Below, piece after piece: positions 1 through 64,000 of a stretch of DNA of 64,000 nucleotides. Each line of letters begins with the position of its first letter. Within the stretch, counting starts at the first letter, position 1. The position numbers and the translations under genes were made by a program. The notes below the pieces were generated by a model. It had not been told where the DNA came from. It saw nothing but the letters and a program-made list of their open reading frames with translations, and searched no databases. The stretch comes from Gluconacetobacter diazotrophicus PA1 5 (GTDB taxonomy: Bacteria > Pseudomonadota > Alphaproteobacteria > Acetobacterales > Acetobacteraceae): NCBI RefSeq assembly GCF_000021325.1, contig NC_011365.1, positions 744,001-808,000 of the forward strand, in the 5' to 3' direction.

Positions 1-1777
1 GGGTGCCCCCCGAGGTCACATACATCTTGACCGCCAGCGCACCGGTCTTGGTCGGCGCCGGATAGGTCCCGTTGGGGTCCGACACGTCGCTCATCCCCGC
101 TGCCGGCATCTGCTGGAAGTTGAGCAAGTGCAGGATGTCGAAGCCGGCGCGATGCAGCGGCAGCAGATAGACCGCCCCGGCCGTCGCCGTCGCATTCCCT
201 GTCGCGCCGGAGATGATGGAGGGGTAGGCATTGCCGGTGACCGCGACGTTGTTCCGCAGCAGCTTTTCATAGGCCACGCCGAAATTCTGGTAGTCGTATT
301 CCGCCTGCGCCATCCCGGCCGGCAGCGACAGCATGTTGCCAATTGGGAAGTCATCGTTGGAAATGAAGCGCGCGCCGTCGCCGGCATTTTGCTGACCGCC
401 CACGATCCAGGCGTGATGCGCGCCAGTCGCCAGGATCGTCGCCTCCTGGTAGAGGATTCCGGGCAGGCTGAAGCTACAGGCCGTCGAGCCGCCGTTGGTG
501 GAGCATGACGACGACGCAGCCACGGTCTTGTCCAGCCCCATGTCCCAGTCGAGCCCGATATTGATCGGCGTCCGGTTCGCCCACCCCCAGACCTGCGCGG
601 ATTTGTTCCAGAACGCGCCATAGCCGCTGATATCGTCGCCATGGTCCCACCGCTCCACGAAGTGGTAGAGTTCCTGACCCGACTGCACCAGATCCTGCTC
701 GTTATAGGAACTGGCTGGGTTCAGCGTCATCGGAGCGCCCACCAGGCCCGTCACCGTCTTGAGGAACGAGGAATAGGCCGTGTCCAGAGTGATCCGGTTG
801 CCGGACCAGTCCCAAAGCGGTGTGCTGATCGTGCCGTAGGTGTCGACGAAGATGCCGTCGAACCCGAAATGCTGGATGACCTGCCGGGCCTGCTGCGCCC
901 AGTAATACTGCCAGTTCACATTGTTCGGGTTCATGTAGCCGACGTTGGCATCGAAATGCCAGACATCGCTCAGCTTGCAGGACGAGGTCGCGCCACAGTT
1001 ATCGCTGAACATCGCCCACTGCAGGCTCGCGCCGGAGCCGTCCTGGGTGAAATCTGGCGAGATCCCGACATTCGCACCGTAAAGCGGGAAGTAGGACAGC
1101 GTTCCCATCCGGTATCGCCTGGCCGTGGCGATGCCGCGCCGGATCAGCTGCGCGGACTGGGTCAGGTTGTCCCCGTTCACCCAGTTTTCCGCGTCCGTCC
1201 AGGGCTTATGCCAGCGATACAGCTGGTTGTAGAACTGGAGATTGTTGCAGTGATAGGCATTGAGTCCGGCGATGTCGGCCTCGGGCGTCCCGTAGATCCC
1301 GGCAGGGTTCCAGCCGCCCCCGGCCGTGAAGGTGCCGGTGAACCAGCACTGGCGCGGATAGACCCACCAGTCAGGCGAGTAATCGATCGCGGCGGCCTGG
1401 GTATCGACGGCGGTGCCGGCCGCGTTGGCCGCGACGATCTGGACGTAATAGCCCTGATGATCGGCCATGCCCACGGTCGGGATATCGATCTCCACCGTGG
1501 CGGACGCGGATGCCGCGAGGCTGCTCACGGCCGCCACCACCGGCTGGCCCACCGGCACGCCGCGACCGCTCACGGTCGCGGTCAGGGTGCCGCTGAACGC
1601 GCCGCCGGTGCCGTTAGCGAGCCCAACGAACAACCGTGCCACGTCCCCGCTCGTATAGGTCGCACGGTCGCTGTCGACCGTCTGGATCAGCGATCCCGTC
1701 AGGGTCGGCGCCCCCGCGTGAGCCGCCCCAGCCAGGACGAACGCGCAGAGCGCCAGCAGCTTACCAAGCCGGAACAT
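1..1777 (-). CDS. Secreted GH66 dextranase-like glycoside hydrolase (3' end off window)
   Basis: The frame is open from an ATG at 1777 to the left edge, giving about 592 residues without a stop. A hydrophobic signal peptide (MFRLGKLLALCAFVLAGAAH) indicates export. A beta-rich N-terminal region is followed by a barrel with family GH66 hallmarks: LNAYHCNNLQFYNQL, then GFDGIFVDTYGT with the probable nucleophile Asp312, then ELYHFVERWD with probable acid/base Glu375, and a later HLLNF motif. GH66 enzymes cleave alpha-1,6-glucan (dextran) or form cyclic isomaltooligosaccharides; which applies here cannot be decided. The catalytic assignments are by motif and spacing, not alignment. The start overlaps the end of a truncated upstream frame, suggesting a former operon. 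The neighbouring polysaccharide cluster makes a glucan-processing role plausible. Confidence 0.8.
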   Translation of the reverse strand, partial: MFRLGKLLALCAFVLAGAAHAGAPTLTGSLIQTVDSDRATYTSGDVARLFVGLANGTGGAFSGTLTATVSGRGVPVGQPVVAAVSSLAASASATVEIDIPTVGMADHQGYYVQIVAANAAGTAVDTQAAAIDYSPDWWVYPRQCWFTGTFTAGGGWNPAGIYGTPEADIAGLNAYHCNNLQFYNQLYRWHKPWTDAENWVNGDNLTQSAQLIRRGIATARRYRMGTLSYFPLYGANVGISPDFTQDGSGASLQWAMFSDNCGATSSCKLSDVWHFDANVGYMNPNNVNWQYYWAQQARQVIQHFGFDGIFVDTYGTISTPLWDWSGNRITLDTAYSSFLKTVTGLVGAPMTLNPASSYNEQDLVQSGQELYHFVERWDHGDDISGYGAFWNKSAQVWGWANRTPINIGLDWDMGLDKTVAASSSCSTNGGSTACSFSLPGILYQEATILATGAHHAWIVGGQQNAGDGARFISNDDFPIGNMLSLPAGMAQAEYDYQNFGVAYEKLLRNNVAVTGNAYPSIISGATGNATATAGAVYLLPLHRAGFDILHLLNFQQMPAAGMSDVSDPNGTYPAPTKTGALAVKMYVTSGGT

Positions 1778-1991
1778 AATGCGTGCTCCCGTTTTGATCC
1801 TTGAACGTGAAGCAGCCGGTCGATCCCGCCAGCGAGCCGCAACTGGCGGGCGTCGCGACATAGCCCGAAAACGCGATGTTGCCGTAAAGTCCGATCGCGC
1901 CGGTGCCCTTGGCGTAGAAACTGATGGATGCATTCGCGGCATTCGGCGACAGATACCCGTTGCCAGAGGTGTCCTGCCACACGGTAATGAT
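1761..1991 (-). pseudogene. C-terminal remnant of an unrecognised gene cut by the IS5-family element
   Basis: About 76 codons are open from the left inverted repeat of the IS5-family element down to a stop at 1761, overlapping the dextranase start by 17 bases. The translation is rich in Gly, Ser, Ala and aromatic residues (ISFYAKGTGAIGLYGNIAFSGY) with two cysteines and ends in HYVPAW, which reads like an exported beta-rich protein tail. A GTG at 1982 could act as a start, but the frame continues upstream into the insertion sequence, so truncation is the simpler reading. I do not recognise the family. Confidence 0.5.
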
Positions 1992-3137
1992 GAGACCTGT
2001 GCGCGAATGGTGGTTATTACTGGGGCCACCTGTATTTAAGACAGAAGACGCTGCACTGGCCTGCGTCTTTATTGTTTAAAATGCTTCACGACGCGTTTCA
2101 GAACTGATGTGGTCGCCAACCCGTTATGCGACTAATGCGAGGATCGTGAGGGTCCGTCTGAGATTGTAGGCAATGGCTGTAACGTGGATCTGGATGGCGG
2201 CCTTGGCGAGACCCCGCCATCGCATGCGGCGCAGGCCGTAACTTCGTTTCCATGTGCCGAAGATCTTTTCGATCCGGCCCCGGGTCCGGTGGACGGCGTC
2301 GTTCCAGGCCTTCAACCTGGCAAGCGTTTCCTGTTCGTCGTGTCCCCACATCGACGTTGCGGCAACGCGGAGCGTGCCACCTTTCGACCGGACGGCATCG
2401 CGGAAATGATTGCCACGATAGGCACCGTCTGCAAAAACCTCGCCAGGATCGTCGGGCACGGCGTCCGGACCGGCGCGTCCATCATTGATATTGGCCGGGG
2501 TAATTGCGATCTGCTCGACCAAAGCCGTCGTCGCGTCCGCGCCAACATGGGCGTTGTAGCCATGCACGGCCTTGCGGCCCTTGTGCTTGACCCAGCGGGC
2601 CTCGCCATCATGTTCCGTTTGCGACGTAATGATCGTCGCATCGACGATCGTGCCGGTCTTGATCCGGATCGCCTGCGTTTTCAACTGACCCGTCACCGCT
2701 TCGAACAAGGCCCTGTCGAGCGAGCGGGCGGCCAGTTCGCGTCGGAACCGTACAAACGCTGTGCGCTCGGGTGTCGGTTCCTGTGCAGAAAATCCGCAGA
2801 ACCGGCGAAAGGATGCCCGGTCGTCCAGCGCCTCTGCCAACCTGACGTCCGAGAGGTCATGCCAGACCGCAAGCAGCATCGCCCGGAACATCGTAAGCGG
2901 CGGCCATGCTGCTTCGCCTTTCGGCGCGGGATAAACCTGCACCAGCAGGGCCGCCACCGGTCGCCAGTCGATCAGCTTCACGATCTCATCCAATGACGAG
3001 GGCTTTCGATCGGGCCGTGAAAACACAAGACAGTCCTGACCAATCAATCGGTGCGCCATCGCCATGCTCCACGCTCAATACCAGCGACAACAGAATCACT
3101 GTTCAGGCACAACGTCCACCACCCGCGCACAGGTCTC
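1992..3137 (-). mobile_element. IS5-family insertion sequence, about 1146 bp
   Basis: The ends are imperfect inverted repeats: both begin GAGACCTGTGCGCG followed two bases later by TGGTGG, at 1992 reading in and at 3137 on the complementary strand. The element holds one minus-strand DDE transposase gene. No matching target duplication flanks it: the left flank is a truncated gene and the right flank is an IS256-family transposase fragment. The element therefore probably inserted into IS256 and a later deletion removed the other half. Confidence 0.8.
2124..3065 (-). CDS. IS5-family DDE transposase
   Basis: 313 residues. The N-terminal region contains LIDWRPVAALL and WPPLTMFRAMLL, typical of the IS5-family helical domain. 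The DDE catalytic core follows: TGTIVDATII (first Asp), VFADGAYRG (second Asp) and RGRIEKIFGTWKR (Glu). The frame is uninterrupted and nearly fills the element, so it may be active. The start at 3065 leaves about 70 bases to the right inverted repeat, which fits the promoter-proximal end of such elements. Confidence 0.88.
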   Translation of the reverse strand: MAMAHRLIGQDCLVFSRPDRKPSSLDEIVKLIDWRPVAALLVQVYPAPKGEAAWPPLTMFRAMLLAVWHDLSDVRLAEALDDRASFRRFCGFSAQEPTPERTAFVRFRRELAARSLDRALFEAVTGQLKTQAIRIKTGTIVDATIITSQTEHDGEARWVKHKGRKAVHGYNAHVGADATTALVEQIAITPANINDGRAGPDAVPDDPGEVFADGAYRGNHFRDAVRSKGGTLRVAATSMWGHDEQETLARLKAWNDAVHRTRGRIEKIFGTWKRSYGLRRMRWRGLAKAAIQIHVTAIAYNLRRTLTILALVA

Positions 3138-3433
3138 ATTACCCGGCCCCCATCCGTCAGCACGGTCTTCTGCCCGTAGCCATTGCGGCAGTTCGGGCGG
3201 CCGGCCACAGCCTCGCCGTCCAGATGGTGGTCCAGTTCGGCGTTGAGCAACCGCTCCGCCAGCGCCTTCTTCATATCCCCCAGAAGGGCGTCCGCGTCCG
3301 ACATCGTGCGGACCACGCGACCAGCCAGAACCTGGTCCAGAACATCGTCAGGGATCACGGGCTTCTTGCGTCGGGCCATGATGCGTCTCCTTCCTCAGCA
3401 TCACACCAAACACACGAAATTCAGGATAGGCCC
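3138..3433 (-). pseudogene. N-terminal fragment of an IS256-family transposase with one IS end
   Basis: The reading frame starting at ATG 3379 begins MARRKKPVIPDDVLDQVLAG and continues through AELDHHLDGEAVAGR and NGYGQKTVLT, the conserved start of IS256/mutator-type transposases. After about 78 residues it is cut by the IS5-family element, and the remaining codons belong to that element. Upstream of the ATG, the complement of 3405-3433 carries a GAATTTCGTGTG end motif matching the IS256 terminus seen again at 7238-7260. The catalytic domain is lost, so the fragment is inactive. Confidence 0.8.
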
Positions 3434-3523
3434 GCCCCCGTTGCACGCCCCACGCCCTCGGCGTATAATCTCCAGCGGGACTCTATCTGGGCCGGATAAA
3501 AATACAGAGTAAGTCAACAGGGC
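3434..3523. other. Short intergenic between IS256 remnant and glycosyltransferase
   Basis: No gene is seen. This is where composition changes abruptly from GC-rich IS sequence to the AT-rich glycosyltransferase pair, so it marks the left boundary of the atypical DNA. Confidence 0.4.
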
Positions 3524-5131
3524 CTATGTAACCGCGTGCCTTAAACCAAACAGCTTCCGGAGAATCCCGGGCACCTCATTTTCCTTATCGCTTATATTAT
3601 ATGTGTTCAATTCTACATTATTATCATGTTTATACAACACAAATTTATGAAAAATTCCATTAAACATCGGACCAACTGACACTCTAAACTCAATGTCTAA
3701 ATATGAGCACGCCAACTCAAAATTAAACTCAATATAATTTTTTATATTTTTTTTCACGATTTTTGAAATGACGTTATTCCCCCCTCCCGCACAAATTTCT
3801 ATTTCTATATAGTCGGCGAATAAGTCTGAATCAAAATAAGCTTCAAGTTTATAGTATCCAGCCTCTAGCCCAATATAGGGGCCATACATAATTCGCCCTT
3901 CACTCCCTACAGGGATAACAATCCCATGTTTTTCGCGTTTCACATTGATAGTTTGTATATTCGGGTCAGAAAAATCAAAAACTCTGTCTGTCCTGTCGAG
4001 AGAAATATGATGCAACTCTCCCGAAAAATCCCCGAATACACTCATCCTAAATTCGACGTATTGATGAGGAGAACTAATATCAAATGAGAATTTTACACTA
4101 TTTTTATTTATAATATCATCATGTCGTTCGTCATATTCCTTAATAATTTTAGAGCCATAATTAGCTGACACATCAAGAAATACACGAGAGAATTTTGTAT
4201 CGTCACTGAATTTAAACATAACTTCATAGCTACCAGCTTCTAGATCAGCAAAAGGCCCATACATAAATCTACCATGAGCACCTTTCTTCGCAGTCAACCC
4301 GGTGGAAGTTAAAATAGCACAATCTTCAGCATGAATCTTAATCTCGCCTGGATACCACTTCCAATGATCAGTCTCCCCATAAACGCATTTGCTAGCCCAC
4401 AATCTGACATAGCTATTAACACCAGAAAGACCAAGTTCCGAAATATCTCCAGCAACGGCTTTATTACGAATACACACCAGATTTCTATCCGGCGTAATGA
4501 AGGTTACGTTTTGAGGCTGACGCTCAGGGGTAACATATCGTACTTCGCCCATAAACTGGTCATCAGCTTCAAACCGTTGTCCCTTGTCAGCCATAGCGGC
4601 AGCAAATGAACGACCCAGCAAGGCACCTGCCGTTGGATAATGATCATGGATTCCATAGAAACGTTCTTTACAATTTCGGACAATTCCATTGATGGCACGT
4701 TCCCATTCTGGACGGCCCGGCAAAGACCACAAAAGATTCGTCTGGACACAAGTCCAACTTTCCATCCCAGGGTACATTTCCGTAAACGCCGCAACACCAA
4801 AATGCTTTGGAATCTTCCAATAATTTAATAGTTTGTTCGATAAGTCAAAATATATTCCCCCATATATATACATTAAGCAAAAACGTGCCAAGTCACATTT
4901 ATAAGCGTAGGGCACCAACAGATCAAAAGCGGCCAGAACCTCTCCATCAAAATTGGAGCGTATAAAGTCACGTAATGATTCACCACTCCACAAAATATAT
5001 TCCGCCTCTGGGTAAATTTTTCTGGCAGCATCTATATTTTTTTGTACAGCGAGAGGAATTTTTTCGGGAAGACCAAGCCCATCTACAATCAAAACCTGAT
5101 GCAGATATGAAATGGAATGAAATTCAGACAT
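3524..5131 (-). CDS. GT32/DXD-type glycosyltransferase with tandem C-terminal modules (copy A)
   Basis: 535 residues with no signal peptide. Residues 1-260 look like a sugar-transferase fold of the GT32/capsule-synthesis type: LHQVLIVDG near the start, YILWSGE (45-51), YAYKCDLARFCLMY (75-88), GGIYFDLS (91-98) and EADDQFMG (188-195). The usual metal-binding DXD of this family reads DLS here. Residues 265-385 and 390-500 are two related modules sharing GR.MYGPF/Y..LEAG.Y, a D-I/V-S/C-A-G..-like segment and VEFR/IEFR..V, probably beta-sandwiches and possibly carbohydrate-binding. The gene is far more AT-rich than its surroundings. It lies 36 bases downstream of a paralogue in the same orientation. 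A role in surface polysaccharide or glycan decoration is inferred from the adjacent export operon; donor and acceptor are unknown. Confidence 0.7.
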   Translation of the reverse strand: MSEFHSISYLHQVLIVDGLGLPEKIPLAVQKNIDAARKIYPEAEYILWSGESLRDFIRSNFDGEVLAAFDLLVPYAYKCDLARFCLMYIYGGIYFDLSNKLLNYWKIPKHFGVAAFTEMYPGMESWTCVQTNLLWSLPGRPEWERAINGIVRNCKERFYGIHDHYPTAGALLGRSFAAAMADKGQRFEADDQFMGEVRYVTPERQPQNVTFITPDRNLVCIRNKAVAGDISELGLSGVNSYVRLWASKCVYGETDHWKWYPGEIKIHAEDCAILTSTGLTAKKGAHGRFMYGPFADLEAGSYEVMFKFSDDTKFSRVFLDVSANYGSKIIKEYDERHDDIINKNSVKFSFDISSPHQYVEFRMSVFGDFSGELHHISLDRTDRVFDFSDPNIQTINVKREKHGIVIPVGSEGRIMYGPYIGLEAGYYKLEAYFDSDLFADYIEIEICAGGGNNVISKIVKKNIKNYIEFNFELACSYLDIEFRVSVGPMFNGIFHKFVLYKHDNNVELNTYNISDKENEVPGILRKLFGLRHAVT

Positions 5132-5167
5132 AGCCTATCTCTACCTTTTATATAGTAAGCCAACGAC

Positions 5168-6727
5168 TTATTTTGAAATAAGATCGTATTTCACGAATTC
5201 TCCGGAAAAATCCCTATCCACGTGAAGTCTAAATTCAACACCTGTTTGGTCATAGGCCAAAGAGAATGGGAATTCTATTTCAGAATGATAAGAAGGAAAC
5301 AATTTTTTATAATTGAACTTATAAACACTCTCATGAGTGTTCCCACCTGATATATCAATCATAATTTTTGAAAACCTAGTCTTGTCTCCAAAAAATATTT
5401 TTAATGTGTATTCCCCAGATTTTAAATCACAATAAGGACCGAACATGACTCGACCTTTCGTACCTTTGGGAATAAGAATTCCAGTAGATGTGCGAGAAAC
5501 GCCAATCAACTGAATCTGCTTTGAGCGAAAATCCCAGATTTGTCGATAATTGTCGATTTCTTTTCTATCTCCAATCTCCTTTCGATCACTTTTGGTCACC
5601 GTTAAACGACGGATTTCCCCAGAAAACTCTCCAAATACGGAGGCTCTGAACTCAACATTCTCGCTAAATTCAGAAAGAACAAAATCAAGATCTATCGAAT
5701 CATGATTTTTAATTGATTTATCTTGAAAATTAAAACAATTAATTACATTATTTCCATTGCCAGCGCATATATCTACAAAAAACCTTGAAAATTTTGTTTC
5801 AGGACTGAATTCTATTTTTAGACGATAGGACCCACCTTCTAACGTTGCGAAAGGACCATAGAATACGCGCCCTTCTGCACCCGAAGCAACAGCTATACCT
5901 GTTTTAGTTCGAGTTGCTCGTCCCTCGACAATTACATTCAGATCATCAAAATCCCAAACATGATTTTCCTCAGAATACATCTGCCGCGCACGCCAGATGT
6001 CGTTGTAATTATTGGAGCCGGATATCCCAATATCTCTTAAATCGCCCCCTGTTTTTTTTGCCCGGAGAGCGACAACAACACCTTCTTTAGAAACATAAGC
6101 CACATTCAGCATTTTTGCGTCTGGTGTGATACAACGACAATTCCCAACATGCTGATCATCTGCCGATTTATTCTGGCCCCTCTCAACCATTGTTGCTACG
6201 CAGGCCCGTCCAAACAAAACTGGACCAGTAGGATAAAGAGGCTGGCTGCCATAGTAGCGTGTACGACAATTTTCAACAATCCAGTCTATAGCTTTCTTTA
6301 ATTCCGGGCGACCGGGCAGTGACCAGATCAGGCCATTCTGAAGGGCAGTCCAACTGGGAGTAATAAATGGAACATCCCGAAATGCTGCGAGGCCCTTTGC
6401 GGATGGTATATCCCATTTGTTCATTAATCTTACACCAAGGTCAATATACATTCCTCCATGTATGTATAGAACGCACAATCTGGCCAAATCGCACTTATAG
6501 GCATATGGTTTTATTTTATCATAAGCCCACAAGACTTCTTCTGAGAAGTTTTTCAATAAAAATTGACGAATATCTTCTCCGCTCCACATTTTATATTCCG
6601 AGTCTGGATAAAATTCTTTTATGCAACTAATATTATTTTCAATAATTTTTGGAAGATTGTCTGGCAGCTTTCCGTTTCCCAAAATTGTTATTTGATGTAC
6701 TTTATTTATATCGTGATACTTTTTCAT
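5168..6727 (-). CDS. GT32/DXD-type glycosyltransferase with tandem C-terminal modules (copy B)
   Basis: 519 residues and clearly paralogous to the downstream gene along its full length. The catalytic-type region shows VHQITILGNG, YKMWSGED (45-52), PYAYKCDLARLCVLY (74-88), GGMYIDLG (91-98, where DXD would be expected), WSLPGRPEL (135-143) and SADDQHVG (188-195). Modules at about 266-378 and 403-519 repeat the TGI.I..G..GR.(Y/F)GP(F/Y)..L..G.Y pattern, then (D)I..GN, then VEFR.....FSGE. A short linker repeat, DRKEI twice (381-390), separates them. DNA is AT-rich. A promoter-like sequence lies upstream, so this is probably the first gene of a two-gene unit. Function beyond glycosyl transfer cannot be read from sequence. 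Confidence 0.7.
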   Translation of the reverse strand: MKKYHDINKVHQITILGNGKLPDNLPKIIENNISCIKEFYPDSEYKMWSGEDIRQFLLKNFSEEVLWAYDKIKPYAYKCDLARLCVLYIHGGMYIDLGVRLMNKWDIPSAKGLAAFRDVPFITPSWTALQNGLIWSLPGRPELKKAIDWIVENCRTRYYGSQPLYPTGPVLFGRACVATMVERGQNKSADDQHVGNCRCITPDAKMLNVAYVSKEGVVVALRAKKTGGDLRDIGISGSNNYNDIWRARQMYSEENHVWDFDDLNVIVEGRATRTKTGIAVASGAEGRVFYGPFATLEGGSYRLKIEFSPETKFSRFFVDICAGNGNNVINCFNFQDKSIKNHDSIDLDFVLSEFSENVEFRASVFGEFSGEIRRLTVTKSDRKEIGDRKEIDNYRQIWDFRSKQIQLIGVSRTSTGILIPKGTKGRVMFGPYCDLKSGEYTLKIFFGDKTRFSKIMIDISGGNTHESVYKFNYKKLFPSYHSEIEFPFSLAYDQTGVEFRLHVDRDFSGEFVKYDLISK

Positions 6728-6768
6728 TATATCTCTATCGTTGATGAATTTGTGTGGATTGATTTTTT

Positions 6769-6797
6769 ATCTTATAAAAACCTGGCTAGTTCGTCAA
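6769..6797 (-). promoter_or_regulatory. Possible sigma70-type promoter for the glycosyltransferase pair
   Basis: Reading the minus strand, TTGACG (6797-6792) and TAAGAT (6774-6769) are separated by 17 bases, about 40 bases before the ATG at 6727. The match to consensus is moderate and the DNA is AT-rich, so chance similarity is possible. Confidence 0.35.
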
Positions 6798-7083
6798 TTG
6801 GACAACTCCCCAAACCATGTTGATAGTTCTCTGGTGTTCAACTTGAAGTAGTATGAATTACGACCTCGAATCGTTCGATTAATCAAGATTGCACTGAGTT
6901 TCACCTTGTGGAACAGGTTTCGTCATTGCTGAACGAGATCACAACCTTGATCAAATGGGAACCGATCGACACGATACTCTCGTCGATGCGGCTTATGAGG
7001 AGAGGACGTGCCTCCCGATATTCAGACCACTTTGAGCAGGAATTTTCCACTTATGATCCTGGCGACGGGAGAAGGAGAGTTCC
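6798..7083 (+). other. Non-coding stretch with a possible IS5-type transposase remnant
   Basis: No intact gene is seen. A short plus-strand frame around 6898-7000 translates to segments such as LLNEITTLIKWEPIDTIL, which resembles the N-terminal region of IS5-family transposases (E-I-..-L-I-.-W). It then degrades. Together with the IS3 and IS256 fragments that follow, this looks like an IS graveyard. The last 25 bases carry a good ribosome binding site (GGAGAAGGAGAG) for the IS3 OrfA fragment. Confidence 0.35.
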
Positions 7084-7237
7084 ATGAAGAAGTCGAAGTT
7101 TTCTGAGGCGCAGATCGCATTCATCTGGCGCCAGGCAGATGAAGGAACCCCGGTTGCGGAGGTGTGCCGCAAGGCCGGTATCAGCGACGCGACCTTTTAC
7201 AACTGGCGCAAGCGCTATGGCGGTATGACGCCAGGGC
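7084..7237 (+). pseudogene. Truncated IS3-family OrfA (helix-turn-helix half)
   Basis: The frame starts MKKSKFSEAQIAFIWRQADE and includes VCRKAGISDATFYNWRKRYGGM, the helix-turn-helix of IS3/IS407-type OrfA proteins. At GGMTP it runs straight into the terminal sequence of an IS256-family element (7238), and a chance stop follows at 7261-7263. The leucine zipper and the rest of OrfA and OrfB are absent. This is the left part of an IS3 element interrupted by IS256. Confidence 0.75.
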
Positions 7238-7428
7238 GGGACTGTCAGGAATTTCGTGTGTGAGGTGTTGTTCACGTTGTTGATCAGACGGTGGCCCGCG
7301 CGAAGCGGTCACCGAAGAGAATGGCGAACTGGGCCTTTGCCATGGACCATTCCCTTGGGGGCATGATCCCATTCTTTCTCGGCCCGGTTCAAGGCCAGGA
7401 AGAGGAGCTTGAGGGGCGTCCGCACTCG
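7238..7428 (-). pseudogene. IS256-family transposase C-terminal remnant with IS end, frameshifted
   Basis: From about 7428 downwards, the complement encodes LKLLFLALNRAEKEWDHAP and then, after a shift of one base in a C run, REWSMAKAQFAILFGDRFARA, the conserved C-terminus of IS256-family transposases. The stop is near 7289. The outer end at 7238-7260 reads GGGACTGTCAGGAATTTCGT and corresponds to the IS256 end near 3433. The rest of the element, which would lie beyond 7428, is missing. Orientation shows it is not simply the other half of the 3.1-3.4 kb fragment. Confidence 0.7.
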
Positions 7429-7519
7429 TCGCAAAGGCAACCATTATAAACGAAATCGACTACTCCGCGTAGATCTTATAAAGATATCTCACTTTATTTA
7501 CCTCCTAAAAAAGCAATAA

Positions 7520-8167
7520 TTATAACTTATCGTAACTTTCGATCGCATCATGGACACTACCATAAGGTACAAATTTACCCCCATGGATGATAGCCGCCTG
7601 ATCACAATGTTCACGGATAAAACCCATGTCGTGAGAAACGATAATGAGCGCCCTGTCCTGACGTTTCCCAAACAATTCGTCTTGGCATCGCGCCAAAAAA
7701 CGTGCATCTCCGACCATGATAACTTCGTCGATAAGATAGCATTCAAATTCGATGATAATCGATAGCGCAAATGCAAGGCGCGCACGCATTCCTGATGAGT
7801 AGGTCTTGACAGGTTCCCCCAATTGCCGCCCGAGTTCGGCAAAATCATCCACGAATGCTCGGGTAGACGGGTAATCGAGATTATAGATCCTGCAAATAAA
7901 GCGAAGGTTGTCTAGACCACTTAGACTTCCCTGAAACGCACCACCAAATGCCAGGGGCCAGGACACAGACATTGTGCGCTCAATACGTCCAGATGTCGCA
8001 AATTCCACTCCCCCGATGATACGGATAAGCGTCGATTTCCCAGCACCATTTCGGCCTAGAACACCAAGCCGCCGCCCGCGATCAAGCTGAAAATTTACAT
8101 GGTCCAGTACACGCCGGCGTCCACCGGGTACGTGATACTCTTTCACAAGGTCGATACAACGAATCAT
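7520..8167 (-). CDS. kpsT: Polysaccharide export ABC transporter ATP-binding protein (KpsT-like)
   Basis: 215 residues, the normal length for KpsT-type ATPases. Walker A is GRNGAGKST (38-46), the ABC signature is YSSGM (123-127), Walker B is CYLIDEVI (143-150), and SHD follows. The QGSLSGLDNLRF segment and the short C-terminus are typical of the capsule (ABC-2) subfamily. The chosen ATG at 8167 overlaps the permease stop as ATGA; a 24-residue in-frame extension to 8239 lies inside the permease gene and is unlikely. The product should power export of a completed polysaccharide across the inner membrane together with the upstream permease. Confidence 0.88.
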   Translation of the reverse strand: MIRCIDLVKEYHVPGGRRRVLDHVNFQLDRGRRLGVLGRNGAGKSTLIRIIGGVEFATSGRIERTMSVSWPLAFGGAFQGSLSGLDNLRFICRIYNLDYPSTRAFVDDFAELGRQLGEPVKTYSSGMRARLAFALSIIIEFECYLIDEVIMVGDARFLARCQDELFGKRQDRALIIVSHDMGFIREHCDQAAIIHGGKFVPYGSVHDAIESYDKL

Positions 8168-8964
8168 TGAACTAATATATGACGACGAACCCGAAGTGTC
8201 AGCGACAAGCCCAAAAGAATCATAGTAACCGTAGCCCAACTATCATAGACCAAGTCATAATGCGCATGCGCGGAGTAACCAAACTGCCCACCACGTACCA
8301 TTTCGATACTGTTCACGCTAGGCGAAAGCAGAAGAATCCAGCGGTAATGTTGCGGTATCCAATCAACCATCATAAACGCGCCGGATACCGGCAACGACAG
8401 ATAGGATATGACTGAAATCGTTTTTTCTAAAAGTTCTGACATCTCCGACAGCGGTGCAACCACAAGTGCCGTCCCGAGGCAAAATAAAACGTGATAAAAA
8501 ATTCCCAGATAAAGCAGTCCATAATCTGCTGGAGGCTTCATGAACCCCAGTATAATTGCCCCGACAGTGACGATCAGACCGGCGATTAAGGCACCCATAA
8601 CTTCAAGGATAACCCGCGTAAGAATTAAATCCAGGGGCGTCACCTGCCGGTGGAATAGAAGACTGCCGTTCGCGTTGAAGGCGTGGACGGATTGAGCAAG
8701 GCAATGACGCCACATTGTCAGGGGGACATAGCCCGTTATGACAATAGCAGTCGTCTGCAGACCATGTTCATGCGCGGGCCGTATGGCCGTCCAGGCGATA
8801 GCAACACCCGCGCAGAATAAGATCGGCTCTCCCACTATCCAGAGATAACCAAGATTCTCGCGCCCGAACCGCGTATGCAATTCGCGTATTAGAAGCGCGC
8901 CGATCACCCGCATCTGCACCCGGAACAGCGTAAGAAGCGATGGTGTGTTCATCGTGTCACTCAC
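8164..8964 (-). CDS. kpsM: Polysaccharide export ABC-2 permease (KpsM-like)
   Basis: 266 residues with about six hydrophobic segments (for example LGYLWIVGEPILFCAGVAIAW, VILEVMGALIAGLIVTVGAI and LLYLGIFYHVLFCLG). The N-terminal RELHTRFGRENLGYLW and LFHRQVTPLD motifs are characteristic of ABC-2 capsule and O-antigen exporters. The start is either GTG 8964, which overlaps the KpsE-like stop as GTGA, or ATG 8952. It overlaps the ATPase gene by ATGA, so the two are translationally coupled and form one transporter. Confidence 0.87.
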   Translation of the reverse strand: MSDTMNTPSLLTLFRVQMRVIGALLIRELHTRFGRENLGYLWIVGEPILFCAGVAIAWTAIRPAHEHGLQTTAIVITGYVPLTMWRHCLAQSVHAFNANGSLLFHRQVTPLDLILTRVILEVMGALIAGLIVTVGAIILGFMKPPADYGLLYLGIFYHVLFCLGTALVVAPLSEMSELLEKTISVISYLSLPVSGAFMMVDWIPQHYRWILLLSPSVNSIEMVRGGQFGYSAHAHYDLVYDSWATVTMILLGLSLTLRVRRHILVQ

Positions 8965-10256
8965 ACGATCTGGTGTTCACGCGCGCCATTAATGATCAGC
9001 TTACCCATCAGGTAGACCATCAAGAACGTCGCAAAGACAATCAGCACGTCGGCAATCCGCTGCGGATATGTGGCATAATCCGCCAAATCCGGCTGCGAAA
9101 TCTCCTCCAGATAGACCTGCTGCCGATCCGCCTGCCCTTTGGCGCTGATCAAGGCGGACGCCGCCGCAGCCAACCCTTTCTCGACAATTTCCTGTTTAAT
9201 CACCAAGGCGTCGTAATCCGTGATCTTGGGGACCAGCGAGGTCTTCGACCCCGTAACCTCCTTGTTCGACCTGGCAATCTGATCTTCCAGCACCGCGATC
9301 CGATGCTGATACACCGGAATCGAAGGACTATTCGGCGATTCTGTCTGAACCTGGGCAAGCTGTATCCGCGTCGACGTCAGCGCCACCTGCAGTTCATTGA
9401 TATTCGACAACATCGGGGCCGCTTGCTTGAGTGGGTCCAAGAGTGCCTCCCGATTGCGATAGGCGGCCATCTGCTCCTCTACGTCCCGCAGTTGATCCTG
9501 CGCTTCCGCAAGTTCCTTCGCCGCGCTGCCGATCATGTTGGCCCGCTTCCGCGCATTCATCTGATTGACGAGTTGTTCCGCCGCGACAAGAAGAGCCTGT
9601 GCAACGGCTTGGGAATCCTGCGCGCGGAAGGTACGGACCTGAAGGGTCGTTATGGACGTCGATGTATCGAGATCAACGGTGATATGCCGCTTATAATAGC
9701 GATAAAAATGCTCGAAGGTCGCGCCCGTAAAGATATTGGGGAACCGGGCAGGCCAATCGCCTTCGGGGCGATTGAACATCGCCGCGCCCCCTTGCGTGCG
9801 AAGCATCGTTCTGGCCGCATCCCGCGACGTCAGGTAGTCCTGCACGACGTAGGCATCTTCGTCGGCCGACGATCCGCCCTCCCCCGTCAGCAGGCTGCTC
9901 AGCATTCCCATGGGCTGGGATGAAGCCCCCCGCACGACGAATTCGGCCTGCGAGACATATTGCGGCGCGGCGATCAAAAAATAGTAAATTGCCGCGATGA
10001 AGGTCGGCAGCATCACCACCAGCAGAAATGGCCAAGCCTTTCGGACCCCACGTCCGCGGTGAAAGCCCCGCGGAATCGCGAGAAGCGCCGAACCAGCCGA
10101 GGCGATTGTCCCGCTCGGAATTTCAAACCCGTCCATGGCAAACAGGTGCATCATCGGGAGCCGGAAATCAACTGCGGAATACCGACCGGCCAGAAGCGAG
10201 AGATGATACATCACTTTTCCGTCAACAAGCTCACCCCTTGCGCGAGCGGATGGCAC
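8961..10256 (-). CDS. kpsE: Capsule export inner-membrane/periplasmic protein (KpsE-like)
   Basis: Up to 431 residues. A transmembrane segment at about 74-95 (WPFLLVVMLPTFIAAIYYFL) and another near the C-terminus (VLIVFATFLMVYLMGKLII) flank a long periplasmic coiled coil (about 240-390), the architecture of KpsE/BexC/CtrB proteins that bridge the ABC exporter to the outer-membrane channel. The longest frame begins at GTG 10256; ATG starts at 10211 or about 10150 also fit, and the sequence before the first TM is poorly conserved-looking, so the true start is uncertain. It lies 58 bases after the GT4 gene and overlaps the permease gene. Confidence 0.82.
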   Translation of the reverse strand: MPSARARGELVDGKVMYHLSLLAGRYSAVDFRLPMMHLFAMDGFEIPSGTIASAGSALLAIPRGFHRGRGVRKAWPFLLVVMLPTFIAAIYYFLIAAPQYVSQAEFVVRGASSQPMGMLSSLLTGEGGSSADEDAYVVQDYLTSRDAARTMLRTQGGAAMFNRPEGDWPARFPNIFTGATFEHFYRYYKRHITVDLDTSTSITTLQVRTFRAQDSQAVAQALLVAAEQLVNQMNARKRANMIGSAAKELAEAQDQLRDVEEQMAAYRNREALLDPLKQAAPMLSNINELQVALTSTRIQLAQVQTESPNSPSIPVYQHRIAVLEDQIARSNKEVTGSKTSLVPKITDYDALVIKQEIVEKGLAAAASALISAKGQADRQQVYLEEISQPDLADYATYPQRIADVLIVFATFLMVYLMGKLIINGAREHQIV

Positions 10257-10314
10257 CTATCCATGGCGCAAGAGGTTGTAACCAATCCTGATTTTCTGGA
10301 AAGACCACAACGCG

Positions 10315-11640
10315 CTACAGAACGGCTTCGTACATTTCCCGCACTCGATCTTCATATTTTTTCATGTTGAAGCACGCGGCTTGATGAGGTCCCCGATCTC
10401 GCAGTTTGGCGCGCAACGCGTCGTCCCTGTCGAGTTCTTCGATCCGGGCCGTGATGGAAGAGGTATCGTACGCATCCACGAATAGCGCCGCCTCTCCCGC
10501 GACCTCCGGCAGGGCTCCTTCCCTTGAGGTCAGTACCGGCGTGCCGAACGACAACGCCTCCAGCACCGGCAAGCCAAAGCCCTCGGACAGCGACGGGAAG
10601 AGGACCGCACGGGCGCCCCGAATCAACGCCATCAGCAACGGTGTCGGCAGATATTCCAACTGCCGGATTCGTCCAGTCGAAACACCCCGTGCCAGAAAGC
10701 GCAATTCGGCTTCCGATTTCCAAGCCATCGCCCCCACGATGACGAGCGGGCGGTCCGTCTGCGCCATGAGAAACGATTCAATAAGGCGACCGAGGTTTTT
10801 TTTGGGCTCCAGCGATCCGAAAAACAGGAAAAATTCCCCAGGCCGCAGATCGAATAGCCCTTCGCTTTTCTGGGTGAAATCGTCCTTCTGAGACTTCTCC
10901 ATCGACATACTCGGCTGGAACGACTGGTAAGTGTTATACAATCGCTCCTTCACCTCTGGAAAAAACGATAGAATTTCGGCCCGCGACGCCTCTGATACAG
11001 TGCAGATGGCGTCCGCCTGCAGCGCCAACTTACGAATCAAGCTGAAATAATATTTTTTATCATCAAGCGTCGTTTGTGGCAACCTTAACGGAACCAAGTC
11101 GTGAATGGTATAAATATTCCGCGCATCCTTCAACCGAATAGGTAACGGATAGGTCCAGTGCATGATTGCTGGCGGATCGGGGATAGTGACTGTCAGGAAG
11201 CGGCCAGTATACTGAAAATGCCGCGCAGCCACGCGATAAAGATGCTGTACATTCAAAATCCGATCGAACGCCGGCATGCGATGCGCAAATCCACGCACCT
11301 CGACCCGGCCGCTGATTGGTATATCGACCGCCGTGTGACCGATCATGTCGACCCCACAATCCCGCCACCAGCGCATTGTCCAGGCCTTTGCCAACTTGCC
11401 GGTCGATTCCTGGTCCAGACTGTCAAAAAACATGACTTCCCGAAGCGCCGTCGGTGTTTGCCGGGGAATGTTCATGCCGTAGAGGACATCCACGGCGCAC
11501 CCCATTGCCTTGAGACAATGAGTCAGCGTGCGCGCATAGGTGGCAACGCCCGTTCCGCGCGGAAGCGCGAGATTGAAACCATCGACGCCAATACGGGGGG
11601 GAGAATCACGAAGCAACGGCACCTCACAAAAAGAAGACAT
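10315..11640 (-). CDS. GT4-family glycosyltransferase
   Basis: 441 residues. The N-terminal Rossmann domain carries IGVDGFNLALPRGTGVATYARTL, and the C-terminal half has FFLFFGSLEPKKNLGRLIESF and FPSLSEGFGLPVLEALSFGTPVLTS, the nucleotide-sugar-binding E-x7-E signature of GT-B retaining GT4 enzymes. It probably adds a hexose during assembly of the exported polysaccharide; the sugar is not predictable. It heads the minus-strand export operon (GT4, KpsE, KpsM, KpsT) and is divergent from the outer-membrane lipoprotein gene. Confidence 0.85.
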   Translation of the reverse strand: MSSFCEVPLLRDSPPRIGVDGFNLALPRGTGVATYARTLTHCLKAMGCAVDVLYGMNIPRQTPTALREVMFFDSLDQESTGKLAKAWTMRWWRDCGVDMIGHTAVDIPISGRVEVRGFAHRMPAFDRILNVQHLYRVAARHFQYTGRFLTVTIPDPPAIMHWTYPLPIRLKDARNIYTIHDLVPLRLPQTTLDDKKYYFSLIRKLALQADAICTVSEASRAEILSFFPEVKERLYNTYQSFQPSMSMEKSQKDDFTQKSEGLFDLRPGEFFLFFGSLEPKKNLGRLIESFLMAQTDRPLVIVGAMAWKSEAELRFLARGVSTGRIRQLEYLPTPLLMALIRGARAVLFPSLSEGFGLPVLEALSFGTPVLTSREGALPEVAGEAALFVDAYDTSSITARIEELDRDDALRAKLRDRGPHQAACFNMKKYEDRVREMYEAVL

Positions 11641-11824
11641 AATTTATTAAACCGAACAATTGACAATAATAGTATTTTATATTTTTATTTGTCCATCCAA
11701 TTTGAAATTTAATACTTTATCCCTGGTCGCGCAGAACGACAAGCTACAAGGCTCCTGCGTTCTTGCATAACATTTTCTGACGTTGCATAAGAGCCTCCAT
11801 ATCGCATTAGCCCGTACGGATTAC
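11641..11824. promoter_or_regulatory. Divergent AT-rich promoter region, GT4 operon / KpsD
   Basis: This 184-base gap serves both the minus-strand export operon and the plus-strand lipoprotein gene. It is AT-rich in a GC-rich setting. A TTGACA box occurs at 11660-11665 on the plus strand with AT-rich sequence downstream. TTGCATAA occurs twice (about 11763 and 11784), a possible regulator site. A TTG at 11783 gives a longer lipoprotein frame, but ATG 11825 suits the lipoprotein signal better. Confidence 0.4.
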
Positions 11825-12985
11825 ATGATCGATCGCTACGCATCAGTTGCTCGTGTCCTGGCCATCTCCGCCTTGCTGGCCGGATGCAGTACGTTGCCTA
11901 GCAGCGGGCCGGTCAGTTCACAGATCCTGCAAGCCGCAAAAGACCCGAAACTGAACCCGATCGGTTTCAGCATAGTCCCGTTCACGCCGAAGACACTCGA
12001 CGTGCTTCAAAACGAAACGCCTCCGCTTCTTTCCACCCTGGAGAAAGAAGGGCCGGGTCAGGGCGAACACGGGGCCATCGGCCCCGGCGACGTTCTTGCA
12101 ATCTCCGTCTTCGAGATTGGCAGCAGCCTGTTTTCGGGCGGCGGCCTGACAGGAGGAAGGGCGGCGGCATCAGGGGCAGCCAGTATTGAAGCCCTCCCCC
12201 CCGTCGAGGTCGATGATCAGGGCTATATTCCCTTTCCCTATATCGGCCGCGTTTTCGTCGCGGGAGAAACGCCGACCCAGCTTGCCAAGACGATCGAGGA
12301 CCAACTGGCCGCGAAGTCGCAGAATCCCCAGGTCATTGTGCGGATCATGACCGACCTGCATAACTCCATCATCGTATCGGGCGACATTCTTCACCCTGGA
12401 CGTCAGATGCTCACCCTCGCCCATGAGGGGCTTCTGGACATCATCGCCATGGGAGGTGGCCCGAGCCACTCGTCCGAGGACAGCGTGGTACTCCTGACCC
12501 GCCATGGGGTGACGGGGAGCATTCCCCTGCGTACGCTCGAAACCCATCCGGAGCAGAACATCCCGCTTATGCCGGGCGACCGGGTCCAGGTTATCTACCT
12601 GCCCCGGACCTATACGGTTTTCGGCGCAACACGCGTAATGCAAACGCCGTTCAATACACCGGTACTCACACTTGACCAGGCCATCGCGCGCATTGGCGGA
12701 CCGGCTGACGATCGTGCCGACGCCAACGCAATCTACCTGTTCCGCTATGAAAGCGACGAGGTGGCACAGAAGCTCGGGCTGACCCCGAAACCCGGTGGCA
12801 CGCCAATTATCTACAATATCGATTTGATGAACCCGACGAACTACTTTCTTTCCCAGAAATTCGTCATGAAAGACAAGGATCTGATCTTTGTCTCGAATGC
12901 GAAGGTCAACAAGCTGTACAAGTTCCTGACCTTGATTGGCGCCGTGACCAGCCCGGCTATTACCGCTGCCTACGTGGCGAGGTAG
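11825..12985 (+). CDS. kpsD: Outer-membrane polysaccharide export lipoprotein (KpsD/Wza family)
   Basis: 386 residues from ATG 11825. A lipoprotein signal peptide with lipobox LLAGC lies near residues 18-22. The poly-export domain begins at GAIGPGDVLAISVFEIG and is followed by VDDQGYIPFPYIGRVFVAGETPTQLAKTI, then SLBB-type repeats (NSIIVSGDILHPGRQ; RTYTVFGATRVMQTP). The C-terminus is hydrophobic (LTLIGAVTSPAITAAYVAR). Proteins of this type form the outer-membrane exit channel for capsule or exopolysaccharide. It is divergently placed from the ABC export operon with which it should work. Confidence 0.88.
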   Translation: MIDRYASVARVLAISALLAGCSTLPSSGPVSSQILQAAKDPKLNPIGFSIVPFTPKTLDVLQNETPPLLSTLEKEGPGQGEHGAIGPGDVLAISVFEIGSSLFSGGGLTGGRAAASGAASIEALPPVEVDDQGYIPFPYIGRVFVAGETPTQLAKTIEDQLAAKSQNPQVIVRIMTDLHNSIIVSGDILHPGRQMLTLAHEGLLDIIAMGGGPSHSSEDSVVLLTRHGVTGSIPLRTLETHPEQNIPLMPGDRVQVIYLPRTYTVFGATRVMQTPFNTPVLTLDQAIARIGGPADDRADANAIYLFRYESDEVAQKLGLTPKPGGTPIIYNIDLMNPTNYFLSQKFVMKDKDLIFVSNAKVNKLYKFLTLIGAVTSPAITAAYVAR

Positions 12986-12996
12986 GCGACTTTCAC

Positions 12997-13018
12997 CCTG
13001 CCGCCGTTCCGCGGCAGG
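12997..13018 (+). terminator. Hairpin after the KpsD/Wza gene
   Basis: Perfect 8-bp stem CCTGCCGC/GCGGCAGG with a 6-base loop, 12 bases after the stop. There is no clear T run, so it is a weak or Rho-assisted terminator. Confidence 0.55.
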
Positions 13019-13061
13019 TCCGGTCCGTATGGAGCATCTCCAGGATCAGCAAATACGGACC

Positions 13062-14015
13062 TCAATGCCCTTCCGTCGCATGGAAGCGGGTGTAATCGAC
13101 CGTAATGCGCCCGTCGGGGCCAGAATCGATGATGTCGACGAAGCGGTGGTTGTAGAGCACCCGATCGAATCCGTAGGCGTTGCGGGCGAAGACGCTTTGT
13201 CCAGATACCTCGTCGGTGCCGGTCATGGTCACGACGATTTCTGCCTCCTCCAGACGCAGTTCATCGACTGTCAGGCCGTTCAGGGGGCTGTGCTCGTCGA
13301 TGACGTGCATCAGTGGGAACGCGAAGCGCAGGACGGGAATGTGGGACTGGACCAGCGGTAGCGGGTCGAACTGGCGGGCCAGGCGTCCGTTTGGCTGGAC
13401 GATCAGGCGGGCCAGGAACATTTCCACGCCGACCGACAGAATCGGGCTGAGGCGCCGGTTCGCGATTCGCACGCTAAGGTGAGAGATTCCGTTTTCAACC
13501 CGAATCAGGGCGCGGTCGCTGAACATGATCCGCGCCTTGGGGCGTGCGAAGCGGGCGAAGACCAGGCCGGTGGCGACCGCGTTCAAGATCATGCCGGCCA
13601 GCAATTCGAATGACGAAATGACATGCGCCACCGGCCCGACGGGGGCCATCACGCCGTAGCCGACCGTCGACAGGGTCTGGATGCTGAAGAAGAAGTAATC
13701 CCAGAACGCCCCTGGATGCGTCCCCGTCACCTGCCCCGGCGCCATCATATATAGCAAGGCAAACCCGACATTGATCAGGACGTAGAACGCCAGCGAAGAC
13801 CAGAAAAAAGTGCGCCAGCGCACCGTGAGGGCATGATGATAGAGGTCGGACCACGCCCGATCGGCATCGCCGATGCGGACGATGTTGTCATGGCCCCGAT
13901 CTTCAAGCGCATGGTGATTGAGCAGACGCGAAAGGGCCTGGGGCACCTGTGCCGCAAAAGGCGTACGTCTCGCATGTCCTCCGGCTGATTTGGACGATCC
14001 CGACTCCCGTTTCAT
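13062..14015 (-). CDS. Inward-rectifier potassium channel (KirBac type)
   Basis: 317 residues from ATG 14015. Two transmembrane helices (about 71-91 and 128-150) flank a pore helix and the K+ selectivity filter TVGYG (117-121). The C-terminal immunoglobulin-like cytoplasmic domain is recognisable by FSDRALIRVENGISHLSVRIANRR and by VDELRLEEAEIVVTMTGTDEVSGQSVFAR. The protein should form a tetrameric K+ channel in the inner membrane. The 29-residue in-frame extension to 14102 is basic and unlike the family, so the internal start is preferred. No operon partner is evident. Confidence 0.9.
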   Translation of the reverse strand: MKRESGSSKSAGGHARRTPFAAQVPQALSRLLNHHALEDRGHDNIVRIGDADRAWSDLYHHALTVRWRTFFWSSLAFYVLINVGFALLYMMAPGQVTGTHPGAFWDYFFFSIQTLSTVGYGVMAPVGPVAHVISSFELLAGMILNAVATGLVFARFARPKARIMFSDRALIRVENGISHLSVRIANRRLSPILSVGVEMFLARLIVQPNGRLARQFDPLPLVQSHIPVLRFAFPLMHVIDEHSPLNGLTVDELRLEEAEIVVTMTGTDEVSGQSVFARNAYGFDRVLYNHRFVDIIDSGPDGRITVDYTRFHATEGH

Positions 14016-14166
14016 TCCCCCGCACCTTTTCGCGACGCCTATTCGACGCAGGATGGCGCGAAACGGTACGTTTGCGTATGGGGGTAACCGCGCGGGTCTC
14101 ATGCAGTGGACGAGGCGGCAACGGGATCACGAATGCAGGAGATCCGGCCGGAAGGACGGTCCCCGC

Positions 14167-14361
14167 CTATCGGGACAGATCGATTTCCATCGATTCCTGG
14201 CCGGCATGCAGGCGCCTGATTTCCTCGCATGACGCGATCCAGTAGCGTGCCTTTTCAGCGTCGCCGTCGAGGCGGGCCTCGTCCAGATGGGTCTGGGCAA
14301 TGGCCAAGGCTTCGGCACCGTGGCGCGCAAAGAGGTCGATCGCGGTGGCTTCGGGTGTCAT
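14167..14361 (-). CDS. Small conserved-looking hypothetical protein
   Basis: 64 residues, MTPEATAIDLFARHGAEALA at the start, strongly helical and rich in Ala, Glu and Arg, with no signal or membrane segment. The start at 14361 is supported by an excellent ribosome binding site (GGGAGGAG) 9 bases upstream. A longer frame extends to 14730 but overlaps the divergent VOC gene. Function unknown; it resembles small helical proteins common in Rhodospirillales. Confidence 0.6.
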   Translation of the reverse strand: MTPEATAIDLFARHGAEALAIAQTHLDEARLDGDAEKARYWIASCEEIRRLHAGQESMEIDLSR

Positions 14362-14463
14362 AGTCGTCTGCTCCTCCCGCTTGTTCATCCGGGACAAATC
14401 CCGTGTTCGGGCGTTTCGTCCTCTGCCCTGGTGCCTCAACACGCTTGCCGGAAGGACAGTTCC

Positions 14464-14880
14464 TTGATCGACGCCCTTCATCACGTGGCTATTATCTGTG
14501 CGGATTACGACCGGTCGAAGGATTTTTATACGCGCATCCTCGGCCTGCCGATCATTCGCGAGACCTATCGGGCCGAACGCCGATCCTGGAAATGCGACCT
14601 GGCCGTCGGCCATGCGCAGATCGAACTGTTTTCCTTCCCGGACCCGCCGCCACGTCCCTCGCGTCCCGAGGCGCGCGGCCTGCGGCATCTGGCCTTCGCC
14701 GTGCGGGACCTGCACGCGGCGGTCGAACACCTGCAGCAGGCCGGAATCGTGGTCGAGCCGATTCGCACCGACGCCCTGACCGGGCGCGATTTCACCTTCT
14801 TCGCCGACCCCGACGACCTGCCGCTGGAATTGTATGAAGTAGATCCCGCTGGTCCGCCGCCCGGCACCATGGCAACGTAG
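14464..14880 (+). CDS. VOC-family (glyoxalase-like) protein, YaeR type
   Basis: 138 residues starting at TTG 14464, with GGAAGGAC just upstream. One vicinal-oxygen-chelate domain is seen: DALHHVAIICADYDRSKDFYTRILGLPII at the start with a metal-ligand His, ELFSFPDPPPRPS in the middle, GLRHLAFAVRDLHAAVEHL, and a terminal PLELYE with the metal-ligand Glu. This pattern matches the uncharacterised YaeR/glyoxalase I-like group; the substrate is unknown. A longer frame to 14287 reads through the region of the divergent small gene and is less likely. Confidence 0.8.
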   Translation: MIDALHHVAIICADYDRSKDFYTRILGLPIIRETYRAERRSWKCDLAVGHAQIELFSFPDPPPRPSRPEARGLRHLAFAVRDLHAAVEHLQQAGIVVEPIRTDALTGRDFTFFADPDDLPLELYEVDPAGPPPGTMAT

Positions 14881-14903
14881 CTGCCCCTGAAGGAGTAGAG
14901 GCC

Positions 14904-15191
14904 ATGGCCGCCTATATCGTCTTCACCCGTGAATCGACCCACGATGCCGCCGAACTCGACACCTATATGCAGGCAGTCGGTACGACCTTCGAGGGGCATC
15001 CCGTCAAGATCCTGGCCGCCTATGGCACTCAGGACGTGCTGGAGGGGCTGGCGCCCGAAGGCGTCGTGATCGTGGAATTTCCGACCATGGCGGATGCCCG
15101 CGCGTGGTACGACAGCCCACCCTATCAGGCCGTCGCACAGCACCGCTGGCGGGGCGCGTCCTATCGCGCGGTGATCGTTCAGGGGCGGTGA
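14904..15191 (+). CDS. DUF1330-family protein
   Basis: 95 residues: MAAYIVFTRE, then a ferredoxin-like alpha/beta barrel pattern with VVIVEFPTMADARAWYDSPPYQ, the signature of DUF1330 (dimeric alpha-beta barrel). Its biochemical role is unknown. It follows the VOC gene by 23 bases with a ribosome binding site (AAGGAGTAGAG) and is probably co-transcribed. Confidence 0.85.
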   Translation: MAAYIVFTRESTHDAAELDTYMQAVGTTFEGHPVKILAAYGTQDVLEGLAPEGVVIVEFPTMADARAWYDSPPYQAVAQHRWRGASYRAVIVQGR

Positions 15192-15203
15192 TCGGCCGCC
15201 CCT
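15181..15203. terminator. Hairpin terminator between convergent genes
   Basis: AGGGGCGG (15181-15188) pairs perfectly with CCGCCCCT (15196-15203) around the DUF1330 stop codon. It lies between convergent genes and could serve both directions; no T run follows. Confidence 0.5.
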
Positions 15204-15213
15204 AGCCGGACCG

Positions 15214-15423
15214 TCAGGTCAGGACCGGCGCAAGCCCCACGCGCTGGCGGCGGAAAAGGCCTGTCGCGACGTTCCGGGCTTCCTGCAGGGATGACATGAT
15301 CTGACCGTTCAACGGCCGCAGCCATTCGTGGATGGCGCGGAACACCCGTGCGCCGTCGCGACGGGACTGAATGACGACCCCGACGAACACACCGTCGATT
15401 TCGATGATCTCGGATTTGAACAT
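15214..15423 (-). CDS. Small hypothetical protein
   Basis: 69 residues starting MFKSEIIEIDGVFVGVVIQS. The start is well supported by AAGGAGATC ending 6 bases upstream of the ATG at 15423. The N-terminal half has alternating hydrophobic residues (a beta hairpin) and the C-terminal half is basic. No known domain is recognised; function unknown. It converges on the DUF1330 gene. Confidence 0.6.
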   Translation of the reverse strand: MFKSEIIEIDGVFVGVVIQSRRDGARVFRAIHEWLRPLNGQIMSSLQEARNVATGLFRRQRVGLAPVLT

Positions 15424-15558
15424 GACATGATCTCCTTCGCTTGAAGCGACGGGACGGCTGAGAACAGCCGTGCAAGAGCATGCAGTCCGTCCTGTGACAA
15501 CGACGAATGCGTGAAGTCCTGATGACAGTTCGATGACGGTGGCGGATTGGGTTCGCGG

Positions 15559-16437
15559 TCAGGGCTGCCAGAACACGGGACGGCGGCAGAATTTGCGCCA
15601 TTTCTTATGGGCCGTCCCATGTACGCCAAGCTGGCGGCAGCAGAGGAAACCCGTCACCGCCCCCACGGTATGTTGAAGTGCGTCCCCGCCATGCTCGCCC
15701 AGCCGGGCCAGCAGGCTGCGCGTCGTCAGCACGTCGCTGTCCATTCCCAGCACGTCCTGCAATGCAGCCAGGCGCCGAATATAGGGCTTGGCTTTCCCTC
15801 CTGGCATATGCAGCGCGTTGAAGAATTCAGCCGTATAGCGCAGTTTCTTCAGGACCAGCCTGACCTCGTGCCGCTCTTTGGGCGTCAGCAGCGCGAAATC
15901 CCGGCCCTTGCGCAGTGCCTTGCGGTGCAGTCGCGTCAGGTGCCGGACGGCGAAATCAATGGCGGGCTCTTCCAGCGTCTCCTGCCCGGCTGCCGACAGC
16001 GATGCCAGCCAGACATCTCCGTCCCCCATCTGGCCCAGCAGACGCAGGAATTGCCGGGCTTCCTCGCCGCCCAGGACTGATTGCACCTGGCCGTACGCGG
16101 CATGGCGCAGAGGTTGCGCCAGCGGCGTCACCACCCCTGCCACGTCGACATCGACCTGCGTCAGCGCCGCCAATCCAGGTACCGTGGTCAGCAGGAACAC
16201 GTCCCAGTTCCGCGCGTCGCCCACCGCCCCGGCCAGCGACCGCGCATGGGCCGATGCCCCTTCCAGTACCACATTGGGCGTGTCGCGTCGCAGCAGGCCC
16301 GCCAGGGCGCGGAACCGCCGCAGCGCGACCCGGACCTGATGCACGCCTTCGGCGTTGCGCCCGTCGATCGCGACCGGCAGGTTGGCAGCCAGGTGATCGT
16401 GGATGGTGGCAACGATCCGCCGCACCGCCACCCGCAC
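15559..16437 (-). CDS. CHAD-domain protein
   Basis: 292 residues of helical CHAD domain: EGVHQVRVALRRFRALAGLL, VGDARNWDVFL, and RHEVRLVLKKLRYTAEFF with the conserved His and Arg/Lys residues that bind polyphosphate. There is no ATG; the chosen GTG (16437) lies a few codons inside the domain, and the frame stays open to 16506 with a GDTV motif typical of the domain start but no good start codon. CHAD proteins are often fused to a CYTH triphosphatase; none is present here. It may be a stand-alone CHAD protein or the tail of a decayed CYTH-CHAD gene. Confidence 0.75.
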   Translation of the reverse strand: MRVAVRRIVATIHDHLAANLPVAIDGRNAEGVHQVRVALRRFRALAGLLRRDTPNVVLEGASAHARSLAGAVGDARNWDVFLLTTVPGLAALTQVDVDVAGVVTPLAQPLRHAAYGQVQSVLGGEEARQFLRLLGQMGDGDVWLASLSAAGQETLEEPAIDFAVRHLTRLHRKALRKGRDFALLTPKERHEVRLVLKKLRYTAEFFNALHMPGGKAKPYIRRLAALQDVLGMDSDVLTTRSLLARLGEHGGDALQHTVGAVTGFLCCRQLGVHGTAHKKWRKFCRRPVFWQP

Positions 16438-16562
16438 CGTATCCCCTGGCCCAGCACGATCGGCGCGGCGCGGCGGCTGTCGGGAACGGTGGCGGTCGCC
16501 CGGTCAGACACGATCATGCACTCCATTCCGCTTCGCCGGCGCCTACCCTCGGGCGGCAGCCC

Positions 16563-17006
16563 CTATTTCCGGATCACCGGCCGGATGGTGAAATTGCTCT
16601 GGATCTGTGCGACGCCAGGCAGGCGCGAGAGTTCCTCGTTATGGATACGCTCGTAATCCGCGGCGTCGCGGGCCGCGACGTGCAGCAGGTAATCGGCGTC
16701 GCCGGTCATCAGGTAGCATTCGCGCACGTCCGGGCAGGTCCGTACCCGGGCCTCGAACCGGCGCAGGCATTCCTCGGTCTGGCGTTCCAGCCTGATGCGG
16801 ACGATCACCGTCGTGGCGCCCTCGCGCGCCCTGTCGTCGATGATCGCACGATACCCCCGGATCACACCGTCCTGTTCCAGTTGTCGCACCCGGCGCAGGC
16901 AGGCGGACGGCGACAGGCCGACCCGCTGGGCCAGTTCCGCGTTGGTCATGCGTCCGTCCTGGCCGAGATAACGCAGAATCGCCTCGGTCGTCTTGTCCAT
17001 GATCAT
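16563..17006 (-). CDS. Lrp/AsnC-family transcriptional regulator
   Basis: About 147 residues from ATG 17006 (another ATG at 17000). An N-terminal winged helix-turn-helix (MTNAELAQRVGLSPSACLRRVRQLEQDGVI) is followed by an effector-binding RAM domain (ECYLMTGDADYLLHVAARDAADY). It is divergent from the alanine racemase and D-amino acid dehydrogenase genes, and Lrp-type proteins commonly control dad operons in response to alanine or leucine, so a dad regulator is the likely role. A longer frame to 17048 is possible. Confidence 0.88.
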   Translation of the reverse strand: MIMDKTTEAILRYLGQDGRMTNAELAQRVGLSPSACLRRVRQLEQDGVIRGYRAIIDDRAREGATTVIVRIRLERQTEECLRRFEARVRTCPDVRECYLMTGDADYLLHVAARDAADYERIHNEELSRLPGVAQIQSNFTIRPVIRK

Positions 17007-17048
17007 TCCGGGTCTGTGTTCATCATGGTTCGGCAACCAAATCGGCAT

Positions 17049-17193
17049 GTTTCGCCATTCCGCCGCATGATGATGCGCGGTCCGGCCGCCCGCGACATAT
17101 CATGCGATCCTTCGGCAGGAAATGCCGGCCATCCTGACCTAGAGTCGGGCCAGACGCCATCCCTCCCTCTCCCTGGCGGAGCCCGCACTATTC
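17049..17193. promoter_or_regulatory. Divergent promoter region lrp / alr-dadA
   Basis: A 145-base intergenic region between divergent start codons; expected to contain the promoters and Lrp binding sites. I see no convincing repeat beyond short stems such as GGCAGGAAATGCC near 17115. Confidence 0.35.
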
Positions 17194-18345
17194 ATGCCTG
17201 TTCCCCCCATTGCCGATACCGCATGGCCCCATGCCCGGGCCGGCGCGACCCTGACCATCGATCTTGATGCCATCCGGGCCAATTACCGCACGGTACGGAA
17301 CCTGGCCGCCGGCGCGGAATGCGCTGCGGTGGTCAAGGCCGACGCCTATGGGCTGGGGGCGGCCCGGGTCGCTCCGGCGCTGCAGGAGGAAGGAGCGCGG
17401 ACATTCTTCGTCGCGCATCTGGACGAGGGCATGGCGCTGCGACGCCATGTCAGCGCCGATGCGCGCATCATCGTCCTGCATGGCGCCGTGCCGGGGGCCG
17501 AGAAGGACTGTCTGCATGATGACCTGATCCCGGTCCTGAACAGTGTCGACCAGATCCAGCGCTGGCGCGGGTTGGCCCATGAGGCGGGCCGCGCATTGCC
17601 GTCGATCCTGCAACTGGATACCGGGATGTCGCGCTTCGGGCTGTCCGAGAACGAGATCCGCGCGATCGTGGCGGACCCGGACGGCCTGCGCGGGATCGAC
17701 CTGCGCCTGGTCATCAGCCACCTGGCCTGCGCGGACGACCCGGACGATCCAGCCAGTACCCGTCAGCGTGCGCGCCTGGTACGAATGCGCGCCCTGCTGC
17801 CCCCCGCGCCGGTCAGCCTGGCCGCCTCGTCGGGTGTCTTCCTGGGGCGGGACTTTCATTTCGATCTGGTCCGTCCCGGTGCGGCGCTGTACGGCGTGGC
17901 CCCCAACGCCGCTACCCCGAACCCGATGCGTCCGGTCGTACGCCTGCAGGCACGAATCCTGCAAACGCGCCATGTCAGCCCGAATGACGGGGTGGGTTAC
18001 GGCCTGACCTACCGCCCCAGTGCGATGCGGCGAATCGCGACGATCGCCACGGGCTATGCCGACGGTTTCATGCGCAGCGGTGCCGCCCGGGGCTGCGCCT
18101 GGCTGGGCGACATGCAACTGCCGGTGCTGGGCCGGATTTCGATGGATTCGATGACGGTCGACGTCACCGATGCCCCCGAAACGCTGACCCGGCCCGGCAC
18201 CATGGTAGACCTGCTGGGGCCGCGCCGTGGCGTCGACGACGTGGCCCGGGCGGCCGGCACCATCGGCTACGAAATCCTGACATCGCTGGGGCATCGCTAT
18301 CACCGCGCCTATGTCGCGGGCGGCTCCGACGCTTTTTCCTCCTGA
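17194..18345 (+). CDS. alr: Alanine racemase (catabolic DadX type)
   Basis: 383 residues, fold type III PLP enzyme. The PLP lysine lies in [13 protein letters not shown] (Lys48). [13 protein letters not shown] and the C-terminal domain motifs GVGYGLTY (catalytic Tyr269), [13 protein letters not shown] and [15 protein letters not shown] are all present. It interconverts L- and D-alanine. Immediately followed by D-amino acid dehydrogenase and divergent from an Lrp regulator, it is most likely the catabolic racemase feeding L-alanine into D-alanine oxidation; it could also supply D-alanine for the cell wall. Confidence 0.92.
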
Positions 18346-18364
18346 CAGATCGGCACACAGGACC

Positions 18365-19618
18365 ATGAAGATCATCATTCTCGGCAGCGGCGTCGTGGGC
18401 GTGAGTTCCGCCTGGTACCTGGCGCAGGTTGGCCATTCGGTCACGGTCATCGACCGCCAGCCGGGTGCCGGGCTGGAAACCAGCTTTGCCAATGCCGGGC
18501 AGGTTTCGCCCGGCTATTCCTCGCCCTGGGCCGGCCCCGGGGTGCCGCTGAAAGCCGTGCGCTGGCTGATGATGAAGAACCGGCCCTTCGTCTTCTGGCC
18601 GATGCCGGACATCGGCCAATGGCGCTGGCTGGCGCAGATGCTGCAAAACTGCACGACCGCCGCCTATGACCGCAACAAGGGAAGGATGGTCCGCCTGGCT
18701 GAATACAGCCGCGACGTCCTGGGCGATCTGCGCGCCGCGACGGGCATCACCTACGACGACCGCCAGCAGGGAACGCTGCAGGTCTTTCGCACGCAGAAGC
18801 AACTGGACCATATCGGCGACGATCTGCGGGTCCTCGACCAGTACCAGGTCCCGTACGAGGTGCTGGACACCGCCGGCTGTATCCATGCCGAACCCGGCTT
18901 GAGCGGGGCGCGGGAGAAGATCGTGGGCGGCCTGCGCCTGCCCGGGGATGAAACCGGCGACGCCTTCCAGTTCACCCAGCGCCTGGCCGCGATGGCGGCG
19001 GAGCGGGGCGTGACCTTCCTGTACGACACGACCATCCGCGCCCTGCGGCGCGAGGGCGGGCGCATCACCGGCGTGGACACCAGCCGGGGCATGCTGGAAG
19101 CCGATGCCTATGTGCTGTCGCTGGGCAGTTTCTCGCCGGCCATGGTGCGGGCGCTGGGGCTGGACCTGCCGATCTATCCGGTCAAGGGCTATTCCATCAC
19201 CGCCCCGATCCTGGATGCCGCGCGCGCGCCGGTATCCACGGTGATGGACGAGACATTCAAGATCGGCATCACCCGGCTGGGCGACCGCATCCGCGTGGGC
19301 GGCACGGCGGAACTGGCCGGATTCAGCACCAGCCTGCGCGCGCCCCGCCGGGCCACGCTGGAGCATTCCCTGACCGACCTGTTCGCGGGCGCGGGCGACG
19401 TGCCGGCCGCCACCTTCTGGACCGGCCTGCGCCCGATGACCCCCGACGGCACGCCCATCGTCGGCCGGACGGAGATCGGCAACCTGTACCTGAATACCGG
19501 GCACGGCACGCTGGGTTGGACCATGGCGTGCGGGTCGGGCCGGGTCCTGGCCGACATCATGTCGGGCCGCACGCCCGACATCGCGCATGAAGACCTGGCG
19601 CTGGCCCGGTATCGCTGA
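18365..19618 (+). CDS. dadA: D-amino acid dehydrogenase
   Basis: 417 residues. FAD-binding Rossmann motif [20 protein letters not shown] at the start, then [22 protein letters not shown], a DadA hallmark, and the C-terminal [21 protein letters not shown]. It oxidises D-alanine and other D-amino acids to oxo acids and ammonia and passes electrons to the respiratory chain at the inner membrane. It is 19 bases after alr. The ATG at 18365 aligns with the family; the in-frame upstream extension lies in the alr gene. A strong hairpin follows the stop. Confidence 0.93.
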
Positions 19619-19629
19619 AGAGCCCGATC

Positions 19630-19668
19630 GTTCAGGGGCGGTTACGCCGAGGCCACGCGCCCCTGAAC
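19630..19668 (+). terminator. Terminator-like hairpin after dadA
   Basis: Perfect 11-bp arms GTTCAGGGGCG (19630-19640) and CGCCCCTGAAC (19658-19668). The outer end of the IS21 element begins at the next base. Confidence 0.65.
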
Positions 19669-19754
19669 TGTTAATTTCTGCTGAGATTTGACCCTGGGTT
19701 TTCATCGAGAACTGACCCGGCCTTTGGTTATCTCTGCTATGTTTTATGGGCTGG

Positions 19755-20525
19755 TCAAGCGGTTGCCTTTTCCTTCCGGTTCCTGGGGGCGGCGGAGCTT
19801 GCGCGGAACCGGTAGCTGTCATTTCCGGTTTCGAGGATATGACAGTGGTGGGTAAGGCGATCGAGCAGGGCTGTCGTCATTTTGGGATCACCGAAGACTT
19901 CGCCCCATTCGCTGAAGCTCAGATTGATGACGCTGGTGCGCTCGTAGAGACGGCTGAGGAGATGGAACAGCAGGGCACCGCCTGATGCGCTGAACGGCAA
20001 ATAGCCAAGTTCGTCCAGGATCACGAGATCGAGGCGCAGGAGACGTTCCGCGATCTGTCCTGCGCGATTGGCGGTTTTTTCCTGTTCGAGGGCGTTGACG
20101 AGGTCGACCGTGGACCAGAACCGTATCTTCTTGCGGTGATGTTCGATCGCCTGCACGGCAAGTGCGGTGGCCAGATGGGTCTTGCCGGTTCCTGGTCCAC
20201 CAATGAGGACGACGTTGTCGGCACGGTCGATGAAATCCCCGGCATGGAGTTGACGGACCATGGCCTCGTTGACCTCGGCGGCCGAGAAATCGAACCCTGC
20301 CAAATCTTTGTAGGCCGGGAACCTGGCAGTCTTGGTTTGATAGGCGATGGAGCGCACCTCTCGCTCGGCGAGTTCCGCCTTCAAAAGCTGGGAGAGGACG
20401 GGGATGGCGGCCTCGAATGCCGGCGCACCCTGTTCGGTCAGTTCGGCCGTGGCCTGGGCCATGCCATACATCCGCAGGCCGCGCAGCATGACGACGAGGG
20501 CACCGGCCGCGGGATCATGACGCAT
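19755..20525 (-). CDS. istB: IS21 helper ATPase IstB
   Basis: About 256 residues from ATG 20525 (the frame extends to 20552). An AAA+ ATPase: Walker [10 protein letters not shown], Walker [12 protein letters not shown], sensor region [14 protein letters not shown], and C-terminal [18 protein letters not shown], all standard for IstB. It assembles on DNA and stimulates the IstA transposase. It overlaps the end of istA by 11 bases. Confidence 0.92.
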
Positions 20526-22038
20526 GACGGGCCTCCCCGCGCAGGGCGTCATACCGTCCGGTATCGGCCTGAGGCTCGCGTTCGAGCACCAATGCCTGCG
20601 GCGCGTCGAGCCTGGGTGCTCCTGTTTTCTTGGCGTCCGTCAGACGATGCAACGTATTGAGGACGTGTGTCTTGGTGGCTACTCCCTCCTCGAGCGCGAG
20701 TTCAACCGCGCAAAGCACGGCCTGCTCATCATGCTGCAGCACCAGGGCGAGGATCTCGACCATTTCCCGGTCGCCGCCCGTGCGCCGGAGGAGGTGCGTC
20801 TGCAGCGTCCGGAACGCCTCGGGCAATTCAGAGAAGGGCGCGCCATTGCGCAAGGCCCCGGGTTTGCGCTGGAGCACCGCCAAGTAATGCCGCCAGTCAT
20901 AGATCGTGCGACCGGGCACGCCGTGGGACCGCTCGACGATCCGGGGATGTTCGCATAGGATCCGCCCCTCGGCCGCGATCACCAACCGGTCGGGATAGAC
21001 GCGCAGGCTGACCGGCCGATTGGCAAAAGAGGCGGGCACACTGTAGCGGTTGCTTTCGAACTGCACGAGGCAAGTCGGCGAAACCCGTTTGGTATGTTCG
21101 ACGAACCCGTCGAACGGGCGCCCTGGAACCATCAGGTGAGGCACTTCCGCCGCATGGGCCTCGGCGAGGCTGCCGGGCAATTCGACATGCCTCAAGATAG
21201 TCCAACGTTCCCGGCAACGCGCCTCGAGCCAGACGTTCAGGGAGGCCAGATCAGGAAAATGCGGCATCTCCTGCCAGATCTGCCGCCGGGCGTCCTGGAC
21301 GGTCTTCTCGATTTGACCTTTCTCCCAACCCGCTGCCGGATTGCAGAACTCCGCCTCGAACAGATAATGGCTCACCAGGGCCGAAAAACGCAGATTGACC
21401 TGGCGGACCTTGCCGGGCCCAACCCGGTCCACGGCGGTTTTCATATTGTCAAAAATACCTCGACGCGGCACCCCGCCCAAAACGCGAAAGGCTTCCGTCA
21501 GCGCGTCGAACAGCATCTCGTGAGTCTGGAGCGGATACGCCCGCAGAATGAAGGCCCGGCTGTAGGACAGCTTGGTGTGGGCGACCTGCAGCTTGACGCG
21601 CCGCCCCCCGATCACCGCCCAGTCCTCTCCCCAGTCGAACTGGAAGGCCTCTCCGGGTTGAAAGCGCAACGGAACGAACACGCCGCGTCCCGTCGTCTGC
21701 CGCGCCCTTTGCTGTTCCGCCTTCCAGTTCCGGATAAAGGCCGCAACCCGTCCATACGATCCGTCATAACCCAGCGCTACAAGATCCACATGCAGGCGCC
21801 GCCCCGTGCGGCGCTGCTTGCGCGACTTTGACGTCTCCAGAGCAAGCCAGGTCGCCAGTTTCTCCGCAAACGGGTCCAGCCGGCTCGGACGCTCGGCAAC
21901 CTTGAACTGCGGCTCAACCGTCTCCGCCCGGAGATACTTGCGGATCGTGTTGCGCGACAATCGCGTCCGACGCTCAATCTCGCGGATCGGTACATGATCC
22001 CGGTAATGCCACCGCCGGATCACACTCAACAATTCCAT
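20515..22038 (-). CDS. istA: IS21-family transposase IstA
   Basis: 507 residues from ATG 22038, which has AAAGGAGTG upstream. N-terminal helix-turn-helix ([20 protein letters not shown]), then an RNase H-type DDE core with [24 protein letters not shown] and [15 protein letters not shown], and a C-terminal beta-barrel ([30 protein letters not shown]). The gene appears intact, so the element may be functional. Confidence 0.92.
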
Positions 22039-22253
22039 GCTGATCACTCCTTTAACCCCCGGACAGTTGCTCCGGGGAAGTGTCAGACACGGGTCAATTC
22101 TCAATGAAAATTTCCGCCCCTACAGGGTCAGTTCTCGCTGGAAATCAACAGATCGGGACCCTGGTGACCGATACGCGCGGGGTGATCGAGGCCTATGTGT
22201 TTGGTCCCGGGATTTGGTGGTGCATTATTTTCACATGAGTGGAAGGATGCGCT

Positions 22254-23270
22254 ATGGGCCAGGTTCACCACGGAAGCGCCACGACGACAGCGGCAGTCCG
22301 TCGAGCGATACAACATAGTCAAGAGAGCCTGAGGGTTCTGGCGAAACGCTACGGGATCAACCCGAAGACGGTCGCCAAATGGAAGGGGCGGACCGATACG
22401 TCGGATCGACGCACCGGTCCGAAGGTCGCATCCTCAACCATCCTGTCGACCGAAGAAGAAGCGATCGTTGTGGCCTTCCGTCGCCATACCCTGCTGCCTC
22501 TTGATGATTGCCTTTATGCGCTTCAGGCGACGATCCCGCATCTGACGCGATCTTCCCTGCACCGTTGTTTTCAGCGCCATGGGATCAGCCGCCTTCCCTG
22601 CACCGTTGTTTTCAGCGCCATGGGATCAGCCGCCTGCCCGAGACCGAAGGCGACAAACCAAAACGGTCGAAGTTCAAGAGTTATCCGATCGGCTATTTTC
22701 ACATCGACATTGCTGAAGTCCGCACTGAAATGGGGCGCCTTTATCTTCTGGTGGCGATCGACCGGACCTCGAAATTCGCTTTTGTCCAATTGCACGAGAA
22801 AGCGACACGTCGCGTTGCCGGTGACTTCCTGCGTGCTCTGGCCGCTGCGGTTCCCTACCGCATCCATACCGTGCTGACCGATAACGGCACGCATTTTACC
22901 GATCCGGCCGGCAATGGATGGACACCCGAAGACATCAAGGCCATGCGGGCGGATGGTGTCCTGTTCCGGTGCCACTCTTTTGAACTGGCCTGTGCTGATC
23001 TCGATATCGAGCATCGACTGACAAAGCCGCGACATCCCTGGACGAATGGCCAGGTCGAGAGGATGAACCGCACGATCAAGGACGCCACCGTCAAGCGCTT
23101 CTACTACGAAACACATGACCAGTTGCGTCAACACCTCGCCGACTTCGTTACCGCCTACAATTTCGCCCGCAGGCTCAAGACCCTGCGCGGCCTCACTCCA
23201 TATGAATTCATTTGTCAGCAGTGGGAAAAAGAACCATCACGGTTCATACATAATCCGCACCACCAAATCC
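22254..23270 (+). pseudogene. IS481-like transposase, frameshifted by a 41-bp duplication
   Basis: The start MGQVHHGSATTTAAVRRAIQ and the helix-turn-helix region match the intact copy, but a duplication at 22553-22634 shifts the frame after HGISRLP. The DDE core (HIDIAEVRTEMGRLYLLVAIDR; LTDNGTHFT; HPWTNGQVERMN) continues in another frame. Without a frameshift event it cannot make full transposase. At its 3' end the frame has no stop inside the element and runs into host sequence. Confidence 0.85.
22553..22634. repeat. 41-bp perfect tandem duplication inside IS481-like copy 1
   Basis: Units 22553-22593 and 22594-22634 are identical, each beginning TTCCCTGCACCG and ending CAGCCGCC. The intact element at 42.5 kb has one unit. 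41 is not a multiple of three, so the transposase frame is broken. Confidence 0.9.
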
Positions 23271-23888
23271 CGGGACAAAACACCCTATGTCGACGAGGCC
23301 GACATCGACCAGTTGCGCGTCGGCGCACGGGCCTGGTTCCGGGCGCCGGGATCGGACGTCCCGGCGACGGACGCGCGGGTGGCGTCGATCTCGGCGGCCT
23401 CGATCCGGGAACTGGATTCGCCCGAGGCCGCGTCGGTCTATGGCGGCCATGTCCAGGCCCGCAAGGACGAGGCGGGGCGCCTGATTCCCGACAGCGCGAT
23501 CTATCGCGTCATCCTGGTGCCGGATCAGGAAACGCCGGGACACGGGGCCGGCGGCGCGGCCCTGCGCCAGCCCGGCGTCGCGATCATCCAGTGCCGGCCC
23601 GTGTCATTGCTGGCACGCGTCTATCGCAAGACGGTCTCGCTGCTGATGGGGGAAGCCGGCTTTTAAGGTTCCGCCAGCCTCCTGGCACACGACTTGCGGG
23701 CGGCGGGACCCTGCGATATCGTCCGGCCCGCATCCAGAGTCGGGTCACGCCCCGGCACCAACCTGCATCCGAGCAAGGTGGCGTTCCCGTGACGGGAAGA
23801 TGTGGCCGATCCGGCAAAAAACGGACCCCAGCCGCACGCCATGATCCTCGCGATGCGCGACATCGGACGAGGAAAGGCCTTTACCGCA

Positions 23889-24929
23889 ATGCCCCAGACG
23901 CAGCAGTTCGCCAGCGACAATTACGCCGGTATCTGTCCCGAAGCCCTGCGTGCGATGGAAGACGCCAATCGCGGGTCCGCCCAGGCCTATGGTGACGATC
24001 CCTGGACGGTCCGCGCGGCCGATGCGTTTCGCGCGACCTTCGAGACCGATTGCGAGCTGTTCTTCGTCTTCAACGGCACGGCCGCCAATTCGCTGGCCCT
24101 GGCCGCGCTGTGCCAGTCGTACGAAAGCATCATCGCCGCCGACATCGCCCATGTCGAAACCGACGAATGCGGGGCGCCGGAATTCTTTTCCAACGGCGCC
24201 AAGATCCTGGTCGGGCGGACCGAAAACGGCAAGCTGACGCCGGAGACGATCCGCGGCTTCGCGCGGGGACGCACCGACATCCATTTCCCGCGTCCGCGCG
24301 CCGTCACCATCACCCAGCCCACCGAGACCGGCCAGGTCTACAGCCTGGAGGAAATCCGCGCCGTCGCCGCCACCTGCCGCGAACTGGGGCTGAAGCTGCA
24401 TATGGATGGCGCGCGATTCGCCAATGCCGTCGAAAGCCTGGGCTGCACCCCGGCCGACATGACGTGGCGTTCCGGGGTGGACGTGCTGAGCTTCGGCGGC
24501 ACCAAGAACGGCATGGCGATCGGCGAGGCGGTGATCTTCTTCAACCGCTCCCTGGCCGAAGGGTTCGATTATCGCTGCAAGCAGGCCGGCCAACTGGCAT
24601 CCAAGATGCGCTTCCTGTCCGCGCCCTGGGCCGTGATGTTCGAAACCGGCGCATGGCGCGCGAATGCCGCCCATGCCAATGCCTGCGCCCGTCACTTCGC
24701 CGATCAGGTCGCGGACCTGCCGGGGGTGGAGGTGCAGTTTCCCGTCGAGGCGAACGCGGTATTCCTGAAGCTGCCCCCCGAGACGACCGCGGCGCTGCGG
24801 GCGCGCGGCTGGCTGTTCTATACCTTCATCGGTGACAGTGCCCGCTTCATGTTCGCCTGGGATTCGGAGCGTGCGCGCATCGACGCGCTGGCGGCGGACC
24901 TGCGCGCCATCACCCGCACGCCGGCATGA
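23889..24929 (+). CDS. ltaE: Low-specificity L-threonine aldolase
   Basis: 346 residues from ATG 23889, fold type I PLP enzyme. ASDNYAGICPEAL near the N-terminus, FVFNGTAANSLAL, HMDGARFANA and SFGGTKNG with the Schiff-base Lys206 are present. It cleaves L-threonine or L-allo-threonine to glycine and acetaldehyde. The frame can extend to 23802 but the family starts near the chosen ATG. It overlaps the downstream exporter gene by ATGA, suggesting coordinated control of threonine or related amino acids. Confidence 0.9.
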   Translation: MPQTQQFASDNYAGICPEALRAMEDANRGSAQAYGDDPWTVRAADAFRATFETDCELFFVFNGTAANSLALAALCQSYESIIAADIAHVETDECGAPEFFSNGAKILVGRTENGKLTPETIRGFARGRTDIHFPRPRAVTITQPTETGQVYSLEEIRAVAATCRELGLKLHMDGARFANAVESLGCTPADMTWRSGVDVLSFGGTKNGMAIGEAVIFFNRSLAEGFDYRCKQAGQLASKMRFLSAPWAVMFETGAWRANAAHANACARHFADQVADLPGVEVQFPVEANAVFLKLPPETTAALRARGWLFYTFIGDSARFMFAWDSERARIDALAADLRAITRTPA

Positions 24930-25549
24930 CGCTGCAATCCTGGCTGCTCTACCTGAACGCAGTGTTCCTGCTGTCGGCCATTCCCGGGCCGAACATGACG
25001 CACATCATGACCGTCAGCGTCCGAAACGGCATCTGGCGGACCGTGCCGGGCATGGTCGGATGCCTGCTGGCGCTGGTCGCGCTGATGGGCGCATCGGCAT
25101 TGGGACTCAGCGCCGTGCTGACGGCGTCGCCCACCCTGTTCAGGGTCCTGAAATTCGCCGGCGCGTTCTATCTGGTCCAGATGGGCGTGCGGGCCTGGCT
25201 GGATCGCGGGTCGGCCCCGGCGGGGCCGGACGCGGCCGTTCCCCTGGCGTGGCATTCCACGCTGGGCACGTCCTTCCTGGTCGGGGCCAGCAACCCCAAG
25301 GCCATCATCTTCGCGGCATCGTTCCTGCCGCAATTCATCAACCCCACGGCGCCGCAGGCCCCGCAATACGGGCTGCTGGTCGCGACCTCGGCCGTGGTCG
25401 AGACGCTGTGGTATCTGATCTATGCCAGCAGCGGCGCACGCCTGGCCGTCGTGCTGACCCGCGCCGTGTGGCGGCGGCGCGTGCAGCGGTTCAGTGGCGC
25501 GCTGTTCATCCTGTTCGGCTTCGCGCTGCTGCTGCACGATCCGAAATAG
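24926..25549 (+). CDS. LysE/RhtB-family amino acid exporter
   Basis: 207 residues with about six transmembrane helices and the family motif LSAIPGPNMTHIMTVSVRNG near the N-terminus, then GASNPKAIIFAASFLPQFI. RhtB-type proteins export threonine, homoserine or other amino acids. It starts inside the threonine aldolase stop (ATGA), so the pair probably disposes of threonine by cleavage and efflux. Confidence 0.88.
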   Translation: MTLQSWLLYLNAVFLLSAIPGPNMTHIMTVSVRNGIWRTVPGMVGCLLALVALMGASALGLSAVLTASPTLFRVLKFAGAFYLVQMGVRAWLDRGSAPAGPDAAVPLAWHSTLGTSFLVGASNPKAIIFAASFLPQFINPTAPQAPQYGLLVATSAVVETLWYLIYASSGARLAVVLTRAVWRRRVQRFSGALFILFGFALLLHDPK

Positions 25550-25559
25550 AACGGGCCCG

Positions 25560-26411
25560 TCATAGATCCGGGATCGTCACCCGCCCTTCGATACGAGTCA
25601 CCGTTTCGCCGCCGATCCAGATATCGGACCCGATCCGGGTCACCGTAACACGCCCCATACGGCCCAGCGCGGCCCCCTGGCTGGCGACATAGGCCGGCGG
25701 CGCCAGTCCGCTGCCGATCATCCAGATCGCGAGGCCGGCATTCAGGCTGCCGGTCACGGGGTCCTCGAACCCGTCCACGCCGCCGCAGATCCCCCGGACC
25801 TCGAACTGCGCGCCGTCACCGTCCACCGCCTTGTCCCACGGGGCCACGATGCCGACCTGCAGGTCCCCCAGCGCGCGGAAATCCGGCCGGACCGCCAGCA
25901 CGTCCGCCCGGCCGCGCAGCATGACGGCCACCCAGCCGGGGCCGTTATCCACCCAGTTCGACGCCACGACCGCATCGGGCGGCAGGTTCAGCCCGCGCGT
26001 CACCGCCGCCAGCACCTCCGCCCCGACCGGTCCGGCACGGCGCAACGTGGGGGCCGCGAAGGCCAGCCTGTCGCCATCGCGGCGAATGCGCACCAGCCCG
26101 GCGGCGCAGTCCTGCACCACGTCCCTGCCCTGCGGCACGCCGCCCATGGACAGCCAGACATGGCAGGACCCCAGGGTGGGATGTCCGGCGAAGGGCAGTT
26201 CCTGGTGCGGCGTGAAGATCCGCACGCGATAATCCGCGTCCGGCCGGGTGGGCTTCAGCAGGAACGTCGTCTCGCTGAGATTCATCCAGTTCGCGAAGGC
26301 GGCCATCTGCCCGTCGCTCAGCCCGTCAGCCCCGATGACGACCGCCAGCGGATTGCCCTTCAGCGGCCGTGCCGCGAAGACATCGACCTGGCGAAATGCT
26401 AATTCTGTCAT
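25560..26411 (-). CDS. PhzF-family isomerase/epimerase-like protein
   Basis: 283 residues from ATG 26411. VDVFAARPLKGNPLAVV at the start, MNLSETTFLL with the probable catalytic Glu, FTPHQELPFAGHPTLGS and the C-terminal GFEDPVTGSLNAGLA are PhzF-family signatures. PhzF itself isomerises a phenazine precursor; no phenazine genes are here, so the substrate is unknown. The frame extends further upstream (to 26549) over poorly conserved sequence. It is downstream of a UrcA-like gene and convergent with the exporter. Confidence 0.85.
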   Translation of the reverse strand: MTELAFRQVDVFAARPLKGNPLAVVIGADGLSDGQMAAFANWMNLSETTFLLKPTRPDADYRVRIFTPHQELPFAGHPTLGSCHVWLSMGGVPQGRDVVQDCAAGLVRIRRDGDRLAFAAPTLRRAGPVGAEVLAAVTRGLNLPPDAVVASNWVDNGPGWVAVMLRGRADVLAVRPDFRALGDLQVGIVAPWDKAVDGDGAQFEVRGICGGVDGFEDPVTGSLNAGLAIWMIGSGLAPPAYVASQGAALGRMGRVTVTRIGSDIWIGGETVTRIEGRVTIPDL

Positions 26412-26458
26412 GTTGCTGTTCCCGATTCCCATACCATCCATCCGTTTACGCCCGGCTG

Positions 26459-26890
26459 TCAGGACGGCAGGCCGTCCTGTCGCAGAGCCTGGTCCAGCGC
26501 CGGTGCGTGGATGCGCGCCACCGCGCGCAGCACGCCCTGCCGCCGGCAATCGGACTGCTCGGCGGCGGCGCGCAGCCCGTCCAGGCTGGTGGAGTCGGCA
26601 CCGCAGGCCGCCAGCGCGGTCCGGTCCAGCCGTGCCAGCAGCAGACGCGCATGTGCTACATCCCGGATATCGGCCGCGCTGTATGCCACCCGGATCGCCA
26701 CCGGGGCGCCGTCATCGTCCTGCCCGTGTGCCGGTCCGTGAAGGACCAGCAGAACCAGCAGTCCCAGAACGATGATCAGACCGATCCCCGCCGCCTCGAC
26801 ATACGGCCAGAAGCGATCCGCCGCTCCGTTTCCGGCGGTCCGGGCCGGAGAGCCGGCGCCCTGCCTGTTTTTTCCTGTGATGGACATCAT
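26459..26890 (-). CDS. UrcA-family protein with N-terminal membrane anchor
   Basis: 143 residues. A hydrophobic segment at about 34-55 (GIGLIIVLGLLVLLVLHG) precedes a periplasmic part with the UrcA pattern: VAIRVAYSAADIRDVAHARLLLARLDRTALAACG, a second Cys in SDCRR, and AVARIHAPALDQAL. Two cysteines could form a disulfide. UrcA proteins are small exported proteins of unknown function in alphaproteobacteria. The gene is divergent from a MocR regulator. Confidence 0.7.
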   Translation of the reverse strand: MMSITGKNRQGAGSPARTAGNGAADRFWPYVEAAGIGLIIVLGLLVLLVLHGPAHGQDDDGAPVAIRVAYSAADIRDVAHARLLLARLDRTALAACGADSTSLDGLRAAAEQSDCRRQGVLRAVARIHAPALDQALRQDGLPS

Positions 26891-26927
26891 CGACTATCCT
26901 CCTGGATGATGAAGAGGCCTCCGCTTC

Positions 26928-26945
26928 AATTGTATTAGTACAATT
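26928..26945. promoter_or_regulatory. AATTGTA-N4-TACAATT palindrome upstream of urcA
   Basis: Perfect 7-bp arms separated by TTAG, about 38 bases before the UrcA-like start, in the urcA/mocR intergenic region. It is a plausible operator; the regulator is not known. Confidence 0.5.
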
Positions 26946-26976
26946 TCGTCGTTCTCTTCATTTCTTGAGTTTTCAT

Positions 26977-27013
26977 CTATGACATTCGTTGGTCAACGGC
27001 TATATTGTCATAG
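26977..27013. promoter_or_regulatory. CTATGACA...TGTCATAG inverted repeat upstream of mocR
   Basis: Perfect 8-bp arms at 26977-26984 and 27006-27013 with 21 bases between, ending 24 bases before the MocR start. Spacing of about two helical turns between arm centres suits a dimeric GntR/MocR regulator acting on the divergent promoters. Confidence 0.55.
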
Positions 27014-27037
27014 TTCAATCAAGCCGGAGCCGCACAA

Positions 27038-28462
27038 ATGGACCGAGACAGCATGTGGCGCCCCGATATCCCACCTGCGCCCGGCCCGCTCTATCATCGG
27101 CTGGCCGACGCCATGGAACGCGATATCGCGGCCGGGACGCTGGATAACGGCACGCGGCTGCCCCCGCATCGCGACCTGGCCCATGCGCTGGGAATCAGCA
27201 TCGGCACCGTGACCAAGGCCTATGCCGAGGCCGAGCGGCGCGGCCTGCTGCAGGCCCATGTCGGCCGGGGGTCGTTCATCCGCGCGCCGACGCCCGACGT
27301 GGCAATCCTGCCCACCTTCGACATCGCGCCGACTCCCGCACCGCGGGGGACGATGATCGACCTGCGCTGCAACACCCCGCCCGCGGTCGCATTGTCACAG
27401 GCGCTGGAACGCGCCGTCACGCAACTGGCGGCGGCCGGGCACCTGGAGCCCGCCGTGCAGTATATCCAGGGCAGCGGCCTGCGCCCGGTGCGCGAGGCCG
27501 GGTCGGCGTGGCTGGCGCGGCGCTACGGGCTGGAGCGCGATCCGGGCGACCTGATCCAGTGCAATGGCGGGCAGCATGCGATCGCGCTGACCCTGTCGGC
27601 GCTCTGTCGTCCGGGCGATACGGTGCTGTGCGAATCCTCGACCTTCTATGGCGCCAAGATCGCTGCGGAGCATCTGGGCCTGTCCCTGCGCGGGGTCACG
27701 ATGGACCATGAAGGGCTGGTGCCGGCGGCGCTGGACCGCATCGTTGCAGAAACCCGCGCCCGGGTGCTGTTCACGGTGCCGACGCTGCACAACCCCACCG
27801 CCCGCACGATGGGCGCCGCGCGGCGCGAGGAGATCGTGCGGATCGCCCGGCGGCACGACCTGACGATCGTCGAGGACGACGCCTATTCCGCCTACGCCGA
27901 CCCGGGCGACCGTCCTCCGCCGATCGCATCCCTCGCGCCCGAACGCACGCTCTATCTGGCCAGTATTTCCAAGGGGATCTGTCCGGGGCTCCGCCTGGCT
28001 TTCGTCGCGCTGCCGCCCGCCATGCCGCGCGAGCGGATCCTGCGCGGCATCCGCGCCCTGGGCTATTGCCCCCCGGCGCTGGGCGGACTGGTCTTTACCC
28101 GCTGGGTGGCGGACGGCACCGCCGACGCCGTCGCCGACGCGGTCCAGGCCGAGGCCGCCACTCGGCTGGACCTGGCACGGCGAATCCTGGGCGATGCGAT
28201 GGAACAGCCGGGCGCCGTGCGCTCGCCCCATATCTGGCTGCCCTTGTCGCCGGTGCAGACCCAGCGGGTCATCGGACGGGCCCTGCGCGCCGGCGTGGAA
28301 CTGACGCCGCAGGAGGCATCCAGCGTGTCGCGCGATGCCGATCCGGGCGTGCGGGTCTGCCTGGGCGCCCCGGCAGACCGCGCGACGCTGGAACAGGCGC
28401 TGCATGTCCTGCGCACGGCGCTCCATGACAGCGAGGTCAGCCAAACCGAAGGCATCGTCTGA
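27038..28462 (+). CDS. MocR/PdxR-type transcriptional regulator with aminotransferase domain
   Basis: 474 residues. N-terminal GntR winged helix (LPPHRDLAHALGISIGTVTKAYAEAERRGLL, about 40-75), then a fold-type-I aminotransferase-like domain with YIQGSGLRPVRE, CNGGQHAIALTLSALCRPGD, VPTLHNPTA, VEDDAYSAYAD and the PLP lysine in LASISKGICPGLR (Lys312). MocR proteins use PLP or amino acids as effectors. It is divergent from UrcA/PhzF-like genes and has inverted repeats upstream, so it probably controls that pair and itself. Confidence 0.88.
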   Translation: MDRDSMWRPDIPPAPGPLYHRLADAMERDIAAGTLDNGTRLPPHRDLAHALGISIGTVTKAYAEAERRGLLQAHVGRGSFIRAPTPDVAILPTFDIAPTPAPRGTMIDLRCNTPPAVALSQALERAVTQLAAAGHLEPAVQYIQGSGLRPVREAGSAWLARRYGLERDPGDLIQCNGGQHAIALTLSALCRPGDTVLCESSTFYGAKIAAEHLGLSLRGVTMDHEGLVPAALDRIVAETRARVLFTVPTLHNPTARTMGAARREEIVRIARRHDLTIVEDDAYSAYADPGDRPPPIASLAPERTLYLASISKGICPGLRLAFVALPPAMPRERILRGIRALGYCPPALGGLVFTRWVADGTADAVADAVQAEAATRLDLARRILGDAMEQPGAVRSPHIWLPLSPVQTQRVIGRALRAGVELTPQEASSVSRDADPGVRVCLGAPADRATLEQALHVLRTALHDSEVSQTEGIV

Positions 28463-28490
28463 CGACGGCGTCCGCCAGGGACACGGGCTG

Positions 28491-29117
28491 TCAGGGCGCG
28501 GCGGCCGGCAGCCGCCAGCCATATCGCAATGCCAGCAGCCGCAGTCCGAAACAGAGCAGCCCGCCCGCAACGGCGACCGGCGCGGTAGGCAGCGCCAGCC
28601 GCCGCCCCACGACGACCAATGCGGCCCCGGCCAGCGCGGCGGTGGCGTAGATGTCGGACACCAGCACCAGCGGCACCCGCGCCAGCAGGACGTCGCGCAT
28701 CACCCCGCCGCCCACGCCGGTCAGCATGCCCATCATGGCGGCGGCCAGCGGCCCGATGCCGCGGGACAGCGCCTTTTCCGCCCCCGCGACGGCGAACAGC
28801 GACAGGCCGGCGGCATCCAGGACCGAAAGCGGGTACCACCCCGGCACCGTGGGCACCGCCCATCGCCCGGCGAACACGGCCAGCCCGGTCAGGAAAGCCA
28901 GGACGGGATAGCGCCAGTCCTGGATGGCGCTGGGGGGCACCGTGCCGATCAGCACGTCGCGGATCATCCCGCCGCCCAGCGCGACCACGAATGCCAGGAC
29001 CATGACCCCGAACAGGTCCAGCCCGCGCGCGGCCGCCACCATCGCGCCCTCGGCCGCGAATACCACCGTGCCGGCCAGGTCGGCGAACAGGATGATCCGG
29101 CCCAGCGTCGCGCGCAT
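28491..29117 (-). CDS. TRIC-type cation channel (UPF0126 family)
   Basis: 208 residues with seven hydrophobic segments and the two internal-repeat motifs AEGAMVAAARGLDLFGVMVLAFVVALGGGMIRDVL and GAEKALSRGIGPLAAAMMGMLTGVGGGVMRDVL, which define the UPF0126/TRIC channel family. These form trimeric K+-permeable channels. It follows the LtrA gene by 7 bases and is likely co-transcribed with it; it converges on the MocR gene. Confidence 0.88.
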   Translation of the reverse strand: MRATLGRIILFADLAGTVVFAAEGAMVAAARGLDLFGVMVLAFVVALGGGMIRDVLIGTVPPSAIQDWRYPVLAFLTGLAVFAGRWAVPTVPGWYPLSVLDAAGLSLFAVAGAEKALSRGIGPLAAAMMGMLTGVGGGVMRDVLLARVPLVLVSDIYATAALAGAALVVVGRRLALPTAPVAVAGGLLCFGLRLLALRYGWRLPAAAP

Positions 29118-29124
29118 GTTGCCG

Positions 29125-30312
29125 TCAGGCCCCGGCGGCGGGGAAATGGCGCAGGATCCGGCTTTCCCAGAATCCCGCCAGCAGCATGATCGCGGTCATG
29201 GTCATGCCCGCGTCCAGGACGTCCATGTGAATCACCAGCGGATAACCGGCGACCAGGGCCGCGATGGCCGTCAGGTGCGACGGCGCGATGCAGCCATAGA
29301 CCACGCGCTTGTACAAAAGGCTGCCCAGCAGGAAGATCACCGGCCCCGCCGCCATGATCGCGGCGGGCACCGGGCGGGCCGGGCCATGCGGGTGTGCCAG
29401 GACCAGGTCGCTGCCCACCGCCATGACGATGATGCCGGCGATCAGGATCACGTGGATATAATGGAAATAGGCCGCCATCCGTCCCGGATCGCCGGAATGG
29501 CGGATCGCGGCGCTGCCATCCTTGCCGCTGGTGCCGAAATAGAGCCACCACGTTGCCAGCGAGGTCACGAACGCAGTCAGGAAGGCCAGGATGACCGGCG
29601 CGCTCCACACCCCGTTTTCGGCCAGGGTATCGCCGGTCATGATCACGGTTTCGCCCAGCGCCACCAGGACGAACGCCTGGCAGCGCTCGGCCATGTGCGC
29701 GCCCTCGACGGTCCATTCGCTCGTCCGCGACCGGCCCAGTCCGGGCACGGGAAAGCCGAACATGGGCGATATATATTCGCATGCCACGCCGCAGGCCCAC
29801 AGCCAGGGACGCGGCCCCTCGCCGGCCAGTCCGCCGGCGATCCAGAACAGGGCAGCGGCACCGACCCAGACCATCATGCGCCGGAAATTGGCGGCCAGGG
29901 GATGATCGGCACCCACGGCGCACAGGGCGAAGACCGTGCGCCCCACCTGCATGACGGCATAGGTCACGCCGAACAGCATGCCGCGTTCGCCGAAGGCCTC
30001 GGGCAGCGCCGCCGCCAGCAGCAGCGCCAGCAGGGTGATGCCGAACAGCAGCCCGCGCACCGCGGGGCGTTCGGGGTCGAACCAGTTGGTGATCCAGCAG
30101 GTATATTGCCAGCCCAGCCAGACCGCGAACCACAGGATCAGCGCCTGGATCGCCCCCTGGGTGGTCTGATGATGCAGAAGCAGGTGCGACAATTGCGTGA
30201 CGGCGAAGGCGTAGACCAGGTCGAAGAACAGTTCCTCGAACGTCACCCGGGCCTCGTGCCCGTCCCGCCGGCGCAGCAGGCGGGGCGGCCCCCCGGCCGC
30301 CCCCTTGTCCAT
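29125..30312 (-). CDS. ltrA: Low-temperature-requirement protein A family membrane protein
   Basis: 395 residues from ATG 30312. The start of the domain, VTFEELFFDLVYAFAVTQLSHLLL, is diagnostic of LtrA, and HMAERCQAFVLVALGETVIMTG follows in the middle; about ten transmembrane helices. Role is poorly defined in the literature. The in-frame extension to 30552 overlaps the upstream M61 peptidase gene and is compositionally antisense-like, so it was rejected. Confidence 0.85.
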   Translation of the reverse strand: MDKGAAGGPPRLLRRRDGHEARVTFEELFFDLVYAFAVTQLSHLLLHHQTTQGAIQALILWFAVWLGWQYTCWITNWFDPERPAVRGLLFGITLLALLLAAALPEAFGERGMLFGVTYAVMQVGRTVFALCAVGADHPLAANFRRMMVWVGAAALFWIAGGLAGEGPRPWLWACGVACEYISPMFGFPVPGLGRSRTSEWTVEGAHMAERCQAFVLVALGETVIMTGDTLAENGVWSAPVILAFLTAFVTSLATWWLYFGTSGKDGSAAIRHSGDPGRMAAYFHYIHVILIAGIIVMAVGSDLVLAHPHGPARPVPAAIMAAGPVIFLLGSLLYKRVVYGCIAPSHLTAIAALVAGYPLVIHMDVLDAGMTMTAIMLLAGFWESRILRHFPAAGA

Positions 30313-30336
30313 GGCCGCGCCCGCTGGGGCGCGGCC
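30313..30336. terminator. GC-rich hairpin at the ltrA start / after the M61 gene
   Basis: GGCCGCGCCC (30313-30322) pairs with GGGCGCGGCC (30327-30336). It lies between the M61 stop and touches the ltrA ATG. The T run (TTTT) follows on the plus strand, so as a classical intrinsic terminator it would work in the plus direction; on the minus strand it could terminate weakly or block ltrA translation. Confidence 0.5.
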
Positions 30337-30343
30337 TTTTACG

Positions 30344-32326
30344 TCAGTGGCGCGGTGCAAGGATGTCAGCCAGCATGTCGGGCGTGCCCGGTATCCGCTG
30401 CAGATGCGGATAGCGCAGGCCGCCGTGATACGGGATGGCGATCGTGACGTAGTGGTCCCCCATGTGCAGCAGCAGTGCGATCGGGGCCGCGTGCGGGTCC
30501 CGTGCCGCCGTGATCGCGTCCTGCAGCACGTCGGGATCGTAGGCCTCGCCATTCACCGCGACCAGTTGCGCGTCGCGGGTCACGCCGGCCTGCCAGGCCG
30601 GGCTGCCCCATTCGACGTTGGCCAGCGTACCGCCCTTGCCGACCAGGAAGCCCAGCGAGAAGCTGAAATCCGTCACGTGCCGCATGGCGGCGAAGGATTT
30701 GACCCAGTCGTTCGGCTGGTCGGTATAGACCAGGCGGTATCCCCCGCGCGTGAAGCCGTCCAGCGGCGCATGGGTCGATGTGCGGTCCAGCCGCTGGCGC
30801 AGGAAGGTGGCCCAGTCATAAGGCTGGATGTCGTTCAGCGCCTTCACCACGTCGGCGAACTGGTAGGTGCTGGTGACGAAGCTGCCGTCATTGGTGCCGA
30901 AGAAATGGCGCGCGACATCGTCCAGCGAGTGCTTGCCGTCCGACAGCTTGCGGATCAGCGTATCGGCGTCCAGCCAGACCAGCTGGCCTTCGGAATAATA
31001 ATCCTCGCTGCGCTGCCAGCTCCGCCAGGACAGGGGCGAACGCTGGGCGATCACCGGATCGTTGGTCGTGTCCTGCAGCGGACGCCAGGTGCGTCCCTGG
31101 CGGGTGTCGTACATCGCGCCCACCTCGGCCAGCGCGTCGATCACCTGCGGTTCGGTCATCAGGCCCGACCGGGCGGAAAGGACATAGCCCCAGTACTGGG
31201 TCTGTCCTTCATACACCCACAGGCCGGACCCGCGCTGCGGGGTGTTGAAGTTCGGCGCCCACAGGTCGGCGGGGCGGCGATACTTGCCGTTCCAGGAATG
31301 GGTGTATTCGTGGGCCAGCAGGTCACGGACGGCGAAGGTCTTGTCCCACTCGGTGAAGTAGCCGCGCGGACCGCTGTTCTCGCTGGAGCGGTGATGTTCC
31401 AGCCCGATCCGCCCCAGTTCATTGGTCAGGGCCAGCAGGAAATCGTAATGGTCGTAATGGTGCGAGCCGAAGAGCAGCCCTGCCTGCGTCACCAGATCCT
31501 GGTGCGCCTTGACCTGGGCGTCGGTGGCCGCCAGTTCCGCCGGCTTGTCCGCCATCACGTTCAGCGTTACCGGCGCCGCAGCCCCGGGGGCGAGGTCGAA
31601 CCGGCGGAAATATCGCCCGGCGAACAGCGGGGAATCCACCAGCGTGTTGAACGGCACCGGGTCGAACGTGACGACGTCGCCCGCCGGGCCATGGGCGCGC
31701 AGCGCGGTGCCGTACTGCCATCCGTGGGGCAGACGCAGTTCCGCCTGCACCGGGATCTGGCGCGTGAAATACCCCGCCGGGTACAGCGCCACCGCATTCC
31801 ACTGGACGTTCAGCATCTCCGGCGTCATGACCACGCGCCCTTCCTCGGGCGACACGGGCGACAGAATCTGGAACGACAGGTTCAGCGCATGCACGCCCTT
31901 GGGCACCCGGACATGGAAGGCGCTGACCATCACCGTGTCGCGCACCCATTCCAGCGGGGCGACGCCGGCCTTGACCACCAGGCCGCCGAACTGCTCGATC
32001 GTGCCGGTCGGCGAATGGTCGCCCGGCACCCACATCGGGTAGAGCAGGGTCATGTCGCCGCCCGTTTCCGCCAGCGCAGCAGGGACCGGCACGCTTTCAC
32101 GCACCGTCATGACGCGCCGGGCCAGGTCGGTGGCATCGACCGTCAGATGAATGGTTCCGCCGAACGGCACGTCACGCGGCACCGGCACGGAATCTGGAAG
32201 CGCCAGGGGCTGGGGTTGCGGCTGGCTGTCGGCCGCGCGCACGGAATACGGACGGCCCGCCATGCCGGCGGCCACCAGGGCGGTGGTCAGGGACAGGGCG
32301 AGGAAGCGTTTGGAAAGCGGACGCAA
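30344..32326 (-). CDS. M61-family metallopeptidase (glycyl aminopeptidase type)
   Basis: About 660 residues from TTG 32326, which has GAAAGGG upstream; the frame also extends to GTG 32386. An export signal (RFLALSLTTALVAAGMAG) precedes an N-terminal beta domain, the zinc motif LAHEYTHSWNGK with LWVYEGQTQYWG downstream, and a C-terminal PDZ-like region (FSLGFLVGKGGTLANVEWGSPAWQAGVT). M61 enzymes release N-terminal residues such as Gly or Ala from peptides. Periplasmic location is inferred from the signal. Confidence 0.87.
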   Translation of the reverse strand: MRPLSKRFLALSLTTALVAAGMAGRPYSVRAADSQPQPQPLALPDSVPVPRDVPFGGTIHLTVDATDLARRVMTVRESVPVPAALAETGGDMTLLYPMWVPGDHSPTGTIEQFGGLVVKAGVAPLEWVRDTVMVSAFHVRVPKGVHALNLSFQILSPVSPEEGRVVMTPEMLNVQWNAVALYPAGYFTRQIPVQAELRLPHGWQYGTALRAHGPAGDVVTFDPVPFNTLVDSPLFAGRYFRRFDLAPGAAAPVTLNVMADKPAELAATDAQVKAHQDLVTQAGLLFGSHHYDHYDFLLALTNELGRIGLEHHRSSENSGPRGYFTEWDKTFAVRDLLAHEYTHSWNGKYRRPADLWAPNFNTPQRGSGLWVYEGQTQYWGYVLSARSGLMTEPQVIDALAEVGAMYDTRQGRTWRPLQDTTNDPVIAQRSPLSWRSWQRSEDYYSEGQLVWLDADTLIRKLSDGKHSLDDVARHFFGTNDGSFVTSTYQFADVVKALNDIQPYDWATFLRQRLDRTSTHAPLDGFTRGGYRLVYTDQPNDWVKSFAAMRHVTDFSFSLGFLVGKGGTLANVEWGSPAWQAGVTRDAQLVAVNGEAYDPDVLQDAITAARDPHAAPIALLLHMGDHYVTIAIPYHGGLRYPHLQRIPGTPDMLADILAPRH

Positions 32327-32386
32327 GAGGACATACCCTTTCGAGGCAGGCGGTAGAAGACGCGACCCGGAGGCCGCAACGATCAC

Positions 32387-33079
32387 CTATCGCAATGACA
32401 TGGAATGGTCCGCCCCGCTACCATGACCCGCCTCGCCGGATTGCGCCCTTGCAGCATAATGATGAAATTTTCATGACATATCGGCGGTAAAATCGACGAC
32501 CGGCCGACGGTCGTCGCCGATAATCGATGATTATTAAATTATCACAATTTGGGGGTCACCTCATTGAAACATTTCGCAATACTCTGTAGTCAGCGTTGGC
32601 GAAAATAAACTTGCCCCGTGTTCGACTCATGCCATTTTCCAGCCTGTCGCGCCATGCCGTGTTCCTGTCCGGACCTCCATCTCTTTTTCACGGAAAATCC
32701 AGGACTTACATGGGAATTCCCTGGGATTTTCCTCGTGGCGTAACGATTGCCCTTCCGCCTGCCCCGGAACGGGCGGCGTGAGCGATCGTCCCACTGCCGC
32801 GCCGGCCTGTCGCGGCCATGGACAAGGCCCGTGATCACGGCTACTGGCCTCGCGCGCCGCTGGGGCTTGACCGCTATCGCCATGGCTGGAAAACCGGGTG
32901 CGGCGGTTCGCGCCCCTGACTGTACACCACACGACCCGATGTCCGCCGGCCTGGCTGTCGAGGCATGGAGCACACCACCGGTCCCGAAGCCTGGGGCCCC
33001 GATCCTTTTCTCCATCAGATGCGCCGGCACCCGCACGACACGGGGGTGCCAGACGGCCGGGACAACCAGACACCAGACC
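32387..33079. other. Long intergenic leader with inverted repeats before the efflux operon
   Basis: No convincing gene. The left 200 bases are AT-rich. Perfect stem CGACGACCG/CGGTCGTCG (32494-32502 / 32508-32516), a short palindrome ATGAAAT-TTTCAT near 32463, and an imperfect stem GGAAAATCCAGG / CCTGGGATTTTCC (about 32692-32740) are present. The latter two thirds are GC-rich and have open frames on both strands without family resemblance. The region probably holds the M61 promoter and the promoter and leader of the RND operon. Confidence 0.45.
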
Positions 33080-34222
33080 ATGCTCCACATCATGCCCCCG
33101 ACCATTTCCGGGCCAGCCACCGGGTCAATCGCCGCCTGGGGCCTGGCGGCCCTCCTCCTGGCCGCGACCGTGGCCGCGCCGTCGGCCGCCCGGGCCGAGA
33201 ATACCACCATGATCCGGGACGATCACGGCCGCCTGACGGTTCCGGAAAATTCCCCCATGGCGGCCCGCCTGGCCGTCGCCCCGGTCACGCTGACGAAACC
33301 CAGCCGCGCTATTCCCGTCCCCGGCGCGATCATGGCCGAACCCGCGCGCTCGATTTCCGTGCAGGCACCGCTGGCAGGGCATATCGTTAGCCTGCCGGTG
33401 GCCCCGGGTGATCACGTGACGCGCGGGCAGGTCGTGGCCGAACTGCTTTCGGGCGACATGGCGCAGGCCACGACCGACGAGGTCAAGGCCCGGGCGGCGC
33501 TCGACCTCGCCCGCCGCGCGCTGACCCGTGCCCAGGGCGTGGCGCAGGCCGGCGGCGGTGCCGTGCGCGACATCGAAGCCGCCCGCAGCACGTACCTGCA
33601 GGCCGTGGCCGAGGACGACCGCGCCACCGCCCGTCTGGCGGCATTGGGCGGCCAGCCGGGCGGCGGCGGCACGATGAAGCTGGTCTCGCCGGTCGATGGC
33701 GTGGTTTCGACGGTCAATACCGCCGCCGGCGCCAACGTCACGGACCCGACCGCGCCGCTGCTGACGATCGCGGACACGCGGGAAGTCTGGGCCGTGGCCA
33801 ACGTGCCGGAAAACGAGGTCGCGACCATCCAGGCCGGCCAGCAGGCCGACATCTACGTTCCCGGCCTGCCGGGCGAGGTGCTGCATGGCGCCATCGCGGC
33901 GATCGAACCGACGCTGCACGCGGATACGCGCACCCTGCAGGCCCGCGTGGTACTGCCCAACGCGGACGGCGCGCTGAAGCCCAACATGTTCGCGACCGTG
34001 ACGGTGGAAGCCCCGCAATCCCCCCGCATCATGGTCCCGCAATCGGCGCTGCTGATGAACAACGACACGGTCACGGTGTTCGTCGAGGTCGCCCCACACA
34101 CCTACATGCGTCGGAATATCGATATCATCTATGACGACGGCGACCTGTGCGAGGTCGATTCCGGCCTGTCGGCGGGCGAGCGGATCGTCACCCAGGGCGC
34201 GGTGCTGCTGAACGATGATTAA
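33080..34222 (+). CDS. RND efflux periplasmic adaptor (HlyD/CzcB type)
   Basis: About 380 residues from ATG 33080 (33092 also possible). Signal peptide GSIAAWGLAALLLAATVAAPSAARA, then the barrel-sandwich halves SVQAPLAGHIVSLPVAPGDHVTRGQVVAEL and KLVSPVDGVVSTVNTAAGANV separated by a coiled coil, then the beta-barrel WAVANVPENEVATIQAGQQADIYVPGLPG. It links the inner-membrane pump to the outer-membrane factor. It overlaps the pump start by 8 bases. The frame is open back to 32747, but that stretch lacks a signal. Confidence 0.88.
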   Translation: MLHIMPPTISGPATGSIAAWGLAALLLAATVAAPSAARAENTTMIRDDHGRLTVPENSPMAARLAVAPVTLTKPSRAIPVPGAIMAEPARSISVQAPLAGHIVSLPVAPGDHVTRGQVVAELLSGDMAQATTDEVKARAALDLARRALTRAQGVAQAGGGAVRDIEAARSTYLQAVAEDDRATARLAALGGQPGGGGTMKLVSPVDGVVSTVNTAAGANVTDPTAPLLTIADTREVWAVANVPENEVATIQAGQQADIYVPGLPGEVLHGAIAAIEPTLHADTRTLQARVVLPNADGALKPNMFATVTVEAPQSPRIMVPQSALLMNNDTVTVFVEVAPHTYMRRNIDIIYDDGDLCEVDSGLSAGERIVTQGAVLLNDD

Positions 34223-37200
34223 CCAGTTCATCGCGATCTGCCTGCGGCAGCGGCGCATCGTCTTTGCCGCCATGGCCGTGCTGGTCGCTCTGGGTGCCCT
34301 GGCGTGGCACCAGATCCCGGTCGAGGCCTATCCGGACCTGGGCGCGGTCAACGTCCAGATCACGACCCAGGTTCCCGGCCTGGCGGCGGAGGAGATCGAG
34401 CAGCAGATCACCATTCCGCTGGAACGCCTGGTGGCGAATACGCCGGGGCTGGTGGACAGCCGATCCAGTTCCACCTTCGGCCTGTCGCTGATCACCCTGA
34501 TCTTCCGTGACGGTACCGACGTCTATTTCGTGCGCCAGCAGGTCGCGGAACAGATGGCGCAGGCCACGCTGCCGATGGGCGCCACGCCCTCGCTGGGTCC
34601 GGTCACCGGACCGTCGGGCGAGATCTACCGCTATACGCTGCAATCCGACAGCAAGAACCTGATGCAATTGTCGGACATCCAGAAATGGATCGTCATCCCG
34701 GCCCTGATGCAGGTCCAGGGCGTGGCCGCCGTCAATAATTTCGGCGGCTTCACCATCGAGTACCAGATCGTCCTGAATCCCTCCACGCTGTTCCGCTACG
34801 GGGTGGGGGTCAACGACGTCATCACCGCATTGCAGGCCAACAACGCCAATGCCGGCGGCGGCCGCATCACCCGGGGCGAGCAGTCCTATATCGTGCGTGG
34901 CGTCGGCATGGTCCACACCATGGCCGACATGGGCGCCATCGCGGTGACGCAGCGCAACGGCGTGCCGGTCCTGATCCGCGATCTGGGCCAGTTGCAGCTC
35001 GGCCACCAGGTGCGCGAGGGCATCCTGGGCATGAACGGCAATTCGGACACGATCGAAGGCATCGTGACGATGCTGAGCAAGCAGAATCCGTCGCTGGTGC
35101 TGCACGACCTGCACGGGGTCATCGACCAGTTGCAGGCCCGGCTGGCCCCGATGGGCGTGCGGATCGTCCCCTATATCGACCGCGACCGCCTGGTGCAGAC
35201 CACGACCGACAAGGTCACCGACACGGTGGTCAAGGGCGTGGGGCTGGTATTCCTGATCCTGGTCCTGTTCCTGGGCAGCCCGCGCAGCGCCATCGTCGCC
35301 GCCGTCACCATTCCGCTGGCGCTGGCGACCGTGTTCGTGGTGATGCACCTGCTGGGAATGCCGGCCAACCTGTTCTCGCTCGGCGCCATCGATTTCGGCG
35401 TGATCGTGGACGGCGCCATCGTCGTGACCGAGGCCATCCTGCGCATCCGCGAGGAACACCCGACCCACACGATGGACGAGGAGGATATCCTTGCGGTTAC
35501 CAAACATATCGGCAAGGCGATCTTCTTCGCGACGCTGATCATCATCGTCGCCTATGGCCCGCTGTTCGCGTTCGAGGGCGCCGAGGGAAAGCTGTTCGAG
35601 CCGATGGCCTTCACCGTCAGCTTCGCCCTGCTGGGGGCGCTGTTGTGCGCCATCACGCTGACGCCGGCCCTGGCCTACCTGGCCATGCGCAAGCCGCACC
35701 GCATGTTCCACAACGTCCCGCTGGAAAAGCTGCACCATGCCTATCGCCGCTGGCTGGGCCATATGGTGGACCGGCCCTGGGCGGCCTATCTGGCCGGGGC
35801 GATCGCCTTCGCCCTGGTGCTGTGGCTGGGCGGGCGCACCGGCCGCGAATTCCTGCCCGACCTGGACGAGGGTGCGCTGTGGCTGCAGATCCAGCTTCCC
35901 TCCGGCCTGTCCCTGGACAAGGCGGGTTCCATGGCGGACGAAATCCGGGCCGCGATCCATGCCTTTCCCGAAACCAGCTATGTGGCGACCCAGCTTGGCC
36001 GCAACGATTCCGGCACCGACCCCTGGAGCCCCTCGCACATCGAGGCACCGGTCGGCCTGACGCCCTATGCGACCTGGCCGCACGGCGAGAACCGGGTGCA
36101 GTTCGTCAAGCGCCTGCATGACCGGCTGGCGCAGATCCCGGGTATCAGCTTCGGCATCAGCCAGCCGATCGCCGATAACATGAACGACCTGGTCGGCGGG
36201 GCGCACAGCCCGCTGGTGCTGCGCGTCTATGGCGACGATTTCAAGGAACTGCGTCGGATCGGCAACCAGGTCGTCGATATCCTGAAACAGGTTCCCGGGA
36301 CCGCCGACGCCTCGATCTTCCAGGAACCCGAAATCCCGCAGATGGACATCACCGTCGACCGGGCCGCGGCCGCGCGCTACGGAATCACCGGGACCGACGT
36401 GATGAACGTCGTGCAGAACATGGTCGGCGACGCCCCGGTCGGGCAGGTCTATGTGGCCGACCGGATCTATTCCATGACGGCGCACATGGAACGGCAGTTG
36501 AACAACAACCTGCCCGCCATCAACCAGATTCCGCTGACGGGGCTGAACGGCGCACGCATCCCGCTGGGGCTGGTCGCCCATGTCTCGCTGCAGACCGGCG
36601 AGGCCAATATCGCGCACGAGATGAACCATCGCCAGATCACCATCCGCGTCGATAACGGCCAGCGCCCGCTGTCGCAGTACCTGGCCGACGCGCAGGCCCG
36701 CATCAACAGCCAGGTCCATTTCGACGCCGCGCGTTACCATCTGGAATGGGCTGGCACCTTCCAGCAGGAACAGCGCGCGCAGGCCCGCCTGACGGTGGCG
36801 CTGGGGATCATGTTCGCGGTGATGCTGGTGCTGCTGTTCGGCCAGTTCGGGCGTATCCGGCAGGCAGTGCTTGTGCTGGCGGTGGTGCCCATGGCCACCC
36901 TGGGCGGGCTGGTGGCACTGAACCTGCGCGGCGAGACGCTGAACATCGCCACCGCGGTCGGATTCATCGCGCTGTTCGGCGTCGCCATCCAGAACGGCAT
37001 CATCATGGTGTCGGCCATCAACCGCCTGCGCGACGAGGGCATGCCCCTGCGCGACGCGGTGCTGGAGGGGGCGAGCGAACGGTTCCGCCCCGTGCTGATG
37101 ACCGCGACCGTCGCCAGCATGGGCATGCTGCCCGCGGCGCTGGCCACCGGCATCGGCACCGACGTGCAGCGCGGGCTGGCCACCGTGGTGGTGGGGGGGC

Positions 37201-37316
37201 TGGGCATCGCCACCCTGCTGACCCTGTTCATCCTGCCCACCTATTATTGCGAGTTGGAAGAATGGTGTGCCCGCCGCGACCCGCGCCGCGAAGCCCGCAA
37301 GGGAGGCGTGACATGA
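34215..37316 (+). CDS. RND efflux pump, heavy-metal/HME type (CusA/CzcA family)
   Basis: 1033 residues with 12 transmembrane helices in the RND pattern: VPGLAAEEIEQQITIPLERLVANTPG in the first periplasmic loop, DFGVIVDGAIVVTEAIL in TM4 with acidic residues for proton relay, ALLCAITLTPALAYL, and GFIALFGVAIQNGIIMVSAIN near TM10. These are HME-subfamily features, and metal cations are the usual substrates, but the metal cannot be read. It lies between an adaptor gene (overlap 8 bases) and an OprM-like gene (ATGA overlap), forming a complete tripartite system. Confidence 0.9.
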   Translation: MINQFIAICLRQRRIVFAAMAVLVALGALAWHQIPVEAYPDLGAVNVQITTQVPGLAAEEIEQQITIPLERLVANTPGLVDSRSSSTFGLSLITLIFRDGTDVYFVRQQVAEQMAQATLPMGATPSLGPVTGPSGEIYRYTLQSDSKNLMQLSDIQKWIVIPALMQVQGVAAVNNFGGFTIEYQIVLNPSTLFRYGVGVNDVITALQANNANAGGGRITRGEQSYIVRGVGMVHTMADMGAIAVTQRNGVPVLIRDLGQLQLGHQVREGILGMNGNSDTIEGIVTMLSKQNPSLVLHDLHGVIDQLQARLAPMGVRIVPYIDRDRLVQTTTDKVTDTVVKGVGLVFLILVLFLGSPRSAIVAAVTIPLALATVFVVMHLLGMPANLFSLGAIDFGVIVDGAIVVTEAILRIREEHPTHTMDEEDILAVTKHIGKAIFFATLIIIVAYGPLFAFEGAEGKLFEPMAFTVSFALLGALLCAITLTPALAYLAMRKPHRMFHNVPLEKLHHAYRRWLGHMVDRPWAAYLAGAIAFALVLWLGGRTGREFLPDLDEGALWLQIQLPSGLSLDKAGSMADEIRAAIHAFPETSYVATQLGRNDSGTDPWSPSHIEAPVGLTPYATWPHGENRVQFVKRLHDRLAQIPGISFGISQPIADNMNDLVGGAHSPLVLRVYGDDFKELRRIGNQVVDILKQVPGTADASIFQEPEIPQMDITVDRAAAARYGITGTDVMNVVQNMVGDAPVGQVYVADRIYSMTAHMERQLNNNLPAINQIPLTGLNGARIPLGLVAHVSLQTGEANIAHEMNHRQITIRVDNGQRPLSQYLADAQARINSQVHFDAARYHLEWAGTFQQEQRAQARLTVALGIMFAVMLVLLFGQFGRIRQAVLVLAVVPMATLGGLVALNLRGETLNIATAVGFIALFGVAIQNGIIMVSAINRLRDEGMPLRDAVLEGASERFRPVLMTATVASMGMLPAALATGIGTDVQRGLATVVVGGLGIATLLTLFILPTYYCELEEWCARRDPRREARKGGVT

Positions 37317-38830
37317 CCGCCCGTACCGCCCGGCGTTGGCCGGCCCGGGGGGCAACCCTGATGTGCGGTGCCGGCCTGCTGGCCGGCCTGCCGGTCCTGG
37401 GCGGCTGCTCCGTGGGGCCGGACTTCCGGCACCCCGCCGCACCGTCCACCCATTTCGCCCAGGCGGGGCGCCCCGCCCATACCGACAGCACGGCCGACGC
37501 GGACGGCATGGCCCAGACCTTCAACCCCGGCCAGGACATTCCGGGGCAATGGTGGACCTTGTTTCATTCCCCGGCCCTGGACCGCCTGGTCCGCCACGCG
37601 CTGGACCACAGCCCGACGCTGGAAGCCGCCAGCCTGGCCCTGCGGGTGGCTCAGGAAAACCGCTCGGCAGCGGTGGGCGCCCTGTTTCCCAGCATCTCGG
37701 CCAGTTTCAACCCGGCCCGGTTCAAGACGTCGCGCGTCTACTCGCCGGTGCCCAACAACAATAGCTGGCTGTATACCGTCCACACAGCGCAGTTGAACAT
37801 TTCCTACCAGCCGGATATCTGGGGCGGCATACGGCGCGGGATCGAGTCATCGTCCGCCCAGCGCGATGCCCTGCGCTACCAGCTTGAGGCCGCGTACCTG
37901 ACCCTGACGGGCGAAGTGGTGCAGGCGGCGGTCGGCTATGCCTCGCTGCGGGCGCAGATCGACGCCGTGAAGGACCTGACCGCCGCCCAGCAACGGATTC
38001 TGGATTCCAGTATCCGCCAGCAGGCACTGGGCCAGTTGGCGGATGCCGACGTGGCCATGCAGCGCGCCCAGTTGGCCCAGGACCAGGCCATGCTGGTGCC
38101 CCTGCAGCAGCAATTGCAGCAGCAGCACGACCATATCGCCGCCCTGACCGGCGACATGCCGGACGACCCGACGCCGGATTTCACGCTGGACGCCTTCACC
38201 CTGCCCCAGGACCTGCCGGTCAGCCTGCCGGTGCGCCTGATCGACCAGCGCCCCGACATCAAGGTGGCCGAGGCGAACTGGCACGCCGCCTGTGCCCAGG
38301 TGGGCGTGGCCGTGGCCAACCGCCTGCCCAACATCCAGTTGAGCGCGCAGCCCGGCGTGGCCGCCGCGACCATCGCGCAATTGTTCACCCCCGGATACGG
38401 CCAGTGGATGCTGGCCGGCATGCTGAGCCAGCCCCTGTTCCAGGGCGGACAGTTGCTGCATGAGGAACGCGCCGCCCGCGCGGCCTACAAGGAAAGTGCC
38501 GCGCAATACCGTGCGGCGGTCGTGACCGCCGTGCAGGACGTCACCGACAGCCTGAACGCCGTCCGAGCCGATGCCTCGGCCCTGGCGGCCAATGCCAATG
38601 CCGAAAAGGCGGCAGCGCGCAGCCTGGGCATCACCCACGCGCGCCTGGGCCTGGGCGATGTCAGCCAGGTCGCGCTGCTGACCGCCCAGCAGACCGAATT
38701 GCAGGCCCGCCTGGCCCTGGTCCAGGCCCGCGCCGCCCGCCTGTCCGACACTGCCGGCCTGTTCCAGGCCCTGGGCGGTGGCTGGTGGAACCGGCAGGAT
38801 ATCCCGAGCGGCAAGAAACGGTCGGGCTGA
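37313..38830 (+). CDS. Outer-membrane efflux lipoprotein (NodT/OprM family)
   Basis: 505 residues from ATG 37313, overlapping the pump stop (ATGA) with GGGAGG upstream. Lipobox VLGGC (Cys32) follows a signal sequence, then CSVGPDFRHPAAPSTHF, the usual NodT-type start. Two outer-membrane efflux repeats are seen: WWTLFHSPALDRLVRHALDHSPTLEAA and RPDIKVAEANWHAACAQVGVAVANRLPNI. It should form the trimeric tunnel through the outer membrane for the tripartite pump. Confidence 0.9.
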   Translation: MTARTARRWPARGATLMCGAGLLAGLPVLGGCSVGPDFRHPAAPSTHFAQAGRPAHTDSTADADGMAQTFNPGQDIPGQWWTLFHSPALDRLVRHALDHSPTLEAASLALRVAQENRSAAVGALFPSISASFNPARFKTSRVYSPVPNNNSWLYTVHTAQLNISYQPDIWGGIRRGIESSSAQRDALRYQLEAAYLTLTGEVVQAAVGYASLRAQIDAVKDLTAAQQRILDSSIRQQALGQLADADVAMQRAQLAQDQAMLVPLQQQLQQQHDHIAALTGDMPDDPTPDFTLDAFTLPQDLPVSLPVRLIDQRPDIKVAEANWHAACAQVGVAVANRLPNIQLSAQPGVAAATIAQLFTPGYGQWMLAGMLSQPLFQGGQLLHEERAARAAYKESAAQYRAAVVTAVQDVTDSLNAVRADASALAANANAEKAAARSLGITHARLGLGDVSQVALLTAQQTELQARLALVQARAARLSDTAGLFQALGGGWWNRQDIPSGKKRSG

Positions 38831-38947
38831 TTCGCTGATCGCGGCATGGTGATCCGGAAGACGGGCAAAAAAACCCCGTCTCCAGCGCTATAGGGAGCGA
38901 ACAAAAAGCACGGCCGATCAACGGCCGGCATGCGAGGGCACCGCCCC

Positions 38948-40471
38948 ATGACAACGCCGCTGTTGCAGCTTGTCGGTATCGAGAAGCATTTCGGCGGCGT
39001 CCATGCATTGCGGGGTGTCGATTTCACCCTGCTTGCGGGCGAGGTCCACGTGCTGCTGGGCGAGAATGGCGCGGGCAAGAGTACGCTGATGGGCGTCGTC
39101 AGCGGCGCCACCCGCCCCGACGACGGCCGCTTCCTGCTGAATGGCGAACCGGTTCATTTCCACACGCCGCGTGACGCGCAGGCGGCGGGCATCGTCATGA
39201 TCCCGCAGGAACTGGACCTCGTGCCCGGTCTCGACATCGCCGCCAACCTGTTCCTGGGGCACGAGCCCGTCACGGGAATGCATACACTGGCCCATGCCCG
39301 CATGCGGCGCGATGCGCGCGCCCTTCTGGCGCGCGCGGGGGTCGACCTGGACCCCGCGCTGCGCATGTCCTCGCTGCGCATGGGGGAGCGACAACTGGTC
39401 TCGATCGCCAAGGCACTGGGTGCGGAGGCACGGGTGCTGATCCTGGACGAACCGACAGCCGCGCTCTCTGCCGGGGAAGCCGAGCATCTGTTCGCCACCA
39501 TTCGCGAACTGCGCGGGCGCGGCGTCGGCATCATCTATATTTCCCATCGCCTGGAGGAAGTGCCGCAGATCGCCGACCGCGTGACGGTCATGCGCGACGG
39601 CGCGGTCGTGGGCGAGGCCGCGCCCGATGCGCCGCAGGCGACGCTGGTGCACATGCTGGTGGGACGCGACTTCAAGGATCTTTTTCCGCCCAGGGCAACG
39701 CAGGTCGGCCCGCCGCTGCTGCGCCTGGACCATGCGCGATTCGTGCCCACCGTTCCACGGGCGGGATGGCAGGCACCGCAGGACGTTTCGCTGTGCGTGC
39801 ATGCCGGCGAGATCGTGGGCCTGTCGGGCCGGACGGGCGCAGGGCGGACGGAACTTCTCTCCGCGCTCTATGGCTTCGAGGCACGCGGCACGTGGGAGGG
39901 CACCGTCGAAATCGCCGGCCGCGCCGCCCGGCTGGGTTCGGTCGCCCGGGCGCGGCGCGCGGGCCTGGCCTACGTCACGGACGATCGCCGGGGTGCGGGC
40001 CTGATGCTGGGCCAGAGCGTCGGACGCAATGTCGTCATGTCCACCCTGGCACGGGTCACACCCTGGGGCATGGCCGCCCCCGTGCGCGAACGGATGGTGG
40101 TCAAGGGCGCGATCGACCGCTTCGACATCCGGCCACGACGGCCGGACGCGAAGGTCGTCAACCTGTCCGGCGGCAACCAGCAGAAGATCGTCTTCGCGAA
40201 GGAATTGCTGACGACACCGAAGATCCTGCTGCTGGACGAACCGACGCGCGGCGTGGATGTCGGGGCCAAGAGCGACATCTATTTCCAGTTGCGGGCGCTG
40301 ACGGCGCAGGGTCTGGGCGTGCTGGTCGCCTCGTCGGAACTGCCGGAACTGATCGGGCTGTGCGATCGGATCGTGGTCATGAATCACGGCGTCACGGTTG
40401 CCGATTTCGCGGCCGACACAGGCGAGGATGCGCTTCGTGGCGCGGCCCTGGAAGGCGGGGTCGCCGCATGA
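38948..40471 (+). CDS. Sugar ABC transporter ATPase (RbsA/XylG type)
   Basis: 507 residues with two fused ABC domains. The first has a canonical Walker A, GENGAGKST; the second has the degenerate GRTGAGRTE that is normal for this family. Signatures LRMGERQLVSIAKAL and LSGGNQQKIVFAKEL and Walker B VLILDEPTAAL and ILLLDEPTRGVDVG follow. It powers uptake of a pentose or similar sugar. ATG 38948 is preferred over 38930. It overlaps the permease gene by ATGA; no catabolic gene is adjacent, so the sugar is unknown. Confidence 0.88.
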   Translation: MTTPLLQLVGIEKHFGGVHALRGVDFTLLAGEVHVLLGENGAGKSTLMGVVSGATRPDDGRFLLNGEPVHFHTPRDAQAAGIVMIPQELDLVPGLDIAANLFLGHEPVTGMHTLAHARMRRDARALLARAGVDLDPALRMSSLRMGERQLVSIAKALGAEARVLILDEPTAALSAGEAEHLFATIRELRGRGVGIIYISHRLEEVPQIADRVTVMRDGAVVGEAAPDAPQATLVHMLVGRDFKDLFPPRATQVGPPLLRLDHARFVPTVPRAGWQAPQDVSLCVHAGEIVGLSGRTGAGRTELLSALYGFEARGTWEGTVEIAGRAARLGSVARARRAGLAYVTDDRRGAGLMLGQSVGRNVVMSTLARVTPWGMAAPVRERMVVKGAIDRFDIRPRRPDAKVVNLSGGNQQKIVFAKELLTTPKILLLDEPTRGVDVGAKSDIYFQLRALTAQGLGVLVASSELPELIGLCDRIVVMNHGVTVADFAADTGEDALRGAALEGGVAA

Positions 40472-41514
40472 GCGTGACCGACGCGGCATCCGGCCCGCCC
40501 CGTTCGGCACCGCGCCCGCTCCGTGCGCGGCTGGCGTGGCTGGTCCGGTTCCAGAGCCTTCTGGGCCTGGTCCTTGTCGCGGCGGGGGGAATCATATTCT
40601 CCCCCCGGCGGCACGGGCACATCCTGTTCCTGGCACCCGACAATATCGCCAACATCGTCCGTTCGATCTCGGAAACCGGTATCCTGGCGCTGGGCATGAC
40701 CTTCGTGATCATCTCGGGCGGGATCGACCTTTCCGTCGGTGCGCTGCTGGGCCTGTCCAGCGTGCTGACCGCGTCCCTGATGGTCAATCACGGATGGGGG
40801 ATCGCCACCACCCTGCCGCTGGTGCTGCTGATCGGAACGGCGTTCGGGCTGGTCCAGGGCGTGCTGTCCAATCGCCTGCGGATCCAGGCCTTCATCGTCA
40901 CGCTTGCCGGGCTTCAGGCCGCGCGCGGCCTGGCGCTGATCGCTTCGGACAACAACTTCATCAACATCAATTACGGCACCGGCCCCGGCGACGCCCCCCC
41001 GGCCTTCGCGATTCTGGGCCAGCGCGTGTTCGGCAACATCTTTCCCGTGGCGACGCTGGTGTTTGTCGTGCTGGCGGTCATCGCGTCGCTGCTGCTCGAT
41101 GAAACGCGGTATGGACGCTATGTCTTTGCCGTGGGCGGCAATGAACGCGCCGCCCGGCTGTCCGGCATCCCGCTGCGATGGATCAAGGTCACGGTCTATG
41201 GCCTGAGCGGCTTCTGCGCGGCGGTCGCGGGGATCGTGCATGCCGGGCAGTTCAGCTTCGGGAGTCCCAATGACGGTACCGGCTACGAACTGAATGCGAT
41301 CGCCGCCGTTGTCATCGGCGGGACCGACCTGTTCGGGGGCGCCGGCAGCATGGTCGGCACCATCGCCGGGGCCGTCATGCTGGGCGCGCTGGCCAATATC
41401 CTGCAACTGAACGACGTCAGTGCCGCGATGCAGCTTCTGGCAACCGGCCTGATCATCGTCGGCGCGGCCGGACTGCAGACGTTCGTCGGCGCCGGAAACG
41501 GCACGCGCGCGTGA
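40468..41514 (+). CDS. Sugar ABC transporter permease (RbsC type)
   Basis: 348 residues with 8-10 membrane segments. GMTFVIISGGIDLSVGALLGLSSVLTA and AVGGNERAARLSGIPLRWIKVTVYGLSGFCAAVAGI are signatures of the ribose/xylose/galactose permease family. It overlaps the ATPase gene upstream (ATGA) and the binding-protein frame downstream (GTGA at 41511), so all three are one operon. Confidence 0.88.
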   Translation: MSVTDAASGPPRSAPRPLRARLAWLVRFQSLLGLVLVAAGGIIFSPRRHGHILFLAPDNIANIVRSISETGILALGMTFVIISGGIDLSVGALLGLSSVLTASLMVNHGWGIATTLPLVLLIGTAFGLVQGVLSNRLRIQAFIVTLAGLQAARGLALIASDNNFININYGTGPGDAPPAFAILGQRVFGNIFPVATLVFVVLAVIASLLLDETRYGRYVFAVGGNERAARLSGIPLRWIKVTVYGLSGFCAAVAGIVHAGQFSFGSPNDGTGYELNAIAAVVIGGTDLFGGAGSMVGTIAGAVMLGALANILQLNDVSAAMQLLATGLIIVGAAGLQTFVGAGNGTRA

Positions 41515-41558
41515 AATCATCCGTTGAAACCAAAAACAAGAACAAGAAAGACAAAACG

Positions 41559-42518
41559 ATGATTGTCAGGATTGCCCCTGTCGTCGGCCTGGCGCTCCTC
41601 TTCCCGCTGGCGGCGGCGGCCGCCCCGCTGGCGAAGGAGTGCGGGCCGAACAAGAGCTATGTCATCGGGTTCTCGCAGGCCAACTTCAAGGAACCGTACC
41701 GGGCGCACGTGGATCATGAACTTCAGCGCCTGGTGAAGAATTATCCGCAATTCAAGCTCGTCATCGCCGACGGCCAGGCCAACGACAATACCCAGGTCTC
41801 GCAGGTCGAGAATTTCCTGACGCAGCAGGTCGATATCCTGTTCGTCTCGGCGTTCGAGGCCGCGCCGCTGACCCCGGCCGTCAGTGCCGTCTACGACAAG
41901 GGTATCCCGGTCATCGAACTGGACCGCAGGACGACGGGCGAAAAATTCACCAGCTTCGTCAGCGGCGATAATCGCGCCATCGCGCATGAAGCGGGCCTGT
42001 ATGCGGCAAGCCTGCTGCCCGATGGCGGCGACGTCGCGATTCTGGAGGGGCTGCCCAGTTCCTCGCCGGCGATCGAACGGCTGGAGGGCTTCAAGGCCGG
42101 GATTTCCACCAACCCCAAGGTGAAGATCATCGCGGTCCAGCCGGTCGACTGGATGCAGGACAAGGCGGTGGAAGTGTTTTCCGCGATGCTGCAGGCCCAT
42201 CCGGACATCAAGCTGGTCTATACCAGCAACGATCTGGCCGCGGCAGGCGCCTATATCGCGGTGAAGCAGGCCGGCAAGCTCGGCCAGGTCAAGATCATCG
42301 GGACCGACGGACTGCCGGGACCATCCGGCGGCATCCGCGCGGTGGCCGAGGGTCAATGGACGGCGACCTACGTGTACCCCACCGGTGCCGCCGAAGCCCT
42401 GGACCTGGCCAAGAAGATCCTGATCGACTGCGCATCGTCCGTCCCGCGCCTGGTCACGGTGCCGACGCAGCGCATCGATGCGAGCAACGCCAAGGAACTC
42501 TACGCCAAGGGGGAATGA
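41559..42518 (+). CDS. Sugar ABC transporter substrate-binding protein (RbsB type)
   Basis: About 319 residues from ATG 41559, which gives a clean Sec signal (MIVRIAPVVGLALLFPLAAA); the frame also begins at GTG 41511, overlapping the permease stop. Mature part: YVIGFSQANFKEPYRAHVDHELQ, DILFVSAFEAAPLTPAVSAVYDKGIPVIELDR, YTSNDLAAAGAYIAVKQAG and GTDGLPGP, the periplasmic-binding-protein type 4 pattern of ribose-like binding proteins. An IS481-like element lies 14 bases after its stop, so any further operon gene may have been displaced. Confidence 0.85.
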   Translation: MIVRIAPVVGLALLFPLAAAAAPLAKECGPNKSYVIGFSQANFKEPYRAHVDHELQRLVKNYPQFKLVIADGQANDNTQVSQVENFLTQQVDILFVSAFEAAPLTPAVSAVYDKGIPVIELDRRTTGEKFTSFVSGDNRAIAHEAGLYAASLLPDGGDVAILEGLPSSSPAIERLEGFKAGISTNPKVKIIAVQPVDWMQDKAVEVFSAMLQAHPDIKLVYTSNDLAAAGAYIAVKQAGKLGQVKIIGTDGLPGPSGGIRAVAEGQWTATYVYPTGAAEALDLAKKILIDCASSVPRLVTVPTQRIDASNAKELYAKGE

Positions 42519-42532
42519 CCGATTGCTCTAAC

Positions 42533-43576
42533 TGTTTGGTCCCGGGATTTGGTGGTGCATTATTTTCACATGAGTGGAAGGATGCGCTATGGGCCAGGTT
42601 CACCACGGAAGCGCCACGACGACAGCGGCAGTCCGTCGAGCGATACAACATAGTCAAGAGAGCCTGAGGGTTCTGGCGAAACGCTACGGGATCAACCCGA
42701 AGACGGTCGCCAAATGGAAGGGGCGGACCGATACGTCGGATCGACGCACCGGTCCGAAGGTCGCATCCTCAACCATCCTGTCGACCGAAGAAGAAGCGAT
42801 CGTTGTGGCCTTCCGTCGCCATACCCTGCTGCCTCTTGATGATTGCCTTTATGCGCTTCAGGCGACGATCCCGCATCTGACGCGATCTTCCCTGCACCGT
42901 TGTTTTCAGCGCCATGGGATCAGCCGCCTGCCCGAGACCGAAGGCGACAAACCAAAACGGTCGAAGTTCAAGAGTTATCCGATCGGCTATTTTCACATCG
43001 ACATTGCTGAAGTCCGCACTGAAATGGGGCGCCTTTATCTTCTGGTGGCGATCGACCGGACCTCGAAATTCGCTTTTGTCCAATTGCACGAGAAAGCGAC
43101 ACGTCGCGTTGCCGGTGACTTCCTGCGTGCTCTGGCCGCTGCGGTTCCCTACCGCATCCATACCGTGCTGACCGATAACGGCACGCATTTTACCGATCCG
43201 GCCGGCAATGGATGGACACCCGAAGACATCAAGGCCATGCGGGCGGATGGTGTCCTGTTCCGGTGCCACTCTTTTGAACTGGCCTGTGCTGATCTCGATA
43301 TCGAGCATCGACTGACAAAGCCGCGACATCCCTGGACGAATGGCCAGGTCGAGAGGATGAACCGCACGATCAAGGACGCCACCGTCAAGCGCTTCTACTA
43401 CGAAACACATGACCAGTTGCGTCAACACCTCGCCGACTTCGTTACCGCCTACAATTTCGCCCGCAGGCTCAAGACCCTGCGCGGCCTCACTCCATATGAA
43501 TTCATTTGTCAGCAGTGGGAAAAAGAACCATCACGGTTCATACATAATCCGCACCACCAAATCCCGGGACAAAACA
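42533..43576 (+). mobile_element. IS481-like insertion sequence, copy 2 (intact), 1044 bp
   Basis: Ends TGTTTGGTCCCGGGATTTGG and complementary TGTTTTGTCCCGGGATTTGG. A perfect 6-bp target duplication, TCTAAC, flanks it (42527-42532 and 43577-43582), indicating a recent simple insertion. The sequence matches the 22.2-kb copy except for that copy's internal 41-bp duplication. Confidence 0.92.
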
Positions 43577-43581
43577 TCTAA
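42589..43581 (+). CDS. IS481-family DDE transposase
   Basis: 330 residues from ATG 42589 with AAGGA upstream. N-terminal helix-turn-helix (LRVLAKRYGINPKTVAKWKGR), then the integrase-like core with FHIDIAEVRTEMGRLYLLVAIDR (first Asp), VLTDNGTHFTD (second Asp) and HPWTNGQVERMNRTIKDATV (Glu). The element carries no stop codon of its own; TAA at 43579-43581 is supplied by the flanking target duplication. Confidence 0.92.
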   Translation: MGQVHHGSATTTAAVRRAIQHSQESLRVLAKRYGINPKTVAKWKGRTDTSDRRTGPKVASSTILSTEEEAIVVAFRRHTLLPLDDCLYALQATIPHLTRSSLHRCFQRHGISRLPETEGDKPKRSKFKSYPIGYFHIDIAEVRTEMGRLYLLVAIDRTSKFAFVQLHEKATRRVAGDFLRALAAAVPYRIHTVLTDNGTHFTDPAGNGWTPEDIKAMRADGVLFRCHSFELACADLDIEHRLTKPRHPWTNGQVERMNRTIKDATVKRFYYETHDQLRQHLADFVTAYNFARRLKTLRGLTPYEFICQQWEKEPSRFIHNPHHQIPGQNI

Positions 43582-44024
43582 CAGACCAGCACGCTGCCGA
43601 CCTCACGGCAGGCGGCCTGTGGGGCGCCCTGCCCGTTTTGAATGGTCCACGACCCGGGTCCGGTCCGCTGGGCGGTGAAGTGCCCGCGCATCGCGGCGGT
43701 CTGCCGGTCGATATCGGCCTGCAGGGCCTGCTTCTGGCGCTGTCTGTCCGGGGGCGTGGTAGCATCGGGCGCAGTTTCCTGCTGCCGGCGCAGGGCATCC
43801 AGTTGCGCGCGGTCGCGTTCGATCGCCCGCAGCCCCTGCTGCCGGGCGGTGAATTCCTGCCGCTGGATTTCCGTCTGCAATTGCATGCGCCGCTGCGCCT
43901 GTTCGGCGGGATTGACCCCGCACCCGAACGGCCCGGCTGCGCACCCCACCTGCGCGCGCGCCGCCGGGATGCCTGACAGAACGATGCCCAGCAGCCCGGC
44001 CAGCACCAGCGCGCGCCGGGACAC
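43578..44024 (-). CDS. Small secreted protein, glutamine/arginine-rich, unknown function
   Basis: 148 residues. Signal peptide LVLAGLLGIVLSGIPAARA, then QVGCAAGPFGCGVNP with two cysteines, a charged helical central part (RRMQLQTEIQRQEFTARQQG) likely to be coiled coil, and a C-terminus with two more cysteines (AACREVGSVLVC). No family recognised. Its TAG stop lies within the TCTAAC target duplication of the IS481-like copy, so the protein is intact although the element abuts it. It is 3 bases after the hydrolase gene. Confidence 0.65.
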   Translation of the reverse strand: MSRRALVLAGLLGIVLSGIPAARAQVGCAAGPFGCGVNPAEQAQRRMQLQTEIQRQEFTARQQGLRAIERDRAQLDALRRQQETAPDATTPPDRQRQKQALQADIDRQTAAMRGHFTAQRTGPGSWTIQNGQGAPQAACREVGSVLVC

Positions 44025-44027
44025 GGC

Positions 44028-44843
44028 TTACGGGCCCGGTGCGGCGAAGCGCGCGGCCAGCCAGCGATGCATCAGGTCGTAGGACTGCCGGGCCGCGGCG
44101 GGGTTGTAGCGGCACAGGCCGGTGGGCGCCGTGGCCTCGGTTTCCGTGAAGCAATGCACGGCGTGGCCGATGACCACGAACTGCCATGGTGTCGGCGTCT
44201 GGCCCATCTCGGCCAGGAAGGATGCGAAATCGGGTGACGTCGTCCGGTCGTCGGCCCCGTTCATCGCCAGGACCGCGGCGTGGATGCCGCGCGCCAGCCC
44301 CGGATCGTCGGTCGTCAGGTTGCCGTGGAAAGAGACGACGGCGCGCACATCCGCCCCGCTGCGCGCCAGGTCCAGCACCGCCGTACCGCCGAAGCAGAAG
44401 CCTATGGCCGCCAGCCGCGACAGGTCGATCGGCGCCGTGCCGGCCAGCGACTTCAGCACCGCCAGCGCCTGCGCCGCACGCCGCCGCATCAGGACCCGAT
44501 CGCCCATCAGCGGCTTCACCGCCGCCATCGACTGCGCATCGTCGGTGGGCCGGACCGAGGCACCGTACATGTCCGTCAGCAGGATCACGTAATCCCGCCC
44601 CGCGATCATCCGCGCCTTGTCGATGGCGATGGCGTTCACCCCGTGCCAGTTGGGCACCATGACCAGCCCCGGCCGCCGGGCCGAGACCGCATCGTCATAG
44701 ATCAGCACGCTTTCGAACCGCGTGCCGTCCAGGGTCCAGGCGACGGGGCGCGTCACCATGCGCGCCCACGCCCCGCCGGAGGGGGCACATACTGCCGCCA
44801 CGACCAGGCCCAGCACGGCGAAAAACCGCACGGATCGCATCAT
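44028..44843 (-). CDS. Exported dienelactone hydrolase-family protein
   Basis: 271 residues from ATG 44843 (the frame extends to 44867). Signal peptide SVRFFAVLGLVVAAVCAPSG. Alpha/beta-hydrolase elements: VPNWHGVNAIAIDKARMIAGRDY, nucleophile elbow GFCFGG with Cys, a probable Asp in NGADDRT and His in IGHAVHCFTE. DLH-family enzymes hydrolyse cyclic or ester substrates; the substrate is unknown. It sits directly downstream of the acyl-CoA synthetase gene. Confidence 0.8.
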   Translation of the reverse strand: MMRSVRFFAVLGLVVAAVCAPSGGAWARMVTRPVAWTLDGTRFESVLIYDDAVSARRPGLVMVPNWHGVNAIAIDKARMIAGRDYVILLTDMYGASVRPTDDAQSMAAVKPLMGDRVLMRRRAAQALAVLKSLAGTAPIDLSRLAAIGFCFGGTAVLDLARSGADVRAVVSFHGNLTTDDPGLARGIHAAVLAMNGADDRTTSPDFASFLAEMGQTPTPWQFVVIGHAVHCFTETEATAPTGLCRYNPAAARQSYDLMHRWLAARFAAPGP

Positions 44844-44866
44844 TCCGCCCCTCCCCCAGGCCGCCA

Positions 44867-46804
44867 TTACGCCACCCGCGCAACCTCGGCGATCAGCCGG
44901 TCCACGATCGTGGGATCGGCCAGCGTCGACAGGTCGCCCAGCCCGTCCAGTTCGTGGCAGGCGATCTTGCGCAGCAGCCGCCGCACGATCTTGCCCGACC
45001 GGGTCTTCGGCAGGTCGGGCACCAGATAGACGCGCTCCGGCACCGCGTAGCGCCCCACGCCCCTGGTGACGGCCAGCGCCGCGGCCTCGGCCAGGCCGGG
45101 CTCGGCCATGTCGCGCGCGACCGCGAACACCACCAGTCCCTGCCCCTTCAGGTCATGGGGGATGCCTACCGCCGCGCATTCCACGAAGCGATGGTCGGTG
45201 GCCACCACGTCCTCGATTTCGGCCGTGCCGATACGGTGGCCGGACACGTTGATGACGTCGTCGATCCGCCCGGTGATCCAGTAATAGCCGTCGGCGTCGC
45301 GCCGCGCCCCGTCGCCCGAGAAATAATAGCCGGGGCTGAAGGTGAAATAGGTCTGGCGGAACCGCGCATGGTCGGCCCAGATCGTCCGGGCCTGCCCGGG
45401 CCAGGATCGTGCCACGCACAGGCAGCCCTCGCCCTCGCCCTCGATCACCGCGCCCTTGTCCGTCAGCAGGACGCAGGCTACGCCCGGCAGCGGCAGGGTC
45501 GCCGCCCCGGGCTTCTGCGGCACCGCGCCGGGCACCGGGGCGATCAGGATGCCGCCGGTTTCGGTTTGCCACCAGGTATCGACCACCGGGCAGCGTCCGC
45601 GCCCGACCTTCTCGTGAAACCACAGCCACGCATCGGCACTGATCGGTTCGCCCACGCTGCCCAGCAGGCGCAGGCTGTCCAGCGCGTAGCGGTCCACCAC
45701 GTCGTCGCCGTCGCGCATCAGCGCGCGGATCGCGGTCGGCGCGGTGTAGAAGGTCGTGACCTTGTGGGTGTCGATCACCTCCCACCACCGGCCCGGAGCG
45801 GGGTGGGACGGCAGCCCCTCGAACAGCACGACGGTGCTGCCATTGGCCAGCGGGCCGTAGACGACATAGGTGTGGCCGGTGATCCAGCTGATGTCCGCCG
45901 TACACCAGAACACGTCGCCCGCCCGGTGGTCGAAGACCAGTTCGTGGGTATAGGACGCCCAGACCATGTAGCCGCCGGTGGTGTGGACCATGCCCTTCGG
46001 CTTGCCGGTGCTGCCCGAGGTATAGAGGACGAACAGCGGGTCCTCGGCCCCCATGATTTCGGCCGGGCAGTCCTCCGCAGCCTGCGCCAGCAGCGGGTTC
46101 AGCGGCAGGTCGCGGCCCGCGTGCATCGGTACCGCCGCCCCGGTCACGGCCAGGACCAGCACGTGGCGCACCTGCACGCCGTCACGGGCCACGGCGTCGT
46201 CCATCGTGGCCTTCAGCGGAATGCGCTTGGCGCCGCGCCGTCCCTCGTCGGCGGTGATCACCACCGCCGCCCCGCTGTTGACCAGGCGGTCGGCCAGCCC
46301 TTCCGCCGAGAACCCGCCGAACAGCACGACATGCACCGCGCCGATCCGCGCGCAGGCCAGCATCGCGACCACGCCCTCGATCACCATCGGCAGGTGGATC
46401 GCCACCCGGTCGCCCCGCCCGACGCCCAGCCCGCGCAGGACGTTGGCCATCCGGCACACGCGCTGGTGCAGCGCCCGGTAGGTCAGGCGTTCGACCTGTC
46501 CCTGATCCTGCCCCTGCCAGATCAGCGCGACCTGATCGCCCCGCGTCGCCAGGTGGCGGTCCAGGCAATTGGCGCTGGCGTTCAGCGTGCCGTCGGCGAA
46601 CCAGCGTATCGCCACGTCGCCCCCGAAGGTCGAGGACGACGCGGTCGTCGGCCGGACCGCCCAGTCGATGCGCCCGGCCTGGTCCAGCCAGAACTGATCG
46701 GGATGCTGCGACGCGGCATCGGTCATCTGGCGCAGGCGGGGGGCATCGACGGCAGCCTGTGCCGCGAACGAGGGTGGAACGGGAAAGGTCTCTGCGTGTA
46801 TCAC
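44867..46804 (-). CDS. acs: Acetyl-CoA/propionyl-CoA synthetase (AMP-forming)
   Basis: 645 residues, usual length for Acs. DGTLNASANCLDRHL, the AMP-binding P-loop VLYTSGSTGKPKGMVHTTGG, WCTADISWITGHTYVVYGPL, DTWWQTETGG, YYWITGRIDDVINVSGHRIGTAEIE and the acetylatable lysine in KTRSGKIVRR (Lys605) are all present. It activates acetate or propionate to acyl-CoA. With isocitrate lyase and malate synthase nearby, it would feed C2 units into the glyoxylate shunt. Confidence 0.93.
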   Translation of the reverse strand: MIHAETFPVPPSFAAQAAVDAPRLRQMTDAASQHPDQFWLDQAGRIDWAVRPTTASSSTFGGDVAIRWFADGTLNASANCLDRHLATRGDQVALIWQGQDQGQVERLTYRALHQRVCRMANVLRGLGVGRGDRVAIHLPMVIEGVVAMLACARIGAVHVVLFGGFSAEGLADRLVNSGAAVVITADEGRRGAKRIPLKATMDDAVARDGVQVRHVLVLAVTGAAVPMHAGRDLPLNPLLAQAAEDCPAEIMGAEDPLFVLYTSGSTGKPKGMVHTTGGYMVWASYTHELVFDHRAGDVFWCTADISWITGHTYVVYGPLANGSTVVLFEGLPSHPAPGRWWEVIDTHKVTTFYTAPTAIRALMRDGDDVVDRYALDSLRLLGSVGEPISADAWLWFHEKVGRGRCPVVDTWWQTETGGILIAPVPGAVPQKPGAATLPLPGVACVLLTDKGAVIEGEGEGCLCVARSWPGQARTIWADHARFRQTYFTFSPGYYFSGDGARRDADGYYWITGRIDDVINVSGHRIGTAEIEDVVATDHRFVECAAVGIPHDLKGQGLVVFAVARDMAEPGLAEAAALAVTRGVGRYAVPERVYLVPDLPKTRSGKIVRRLLRKIACHELDGLGDLSTLADPTIVDRLIAEVARVA

Positions 46805-46929
46805 GGTTTATTCTATTCGCCTGTCATGGCCGGTAGGGAATCCGGCTTCTTGAATGGGAGGGTATAGACGGTGAATATAACGGTTTCACCCTTGGGAGAC
46901 GAGCCCATTCCCGCCCCCTTCATGGCAGA

Positions 46930-48357
46930 TCACCCCGGCGGTTCGGGTGCGAATGTGAACGGCAGCGAATCCCGCTGGTTGACGTCGGGCGCCAACCGGT
47001 GATGCAGGGGAGGAAAGGCCCGCGAACGACATTCGGTCCAATCACATAAATGGCAGGATATACCGACAGGAATCGCCGGCGCCTGTAAATTCAGGCGATC
47101 GGAATACACGATTTCGGCAGCGCGGGTGATGTCGCAGCCCATGGCCACGGCATGAACGGGCTGCACGTCGTTCCAGCCGGTGGAAATGCCCGTCACGGTC
47201 CGCGCGAAACACAGAAAGGTCCGGCCGTCGGTGAACTGCGCCACCTGCGCCTGGATCACGCCGGGGGTGGAAAAGCAGGTATTGGCATTCCATTGCGGGC
47301 AGGAATGGCCCTGGCGCGGCACCGGAAAGCCGCAGGCGGAAAAGCTCTTCGTCATGTTCCCCGCCGGATCGGTCCGCACGAAGAAGAACGGCACCCCGCG
47401 TTCGCCGGGTTTCTGCAATGTGGACAGGCGCTGCGCCGCCTGCTGGTAGGATACGCCGAACCGCGCGGACAGGATGTCCAGATCGTGGCGCAGGGCCGTT
47501 GCCGCGGCCAGGAAGGGCGAATAGGGCATCAGCAATGCCGCCGCCGCGTAGTTCACCAGCCCGATCTGGATGACGATCCGCGCCTCCTGCGTGCTGGGTG
47601 CGATATCCTGCAGCAGATGCTCGATCGCGTCGCGTCCCTCGATCAGCATCAGTTGGAAGGCCAGCTGGAACCCCCGGCTTTCACGCGGCAGCAGATCGGA
47701 AAGCTGCAGAAGCCGGCTGTCGGGATCGTAACGGCGGAACGCGCCGTCCAGGGCCGCGATCCGCACCACGATGCCGTGGTGCTGGCGCAGCCGGGTCGCG
47801 ATCATGTGGTTGCTTTCCGACGGCGGCAGGGCCTCGCCGTCCGGCAGCCGCGCCGCGCGGGCCATGTCGGCGCGCACCTGTTCGGCCGCCGCCTCCAGTT
47901 CCGGGAAGAAGTTCAGCCGCTCGTCATAGACCAGCCGTGCTTCTTCCTGCGGCAGGATGACCCGCGTGCCGGTCGGCAGCATCAGGCGTGTCGCGTCATG
48001 ATGGGCGGCACGAAAGGCCTGATGCAGGGTCAGCACCGCCCGCGCGGCCTCGGGTTGTGCCGCCAGGACCGCGATCTCCTGCGCCGGCACCGCGTGCGCG
48101 CCCAGCAGCGGGTCGGACAGGGCCTCGTGCAGCAATCCCCGCAATCGCTGTTCGTCCACGCCGGACAGGGCTTCGATGGATACGTCCAGCGCCCGGGTCA
48201 GCTTGATCAGCAGCGAGGCCGTGACGCTGCGCTGATCGTGTTCGATCAGGTTCAGGTAGCTGGGCGAAATGCCCAGCCGCGTCGCCAGCCCCTGCTGCGA
48301 CAGGGACCGCTCGGACCGAAGCCGGCGAATGATGTGACCGATGCGGGTCGGCGCCAT
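46930..48357 (-). CDS. XRE-family regulator with IrrE and DUF2083 domains (ScfR/RamB type)
   Basis: 475 residues. N-terminal XRE helix-turn-helix (LSQQGLATRLGISPSYLNLIEHDQRSV, about 20-45), a central IrrE/peptidase-like region (about 170-310) and a C-terminal DUF2083 domain with conserved cysteines (SACGFP, SCPQWNANTCFS, CHLCDWTEC). This architecture is that of short-chain acyl-CoA-responsive regulators that control glyoxylate and propionate genes. Its divergence from isocitrate lyase supports that role here. The repeats in the intergenic region are likely its sites. Confidence 0.85.
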   Translation of the reverse strand: MAPTRIGHIIRRLRSERSLSQQGLATRLGISPSYLNLIEHDQRSVTASLLIKLTRALDVSIEALSGVDEQRLRGLLHEALSDPLLGAHAVPAQEIAVLAAQPEAARAVLTLHQAFRAAHHDATRLMLPTGTRVILPQEEARLVYDERLNFFPELEAAAEQVRADMARAARLPDGEALPPSESNHMIATRLRQHHGIVVRIAALDGAFRRYDPDSRLLQLSDLLPRESRGFQLAFQLMLIEGRDAIEHLLQDIAPSTQEARIVIQIGLVNYAAAALLMPYSPFLAAATALRHDLDILSARFGVSYQQAAQRLSTLQKPGERGVPFFFVRTDPAGNMTKSFSACGFPVPRQGHSCPQWNANTCFSTPGVIQAQVAQFTDGRTFLCFARTVTGISTGWNDVQPVHAVAMGCDITRAAEIVYSDRLNLQAPAIPVGISCHLCDWTECRSRAFPPLHHRLAPDVNQRDSLPFTFAPEPPG

Positions 48358-48370
48358 GGCGATTTACTCT

Positions 48371-48438
48371 TTTTACAAATATTCAAAACAGTATGTAAAT
48401 AATTTTACACCATTCATGATACGCTATCCTGTTTTACA
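48371..48438. promoter_or_regulatory. TTTTACA repeat cluster between regulator and aceA
   Basis: TTTTACA occurs at 48371-48377, 48403-48409 and 48432-48438, and the inverse TGTAAA at 48394-48399. The cluster occupies the AT-rich divergent promoter region and is a likely binding array for the adjacent XRE/DUF2083 regulator. Confidence 0.6.
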
Positions 48439-48501
48439 TGGCATATCATTATCCCTTCTCATTAAATGATGGAACAGACGATCGAAAAGGGAGATCCGTC
48501 A

Positions 48502-49809
<1,308 letters not shown>

Positions 49810-49825
49810 TGAACCGGCGGCCGGG

Positions 49826-49852
49826 GGCGGCCGGGCCGCGTGCCCGGCCGCC
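49826..49852 (+). terminator. Strong hairpin between aceA and glcB
   Basis: Perfect 11-bp stem GGCGGCCGGGC/GCCCGGCCGCC with a 5-base loop, 16 bases after aceA. No T run; it may attenuate readthrough into glcB or protect the aceA mRNA end. Confidence 0.5.
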
Positions 49853-49929
49853 GAACCCGACCGCAGACCCGACCACAGACCAGACACCGGAAGACAGACC
49901 CGAAAAAGGGCCCGAAAAGGGGAAAGACC

Positions 49930-52143
49930 ATGTCCCGTCGCACGATCGGCCAGCTTCGCATCCATCATGCCCTCGATGCCTTCGTCACGCACGAAGTCCT
50001 GCCGGGAACCGGCGTTTCCGCCGACCGGTTCTGGATGGGCCTGTCGGACATCATCACCCATTTCACGCCGAAGATCCTGAACGCCCTGGCGCGCCGCCGC
50101 CTGTTGCAGCAGGCCGTGGACCATCTGCTGACCGCACCCGGATTCGATCCCGGCGATGTCGGCGCGCAGATCGACCTGCTGCGCACCGTCGGCTATCTGG
50201 AGCGCGAGCCGGAGAGCGTGTCGATCGCCACCCGTGACGTCGATGCCGAAATCGCGCGCATCGCCGGGCCCCAGCTTGTGGTTCCCGTCACCAACGCCCG
50301 CTATGCGCTGAATGCCGCCAACGCCCGCTGGGGCAGCCTGTATGACGCGTTCTACGGCACCGACGCCGAGCCGTACGACATGCAAGGCGTTCCCACCGCC
50401 GGCTATGACACGCAGCGCGGCGAGCGGGTGATCCGGCGGGTACGGCTGCTGCTGGACGAAATCATGCCGCTGACGCGCGGCAGCCACGCCGACGTCGCGC
50501 GCTATCGGGTCGAGGACGGCCGGTTGACGGCGGCGCTCGACGACGGCGCGCCGCCGGCCGGCCTGCGCCGTCCGGCACAGTTCGCCGGATTCCAGGGACC
50601 GCCGGACGCGCCCCGGGTGGTCCTGCTGCGCAATCACGGCCTGCATCTGGAACTGCGCTTCGACCCGACATCGCCGATCGGCAGCCGGGACCGCGCCGGG
50701 ATATCCGACGTGATCGCGGAATCCGCGATCAGCACCATCATGGATTGCGAGGACAGCGTTTCGGCAGTCGATGTCGAGGACAAGATCCAGGTCTATCGCA
50801 ACTGGCTGGGCCTGATGCAGGGCACCCTGACCGCGTCGTTCCGCAAGGGCGGGCGCCTGCTGGAACGGCGCCTGGCCCCCGACCGGCATTACACCGCGCC
50901 CGACGGCACGCCGCTGGTGCTGCCGGGGCGCAGCCTGATGCTGATCCGCAATGTCGGCCACCACATGTTCACCGATGCGATCGTGGACACTGGCGGCCAC
51001 CCGGTGCCCGAGGGCGTGCTGGACGCCGCCGTGACCGCCGCCATCGCCCTGCACGACCTGCGCGGAACGTCGCGCACCACCAACAGCCGGACGGGATCGA
51101 TCTATATCGTCAAGCCCAAGATGCACGGGCCGGAAGAGGTCGCCTTGTCCGACGCCCTGTTCGCGCGCGTCGAACGGGTGCTGGGCCTGGGGCCGAACAC
51201 CATCAAGATGGGCATCATGGACGAGGAACGGCGGACCAGCGCCAACCTGGCCGCGTGCATCCAGGCCGCGCGCGAGCGGGTGGTGTTCATCAATACCGGT
51301 TTCCTGGACCGCACGGGGGACGAGATCCATTACTGCATGCAGGCCGGCCCCGTGGTGCGCAAGGCCGACATGCGCGCCGAGCCGTGGATGGCGGCATACG
51401 AACAGCGCAACGTCGCGATCGGCCTGGCCTGCGGGCTGAAGGACCATGCCCAGATCGGCAAGGGCATGTGGGCGATGCCGGACCGCATGGCCGACATGAT
51501 GACCCAGAAGATCGCCCACCCCCGCGCGGGCGCCAATACGGCCTGGGTGCCCTCGCCCACCGCGGCGACGCTGCATGCGCTGCATTATCACTTCGTCGAC
51601 GTGGCGACGGTGCAGGCGCGGATGGAAAACGTGCCGCCGGCCGCCATCAAGGGGCTGATGACCCTGCCGCTGGCCGATCCGGCGGCGTGGTCGGCGGCGG
51701 AGCGCCGGGCCGAACTGGACAACAACCTGCAGGGCATCCTGGGTTATGTCGTCCGGTGGGTGGATATGGGCATCGGCTGTTCCAAGGTGCCGGACCTGGA
51801 CGATGTCGGCCTGATGGAGGACCGCGCGACGCTGCGCATTTCCTCGCAGCACGTCGCGAACTGGCTGCATCACGGCGTGGTGTCGCAAGACGAGGTCCGG
51901 GCGTCCATGATCCGCATGGCCGCCATCGTGGACGGGCAGAATCGCGACGAGCCCGGCTATCGCCCGCTGGCCGACAACGCAGGCGGCCCGGCCTTCCGCG
52001 CCGCGTCGGACCTGGTGTTCAAGGGCGTGACCCAGCCCAACGGCTATACCGAGTCCACGCTGCATCGCTGGCGCCGGGTGGCCAAGAACGGCGCCGCCGC
52101 GGCGAACCGGACGGTGCCGGAACTGGACCGGGCCGTTCCGTAA
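49930..52143 (+). CDS. glcB: Malate synthase G
   Basis: 737 residues from ATG 49930, full length for the monomeric G isoform. LRNHGLHLELRFDP, ESAISTIMDCEDSVSAVDVEDK, TNSRTGSIYIVKPKMHGPEEV, TIKMGIMDEERRTSANL and DRMADMMTQKIAHPRAGANTAWVPSPTAATLHALHYH are characteristic. It condenses glyoxylate with acetyl-CoA to malate, completing the glyoxylate shunt with the upstream isocitrate lyase. The longer frame to 49840 reads basic low-complexity sequence over the hairpin region and was not chosen. Confidence 0.95.
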   Translation: MSRRTIGQLRIHHALDAFVTHEVLPGTGVSADRFWMGLSDIITHFTPKILNALARRRLLQQAVDHLLTAPGFDPGDVGAQIDLLRTVGYLEREPESVSIATRDVDAEIARIAGPQLVVPVTNARYALNAANARWGSLYDAFYGTDAEPYDMQGVPTAGYDTQRGERVIRRVRLLLDEIMPLTRGSHADVARYRVEDGRLTAALDDGAPPAGLRRPAQFAGFQGPPDAPRVVLLRNHGLHLELRFDPTSPIGSRDRAGISDVIAESAISTIMDCEDSVSAVDVEDKIQVYRNWLGLMQGTLTASFRKGGRLLERRLAPDRHYTAPDGTPLVLPGRSLMLIRNVGHHMFTDAIVDTGGHPVPEGVLDAAVTAAIALHDLRGTSRTTNSRTGSIYIVKPKMHGPEEVALSDALFARVERVLGLGPNTIKMGIMDEERRTSANLAACIQAARERVVFINTGFLDRTGDEIHYCMQAGPVVRKADMRAEPWMAAYEQRNVAIGLACGLKDHAQIGKGMWAMPDRMADMMTQKIAHPRAGANTAWVPSPTAATLHALHYHFVDVATVQARMENVPPAAIKGLMTLPLADPAAWSAAERRAELDNNLQGILGYVVRWVDMGIGCSKVPDLDDVGLMEDRATLRISSQHVANWLHHGVVSQDEVRASMIRMAAIVDGQNRDEPGYRPLADNAGGPAFRAASDLVFKGVTQPNGYTESTLHRWRRVAKNGAAAANRTVPELDRAVP

Positions 52144-52174
52144 CGGGGTGATCGAACGGGCGGCGGGCGGCCGG

Positions 52175-52969
52175 TCAGGCGCGCAGATGCTCCAGCCGCA
52201 GCCGCCCGCGGGCGTCGCTCAGCCGTGCCGCCGTCAGTCCGGCCGACAGGACGGCGCCGATCATATTGCCGGTGACGATCAGGCTCATCAGCACGATCTG
52301 GTATTTCGATGCCTCCAGCGGATTCATGCCGGCCAGGATCTGGCCGGTCATGATCCCGGGCAGGGTCACGATCCCGGCCGCCGCCATCTGGTTCAGCGTG
52401 GGGATCAGCGCGGTGCGGATCGCCCGGCGGATCAGGCTGTTCATCGCCGCGGCCCGCGTCGCGCCCAGGATGATCCGGGCCTCGATCGCCGCGCGCTCGC
52501 CCACGACCGAGGACAGCAGCGTGTTCATCGACAGGCTGGTCGCGTTCATCACATTGCCCAGCAGCAGCCCGGTCATGGGGATGGCCGTGCGCGCCTGGTA
52601 CCAGGGGTGCGGCTGCAACGCCGTCAGCAGCCCCACCAGCACCACAACACTTGTCCCGGCCGCCGTACTGACCCCGCCGATACCGAAATGCCAGCCCGGC
52701 GTCAGGCGGACAAGTTGGCGGGACCCGACCTCGCAGGACGCGGCGGCGAACATGAACGCCACCACCAGCAGGGTCAGCCAGATCGACGATTTTCCGAACA
52801 CGAACACCAGCACGCTGCCGGTCAGGATCAGTTGGGCGGCCATGCGCACCGCCGCGATCGCCAGCGTGCGATGAATACCCAGCGACAGCATGACCGACAC
52901 CACGATGCAGCCGGCGATCAGGCCACCCGCCAGGACCAGGTCCCCGGTCGTCAGCAGGATCGGCGTCAC
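52175..52969 (-). CDS. fetB: ABC exporter permease (FetB/UPF0014 family)
   Basis: 264 residues from GTG 52969, overlapping the ATPase stop (GTGA). About seven membrane segments, with LLLGNVMNATSLSMNTLLSSV, EARIILGATRAAAMNSLIRRAIRTALIPTLNQMAAAGIVTLPGIMTGQILAG as the family core. FetAB in Escherichia coli is an iron exporter linked to peroxide stress; metal specificity here is by analogy. The frame runs on to 53389 only as antisense of the ATPase gene. Confidence 0.85.
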   Translation of the reverse strand: MTPILLTTGDLVLAGGLIAGCIVVSVMLSLGIHRTLAIAAVRMAAQLILTGSVLVFVFGKSSIWLTLLVVAFMFAAASCEVGSRQLVRLTPGWHFGIGGVSTAAGTSVVVLVGLLTALQPHPWYQARTAIPMTGLLLGNVMNATSLSMNTLLSSVVGERAAIEARIILGATRAAAMNSLIRRAIRTALIPTLNQMAAAGIVTLPGIMTGQILAGMNPLEASKYQIVLMSLIVTGNMIGAVLSAGLTAARLSDARGRLRLEHLRA

Positions 52970-53625
52970 GAACCCACCCGGGCGAAGCGGCCATGCTCCA
53001 TATGGCACCGAAGGTCGGCCATCCGGTCGGCCTGTCGCGGATCGTGCGATATCAGGACGATCGCCACCCCCCTGGCCTTCTCGGCGTGCAGGATGGTTTC
53101 CACCTTGCGCGTCGTCGCCTCGTCCAGCGCCGAACAGGGTTCGTCCAGCAGCAGCACGCGCGGGTCCTGGCGCAGGCCGCGCACCAGGGCCAGGCGCTGC
53201 CGCTCGCCGGTGGACAGGCGGTGCAGCGGATCGCGCAGCAGGCCGTCGCGCAGCCCGGCCCGCGCCAGCAGGTCGCGCGTGCGCGCATCGTCGGGCAGGT
53301 GATCCAGAACCGAATCCGACCACCATCCCGGTTCGGCCGGACAATATACGACCTGCCGGCGCCACAGATGGGCCGGCATCGCACGGCACAGCCTGCCGTC
53401 CAGCGCGACGTCGCCCTGATGGGGGTCCAGGTCTGCGATCATGCGCAACAGCACCGTCTTGCCGGCGCCCGACATGCCGGTCAGGACCAGGCAGGCACCG
53501 CCCGGCACATCGAAATCGACCGGCCCCGCATGCGGATTACATAACCCGCGCACCGACAACCCGCGTGGGGCGATCCCACGAGGGAGGGTACCGCCACATG
53601 GCGGGAAAGAAGACGGTTCAAACAC
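52966..53625 (-). CDS. fetA: ABC exporter ATPase (FetA-like)
   Basis: 219 residues from GTG 53625. Walker A TGMSGAGKTVLL, Q-loop VVYCPAEPGWWSDSV, signature LSTGERQRLALVRGL and Walker B VLLLDEPCSALD, a compact single-domain ABC ATPase. It precedes and overlaps the FetB-like permease. The N-terminus is poorly conserved and the true start may be internal. Confidence 0.84.
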   Translation of the reverse strand: MFEPSSFPPCGGTLPRGIAPRGLSVRGLCNPHAGPVDFDVPGGACLVLTGMSGAGKTVLLRMIADLDPHQGDVALDGRLCRAMPAHLWRRQVVYCPAEPGWWSDSVLDHLPDDARTRDLLARAGLRDGLLRDPLHRLSTGERQRLALVRGLRQDPRVLLLDEPCSALDEATTRKVETILHAEKARGVAIVLISHDPRQADRMADLRCHMEHGRFARVGS

Positions 53626-54110
53626 TGTAATGCAATCGACCTGTTTTCTGGACGGACCAGAATACCAGATAGACGAAAAGAGGCCGTCTGGAAGCCGGAT
53701 TCAGTCGATTGCCCAGGAGCGGATCGCGATCGGGTCATTTTCCTGCCGTGGGACCCAACCACACGACAGGAAAAAACCGTTACGAGATCTTATGATTCGG
53801 CAGGCGGCCGATGCGCCCTGGGCGTGCCGAGCGGCACGGTTTCGAAACACAGGGAATCCGCGACGGGGGGATAACCGCGGGACGGTGCGGATTTAACCTG
53901 ATCCTGCGCGGAGGAGGACCGGTCAGAATCGACTCTGTTCTCTGGCTGCATGGCTGGATCTCCCGTGGAAATGCCTGATTCAACCATGCCCGGCGGCAAA
54001 AGTTCCGCTACCGTGGCGGCTTTCCGCCGCCCCGGATCGAAACAGCCGGACATCGCAAGACCACGATGCCGGCCAATTGTGACGATTTCGTGACGATATC
54101 GGAACCGCGA
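53626..54110. other. Intergenic region upstream of fetA, no gene seen
   Basis: 485 bases without a credible coding frame. It contains an imperfect palindrome TTTTCCTGCCGTGG ... CCACACGACAGGAAAA (about 53738-53774) that could be an operator or structured leader for the FetAB genes, and the 3' end region of the amine oxidase operon. No obvious terminator T run. Confidence 0.4.
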
Positions 54111-54626
54111 TCAGTGCGCGCGAACGGCCGTGACCTCGATTTCGACCAGCCAGCCGGGGTTGGCCAGGTGCGCGACCTCGAACGCCGAGCGCGTCGGCAG
54201 GTTCGGCTGCGCCTTCGTTCCGAAAAACTCGGTATAGGCCTTCATCATTCCCGGGAAGTCGATCTTGCCCAGCTTCGGATCGGCGACCATGTAGATGTGC
54301 ATCTGCACCACGTCGCCCATCGTCAGCTTCAGCTTGGCCAGTTGGCCCTGAATCTGCGTCAGCGCGCCACGGACCTGGGTCTCGGTGTCACCGTAGGCGG
54401 CCAGCGTCATCGGCTTCGCCGACTTGTTCACCGGCTGCGCGCCCGTGCCGCTCAGATAGATCGTGCTGGCGCCGGGGGGGACCTCGATCGCCGTGGCGAT
54501 CGGAAAATGATCGGCGGGGTAGCGCACGATATCCGCCGCCCGCGTCGGGGATGCCATCCCCACGCCCAGGACAGCCGCCAGCGCGGCGGCGCCCGCCATT
54601 GTCTTGACCATCGTCATGTCTGTCAT
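54111..54626 (-). CDS. Exported RidA/YjgF-family protein
   Basis: 171 residues. Unlike typical cytosolic RidA (about 130 residues), it starts with an export signal (VKTMAGAAALAAVLGVGMASPTRA). The RidA fold follows: IYLSGTGAQPV, DTETQVRGALTQIQGQLAKLKLTMGDVVQMHIYMV, and near the end NLPTRSAFEVAHLANPGWLVEIEVTAV, where the conserved substrate Arg is in PTRSAFEV. RidA proteins hydrolyse reactive imines and enamines. It overlaps the cytochrome gene by ATGA, in an operon with an amine oxidase that would create such imines in the periplasm. Confidence 0.85.
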   Translation of the reverse strand: MTDMTMVKTMAGAAALAAVLGVGMASPTRAADIVRYPADHFPIATAIEVPPGASTIYLSGTGAQPVNKSAKPMTLAAYGDTETQVRGALTQIQGQLAKLKLTMGDVVQMHIYMVADPKLGKIDFPGMMKAYTEFFGTKAQPNLPTRSAFEVAHLANPGWLVEIEVTAVRAH

Positions 54627-55042
54627 TCCTGTTCGGGATTAATGGCCGGGCGCTGGCCGGCAACGTCTTCCGGCTTCACGATGTCGGTGTAATGATTGCC
54701 GAAATGGCTGCGGACATAGTTCACCACGTCCGACACCTGCTTGTCGGTCAGCATGCCGGAAAACCACGGCATGCCGCCGTAACCGTTCAGCACGACATAG
54801 ATCGGGTAGTCGCCGTTGGCCAGCTTGGCATTCCCGGCCAGGGCCGGAAAGCGGGCGCCCGACCCCAGGGCGCCCTTGCCGTCGGGCATATGGCAGCCCT
54901 GGCACACATGCTGGTAGACTGCGGCGCCGTCCGTCAGCGGCTGCATCTTGCCCACGACGGCGCTGGCGCTGTCGGCATGGGCCTGCGGGGCGAGGAACGC
55001 GCCGGCCGCCAGGCCGGCGAGGAGCAGGAATACGGAACGCAT
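54623..55042 (-). CDS. Periplasmic c-type cytochrome
   Basis: 139 residues with Sec signal [20 protein letters not shown]. One haem site CQGCH (47-51) and a likely axial Met in NGYGGMPWF (Met91); class I monohaem pattern with DGKGALGSGARFPALAGN. It begins within the stop of the amine oxidase gene (TGATG) and overlaps the RidA gene (ATGA). It is the likely electron acceptor of the oxidase, feeding the respiratory chain. Confidence 0.9.
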   Translation of the reverse strand: MRSVFLLLAGLAAGAFLAPQAHADSASAVVGKMQPLTDGAAVYQHVCQGCHMPDGKGALGSGARFPALAGNAKLANGDYPIYVVLNGYGGMPWFSGMLTDKQVSDVVNYVRSHFGNHYTDIVKPEDVAGQRPAINPEQE

Positions 55043-56643
55043 CAGACAGCCCCCTGCGCACGCTTGTGCAGACGCGTGATGGCATCCAGCGACGACAGGA
55101 TCGCGCCTTCCTGCCAGCAGCCGATATAGGACGCATGCTCCCCGGCCAGGACGATCCGGTTATCGACCTCGCACAACGTCTTGTAATGGGTCTTGCGTGC
55201 CTGCTCGGACCACATGGAACAGCACCCCAGGGTCCAGGGCATGCGGCTCCAGGCCACGGCGACGCCCGAGCGGAATTCCTTGCGATAGTTCGGATGGATG
55301 ACCTGACCCTGCGCCAGCCCGCGCTCGATCCGCTCCGCCGGACTCATGCCCGCGAAATCGTAGGCCGCCGGCCCGAACATGTAGCCGCCCAGCAGGACGG
55401 CCGGACCGTTGCTGAAATAGCCGTGGCTGGGATACGAGATCTGGCTGATCGGCTGGTCGGTGAAGCTGATGCCGCCATAGATCTGGTCGTCTTCCTCCCA
55501 GAAGCGGCGGTTGAATTCCAGGCCCAGCTTGACGGACGACGCATAGGGAACCGCCGCGATCGCCGCCTTCAGCGGGCCGCTGACCTGGATGTCGAGCTGC
55601 GAGAGCACCGACAGCGGAATGGTGCAGACGCAATAATCGGCCTGGGCCTGCCGGACGGCGCCGCCATGGGCCATGTCGTCATAGGTCACGGTCACCCCGT
55701 GGTCGTCCTGGTGGATCGACGAGACCTTGCAGTTCAGGGTGATCAGGTCATGCACCTGGCGGGTGAAGCCCTTGCCGATCTGGTCCATGCCGCCGACGGG
55801 CTGGAACATCGTCGTCTGCATGTCCAGCCGTTCGTGGAAGGCCATCCACTGCCACAGGCCCGACCGCATCACGTCGCCGCGCGCGAACGTATCCGAAGGG
55901 ATCGGCGCGCCGTCGACGCCGCCGCCCTGCGGCTTCGCGAAGCCGCGCCGCAGCGAACTGGTCACCCCCTTGCGATAGGCCCCGCTGGCGTCCAGCCCGC
56001 CCCATTCGCGCATCGCCGTGGCGACATGGGCGCGTTCGTCGGCCGAAACGACATCGTCCAGTTTGTGCTGCTCGATCGCCTTGGACAGCAGTTCGGCAGT
56101 GAAGCCGTTGAAGTCGGACGCGAATTCACGATAGCGCACGGCCTTGCCGCCGAAGGCGTCCGAGGTATGCAGCCAGGAATTATGGTTCAGTTCGACGAAC
56201 GGTTCCAGTTCGACACCGAACGCCTTGCAGTAATGCAGCAGGCCCTGGTGATGGTATGGAATGCGCCACGGGCCGGGGTTGATGTAGTTGCCCGGGGCGA
56301 ACTGGACCTTCTGGGTCGCGCCGCCCAGTTCCGTCAGCGTGTCGCCGCCACGCAGCGAAATATTGCGCCCGCCGCTGCGATTCTGGAATTCCAGGATGCG
56401 GACCTGATAGCCCGCCTTGCGCAGTTCATAGGCCGCCAGCATCCCGGCCAGGCCGGCCCCCAGCACCAGAACCCGGGTTCCGCGCTTGGCCCCGGTCAGG
56501 ACGGGCGGGCCGCTGAAATCGGTGCCGGCGGCGTGGCCCAGGCTGGTCATCGCCTGATAGAGGGCGGCACTGCCCCCCAATATGCCGATTCGGGTCAGCA
56601 TCTGACGGCGCGTAGCCGCCGGACGCCGAAAAGCATTCGTCAT
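55042..56643 (-). CDS. Tat-exported flavin-dependent amine oxidase
   Basis: 533 residues from ATG 56643. A Tat-type signal (ATRRQMLTRIGILGG) is followed by the FAD Rossmann motif RVLVLGAGLAGMLAAYEL (GAGLAG 62-67), RILEFQNRSGGRNISLRGGDTLTELGGATQKV, and the C-terminal RIVLAGEHASYIGCWQEGAILSSLDAI, the FAD-binding tail of the monoamine/L-amino-acid oxidase family. The fold implies oxidative deamination of an amine or amino acid to an imine; substrate unknown. A cytochrome c and a RidA protein follow with overlapping genes, suggesting a dehydrogenase that hands electrons to cytochrome c rather than to oxygen. The nearly 300 bases upstream hold no gene besides the CBS end. Confidence 0.88.
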   Translation of the reverse strand: MTNAFRRPAATRRQMLTRIGILGGSAALYQAMTSLGHAAGTDFSGPPVLTGAKRGTRVLVLGAGLAGMLAAYELRKAGYQVRILEFQNRSGGRNISLRGGDTLTELGGATQKVQFAPGNYINPGPWRIPYHHQGLLHYCKAFGVELEPFVELNHNSWLHTSDAFGGKAVRYREFASDFNGFTAELLSKAIEQHKLDDVVSADERAHVATAMREWGGLDASGAYRKGVTSSLRRGFAKPQGGGVDGAPIPSDTFARGDVMRSGLWQWMAFHERLDMQTTMFQPVGGMDQIGKGFTRQVHDLITLNCKVSSIHQDDHGVTVTYDDMAHGGAVRQAQADYCVCTIPLSVLSQLDIQVSGPLKAAIAAVPYASSVKLGLEFNRRFWEEDDQIYGGISFTDQPISQISYPSHGYFSNGPAVLLGGYMFGPAAYDFAGMSPAERIERGLAQGQVIHPNYRKEFRSGVAVAWSRMPWTLGCCSMWSEQARKTHYKTLCEVDNRIVLAGEHASYIGCWQEGAILSSLDAITRLHKRAQGAV

Positions 56644-56941
56644 AAAAGCTTCCCCAGAAGACGTTGCAGGAGCATGCAACAGATAAGGTGACAGCCGGAC
56701 GGCACGCCCGTCTTGTGCCGGTGAGCCACCTTGTTACAGCCTTCCGTCGCGCCGGGGCAATCATCTGGGTTCCATACCGTAATGGTTTTTTCCGCCTCCG
56801 CCGGCGCCCGGTACCGGCCCGCATCGCGAAGACACCTTGTTTCACCGCTGCTTTCGAAGCCGCACGTCCCGGGCGCGCCTGGGGGATATCGTGATTCAAA
56901 TGCCACAACGAAACAAAAAAATGTCTCGGTATCGAATCATG

Positions 56942-57394
56942 TCAGGCGGCGTGGTCCGTGTTGCCGATAATGTAGTTCCGGCCGGAGGTCGCGGCGTGGC
57001 GGGCTTCCTCGATCCGGAACTTGACGAGGTCGCCGATGCTGACCAGGCCGACCACCGCGCCGTTTTCCAGCACCGGGACGTGCCGGGCCCGCCGTCCGGT
57101 CATCCGGCGCGCGACCGCGACGATATCCTCGTCCAGCGACGTCGTGGGGACGTTGCGCATCATCACGTCCTCCGCCCGCAGCCGCGCGAAATCCGCCCCG
57201 TACCGCGATAGCGCGCCGACCAGCGCGCGTTCCGACACCAGCCCGACCAGCACGCCCGCCGCGTCCAGCACCGGAACCCCGCCGATGCGCCGGTCGCTGA
57301 GCAGGCGTGCGACGTCGGCCACGTTCATATCCTCGCGCACCGTCGTGACGTGATGGCCCTTGCGGTCCAGCACCTGAAGAACAGAAGCCGTCAT
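56942..57394 (-). CDS. CBS-domain pair protein
   Basis: 150 residues from ATG 57394. Two CBS domains: MNVADVARLLSDRRIGGVPVLDAAGVLVGLVSERAL and SLDEDIVAVARRMTGRRARHVPVLENGAVVGLVSIGDLVKFRI. Such stand-alone pairs bind adenine nucleotides and act as sensors. It follows nuoN by 60 bases in the same direction and could be co-transcribed with complex I. Confidence 0.88.
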   Translation of the reverse strand: MTASVLQVLDRKGHHVTTVREDMNVADVARLLSDRRIGGVPVLDAAGVLVGLVSERALVGALSRYGADFARLRAEDVMMRNVPTTSLDEDIVAVARRMTGRRARHVPVLENGAVVGLVSIGDLVKFRIEEARHAATSGRNYIIGNTDHAA

Positions 57395-57454
57395 GATGCA
57401 TCCTCCCGCGTCCCCGATCGGGGGCGCGCAAGGGTGATGTGGCAAGCCGGACGG

Positions 57455-58936
57455 CTAACGGAAGGGGACGGTGCCCGGCACGTGGGCGGCGGCGAACAGA
57501 AATTCGTGAGACCCCGCCGCCGCGACCAGCGCGCCGCTCCACCGCACCAGCGGGCCGGGCAGCAGGCCGATCATCACCACGACCACCGCCAGCACCGCGA
57601 CCAGGCCGGCCTGTCCGCGCCCCGCCGGGGCGCCTTCGCGCGGCAGGACGCCCGGCGCGGACGCCATCATGACCCGCGCCACGTTCAGGTAATAGTACAG
57701 GCCGATGACGCTGCCCACGATCAGGGCCGCCAACAGGACCGTGCGGTGGGCCGACATGCCCGCCGTGACGATATACGCCTTGGCGAAGAAGCCGGCGACC
57801 GGGGGAATGCCCGCCAGCGACAGCAGCATGACGGACAGCGCGCAGGCCACCGCCGGATGCCGGTGGAACATGCCGCGCCACGAATCGAGGTCCGCCATGT
57901 CCTCGCCACCCTGCCCCACCGCGCCCAACACCGCGAACGCCCCCAGCGTGGCCGCCGAATAGGCCGCCAGATAGAAGGCGGCGCTGCCCGCGCCGAACGG
58001 CCCGGGCGACAGCAGCGCCACCAGCAGGTACCCGATATGGGCGATGGACGACCCCGCCAGCAGCCGCTTCAGGTTGGTCTGCCGCAGGGCCAGCAGGTTG
58101 CCGCCCAGCATGCTCAGCACCGCCACCGCGGTCAGTTCGGTGGACAGGGGTCCGGCGCCGGCCAGGTCCACGCCCGCGGCGTAATGGGCCAGCGCGACGA
58201 ACAGCGCGATCTTGGAGACGACGGCGATGAAGGCCGCGACCGGCAGCGGCGCGCCCTCGATCACGTCGGGCAGCCACAAATGGAACGGCACGACCGACAG
58301 TTTGAAGAACAGGCCCGTCAGGACCATGATGCTGGCCGCCAGCCCCAGGATTCCATGCGCCCCGCCATCCAGCGCGGCGAAGCGCAGCGTGCCGCCCTGG
58401 TCGTAGGACAATGCCAGTCCGAACAGCAGGATCGCGGTCGAGACACCGGACAGCATCAGGTATTTCATCGCGGCCTCGACCGCTTCCGGCCGGCCGGGCC
58501 GGTAGGCGACCAGCCCCGGCAGGGACAGGCTGAGCGTTTCCAGCCCCAGGAACAGCGCGATCATGTTCGCGCTGCCCGCCACGATCACGGCGCCCAGCGT
58601 GCCCAGCAGCAGCAGCAGGTGCCCCTCGCCCGCGCCGTCATCCCCCAGGCGGCGCCACGCCATGGCCAGCACGCCGCCCGACGACAGCACGATCAGCCCG
58701 GCGCCATAGACGAACCACCCATCGGCCGCGAACAGGGCGGCCCCGTCCGCGACGGGCGGGCCGCCCGCACCGGCGAAGGCCAGGCTGGCCAGCGCCAGGA
58801 CCAGCGTGCCGGCGGCCACCCATCCCATGGCCGCGCGCCGCCATGCCAGGCAGGCCAGCAGGGCCAGGATGCCGGCCCCCAGGACCAGCACGGGCGGCGG
58901 CATGGCGGGCAATATGGTCATGGCGTCATGAGTCAT
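57455..58936 (-). CDS. nuoN: NADH-quinone oxidoreductase subunit N
   Basis: 493 residues, a proton-pumping antiporter-like subunit with about 14 transmembrane helices. LFLGLETLSLSLPGLVAY carries the TM5 Glu, FKLSVVPFHLWLPDVIEGAPLPVAAF the TM7-8 Lys and motif, and LSLAGIPPVAGFFAKAYIV follows. ATG 58936 overlaps the nuoM stop (ATGA). Last gene of the nuo run. Confidence 0.93.
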   Translation of the reverse strand: MTHDAMTILPAMPPPVLVLGAGILALLACLAWRRAAMGWVAAGTLVLALASLAFAGAGGPPVADGAALFAADGWFVYGAGLIVLSSGGVLAMAWRRLGDDGAGEGHLLLLLGTLGAVIVAGSANMIALFLGLETLSLSLPGLVAYRPGRPEAVEAAMKYLMLSGVSTAILLFGLALSYDQGGTLRFAALDGGAHGILGLAASIMVLTGLFFKLSVVPFHLWLPDVIEGAPLPVAAFIAVVSKIALFVALAHYAAGVDLAGAGPLSTELTAVAVLSMLGGNLLALRQTNLKRLLAGSSIAHIGYLLVALLSPGPFGAGSAAFYLAAYSAATLGAFAVLGAVGQGGEDMADLDSWRGMFHRHPAVACALSVMLLSLAGIPPVAGFFAKAYIVTAGMSAHRTVLLAALIVGSVIGLYYYLNVARVMMASAPGVLPREGAPAGRGQAGLVAVLAVVVVMIGLLPGPLVRWSGALVAAAGSHEFLFAAAHVPGTVPFR

Positions 58937-60414
58937 GGCGCGGACACCGTCGGGCGGGCGGGCTGCGACAGGTCCAGCACCGGCTGCGGGCACAGGCCCA
59001 GGCCGATCAGCAGCGCGACCGTGCCGCCCAGTACCGCCATGTGCCGCGCCCCGAAATCGCCGGCCCCCCGGACCCCGTCCACCGGAAGGGGACCCTGGAA
59101 GGCCCGGCTGACCATGGTCAGGCCGTACAGCGCGGACAGGACCAGCCCCGACGCCGCCAGGACGGCCAGCAGCGGACTGATGCGCCACGTCGCCAGCAGC
59201 ACCAGGAATTCGCCCACGAAATTGCCCAGGCCCGGCAGGCCCAGCGACGCCACCGCGAAGACCAGCCCCATGGCGGACAGATGCGGCATCACCGCCCACA
59301 ATCCGCCCATGCGGCGCAGGTCGCGGGTATGCAGCCGGTCCTGCAGCGCCCCGGCGATGACGAACAGCGCGCCGGTGCTCAGCCCATGGGCCAGCATCTG
59401 CACCACCGCCCCTTCCATCCCCAGGGCCGAGCCCGAGAAAACCCCCATCAGGACGAACCCCAGATGGCTGACGCTGCTATAGGCGATCAGCCGTTTCAGG
59501 TCGTCCTGCACCAGTGCCTGCATCGCGCCGTACAGGACGCCCGCCACCCCCAGCACCAGCGCCAGCGGCGCCAGCCGTGACGCGGCGTCGGGAAACAGCA
59601 GCGCGACGAAGCGGATCAGCCCGTAACCGCCGGTCTTCAGCAGCACCCCGGCCAGCAGCACGCTGCCCGCCGTGGGGGCCTGGGTGTGGGTGTCGGGCAG
59701 CCAGACATGCAGCGGCACCACCGGCAGCTTCACCGCGAAGGCGACGAAGAACCCCGACGCCAGCGCCAGCGCCACGCCCGGCGCCAGCATCGTGCCCGCC
59801 AGGGCGAAATAATCGAAGGTCAGGACCCCGGTCTGGCGAAAATGCGCGATGGCCAGACCCAGGATGGACAGCAGCATCAGCAGGCCGCTGCCCTGGGTGA
59901 ACAGGAAGAACTTGATGGCCGCGCGCGCCCGGTCCTCGTGCCCCCAGCCGGTGATCAGGACATAGAGCGGTACCAGCATCAGTTCCCAGAAGAAGAAGAA
60001 CAGAAACAGGTCGGTCGCGATGAACACGCCGTCCACCCCCGCGACCGTCGCCAGCAGCAGCAGGTGAAACACCCCGGCCCCCGGCCCGATATCGCGCGAG
60101 GCCAGCAGCACGCACGGCCAGGACAGCACCACCGTCAGCCACAGCATAACCAGCCCCAGCCCGTCCAGGTCGCAGCGCACCGCGATGCCCAGGGCGGGAA
60201 TCCACGGCACGGCGAAATGCGCCAGCCACGGCCCGCCGCCCGCCGGGGCGTGCCAGTACGCACGCCAGGTGATGTACAGCAGCAGCAGGGTCAGCAGCGC
60301 CAGCGTGGCCAGCGTCACGCGCCACGGCCCGCGCGGGCCGGCGCCGCGTCCGGCCAGCCACGCCGCCGTCCCGCCGGCCAGCGGCAGCAGGACCAGGGCC
60401 GGCAACGCGATCAT
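58933..60414 (-). CDS. nuoM: NADH-quinone oxidoreductase subunit M
   Basis: 493 residues. FFFFWELMLVPLYVLITGWG (conserved Glu), AFAVKLPVVPLHVWLPDTHTQAPTAGSVLLAG (conserved Lys), AYSSVSHLGFVLMG and VASLGLPGLGNFVGEFLVL define NuoM. A proton-translocating membrane-arm subunit. Starts in the nuoL stop (ATGA, 60414) and overlaps nuoN. Confidence 0.93.
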   Translation of the reverse strand: MIALPALVLLPLAGGTAAWLAGRGAGPRGPWRVTLATLALLTLLLLYITWRAYWHAPAGGGPWLAHFAVPWIPALGIAVRCDLDGLGLVMLWLTVVLSWPCVLLASRDIGPGAGVFHLLLLATVAGVDGVFIATDLFLFFFFWELMLVPLYVLITGWGHEDRARAAIKFFLFTQGSGLLMLLSILGLAIAHFRQTGVLTFDYFALAGTMLAPGVALALASGFFVAFAVKLPVVPLHVWLPDTHTQAPTAGSVLLAGVLLKTGGYGLIRFVALLFPDAASRLAPLALVLGVAGVLYGAMQALVQDDLKRLIAYSSVSHLGFVLMGVFSGSALGMEGAVVQMLAHGLSTGALFVIAGALQDRLHTRDLRRMGGLWAVMPHLSAMGLVFAVASLGLPGLGNFVGEFLVLLATWRISPLLAVLAASGLVLSALYGLTMVSRAFQGPLPVDGVRGAGDFGARHMAVLGGTVALLIGLGLCPQPVLDLSQPARPTVSAP

Positions 60415-62288
60415 GGCCGTCCCCCCCATGGCTGCACCGCCAGGCACAGGGCGACCGCCGTACCCACGGCCAGCCACCCGGCATAGCGCCGGACCTGGCC
60501 GTCCTGCATCAGTCCCAGTGCCTTGCCGCCCCAGACGGCCCCCGCCGCCAGCAGGTCGGGCAGGATGTCGAACACGTCCCGCTTCATCCACCGGCCCAGG
60601 GCGGTGAACGGGCGCACCACCAGCACGCCGTACGCCGCATCGAACCCCCACCCCGCCCGCGCCAGCCCCGCCAGCACGCCGGAGGCCGGCTGCGGCACAC
60701 GTCCCGGTTGCCAGAACACCCAGGCCAGCGCGATCCCGGCCAGCGGCGCCAGGGACCCGGCCGCCAGCAACGCACGACCACCCTCGCCGCCCGATTCCGC
60801 CTCGGCCCCGCCCAGCACCGGCGCCAGCAGGTGCGACAGCAGGTGCACCGGCGCGATGACATCGGGCATTTCGATCATCCCGCCGACGACCGCCAGGACG
60901 GACAGGCACGCCAGCGGCACCGCCATCGACCAGCCGGTGCTGCCCGTCGCGGTGCCGCGCGGCGCGCCCAGGAAGACGATGAAGACGCAGCGGAAACTGT
61001 ACAGCCCGGTCAGGAACGCCCCCAGCAGCGCCCCCGCCCACAGCAGGGGGGAACTGTCCCACGCGCCCTGCAGGATCGCTTCCTTGCTGTAGAACCCGGC
61101 GGAGACCAGCGGCACGCCCGCCAGCGCCGCCGCCCCCGCCACGAAGGCGGCGAAGACGCCCGGCATCGCCCGCCGCAGCCCGCCCATGTGAAAGATATCC
61201 TGCTGGTGATGCATGCGCAGGATCACCGCGCCCGCCGCCATGAACAGCAGCGCCTTGAACATCGCATGCGTCACCAGGTGGAAGATCGCGGCCCCCCACG
61301 CCCCGGTGCCCAGCGCCAGGAACATGTAGCCAAGCTGGCTGATGGTGGAATAGGCCAGGATACGCTTGATATCCGTCTGGACCAGGGCGCTGCCCCCCGC
61401 CAGCAGCAGCGTCACCAGCCCCACGACCGAGATCACCCCCATCACCACCGGCGCCGGCTCGAACAGCGCATGCAGCCGCGCGATCAGGTAGACCCCGGCC
61501 GTCACCATCGTCGCCGCGTGGATCAGGGCCGAAACCGGCGTGGGACCGGCCATGGCGTCGGGCAGCCAGATCTGGAACGGAACCTGCGCCGACTTGGCCA
61601 CCGCGCCGCACAGCAGCAGCAGCGCCACCAGTTCGGCGCCCGGGCCGCGCAGGAAGCGCGTGGCGTCCAGCACGCGGTCGATGTCCAGGCTGCCCGCGCG
61701 CGTCGCCAGCAGCAGCAGCCCGCACAGCAGCAGCACGTCGCCGATCCGCGTGACGATGAAGGCCTTGCGCGCGGCGGCGCCGTTCGCGACCTCGCGGTAC
61801 CAGAAGCCGATCAGCAGGTAGGAACACAGGCCCACGCCCTCCCACCCCACATAGAGGCACAGCAGGTCGGACGACAGGACCAGTACCAGCATGGCGGCGA
61901 CGAACAGCGTCATGCCGCCGAAGAATCGTGCGATATCGGGGTCGTCCCACATATATCCGCACGCATACAGGTGGATCAGGAACCCGATCCCGGTCACGAC
62001 CAGCATCATCACGAGCGACAGCGGATCGACCGCGAACGACACATGCGCGTCGAACCCGTCCACGCGCATCCACTGCCACAGCACGATCCGCAGGGCCGGA
62101 TGGGGCGCGGGCAGCAGGTCCACCGCCAGCCATCCGGTCAGCAGCGCCGACAGGCCCAGCGCCCCGGCGGCAATGATGCAGGCCGCGCGGGTGGACATAC
62201 GGCCCGACCGCAGGAACAGGGGAAACAGGAACAGGATCGTGGCGGCCAGGAGCGGGCACAGGACGATCAGCGGCGGCAGCGCGGTCAT
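60411..62288 (-). CDS. nuoL: NADH-quinone oxidoreductase subunit L
   Basis: 625 residues. LYVGWEGVGLCSYLLIGFWY, SAQVPFQIWLPDAMAGPTPVSALIHAATMVTAG, AYSTISQLGYMFLALG and LAGVPLVSAGFYSKEAIL are NuoL signatures; the C-terminal lateral helix region follows. It is the distal proton pump of complex I. Six bases after nuoK; overlaps nuoM. Confidence 0.93.
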   Translation of the reverse strand: MTALPPLIVLCPLLAATILFLFPLFLRSGRMSTRAACIIAAGALGLSALLTGWLAVDLLPAPHPALRIVLWQWMRVDGFDAHVSFAVDPLSLVMMLVVTGIGFLIHLYACGYMWDDPDIARFFGGMTLFVAAMLVLVLSSDLLCLYVGWEGVGLCSYLLIGFWYREVANGAAARKAFIVTRIGDVLLLCGLLLLATRAGSLDIDRVLDATRFLRGPGAELVALLLLCGAVAKSAQVPFQIWLPDAMAGPTPVSALIHAATMVTAGVYLIARLHALFEPAPVVMGVISVVGLVTLLLAGGSALVQTDIKRILAYSTISQLGYMFLALGTGAWGAAIFHLVTHAMFKALLFMAAGAVILRMHHQQDIFHMGGLRRAMPGVFAAFVAGAAALAGVPLVSAGFYSKEAILQGAWDSSPLLWAGALLGAFLTGLYSFRCVFIVFLGAPRGTATGSTGWSMAVPLACLSVLAVVGGMIEMPDVIAPVHLLSHLLAPVLGGAEAESGGEGGRALLAAGSLAPLAGIALAWVFWQPGRVPQPASGVLAGLARAGWGFDAAYGVLVVRPFTALGRWMKRDVFDILPDLLAAGAVWGGKALGLMQDGQVRRYAGWLAVGTAVALCLAVQPWGGRP

Positions 62289-62293
62289 GATCG

Positions 62294-62608
62294 CTATCCC
62301 TTCAGGCGGTTGCCGGTATCGGCGTCCAGGGTCGGCCGCCCCGCCTGGTGCATCCGCAGCAGGATCGCCAGCCCGATCGCGGCCTCGGCCGCCGCCAGGG
62401 ACAGGATCATCAGGAACATCACCTGCCCCTCCGCCGCATGCCAGCGCGTTCCGGCCGCGACGAAGGCCAGCGCCGCCGCATTCAGCATGATTTCAATGGA
62501 CATCAGCATGAACAGCAGGTTGCGCCGCACCAGGACACCCAGCAGCCCCAGCGCGAACAGGCCGGCGGCCAGCAGCATCGCCATGTCCGGGGTGGGGCGC
62601 ATGATCAT
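62294..62608 (-). CDS. nuoK: NADH-quinone oxidoreductase subunit K
   Basis: 104 residues with three transmembrane helices. [23 protein letters not shown] includes the conserved Glu of TM2; the second Glu lies in [16 protein letters not shown] 62608 overlaps the nuoJ stop (ATGA). Confidence 0.92.
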
Positions 62609-63111
62609 TCCCCCCCCTGAAGATGGCGGCCGATGCGAAAGGCGCTGGCCAGCCCGGCCAGAAGCAGGAACGACGCCAGTTCGACCGTCAGCGCATAGGG
62701 CCCGTACAACACCAGCCCCACCTGCGCCGGACCGATGGGGCCGCCGCCGCCCGCCGGCGCGGTCACGGCCAGCGCACGCAGCAGCGCCGCCAGCAGGACA
62801 CCGGCCAGCAGGACCGGGCCGATCCACACGCGCGGCACGATCCACGCCCGTTCGCGCCGCTGGTCCGTCGCCCCCAGGTTGAGCATCATGACCACGAATA
62901 CGAACAGGACCATGATGGCGCCGGCATAGATGATGACTTCCAGCATGGCCGCGAAAGGCGCGCCCAACTGGAAAAAGATGCCGGCCAGCGCCAGCAGCAG
63001 CACGACCAGGTACAGCAGCGCGTGCACGGCATTCGCGCGCGTGACCGTCATGAAGGCGGCCAGCACGACCACCAGCGCGGACAGGGCGAAGGAGACATTC
63101 ATGTCCATCAC
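62605..63111 (-). CDS. nuoJ: NADH-quinone oxidoreductase subunit J
   Basis: 168 residues with five transmembrane helices. [21 protein letters not shown] and [25 protein letters not shown] are the conserved NuoJ core with the pi-bulge TM3. Start may be ATG 63108 or 63102. Two bases after nuoI. Confidence 0.92.
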
Positions 63112-63113
63112 CC

Positions 63114-63626
63114 TCAGGGCATCAGGCTGCGCACGTCGACTGGCGGGGATTCGCGTTCCGCTTCCCCCTTGTCCTTGCCCGGGATCGTCACGCCGGACAC
63201 GAGATAGAAGCTGTAATCGGGATATTTCCCGGTTCCCGAAATCAGCAGGTCCTCCTTTTCATAGACCAGGCTGGGGCGGACATATTCGCTCATCTCGAAA
63301 TCGGGGGTCAGCTGAATCGCGTAGGTCGGGCAGGCTTCCTCGCAGAATCCGCAGAAGATGCAGCGGGAAAAATTGATACGGAAATAATCCGGGTACCAGC
63401 GCCCGTCCTGTTCCGTTTTCTGCAGACTGATGCAGTCCACCGGGCAGGCCACGGCGCACAGGCCGCAGGCGACGCAGCGTTCCTGCCCGTCGGGATCGCG
63501 CGACAGGATGATGCGCCCGCGATAGCGCGGCGGCAGCGGCGGCTTGGTCTCGGGATAGCCCACCGTGACCCGGCGATGGGTCATGTGCCGGAAGGTCAGC
63601 CACAGCGTGCGCAGGATATCGAACAT
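63114..63626 (-). CDS. nuoI: NADH-quinone oxidoreductase subunit I
   Basis: 170 residues from ATG 63626. Two 4Fe-4S ferredoxin motifs: [12 protein letters not shown] (51-62) and [12 protein letters not shown] (89-100). They form clusters N6a and N6b on the path to quinone. The in-frame extension to 63677 overlaps nuoH and is cysteine-rich but unlike the family. Confidence 0.94.
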
Positions 63627-63636
63627 CGCGGGCCCC

Positions 63637-64000
63637 CTATCCCGGCGCGCGCAGCAGCAGCACCGCGCCGGTCGCAACGATATTGAGCAAGGAAAGCGGC
63701 AGCAGGACCTTCCAGCCCAGCACCATCAACTGGTCGTAGCGCAGGCGCGGCAGCGCCGCGCGCAGCAGGATGAACAGGCCGGTCAGCACCCCGGTCTTCA
63801 GCGCGAACCACAGCCCCCCGGGCAGGACCGGCCCCTGCCATCCGCCCAGGTACAACGTCGCCACCAGGGCCGAGATCAGGACGATGCCCGCATATTCCGC
63901 CAGGAAGAACATGCCGAACTTCATGCCCGAATATTCGGTATGGAATCCGGCCCCCAGTTCGTTCTCGCCTTCCGGAAGATCGAACGGCAGGCGATGGGTT
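63637..64000 (-). CDS. nuoH: NADH-quinone oxidoreductase subunit H (5' part off window)
   Basis: The C-terminal 120 residues are present, entering from the right edge: [20 protein letters not shown], then [20 protein letters not shown], the highly conserved NuoH loop and TM region near the quinone site, and [20 protein letters not shown]. The start lies beyond the window. Confidence 0.93.

Follow-up and report, generated by a model that had tools for sequence, protein, structure and literature searches.

CBM-like jelly-roll modules predicted on paired GT32-type glycosyltransferases at a polysaccharide-export locus of Gluconacetobacter diazotrophicus

Introduction

Next to genes for polysaccharide export, Gluconacetobacter diazotrophicus PA1 5 carries two adjacent genes whose products, P0001 and P0002, combine a glycosyltransferase-like half with C-terminal repeats; the question addressed here is what these repeats are, and what they do on enzymes of glycan synthesis. 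The window, i.e. the whole stretch of DNA that was analysed, is 64,000 nucleotides long, and all positions are counted from its first letter. The reading that we prefer, at a probability of roughly one half, is that P0001 and P0002 belong to a GT32 subfamily and help, in the cytoplasm, to build an exported polysaccharide, and that their modules, which resemble carbohydrate-binding modules (CBMs), bind the growing lipid-linked glycan and hold it near the active site.

The transferase pair

Both genes are located on the reverse strand, where our check of the open reading frames (ORFs) of the window places P0001 at 3524-5131 (535 residues) and P0002 at 5168-6727 (519 residues). Both N-terminal halves match the Pfam family PF04488 (Gly_transf_sug), at 37.2 and 37.5 bits against a cut-off of 23: the matching half comprises residues 1-254 in P0002 (5966..6727; E 4e-9) and residues 1-253 in P0001 (4373..5131; E 4.8e-9), with 110 of 253 positions being identical between the two. 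The full predicted model of P0002 aligns with YeGT (8ovt; Z 18.3, rmsd 3.8, 200 residues) and with Och1 (9n3s; Z 17.2, rmsd 3.3, 206 residues). The ORFs, the PF04488 matches and the repeat alignments agree on the arrangement that the sequence-only reading had proposed, namely two adjacent ORFs, each with a GT32-type N-terminal half and two C-terminal repeats. In the transferase tree, the clade of P0001 (“type 2”) has a support of 100/100, and the clade of P0002 (“type 1”) has a support of 89/90 and is not starred; the two types go back to an old duplication, and seven genomes retain them as neighbours.

The same halves had been described as GT32/DXD-like; the family match and the GT-A fold bear this out, whereas the DXD motif is incomplete, the site being D-L-G or D-L-S in the two window proteins, with the second aspartate absent from both. 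The form D-[LI]-[GSA], which lacks this aspartate, is found in all 31 close homologues (window included); among the 15 more remote homologue ORFs of the same scan, 13 retain the second aspartate. This distribution would suit paired transferases that are inactive or regulatory glycan sensors, with the modules doing the main work; we consider such a role very improbable, since the catalytic domain is otherwise strongly conserved, with 14 positions, including D96, invariant among 27 proteins, unlike a dead enzyme, and since module-free relatives also have the changed DXD. We infer that transferase activity is kept despite the incomplete motif, and the D-x-[GSA] GT32 subfamily offers a clean biochemical question.

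After its last module, P0001 has a tail (residues 506-535; 3527..3616, reverse strand) whose top helical moment, 0.54, lies in the top 4% of P0001 windows; the tails of five other measured type 2 proteins lie in the top 0.3-10%, and these values are suggestive only of an amphipathic stretch. Type 2 homologues too have tails after the last module.

The C-terminal repeats and their predicted fold

The four repeats are located, on the reverse strand, at residues 255-384 (module A; 5576..5965) and 393-519 (module B; 5171..5551) of P0002, and at residues 254-385 (module A; 3977..4372) and 386-505 (module B; 3617..3976) of P0001. In the six pairwise alignments, which are 98-125 positions long, 32-51 residues are identical (z 20-41, 300 shuffles per pair); this upholds the module in four copies that had been noticed, each copy being nearer 120-130 residues than the “about 115” first given. 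The proposed motif GR..YGP(F/Y) is present in all copies in the form GR..[YF]GP[YF], its Y not being fixed (one copy reads GRVMFGP), and the “D-I/V” segment is present in three copies, with E replacing D in one. The module had also been called unrecognised, and it is without a Pfam or NCBIfam model in our profile searches: the C-terminal halves give no match at E values up to 1, most matches with E above roughly 0.1 being lost to the HMMER filters. Among PDB sequences, the best match of the module profile is confined to a short segment of an arabinogalactan galactanase (E 2.3e-4; 0.0039 for the domain). The C-terminal half of P0002 has weak antibody-like matches in the PDB sequences (E 0.06-0.12), which have been taken as chance.

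Structure prediction agrees with the beta-type character that had been proposed: module A of P0002 is modelled with high confidence as a jelly-roll beta-sandwich (pLDDT 95.9, pTM 0.88), and module B, which aligns with it, is a high-confidence beta domain in the full model. The best Foldseek match of the predicted fold is a hyaluronan-binding module (E 5.7e-4), followed by, among others, CBM35, CBM16, CBM6, CBM61 and CBM4; carbohydrate-binding modules, by title, account for about half of the best 50 solved structures. In VIA-align, the entries titled CBM35 among the best 50 of 989 aligned chains have Z 10.2-11.3 and rmsd 2.5-2.8 over 110-116 residues, as in CBM35 4qb1 (Z 11.3, rmsd 2.5, 112 residues, 10% identity). 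The jelly-roll fold alone does not show a function, because meprin/MAM entries, insecticidal-protein domains and an Eph ligand-binding domain have structural scores equal or nearly equal to those of the CBMs. As a sequence family the repeat is new, whereas its predicted fold is a known one; its setting has been little described. A fibre-like tether, which had also been suggested, is not supported: the prediction gives between one and three jelly rolls, each a separate domain, and the catalytic domains that accompany them are usually cytoplasmic.

Distribution and partner enzymes

Our search with the window repeats has found the module in 39 of 249 genomes of Acetobacteraceae, and it is rare outside this family. 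The locus survey consists of 39 fetched loci, two of which (L081, L101) hold module-free GT32 genes; left out of it are the module stretches of G015, G161, G204 (contig 17) and G238, congeneric with the fetched G106, and the second stretches of G226 and G134. With a profile built from the repeats on GT32 proteins, 38 non-GT32 ORFs are retrieved at E<1e-3, and zero reversed decoys; these loci had been fetched via matches to the window repeats, so that the result is a matter of consistency and no independent test.

The Pfam scan took in 35 of these 38 ORFs, and an enzyme family scores above the gathering threshold in 18: seven SAM-methyltransferases, seven GT4, two WavE, one GT9 and one Glyco_trans_1_2, the last with an additional sub-threshold GT2 match. 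The other 17 comprise one with a sub-threshold methyltransferase match and 16 without any Pfam match above the gathering score. Outside Acetobacteraceae, the module occurs in two copies with WcbI, and in one copy with PIG-L and GT32. The GT32-type catalytic domain itself occurs with 0, 1, 2 or 3 modules, and in other bacteria it occurs without any; that the novelty lies in the fusion is thus not supported, the module being found on many other enzymes as well. Because no more than 60 residues follow the module in 43 of 47 ORFs, and because its copy number varies on the same catalytic domain, we read it as an accessory part, which Acetobacteraceae would have placed on many different surface-glycan enzymes.

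The variable copy number is also what would be seen if the module were a mere appendage, needed for folding or oligomerisation and binding no ligand; its conserved residues could then lie in the core or in turns. In line with such an appendage, modules group by partner enzyme in the module tree: it has 18 label changes, whereas 300 shuffles never gave fewer than 32, many of the labels being singletons. This tree, built from 62 rows by a quick method, with stars on 5 of its 59 inner branches and with several long branches, has been used for the label count only, and its groups with unassigned partners (U1, U2 and U6) were set by eye and later confirmed by BLAST. An appendage is nevertheless unlikely in our view, as one would hardly expect a part with no role in the pathway to be fused to many unrelated enzymes of one pathway kind.

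The most conserved module positions are G37 and G45 (62 of 62 copies each), E105 (61), P38 (59), Y47 (58) and R107 (50). These residues may be structural, which counts against sugar binding; that they stay constant although the enzymes probably meet different glycans points to a common partner and not to varied sugars. It is conceivable, though we would not favour it, that the module is a lineage-typical cytoplasmic docking tag, common to surface-polysaccharide assembly in acetic acid bacteria and their relatives, which recognises one shared component (a lipid-linked glycan stem or the exporter) and so brings transferases, methyltransferases and other enzymes of unrelated chemistry together on one nascent chain, with the constant E105/R107 and the GP..L..G.Y core as the recognition face.

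Searches for another origin gave little: there is no PADLOC match to a defence system, and the phage comparison gave one uncharacterised PHROG only, over the transferase half. P0002 has no tblastn match among phage records and no confirmed match in viral contigs; among plasmid records it matches three Sphingobium plasmids, over the transferase half only, at 37% identity.

The export locus

The export machinery had been placed next to the pair, and KpsMTE-like exporter genes do lie alongside it. On the reverse strand, these are a KpsT-like ABC ATPase (7520..8239; a 239-residue ORF starting at TTG, with only ABC_tran, PF00005, above its cut-off), a KpsM-like ABC-2 permease (8164..8964; PF01061, the KpsM model giving 3.2e-27, below its cut-off) and a KpsE/BexC/CtrB-like polysaccharide export protein (8961..10256; TIGR01010 at 3.7e-79, below its cut-off), followed by a GT4 glycosyltransferase (10315..11640; PF00534) with homologues in several related loci; a Wza/KpsD-like export protein is located on the forward strand (11783..12985; PF02563, 3.4e-17). 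Insertion-sequence remnants lie between kpsT and the transferase pair (7005..7420), and insertion-sequence genes and remnants lie on the other side of the pair (2124..3433, reverse strand; PF01609, PF00872).

The order kpsE-kpsM-kpsT-type 1-type 2 is found in five of the seven genomes with the transferase pair. Of the 28 genomes that have both a module gene and a KpsE homologue, 10 have the two within 20 kb of each other; in the other 18 no module gene is seen within that distance, although draft contigs may hide some, and a KpsE match is absent from 10 of 38 module genomes. The 113 neighbours of non-GT32 module genes include no family with more than six members, and for many of these ORFs the wrong frame may have been picked; the Pfam tally of neighbours, with its small counts, has not been used as support.

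The kps neighbourhood in several genomes would also suit a protein-protein docking domain that gathers unrelated glycan enzymes into an assembly complex at the inner membrane or the exporter. Such a domain would account for the near-invariant E105, and for R107, Y47 and GP, across chemically different partners, as well as for the several module proteins of single loci (three in L074); jelly rolls serve as protein-interaction domains too, as do MAM domains and the Eph domain among the structural matches. It sits less well with the sugar-binding titles of about half of the 50 best fold matches, with the many module genes that are not near kps genes, and with the same catalytic domain lacking any module in other bacteria, and we regard it as doubtful.

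Proposed role of the modules

Glycan binding, one of the roles that had been suggested, has become the leading reading on the strength of the predicted fold and the partner enzymes, the binding itself being an expectation from these. The two GT-A transferases would help to build, in the cytoplasm, the polysaccharide for the adjacent KpsMTE/Wza-type export; their C-terminal jelly rolls would bind the lipid-linked glycan as it grows, or some part that such glycans share, the ligand presumably being a capsule or exopolysaccharide chain, and would keep the bound chain close to the active site, ahead of export by KpsMT. It is also possible that the modules position the acceptor at the exporter.

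Recruitment via a shared module is known chiefly from enzymes that are secreted and degrade sugars, and in some O-antigen systems from the ATPase of the exporter; if the preferred reading is true, the polysaccharide enzymes of Acetobacteraceae are recruited in the same manner. The module motif is also a handle for surface-glycan enzymes whose catalytic halves are unrecognised, such as the 17 of 35 scanned ORFs without a Pfam family above cut-off.

Comparison with known systems

The C-terminal glycan-binding domain of Wzt (Wzt_C, PF14524) in O-antigen ABC exporters recognises the nascent polysaccharide, according to PMC11231755; the likeness to our module lies in this proposed role beside an ABC exporter only, and the window modules are located on enzymes, whereas Wzt_C is located on the exporter ATPase. 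Kinship by sequence has been rejected, with hhalign probabilities of 2.2% and 1.0% against a five-sequence Wzt_C alignment, and 99.1% for a positive control between module subgroups. Wzt_C was not recognised by title among the best 50 of 989 aligned chains; it occurs in 4 of 100 family genomes examined, and the profile search has found no match in the G. diazotrophicus genome. The same source describes a predicted CBM in ORF6, the terminator of Klebsiella O7 (PMC11231755), which resembles our proteins in that a CBM-like domain forms part of a cytoplasmic enzyme, there one of O-polysaccharide synthesis; it is a single case, described there as having an immunoglobulin-like fold and a function that was not pursued, and it is set beside our module by description only.

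The catalytic halves resemble GT32 (PF04488; Och1, YeGT) in their profile match above cut-off and in the GT-A fold of the predicted model (Z 17-18); unlike GT32, the window pair and the close homologues examined have G, S or A in place of the second Asp of the DXD motif, and the window pair has C-terminal modules and a capsule-export locus. The predicted jelly roll of the module aligns over most of its length with CBM35, CBM6, CBM4, CBM16 and CBM61, at about 10-15% identity and without a Pfam match; CBMs are typically located on secreted hydrolases, whereas the module is located on biosynthetic enzymes.

The transferase pair and its active-site motif

The transferase pair is encoded on the reverse strand by two adjoining ORFs, P0001 (3524-5131, 535 aa) and P0002 (5168-6727, 519 aa), upstream of which are a GT4 transferase gene and the genes of a KpsT/KpsM/KpsE-like exporter; a Wza/KpsD-like gene lies on the opposite strand of the same window. 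The C-terminal half of each protein consists of two repeats, and each of the six pairings among the four copies aligns with z values of 20-41 relative to 300 shuffles, which bears out the two-copy module proposed for both proteins in the sequence-only reading; its remark that the module was not recognised also holds, as Pfam and NCBIfam, searched up to an E of 1, gave zero matches and place the C-terminal halves in no described domain. The third proposal, a GT32/DXD-like N-terminal half, stands only in part: the N-terminal halves, which share 110/253 identities, both match PF04488 (Pfam), but the position of the DXD motif reads D-[LI]-[GSA], as it does in 31/31 close homologues (the window proteins counted).

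D-x-D is kept in 13 of the 15 more distant homologue ORFs from the same scan; the 23 Acetobacteraceae loci with distant matches comprise 17 with D-x-D, 2 with D-x-K and 4 without the motif by pattern, and D-x-S is found in four module-free relatives within the family. D-[LI]-[GSA] is a trait of this GT32 subfamily, common to its module-free members.

Predicted folds

The module was modelled from 32 sequences with high confidence (mean pLDDT 95.9, pTM 0.88) and is all beta in the model, in line with the beta-type structure that had been proposed for it. In the PDB, Foldseek places a hyaluronan-binding module (E 5.7e-4) first, with CBM35 entries also among the top matches and an E of 0.001 reached by only 3 of them; lower matches include CBM16, CBM6, CBM61 and CBM4, with TM scores mostly of 0.4-0.6. 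In VIA-align, the rows titled CBM35 among the matches listed score Z 10.2-11.3 (rmsd 2.5-2.8), and residues 403-534 of the modular xylanase Xyn30D score Z 11.5 (rmsd 2.5, 116 aligned). A MAM-containing astacin zymogen, meprins and the C-terminal domains of insecticidal proteins also score Z 10-11.4, so the predicted fold class is clear but does not point to one function.

The full-length model of P0002 (pLDDT 90.3, pTM 0.70) shows a GT-A fold in the N-terminal half, which aligns with YeGT (Z 18.3, rmsd 3.8, 200 aligned) and Och1 (Z 17.2, rmsd 3.3, 206 aligned). Several toxin and effector glycosyltransferase domains are also among its matches, and we read these as reflecting the common GT-A fold, nothing more.

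Carriers and distribution of the module

The four-copy profile has matches in 39/249 genomes of the Acetobacteraceae, the window's own genome counted, and in 2/385 genomes of a class-wide draw, both from the same family. A broader, 62-row profile matches 5/289 genomes of the class, two of them in the Acetobacteraceae, and 9/398 genomes of the phylum, i.e. two Acetobacteraceae, three others of the class and four others, the last with weak, partial matches from one further genus. The module is therefore common in the Acetobacteraceae, and rare though present outside them.

Iteration of the profile on 39 loci selected from among its matches recovered 60 copies in 47 ORFs, of which 9 are GT32-type and 38 are other carriers. 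A profile from the GT32-carried copies alone recovers the same 38 ORFs at E<1e-3, with no match in reversed sequences, which is a consistency check only, since the loci were chosen through the window repeats. Pfam matches above the gathering score among the 35 of these 38 that were scanned comprise 7 methyltransferases, 7 GT4, 2 WavE, 1 GT9 and 1 Glyco_trans_1_2; one more methyltransferase match falls below that score, and 16/35 have no family above it.

In 43/47 ORFs, no more than 60 residues separate the end of the last module from that of the ORF; exceptions to this C-terminal placing include L098, with the module ahead of a GT9 match, and L088, with TPR repeats behind it. Outside the Acetobacteraceae, two modules sit on the N-terminal side of one WcbI protein, and a single chain of Candidatus Nitrotoga (L122:7206-9089) combines one module with a PIG-L deacetylase and a transferase of the same GT32 subfamily. 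A scan for full-length relatives yielded 36 loci, in which the same catalytic domain carries 0, 1, 2 or 3 modules, with module-free versions in, e.g., Bradyrhizobium, Methylorubrum and Mesorhizobium.

Two groups of carriers were also observed. The proteins of L087, L089:5402-7918, L090, L092, L093 and L099 are related (N-terminal halves 31-86% identical pairwise over the available parts), have two modules in most members, begin like ILYGRNDSYGYNLHKRAALSLNC where the N-terminus is intact, and gave no Pfam match in the five members scanned; they are perhaps an undescribed glycosyltransferase-like family. Those of L107, L112, L128:2310-3347, L125:3693-4901, L078:8332-9363 and L080:8687-9616 have ~310-400 residues and a degenerate C-terminal module; three adjoin kpsT or kpsE homologues, and Pfam scans of the L107 and L128 proteins singly gave no match.

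Genomic setting and history of the pair

A KpsE homologue is present in 28/38 module-bearing genomes (the window's excluded). In 10/28 (G009, G061, G070, G085, G089, G101, G150, G174, G226 and G243) it shares a contig with a module gene at a distance of at most 20 kb, and in 18/28 it does not, a raw count and, because of draft contigs, a lower bound. GT32 loci account for four of the ten, and the rest have other partners, e.g. methyltransferases (L078, L080) and two unassigned proteins (L071). The Pfam tally over 113 neighbours of non-GT32 module genes is weak.

Homologous pairs are present in Asaia lannensis, Gluconobacter vitians, Saccharibacter, Bombella pluederhausensis and B. apis. In the transferase tree, P0001 groups with their second genes (type-2 clade, support 100/100) and P0002 with their first genes (type-1 clade, 89/90, not starred), and genome G070 has the same two types, judged by motif. 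The order is identical in seven genomes, with G085, G101 and G243 taken as the records for Asaia, Saccharibacter and B. pluederhausensis and each counted once. The duplication is thus older than these genera, and the copies have been kept together.

Next upstream of the pair, kpsE-kpsM-kpsT occurs in five genomes (the window, Asaia, G070 and both Bombella), with ~790 bases of insertion-sequence remnants separating kpsT from the pair in the window. At the Saccharibacter locus, BLAST finds kpsM upstream and no kpsT, and the contig from Gluconobacter does not extend far enough to show the upstream genes. Saccharibacter has an additional transferase tandem, one member with one module and the other without. 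P0001 and its type-2 homologues have short tails beyond the last module, rich in lysine and phenylalanine in L117 and L118; the helical moment is high in most, not all, and the tails are possibly membrane-binding helices.

A single Mutator-type insertion sequence of G174 (L180, 415-aa ORF) is matched at one end by positions 3141-3433 and at the other by 7237-7420, in direct orientation with the tail ahead of the head; the pair is therefore flanked by truncated copies, and its placing resembles that of cargo in a composite element. GC is 35-46% over 3501-7000, 59-67% in 1-3500 and 47-59% across the exporter genes. G215, apparently of the same species, has the exporter operon and no match to the pair: after kpsT, a 975-aa TPR ORF and a pectate-lyase-like ORF replace it (L176). 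Its identity to the window is 88% over 10316-16000 and 76% over 7530-10180, and its KpsE match has one TAA inside. G215 appears to be the other sequence deposited under the same strain name; two PAl 5 sequences are reported to disagree (PMC3035290), and the disagreement seems to take in this locus.

Function and comparison with known systems

Intracellular polysaccharide enzymes most likely carry the module as an accessory part for glycan binding, which fits the predicted fold, the range of partners and its variable copy number. The main rival and also the boldest reading, that the module recognises one shared docking partner across these enzymes, is retained because E105 is found in 61/62 rows of the module alignment, one of few residues constant across enzymes that presumably meet different sugars, which opposes simple glycan binding.

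At profile level, the module is distinct from Wzt_C. The nearest described idea is the CBM of Wzt in O-antigen exporters, together with a CBM predicted for the terminator of Klebsiella O7; the authors state that no CBM had been identified in other terminator enzymes (PMC11231755). Searches of the open-access literature on CBMs, glycosyltransferases, capsules and Acetobacteraceae listed no paper that describes the module in its title or abstract opening, subscription papers being mostly outside this scope. We rate the module as a new sequence family whose fold is known and whose setting is unusual.
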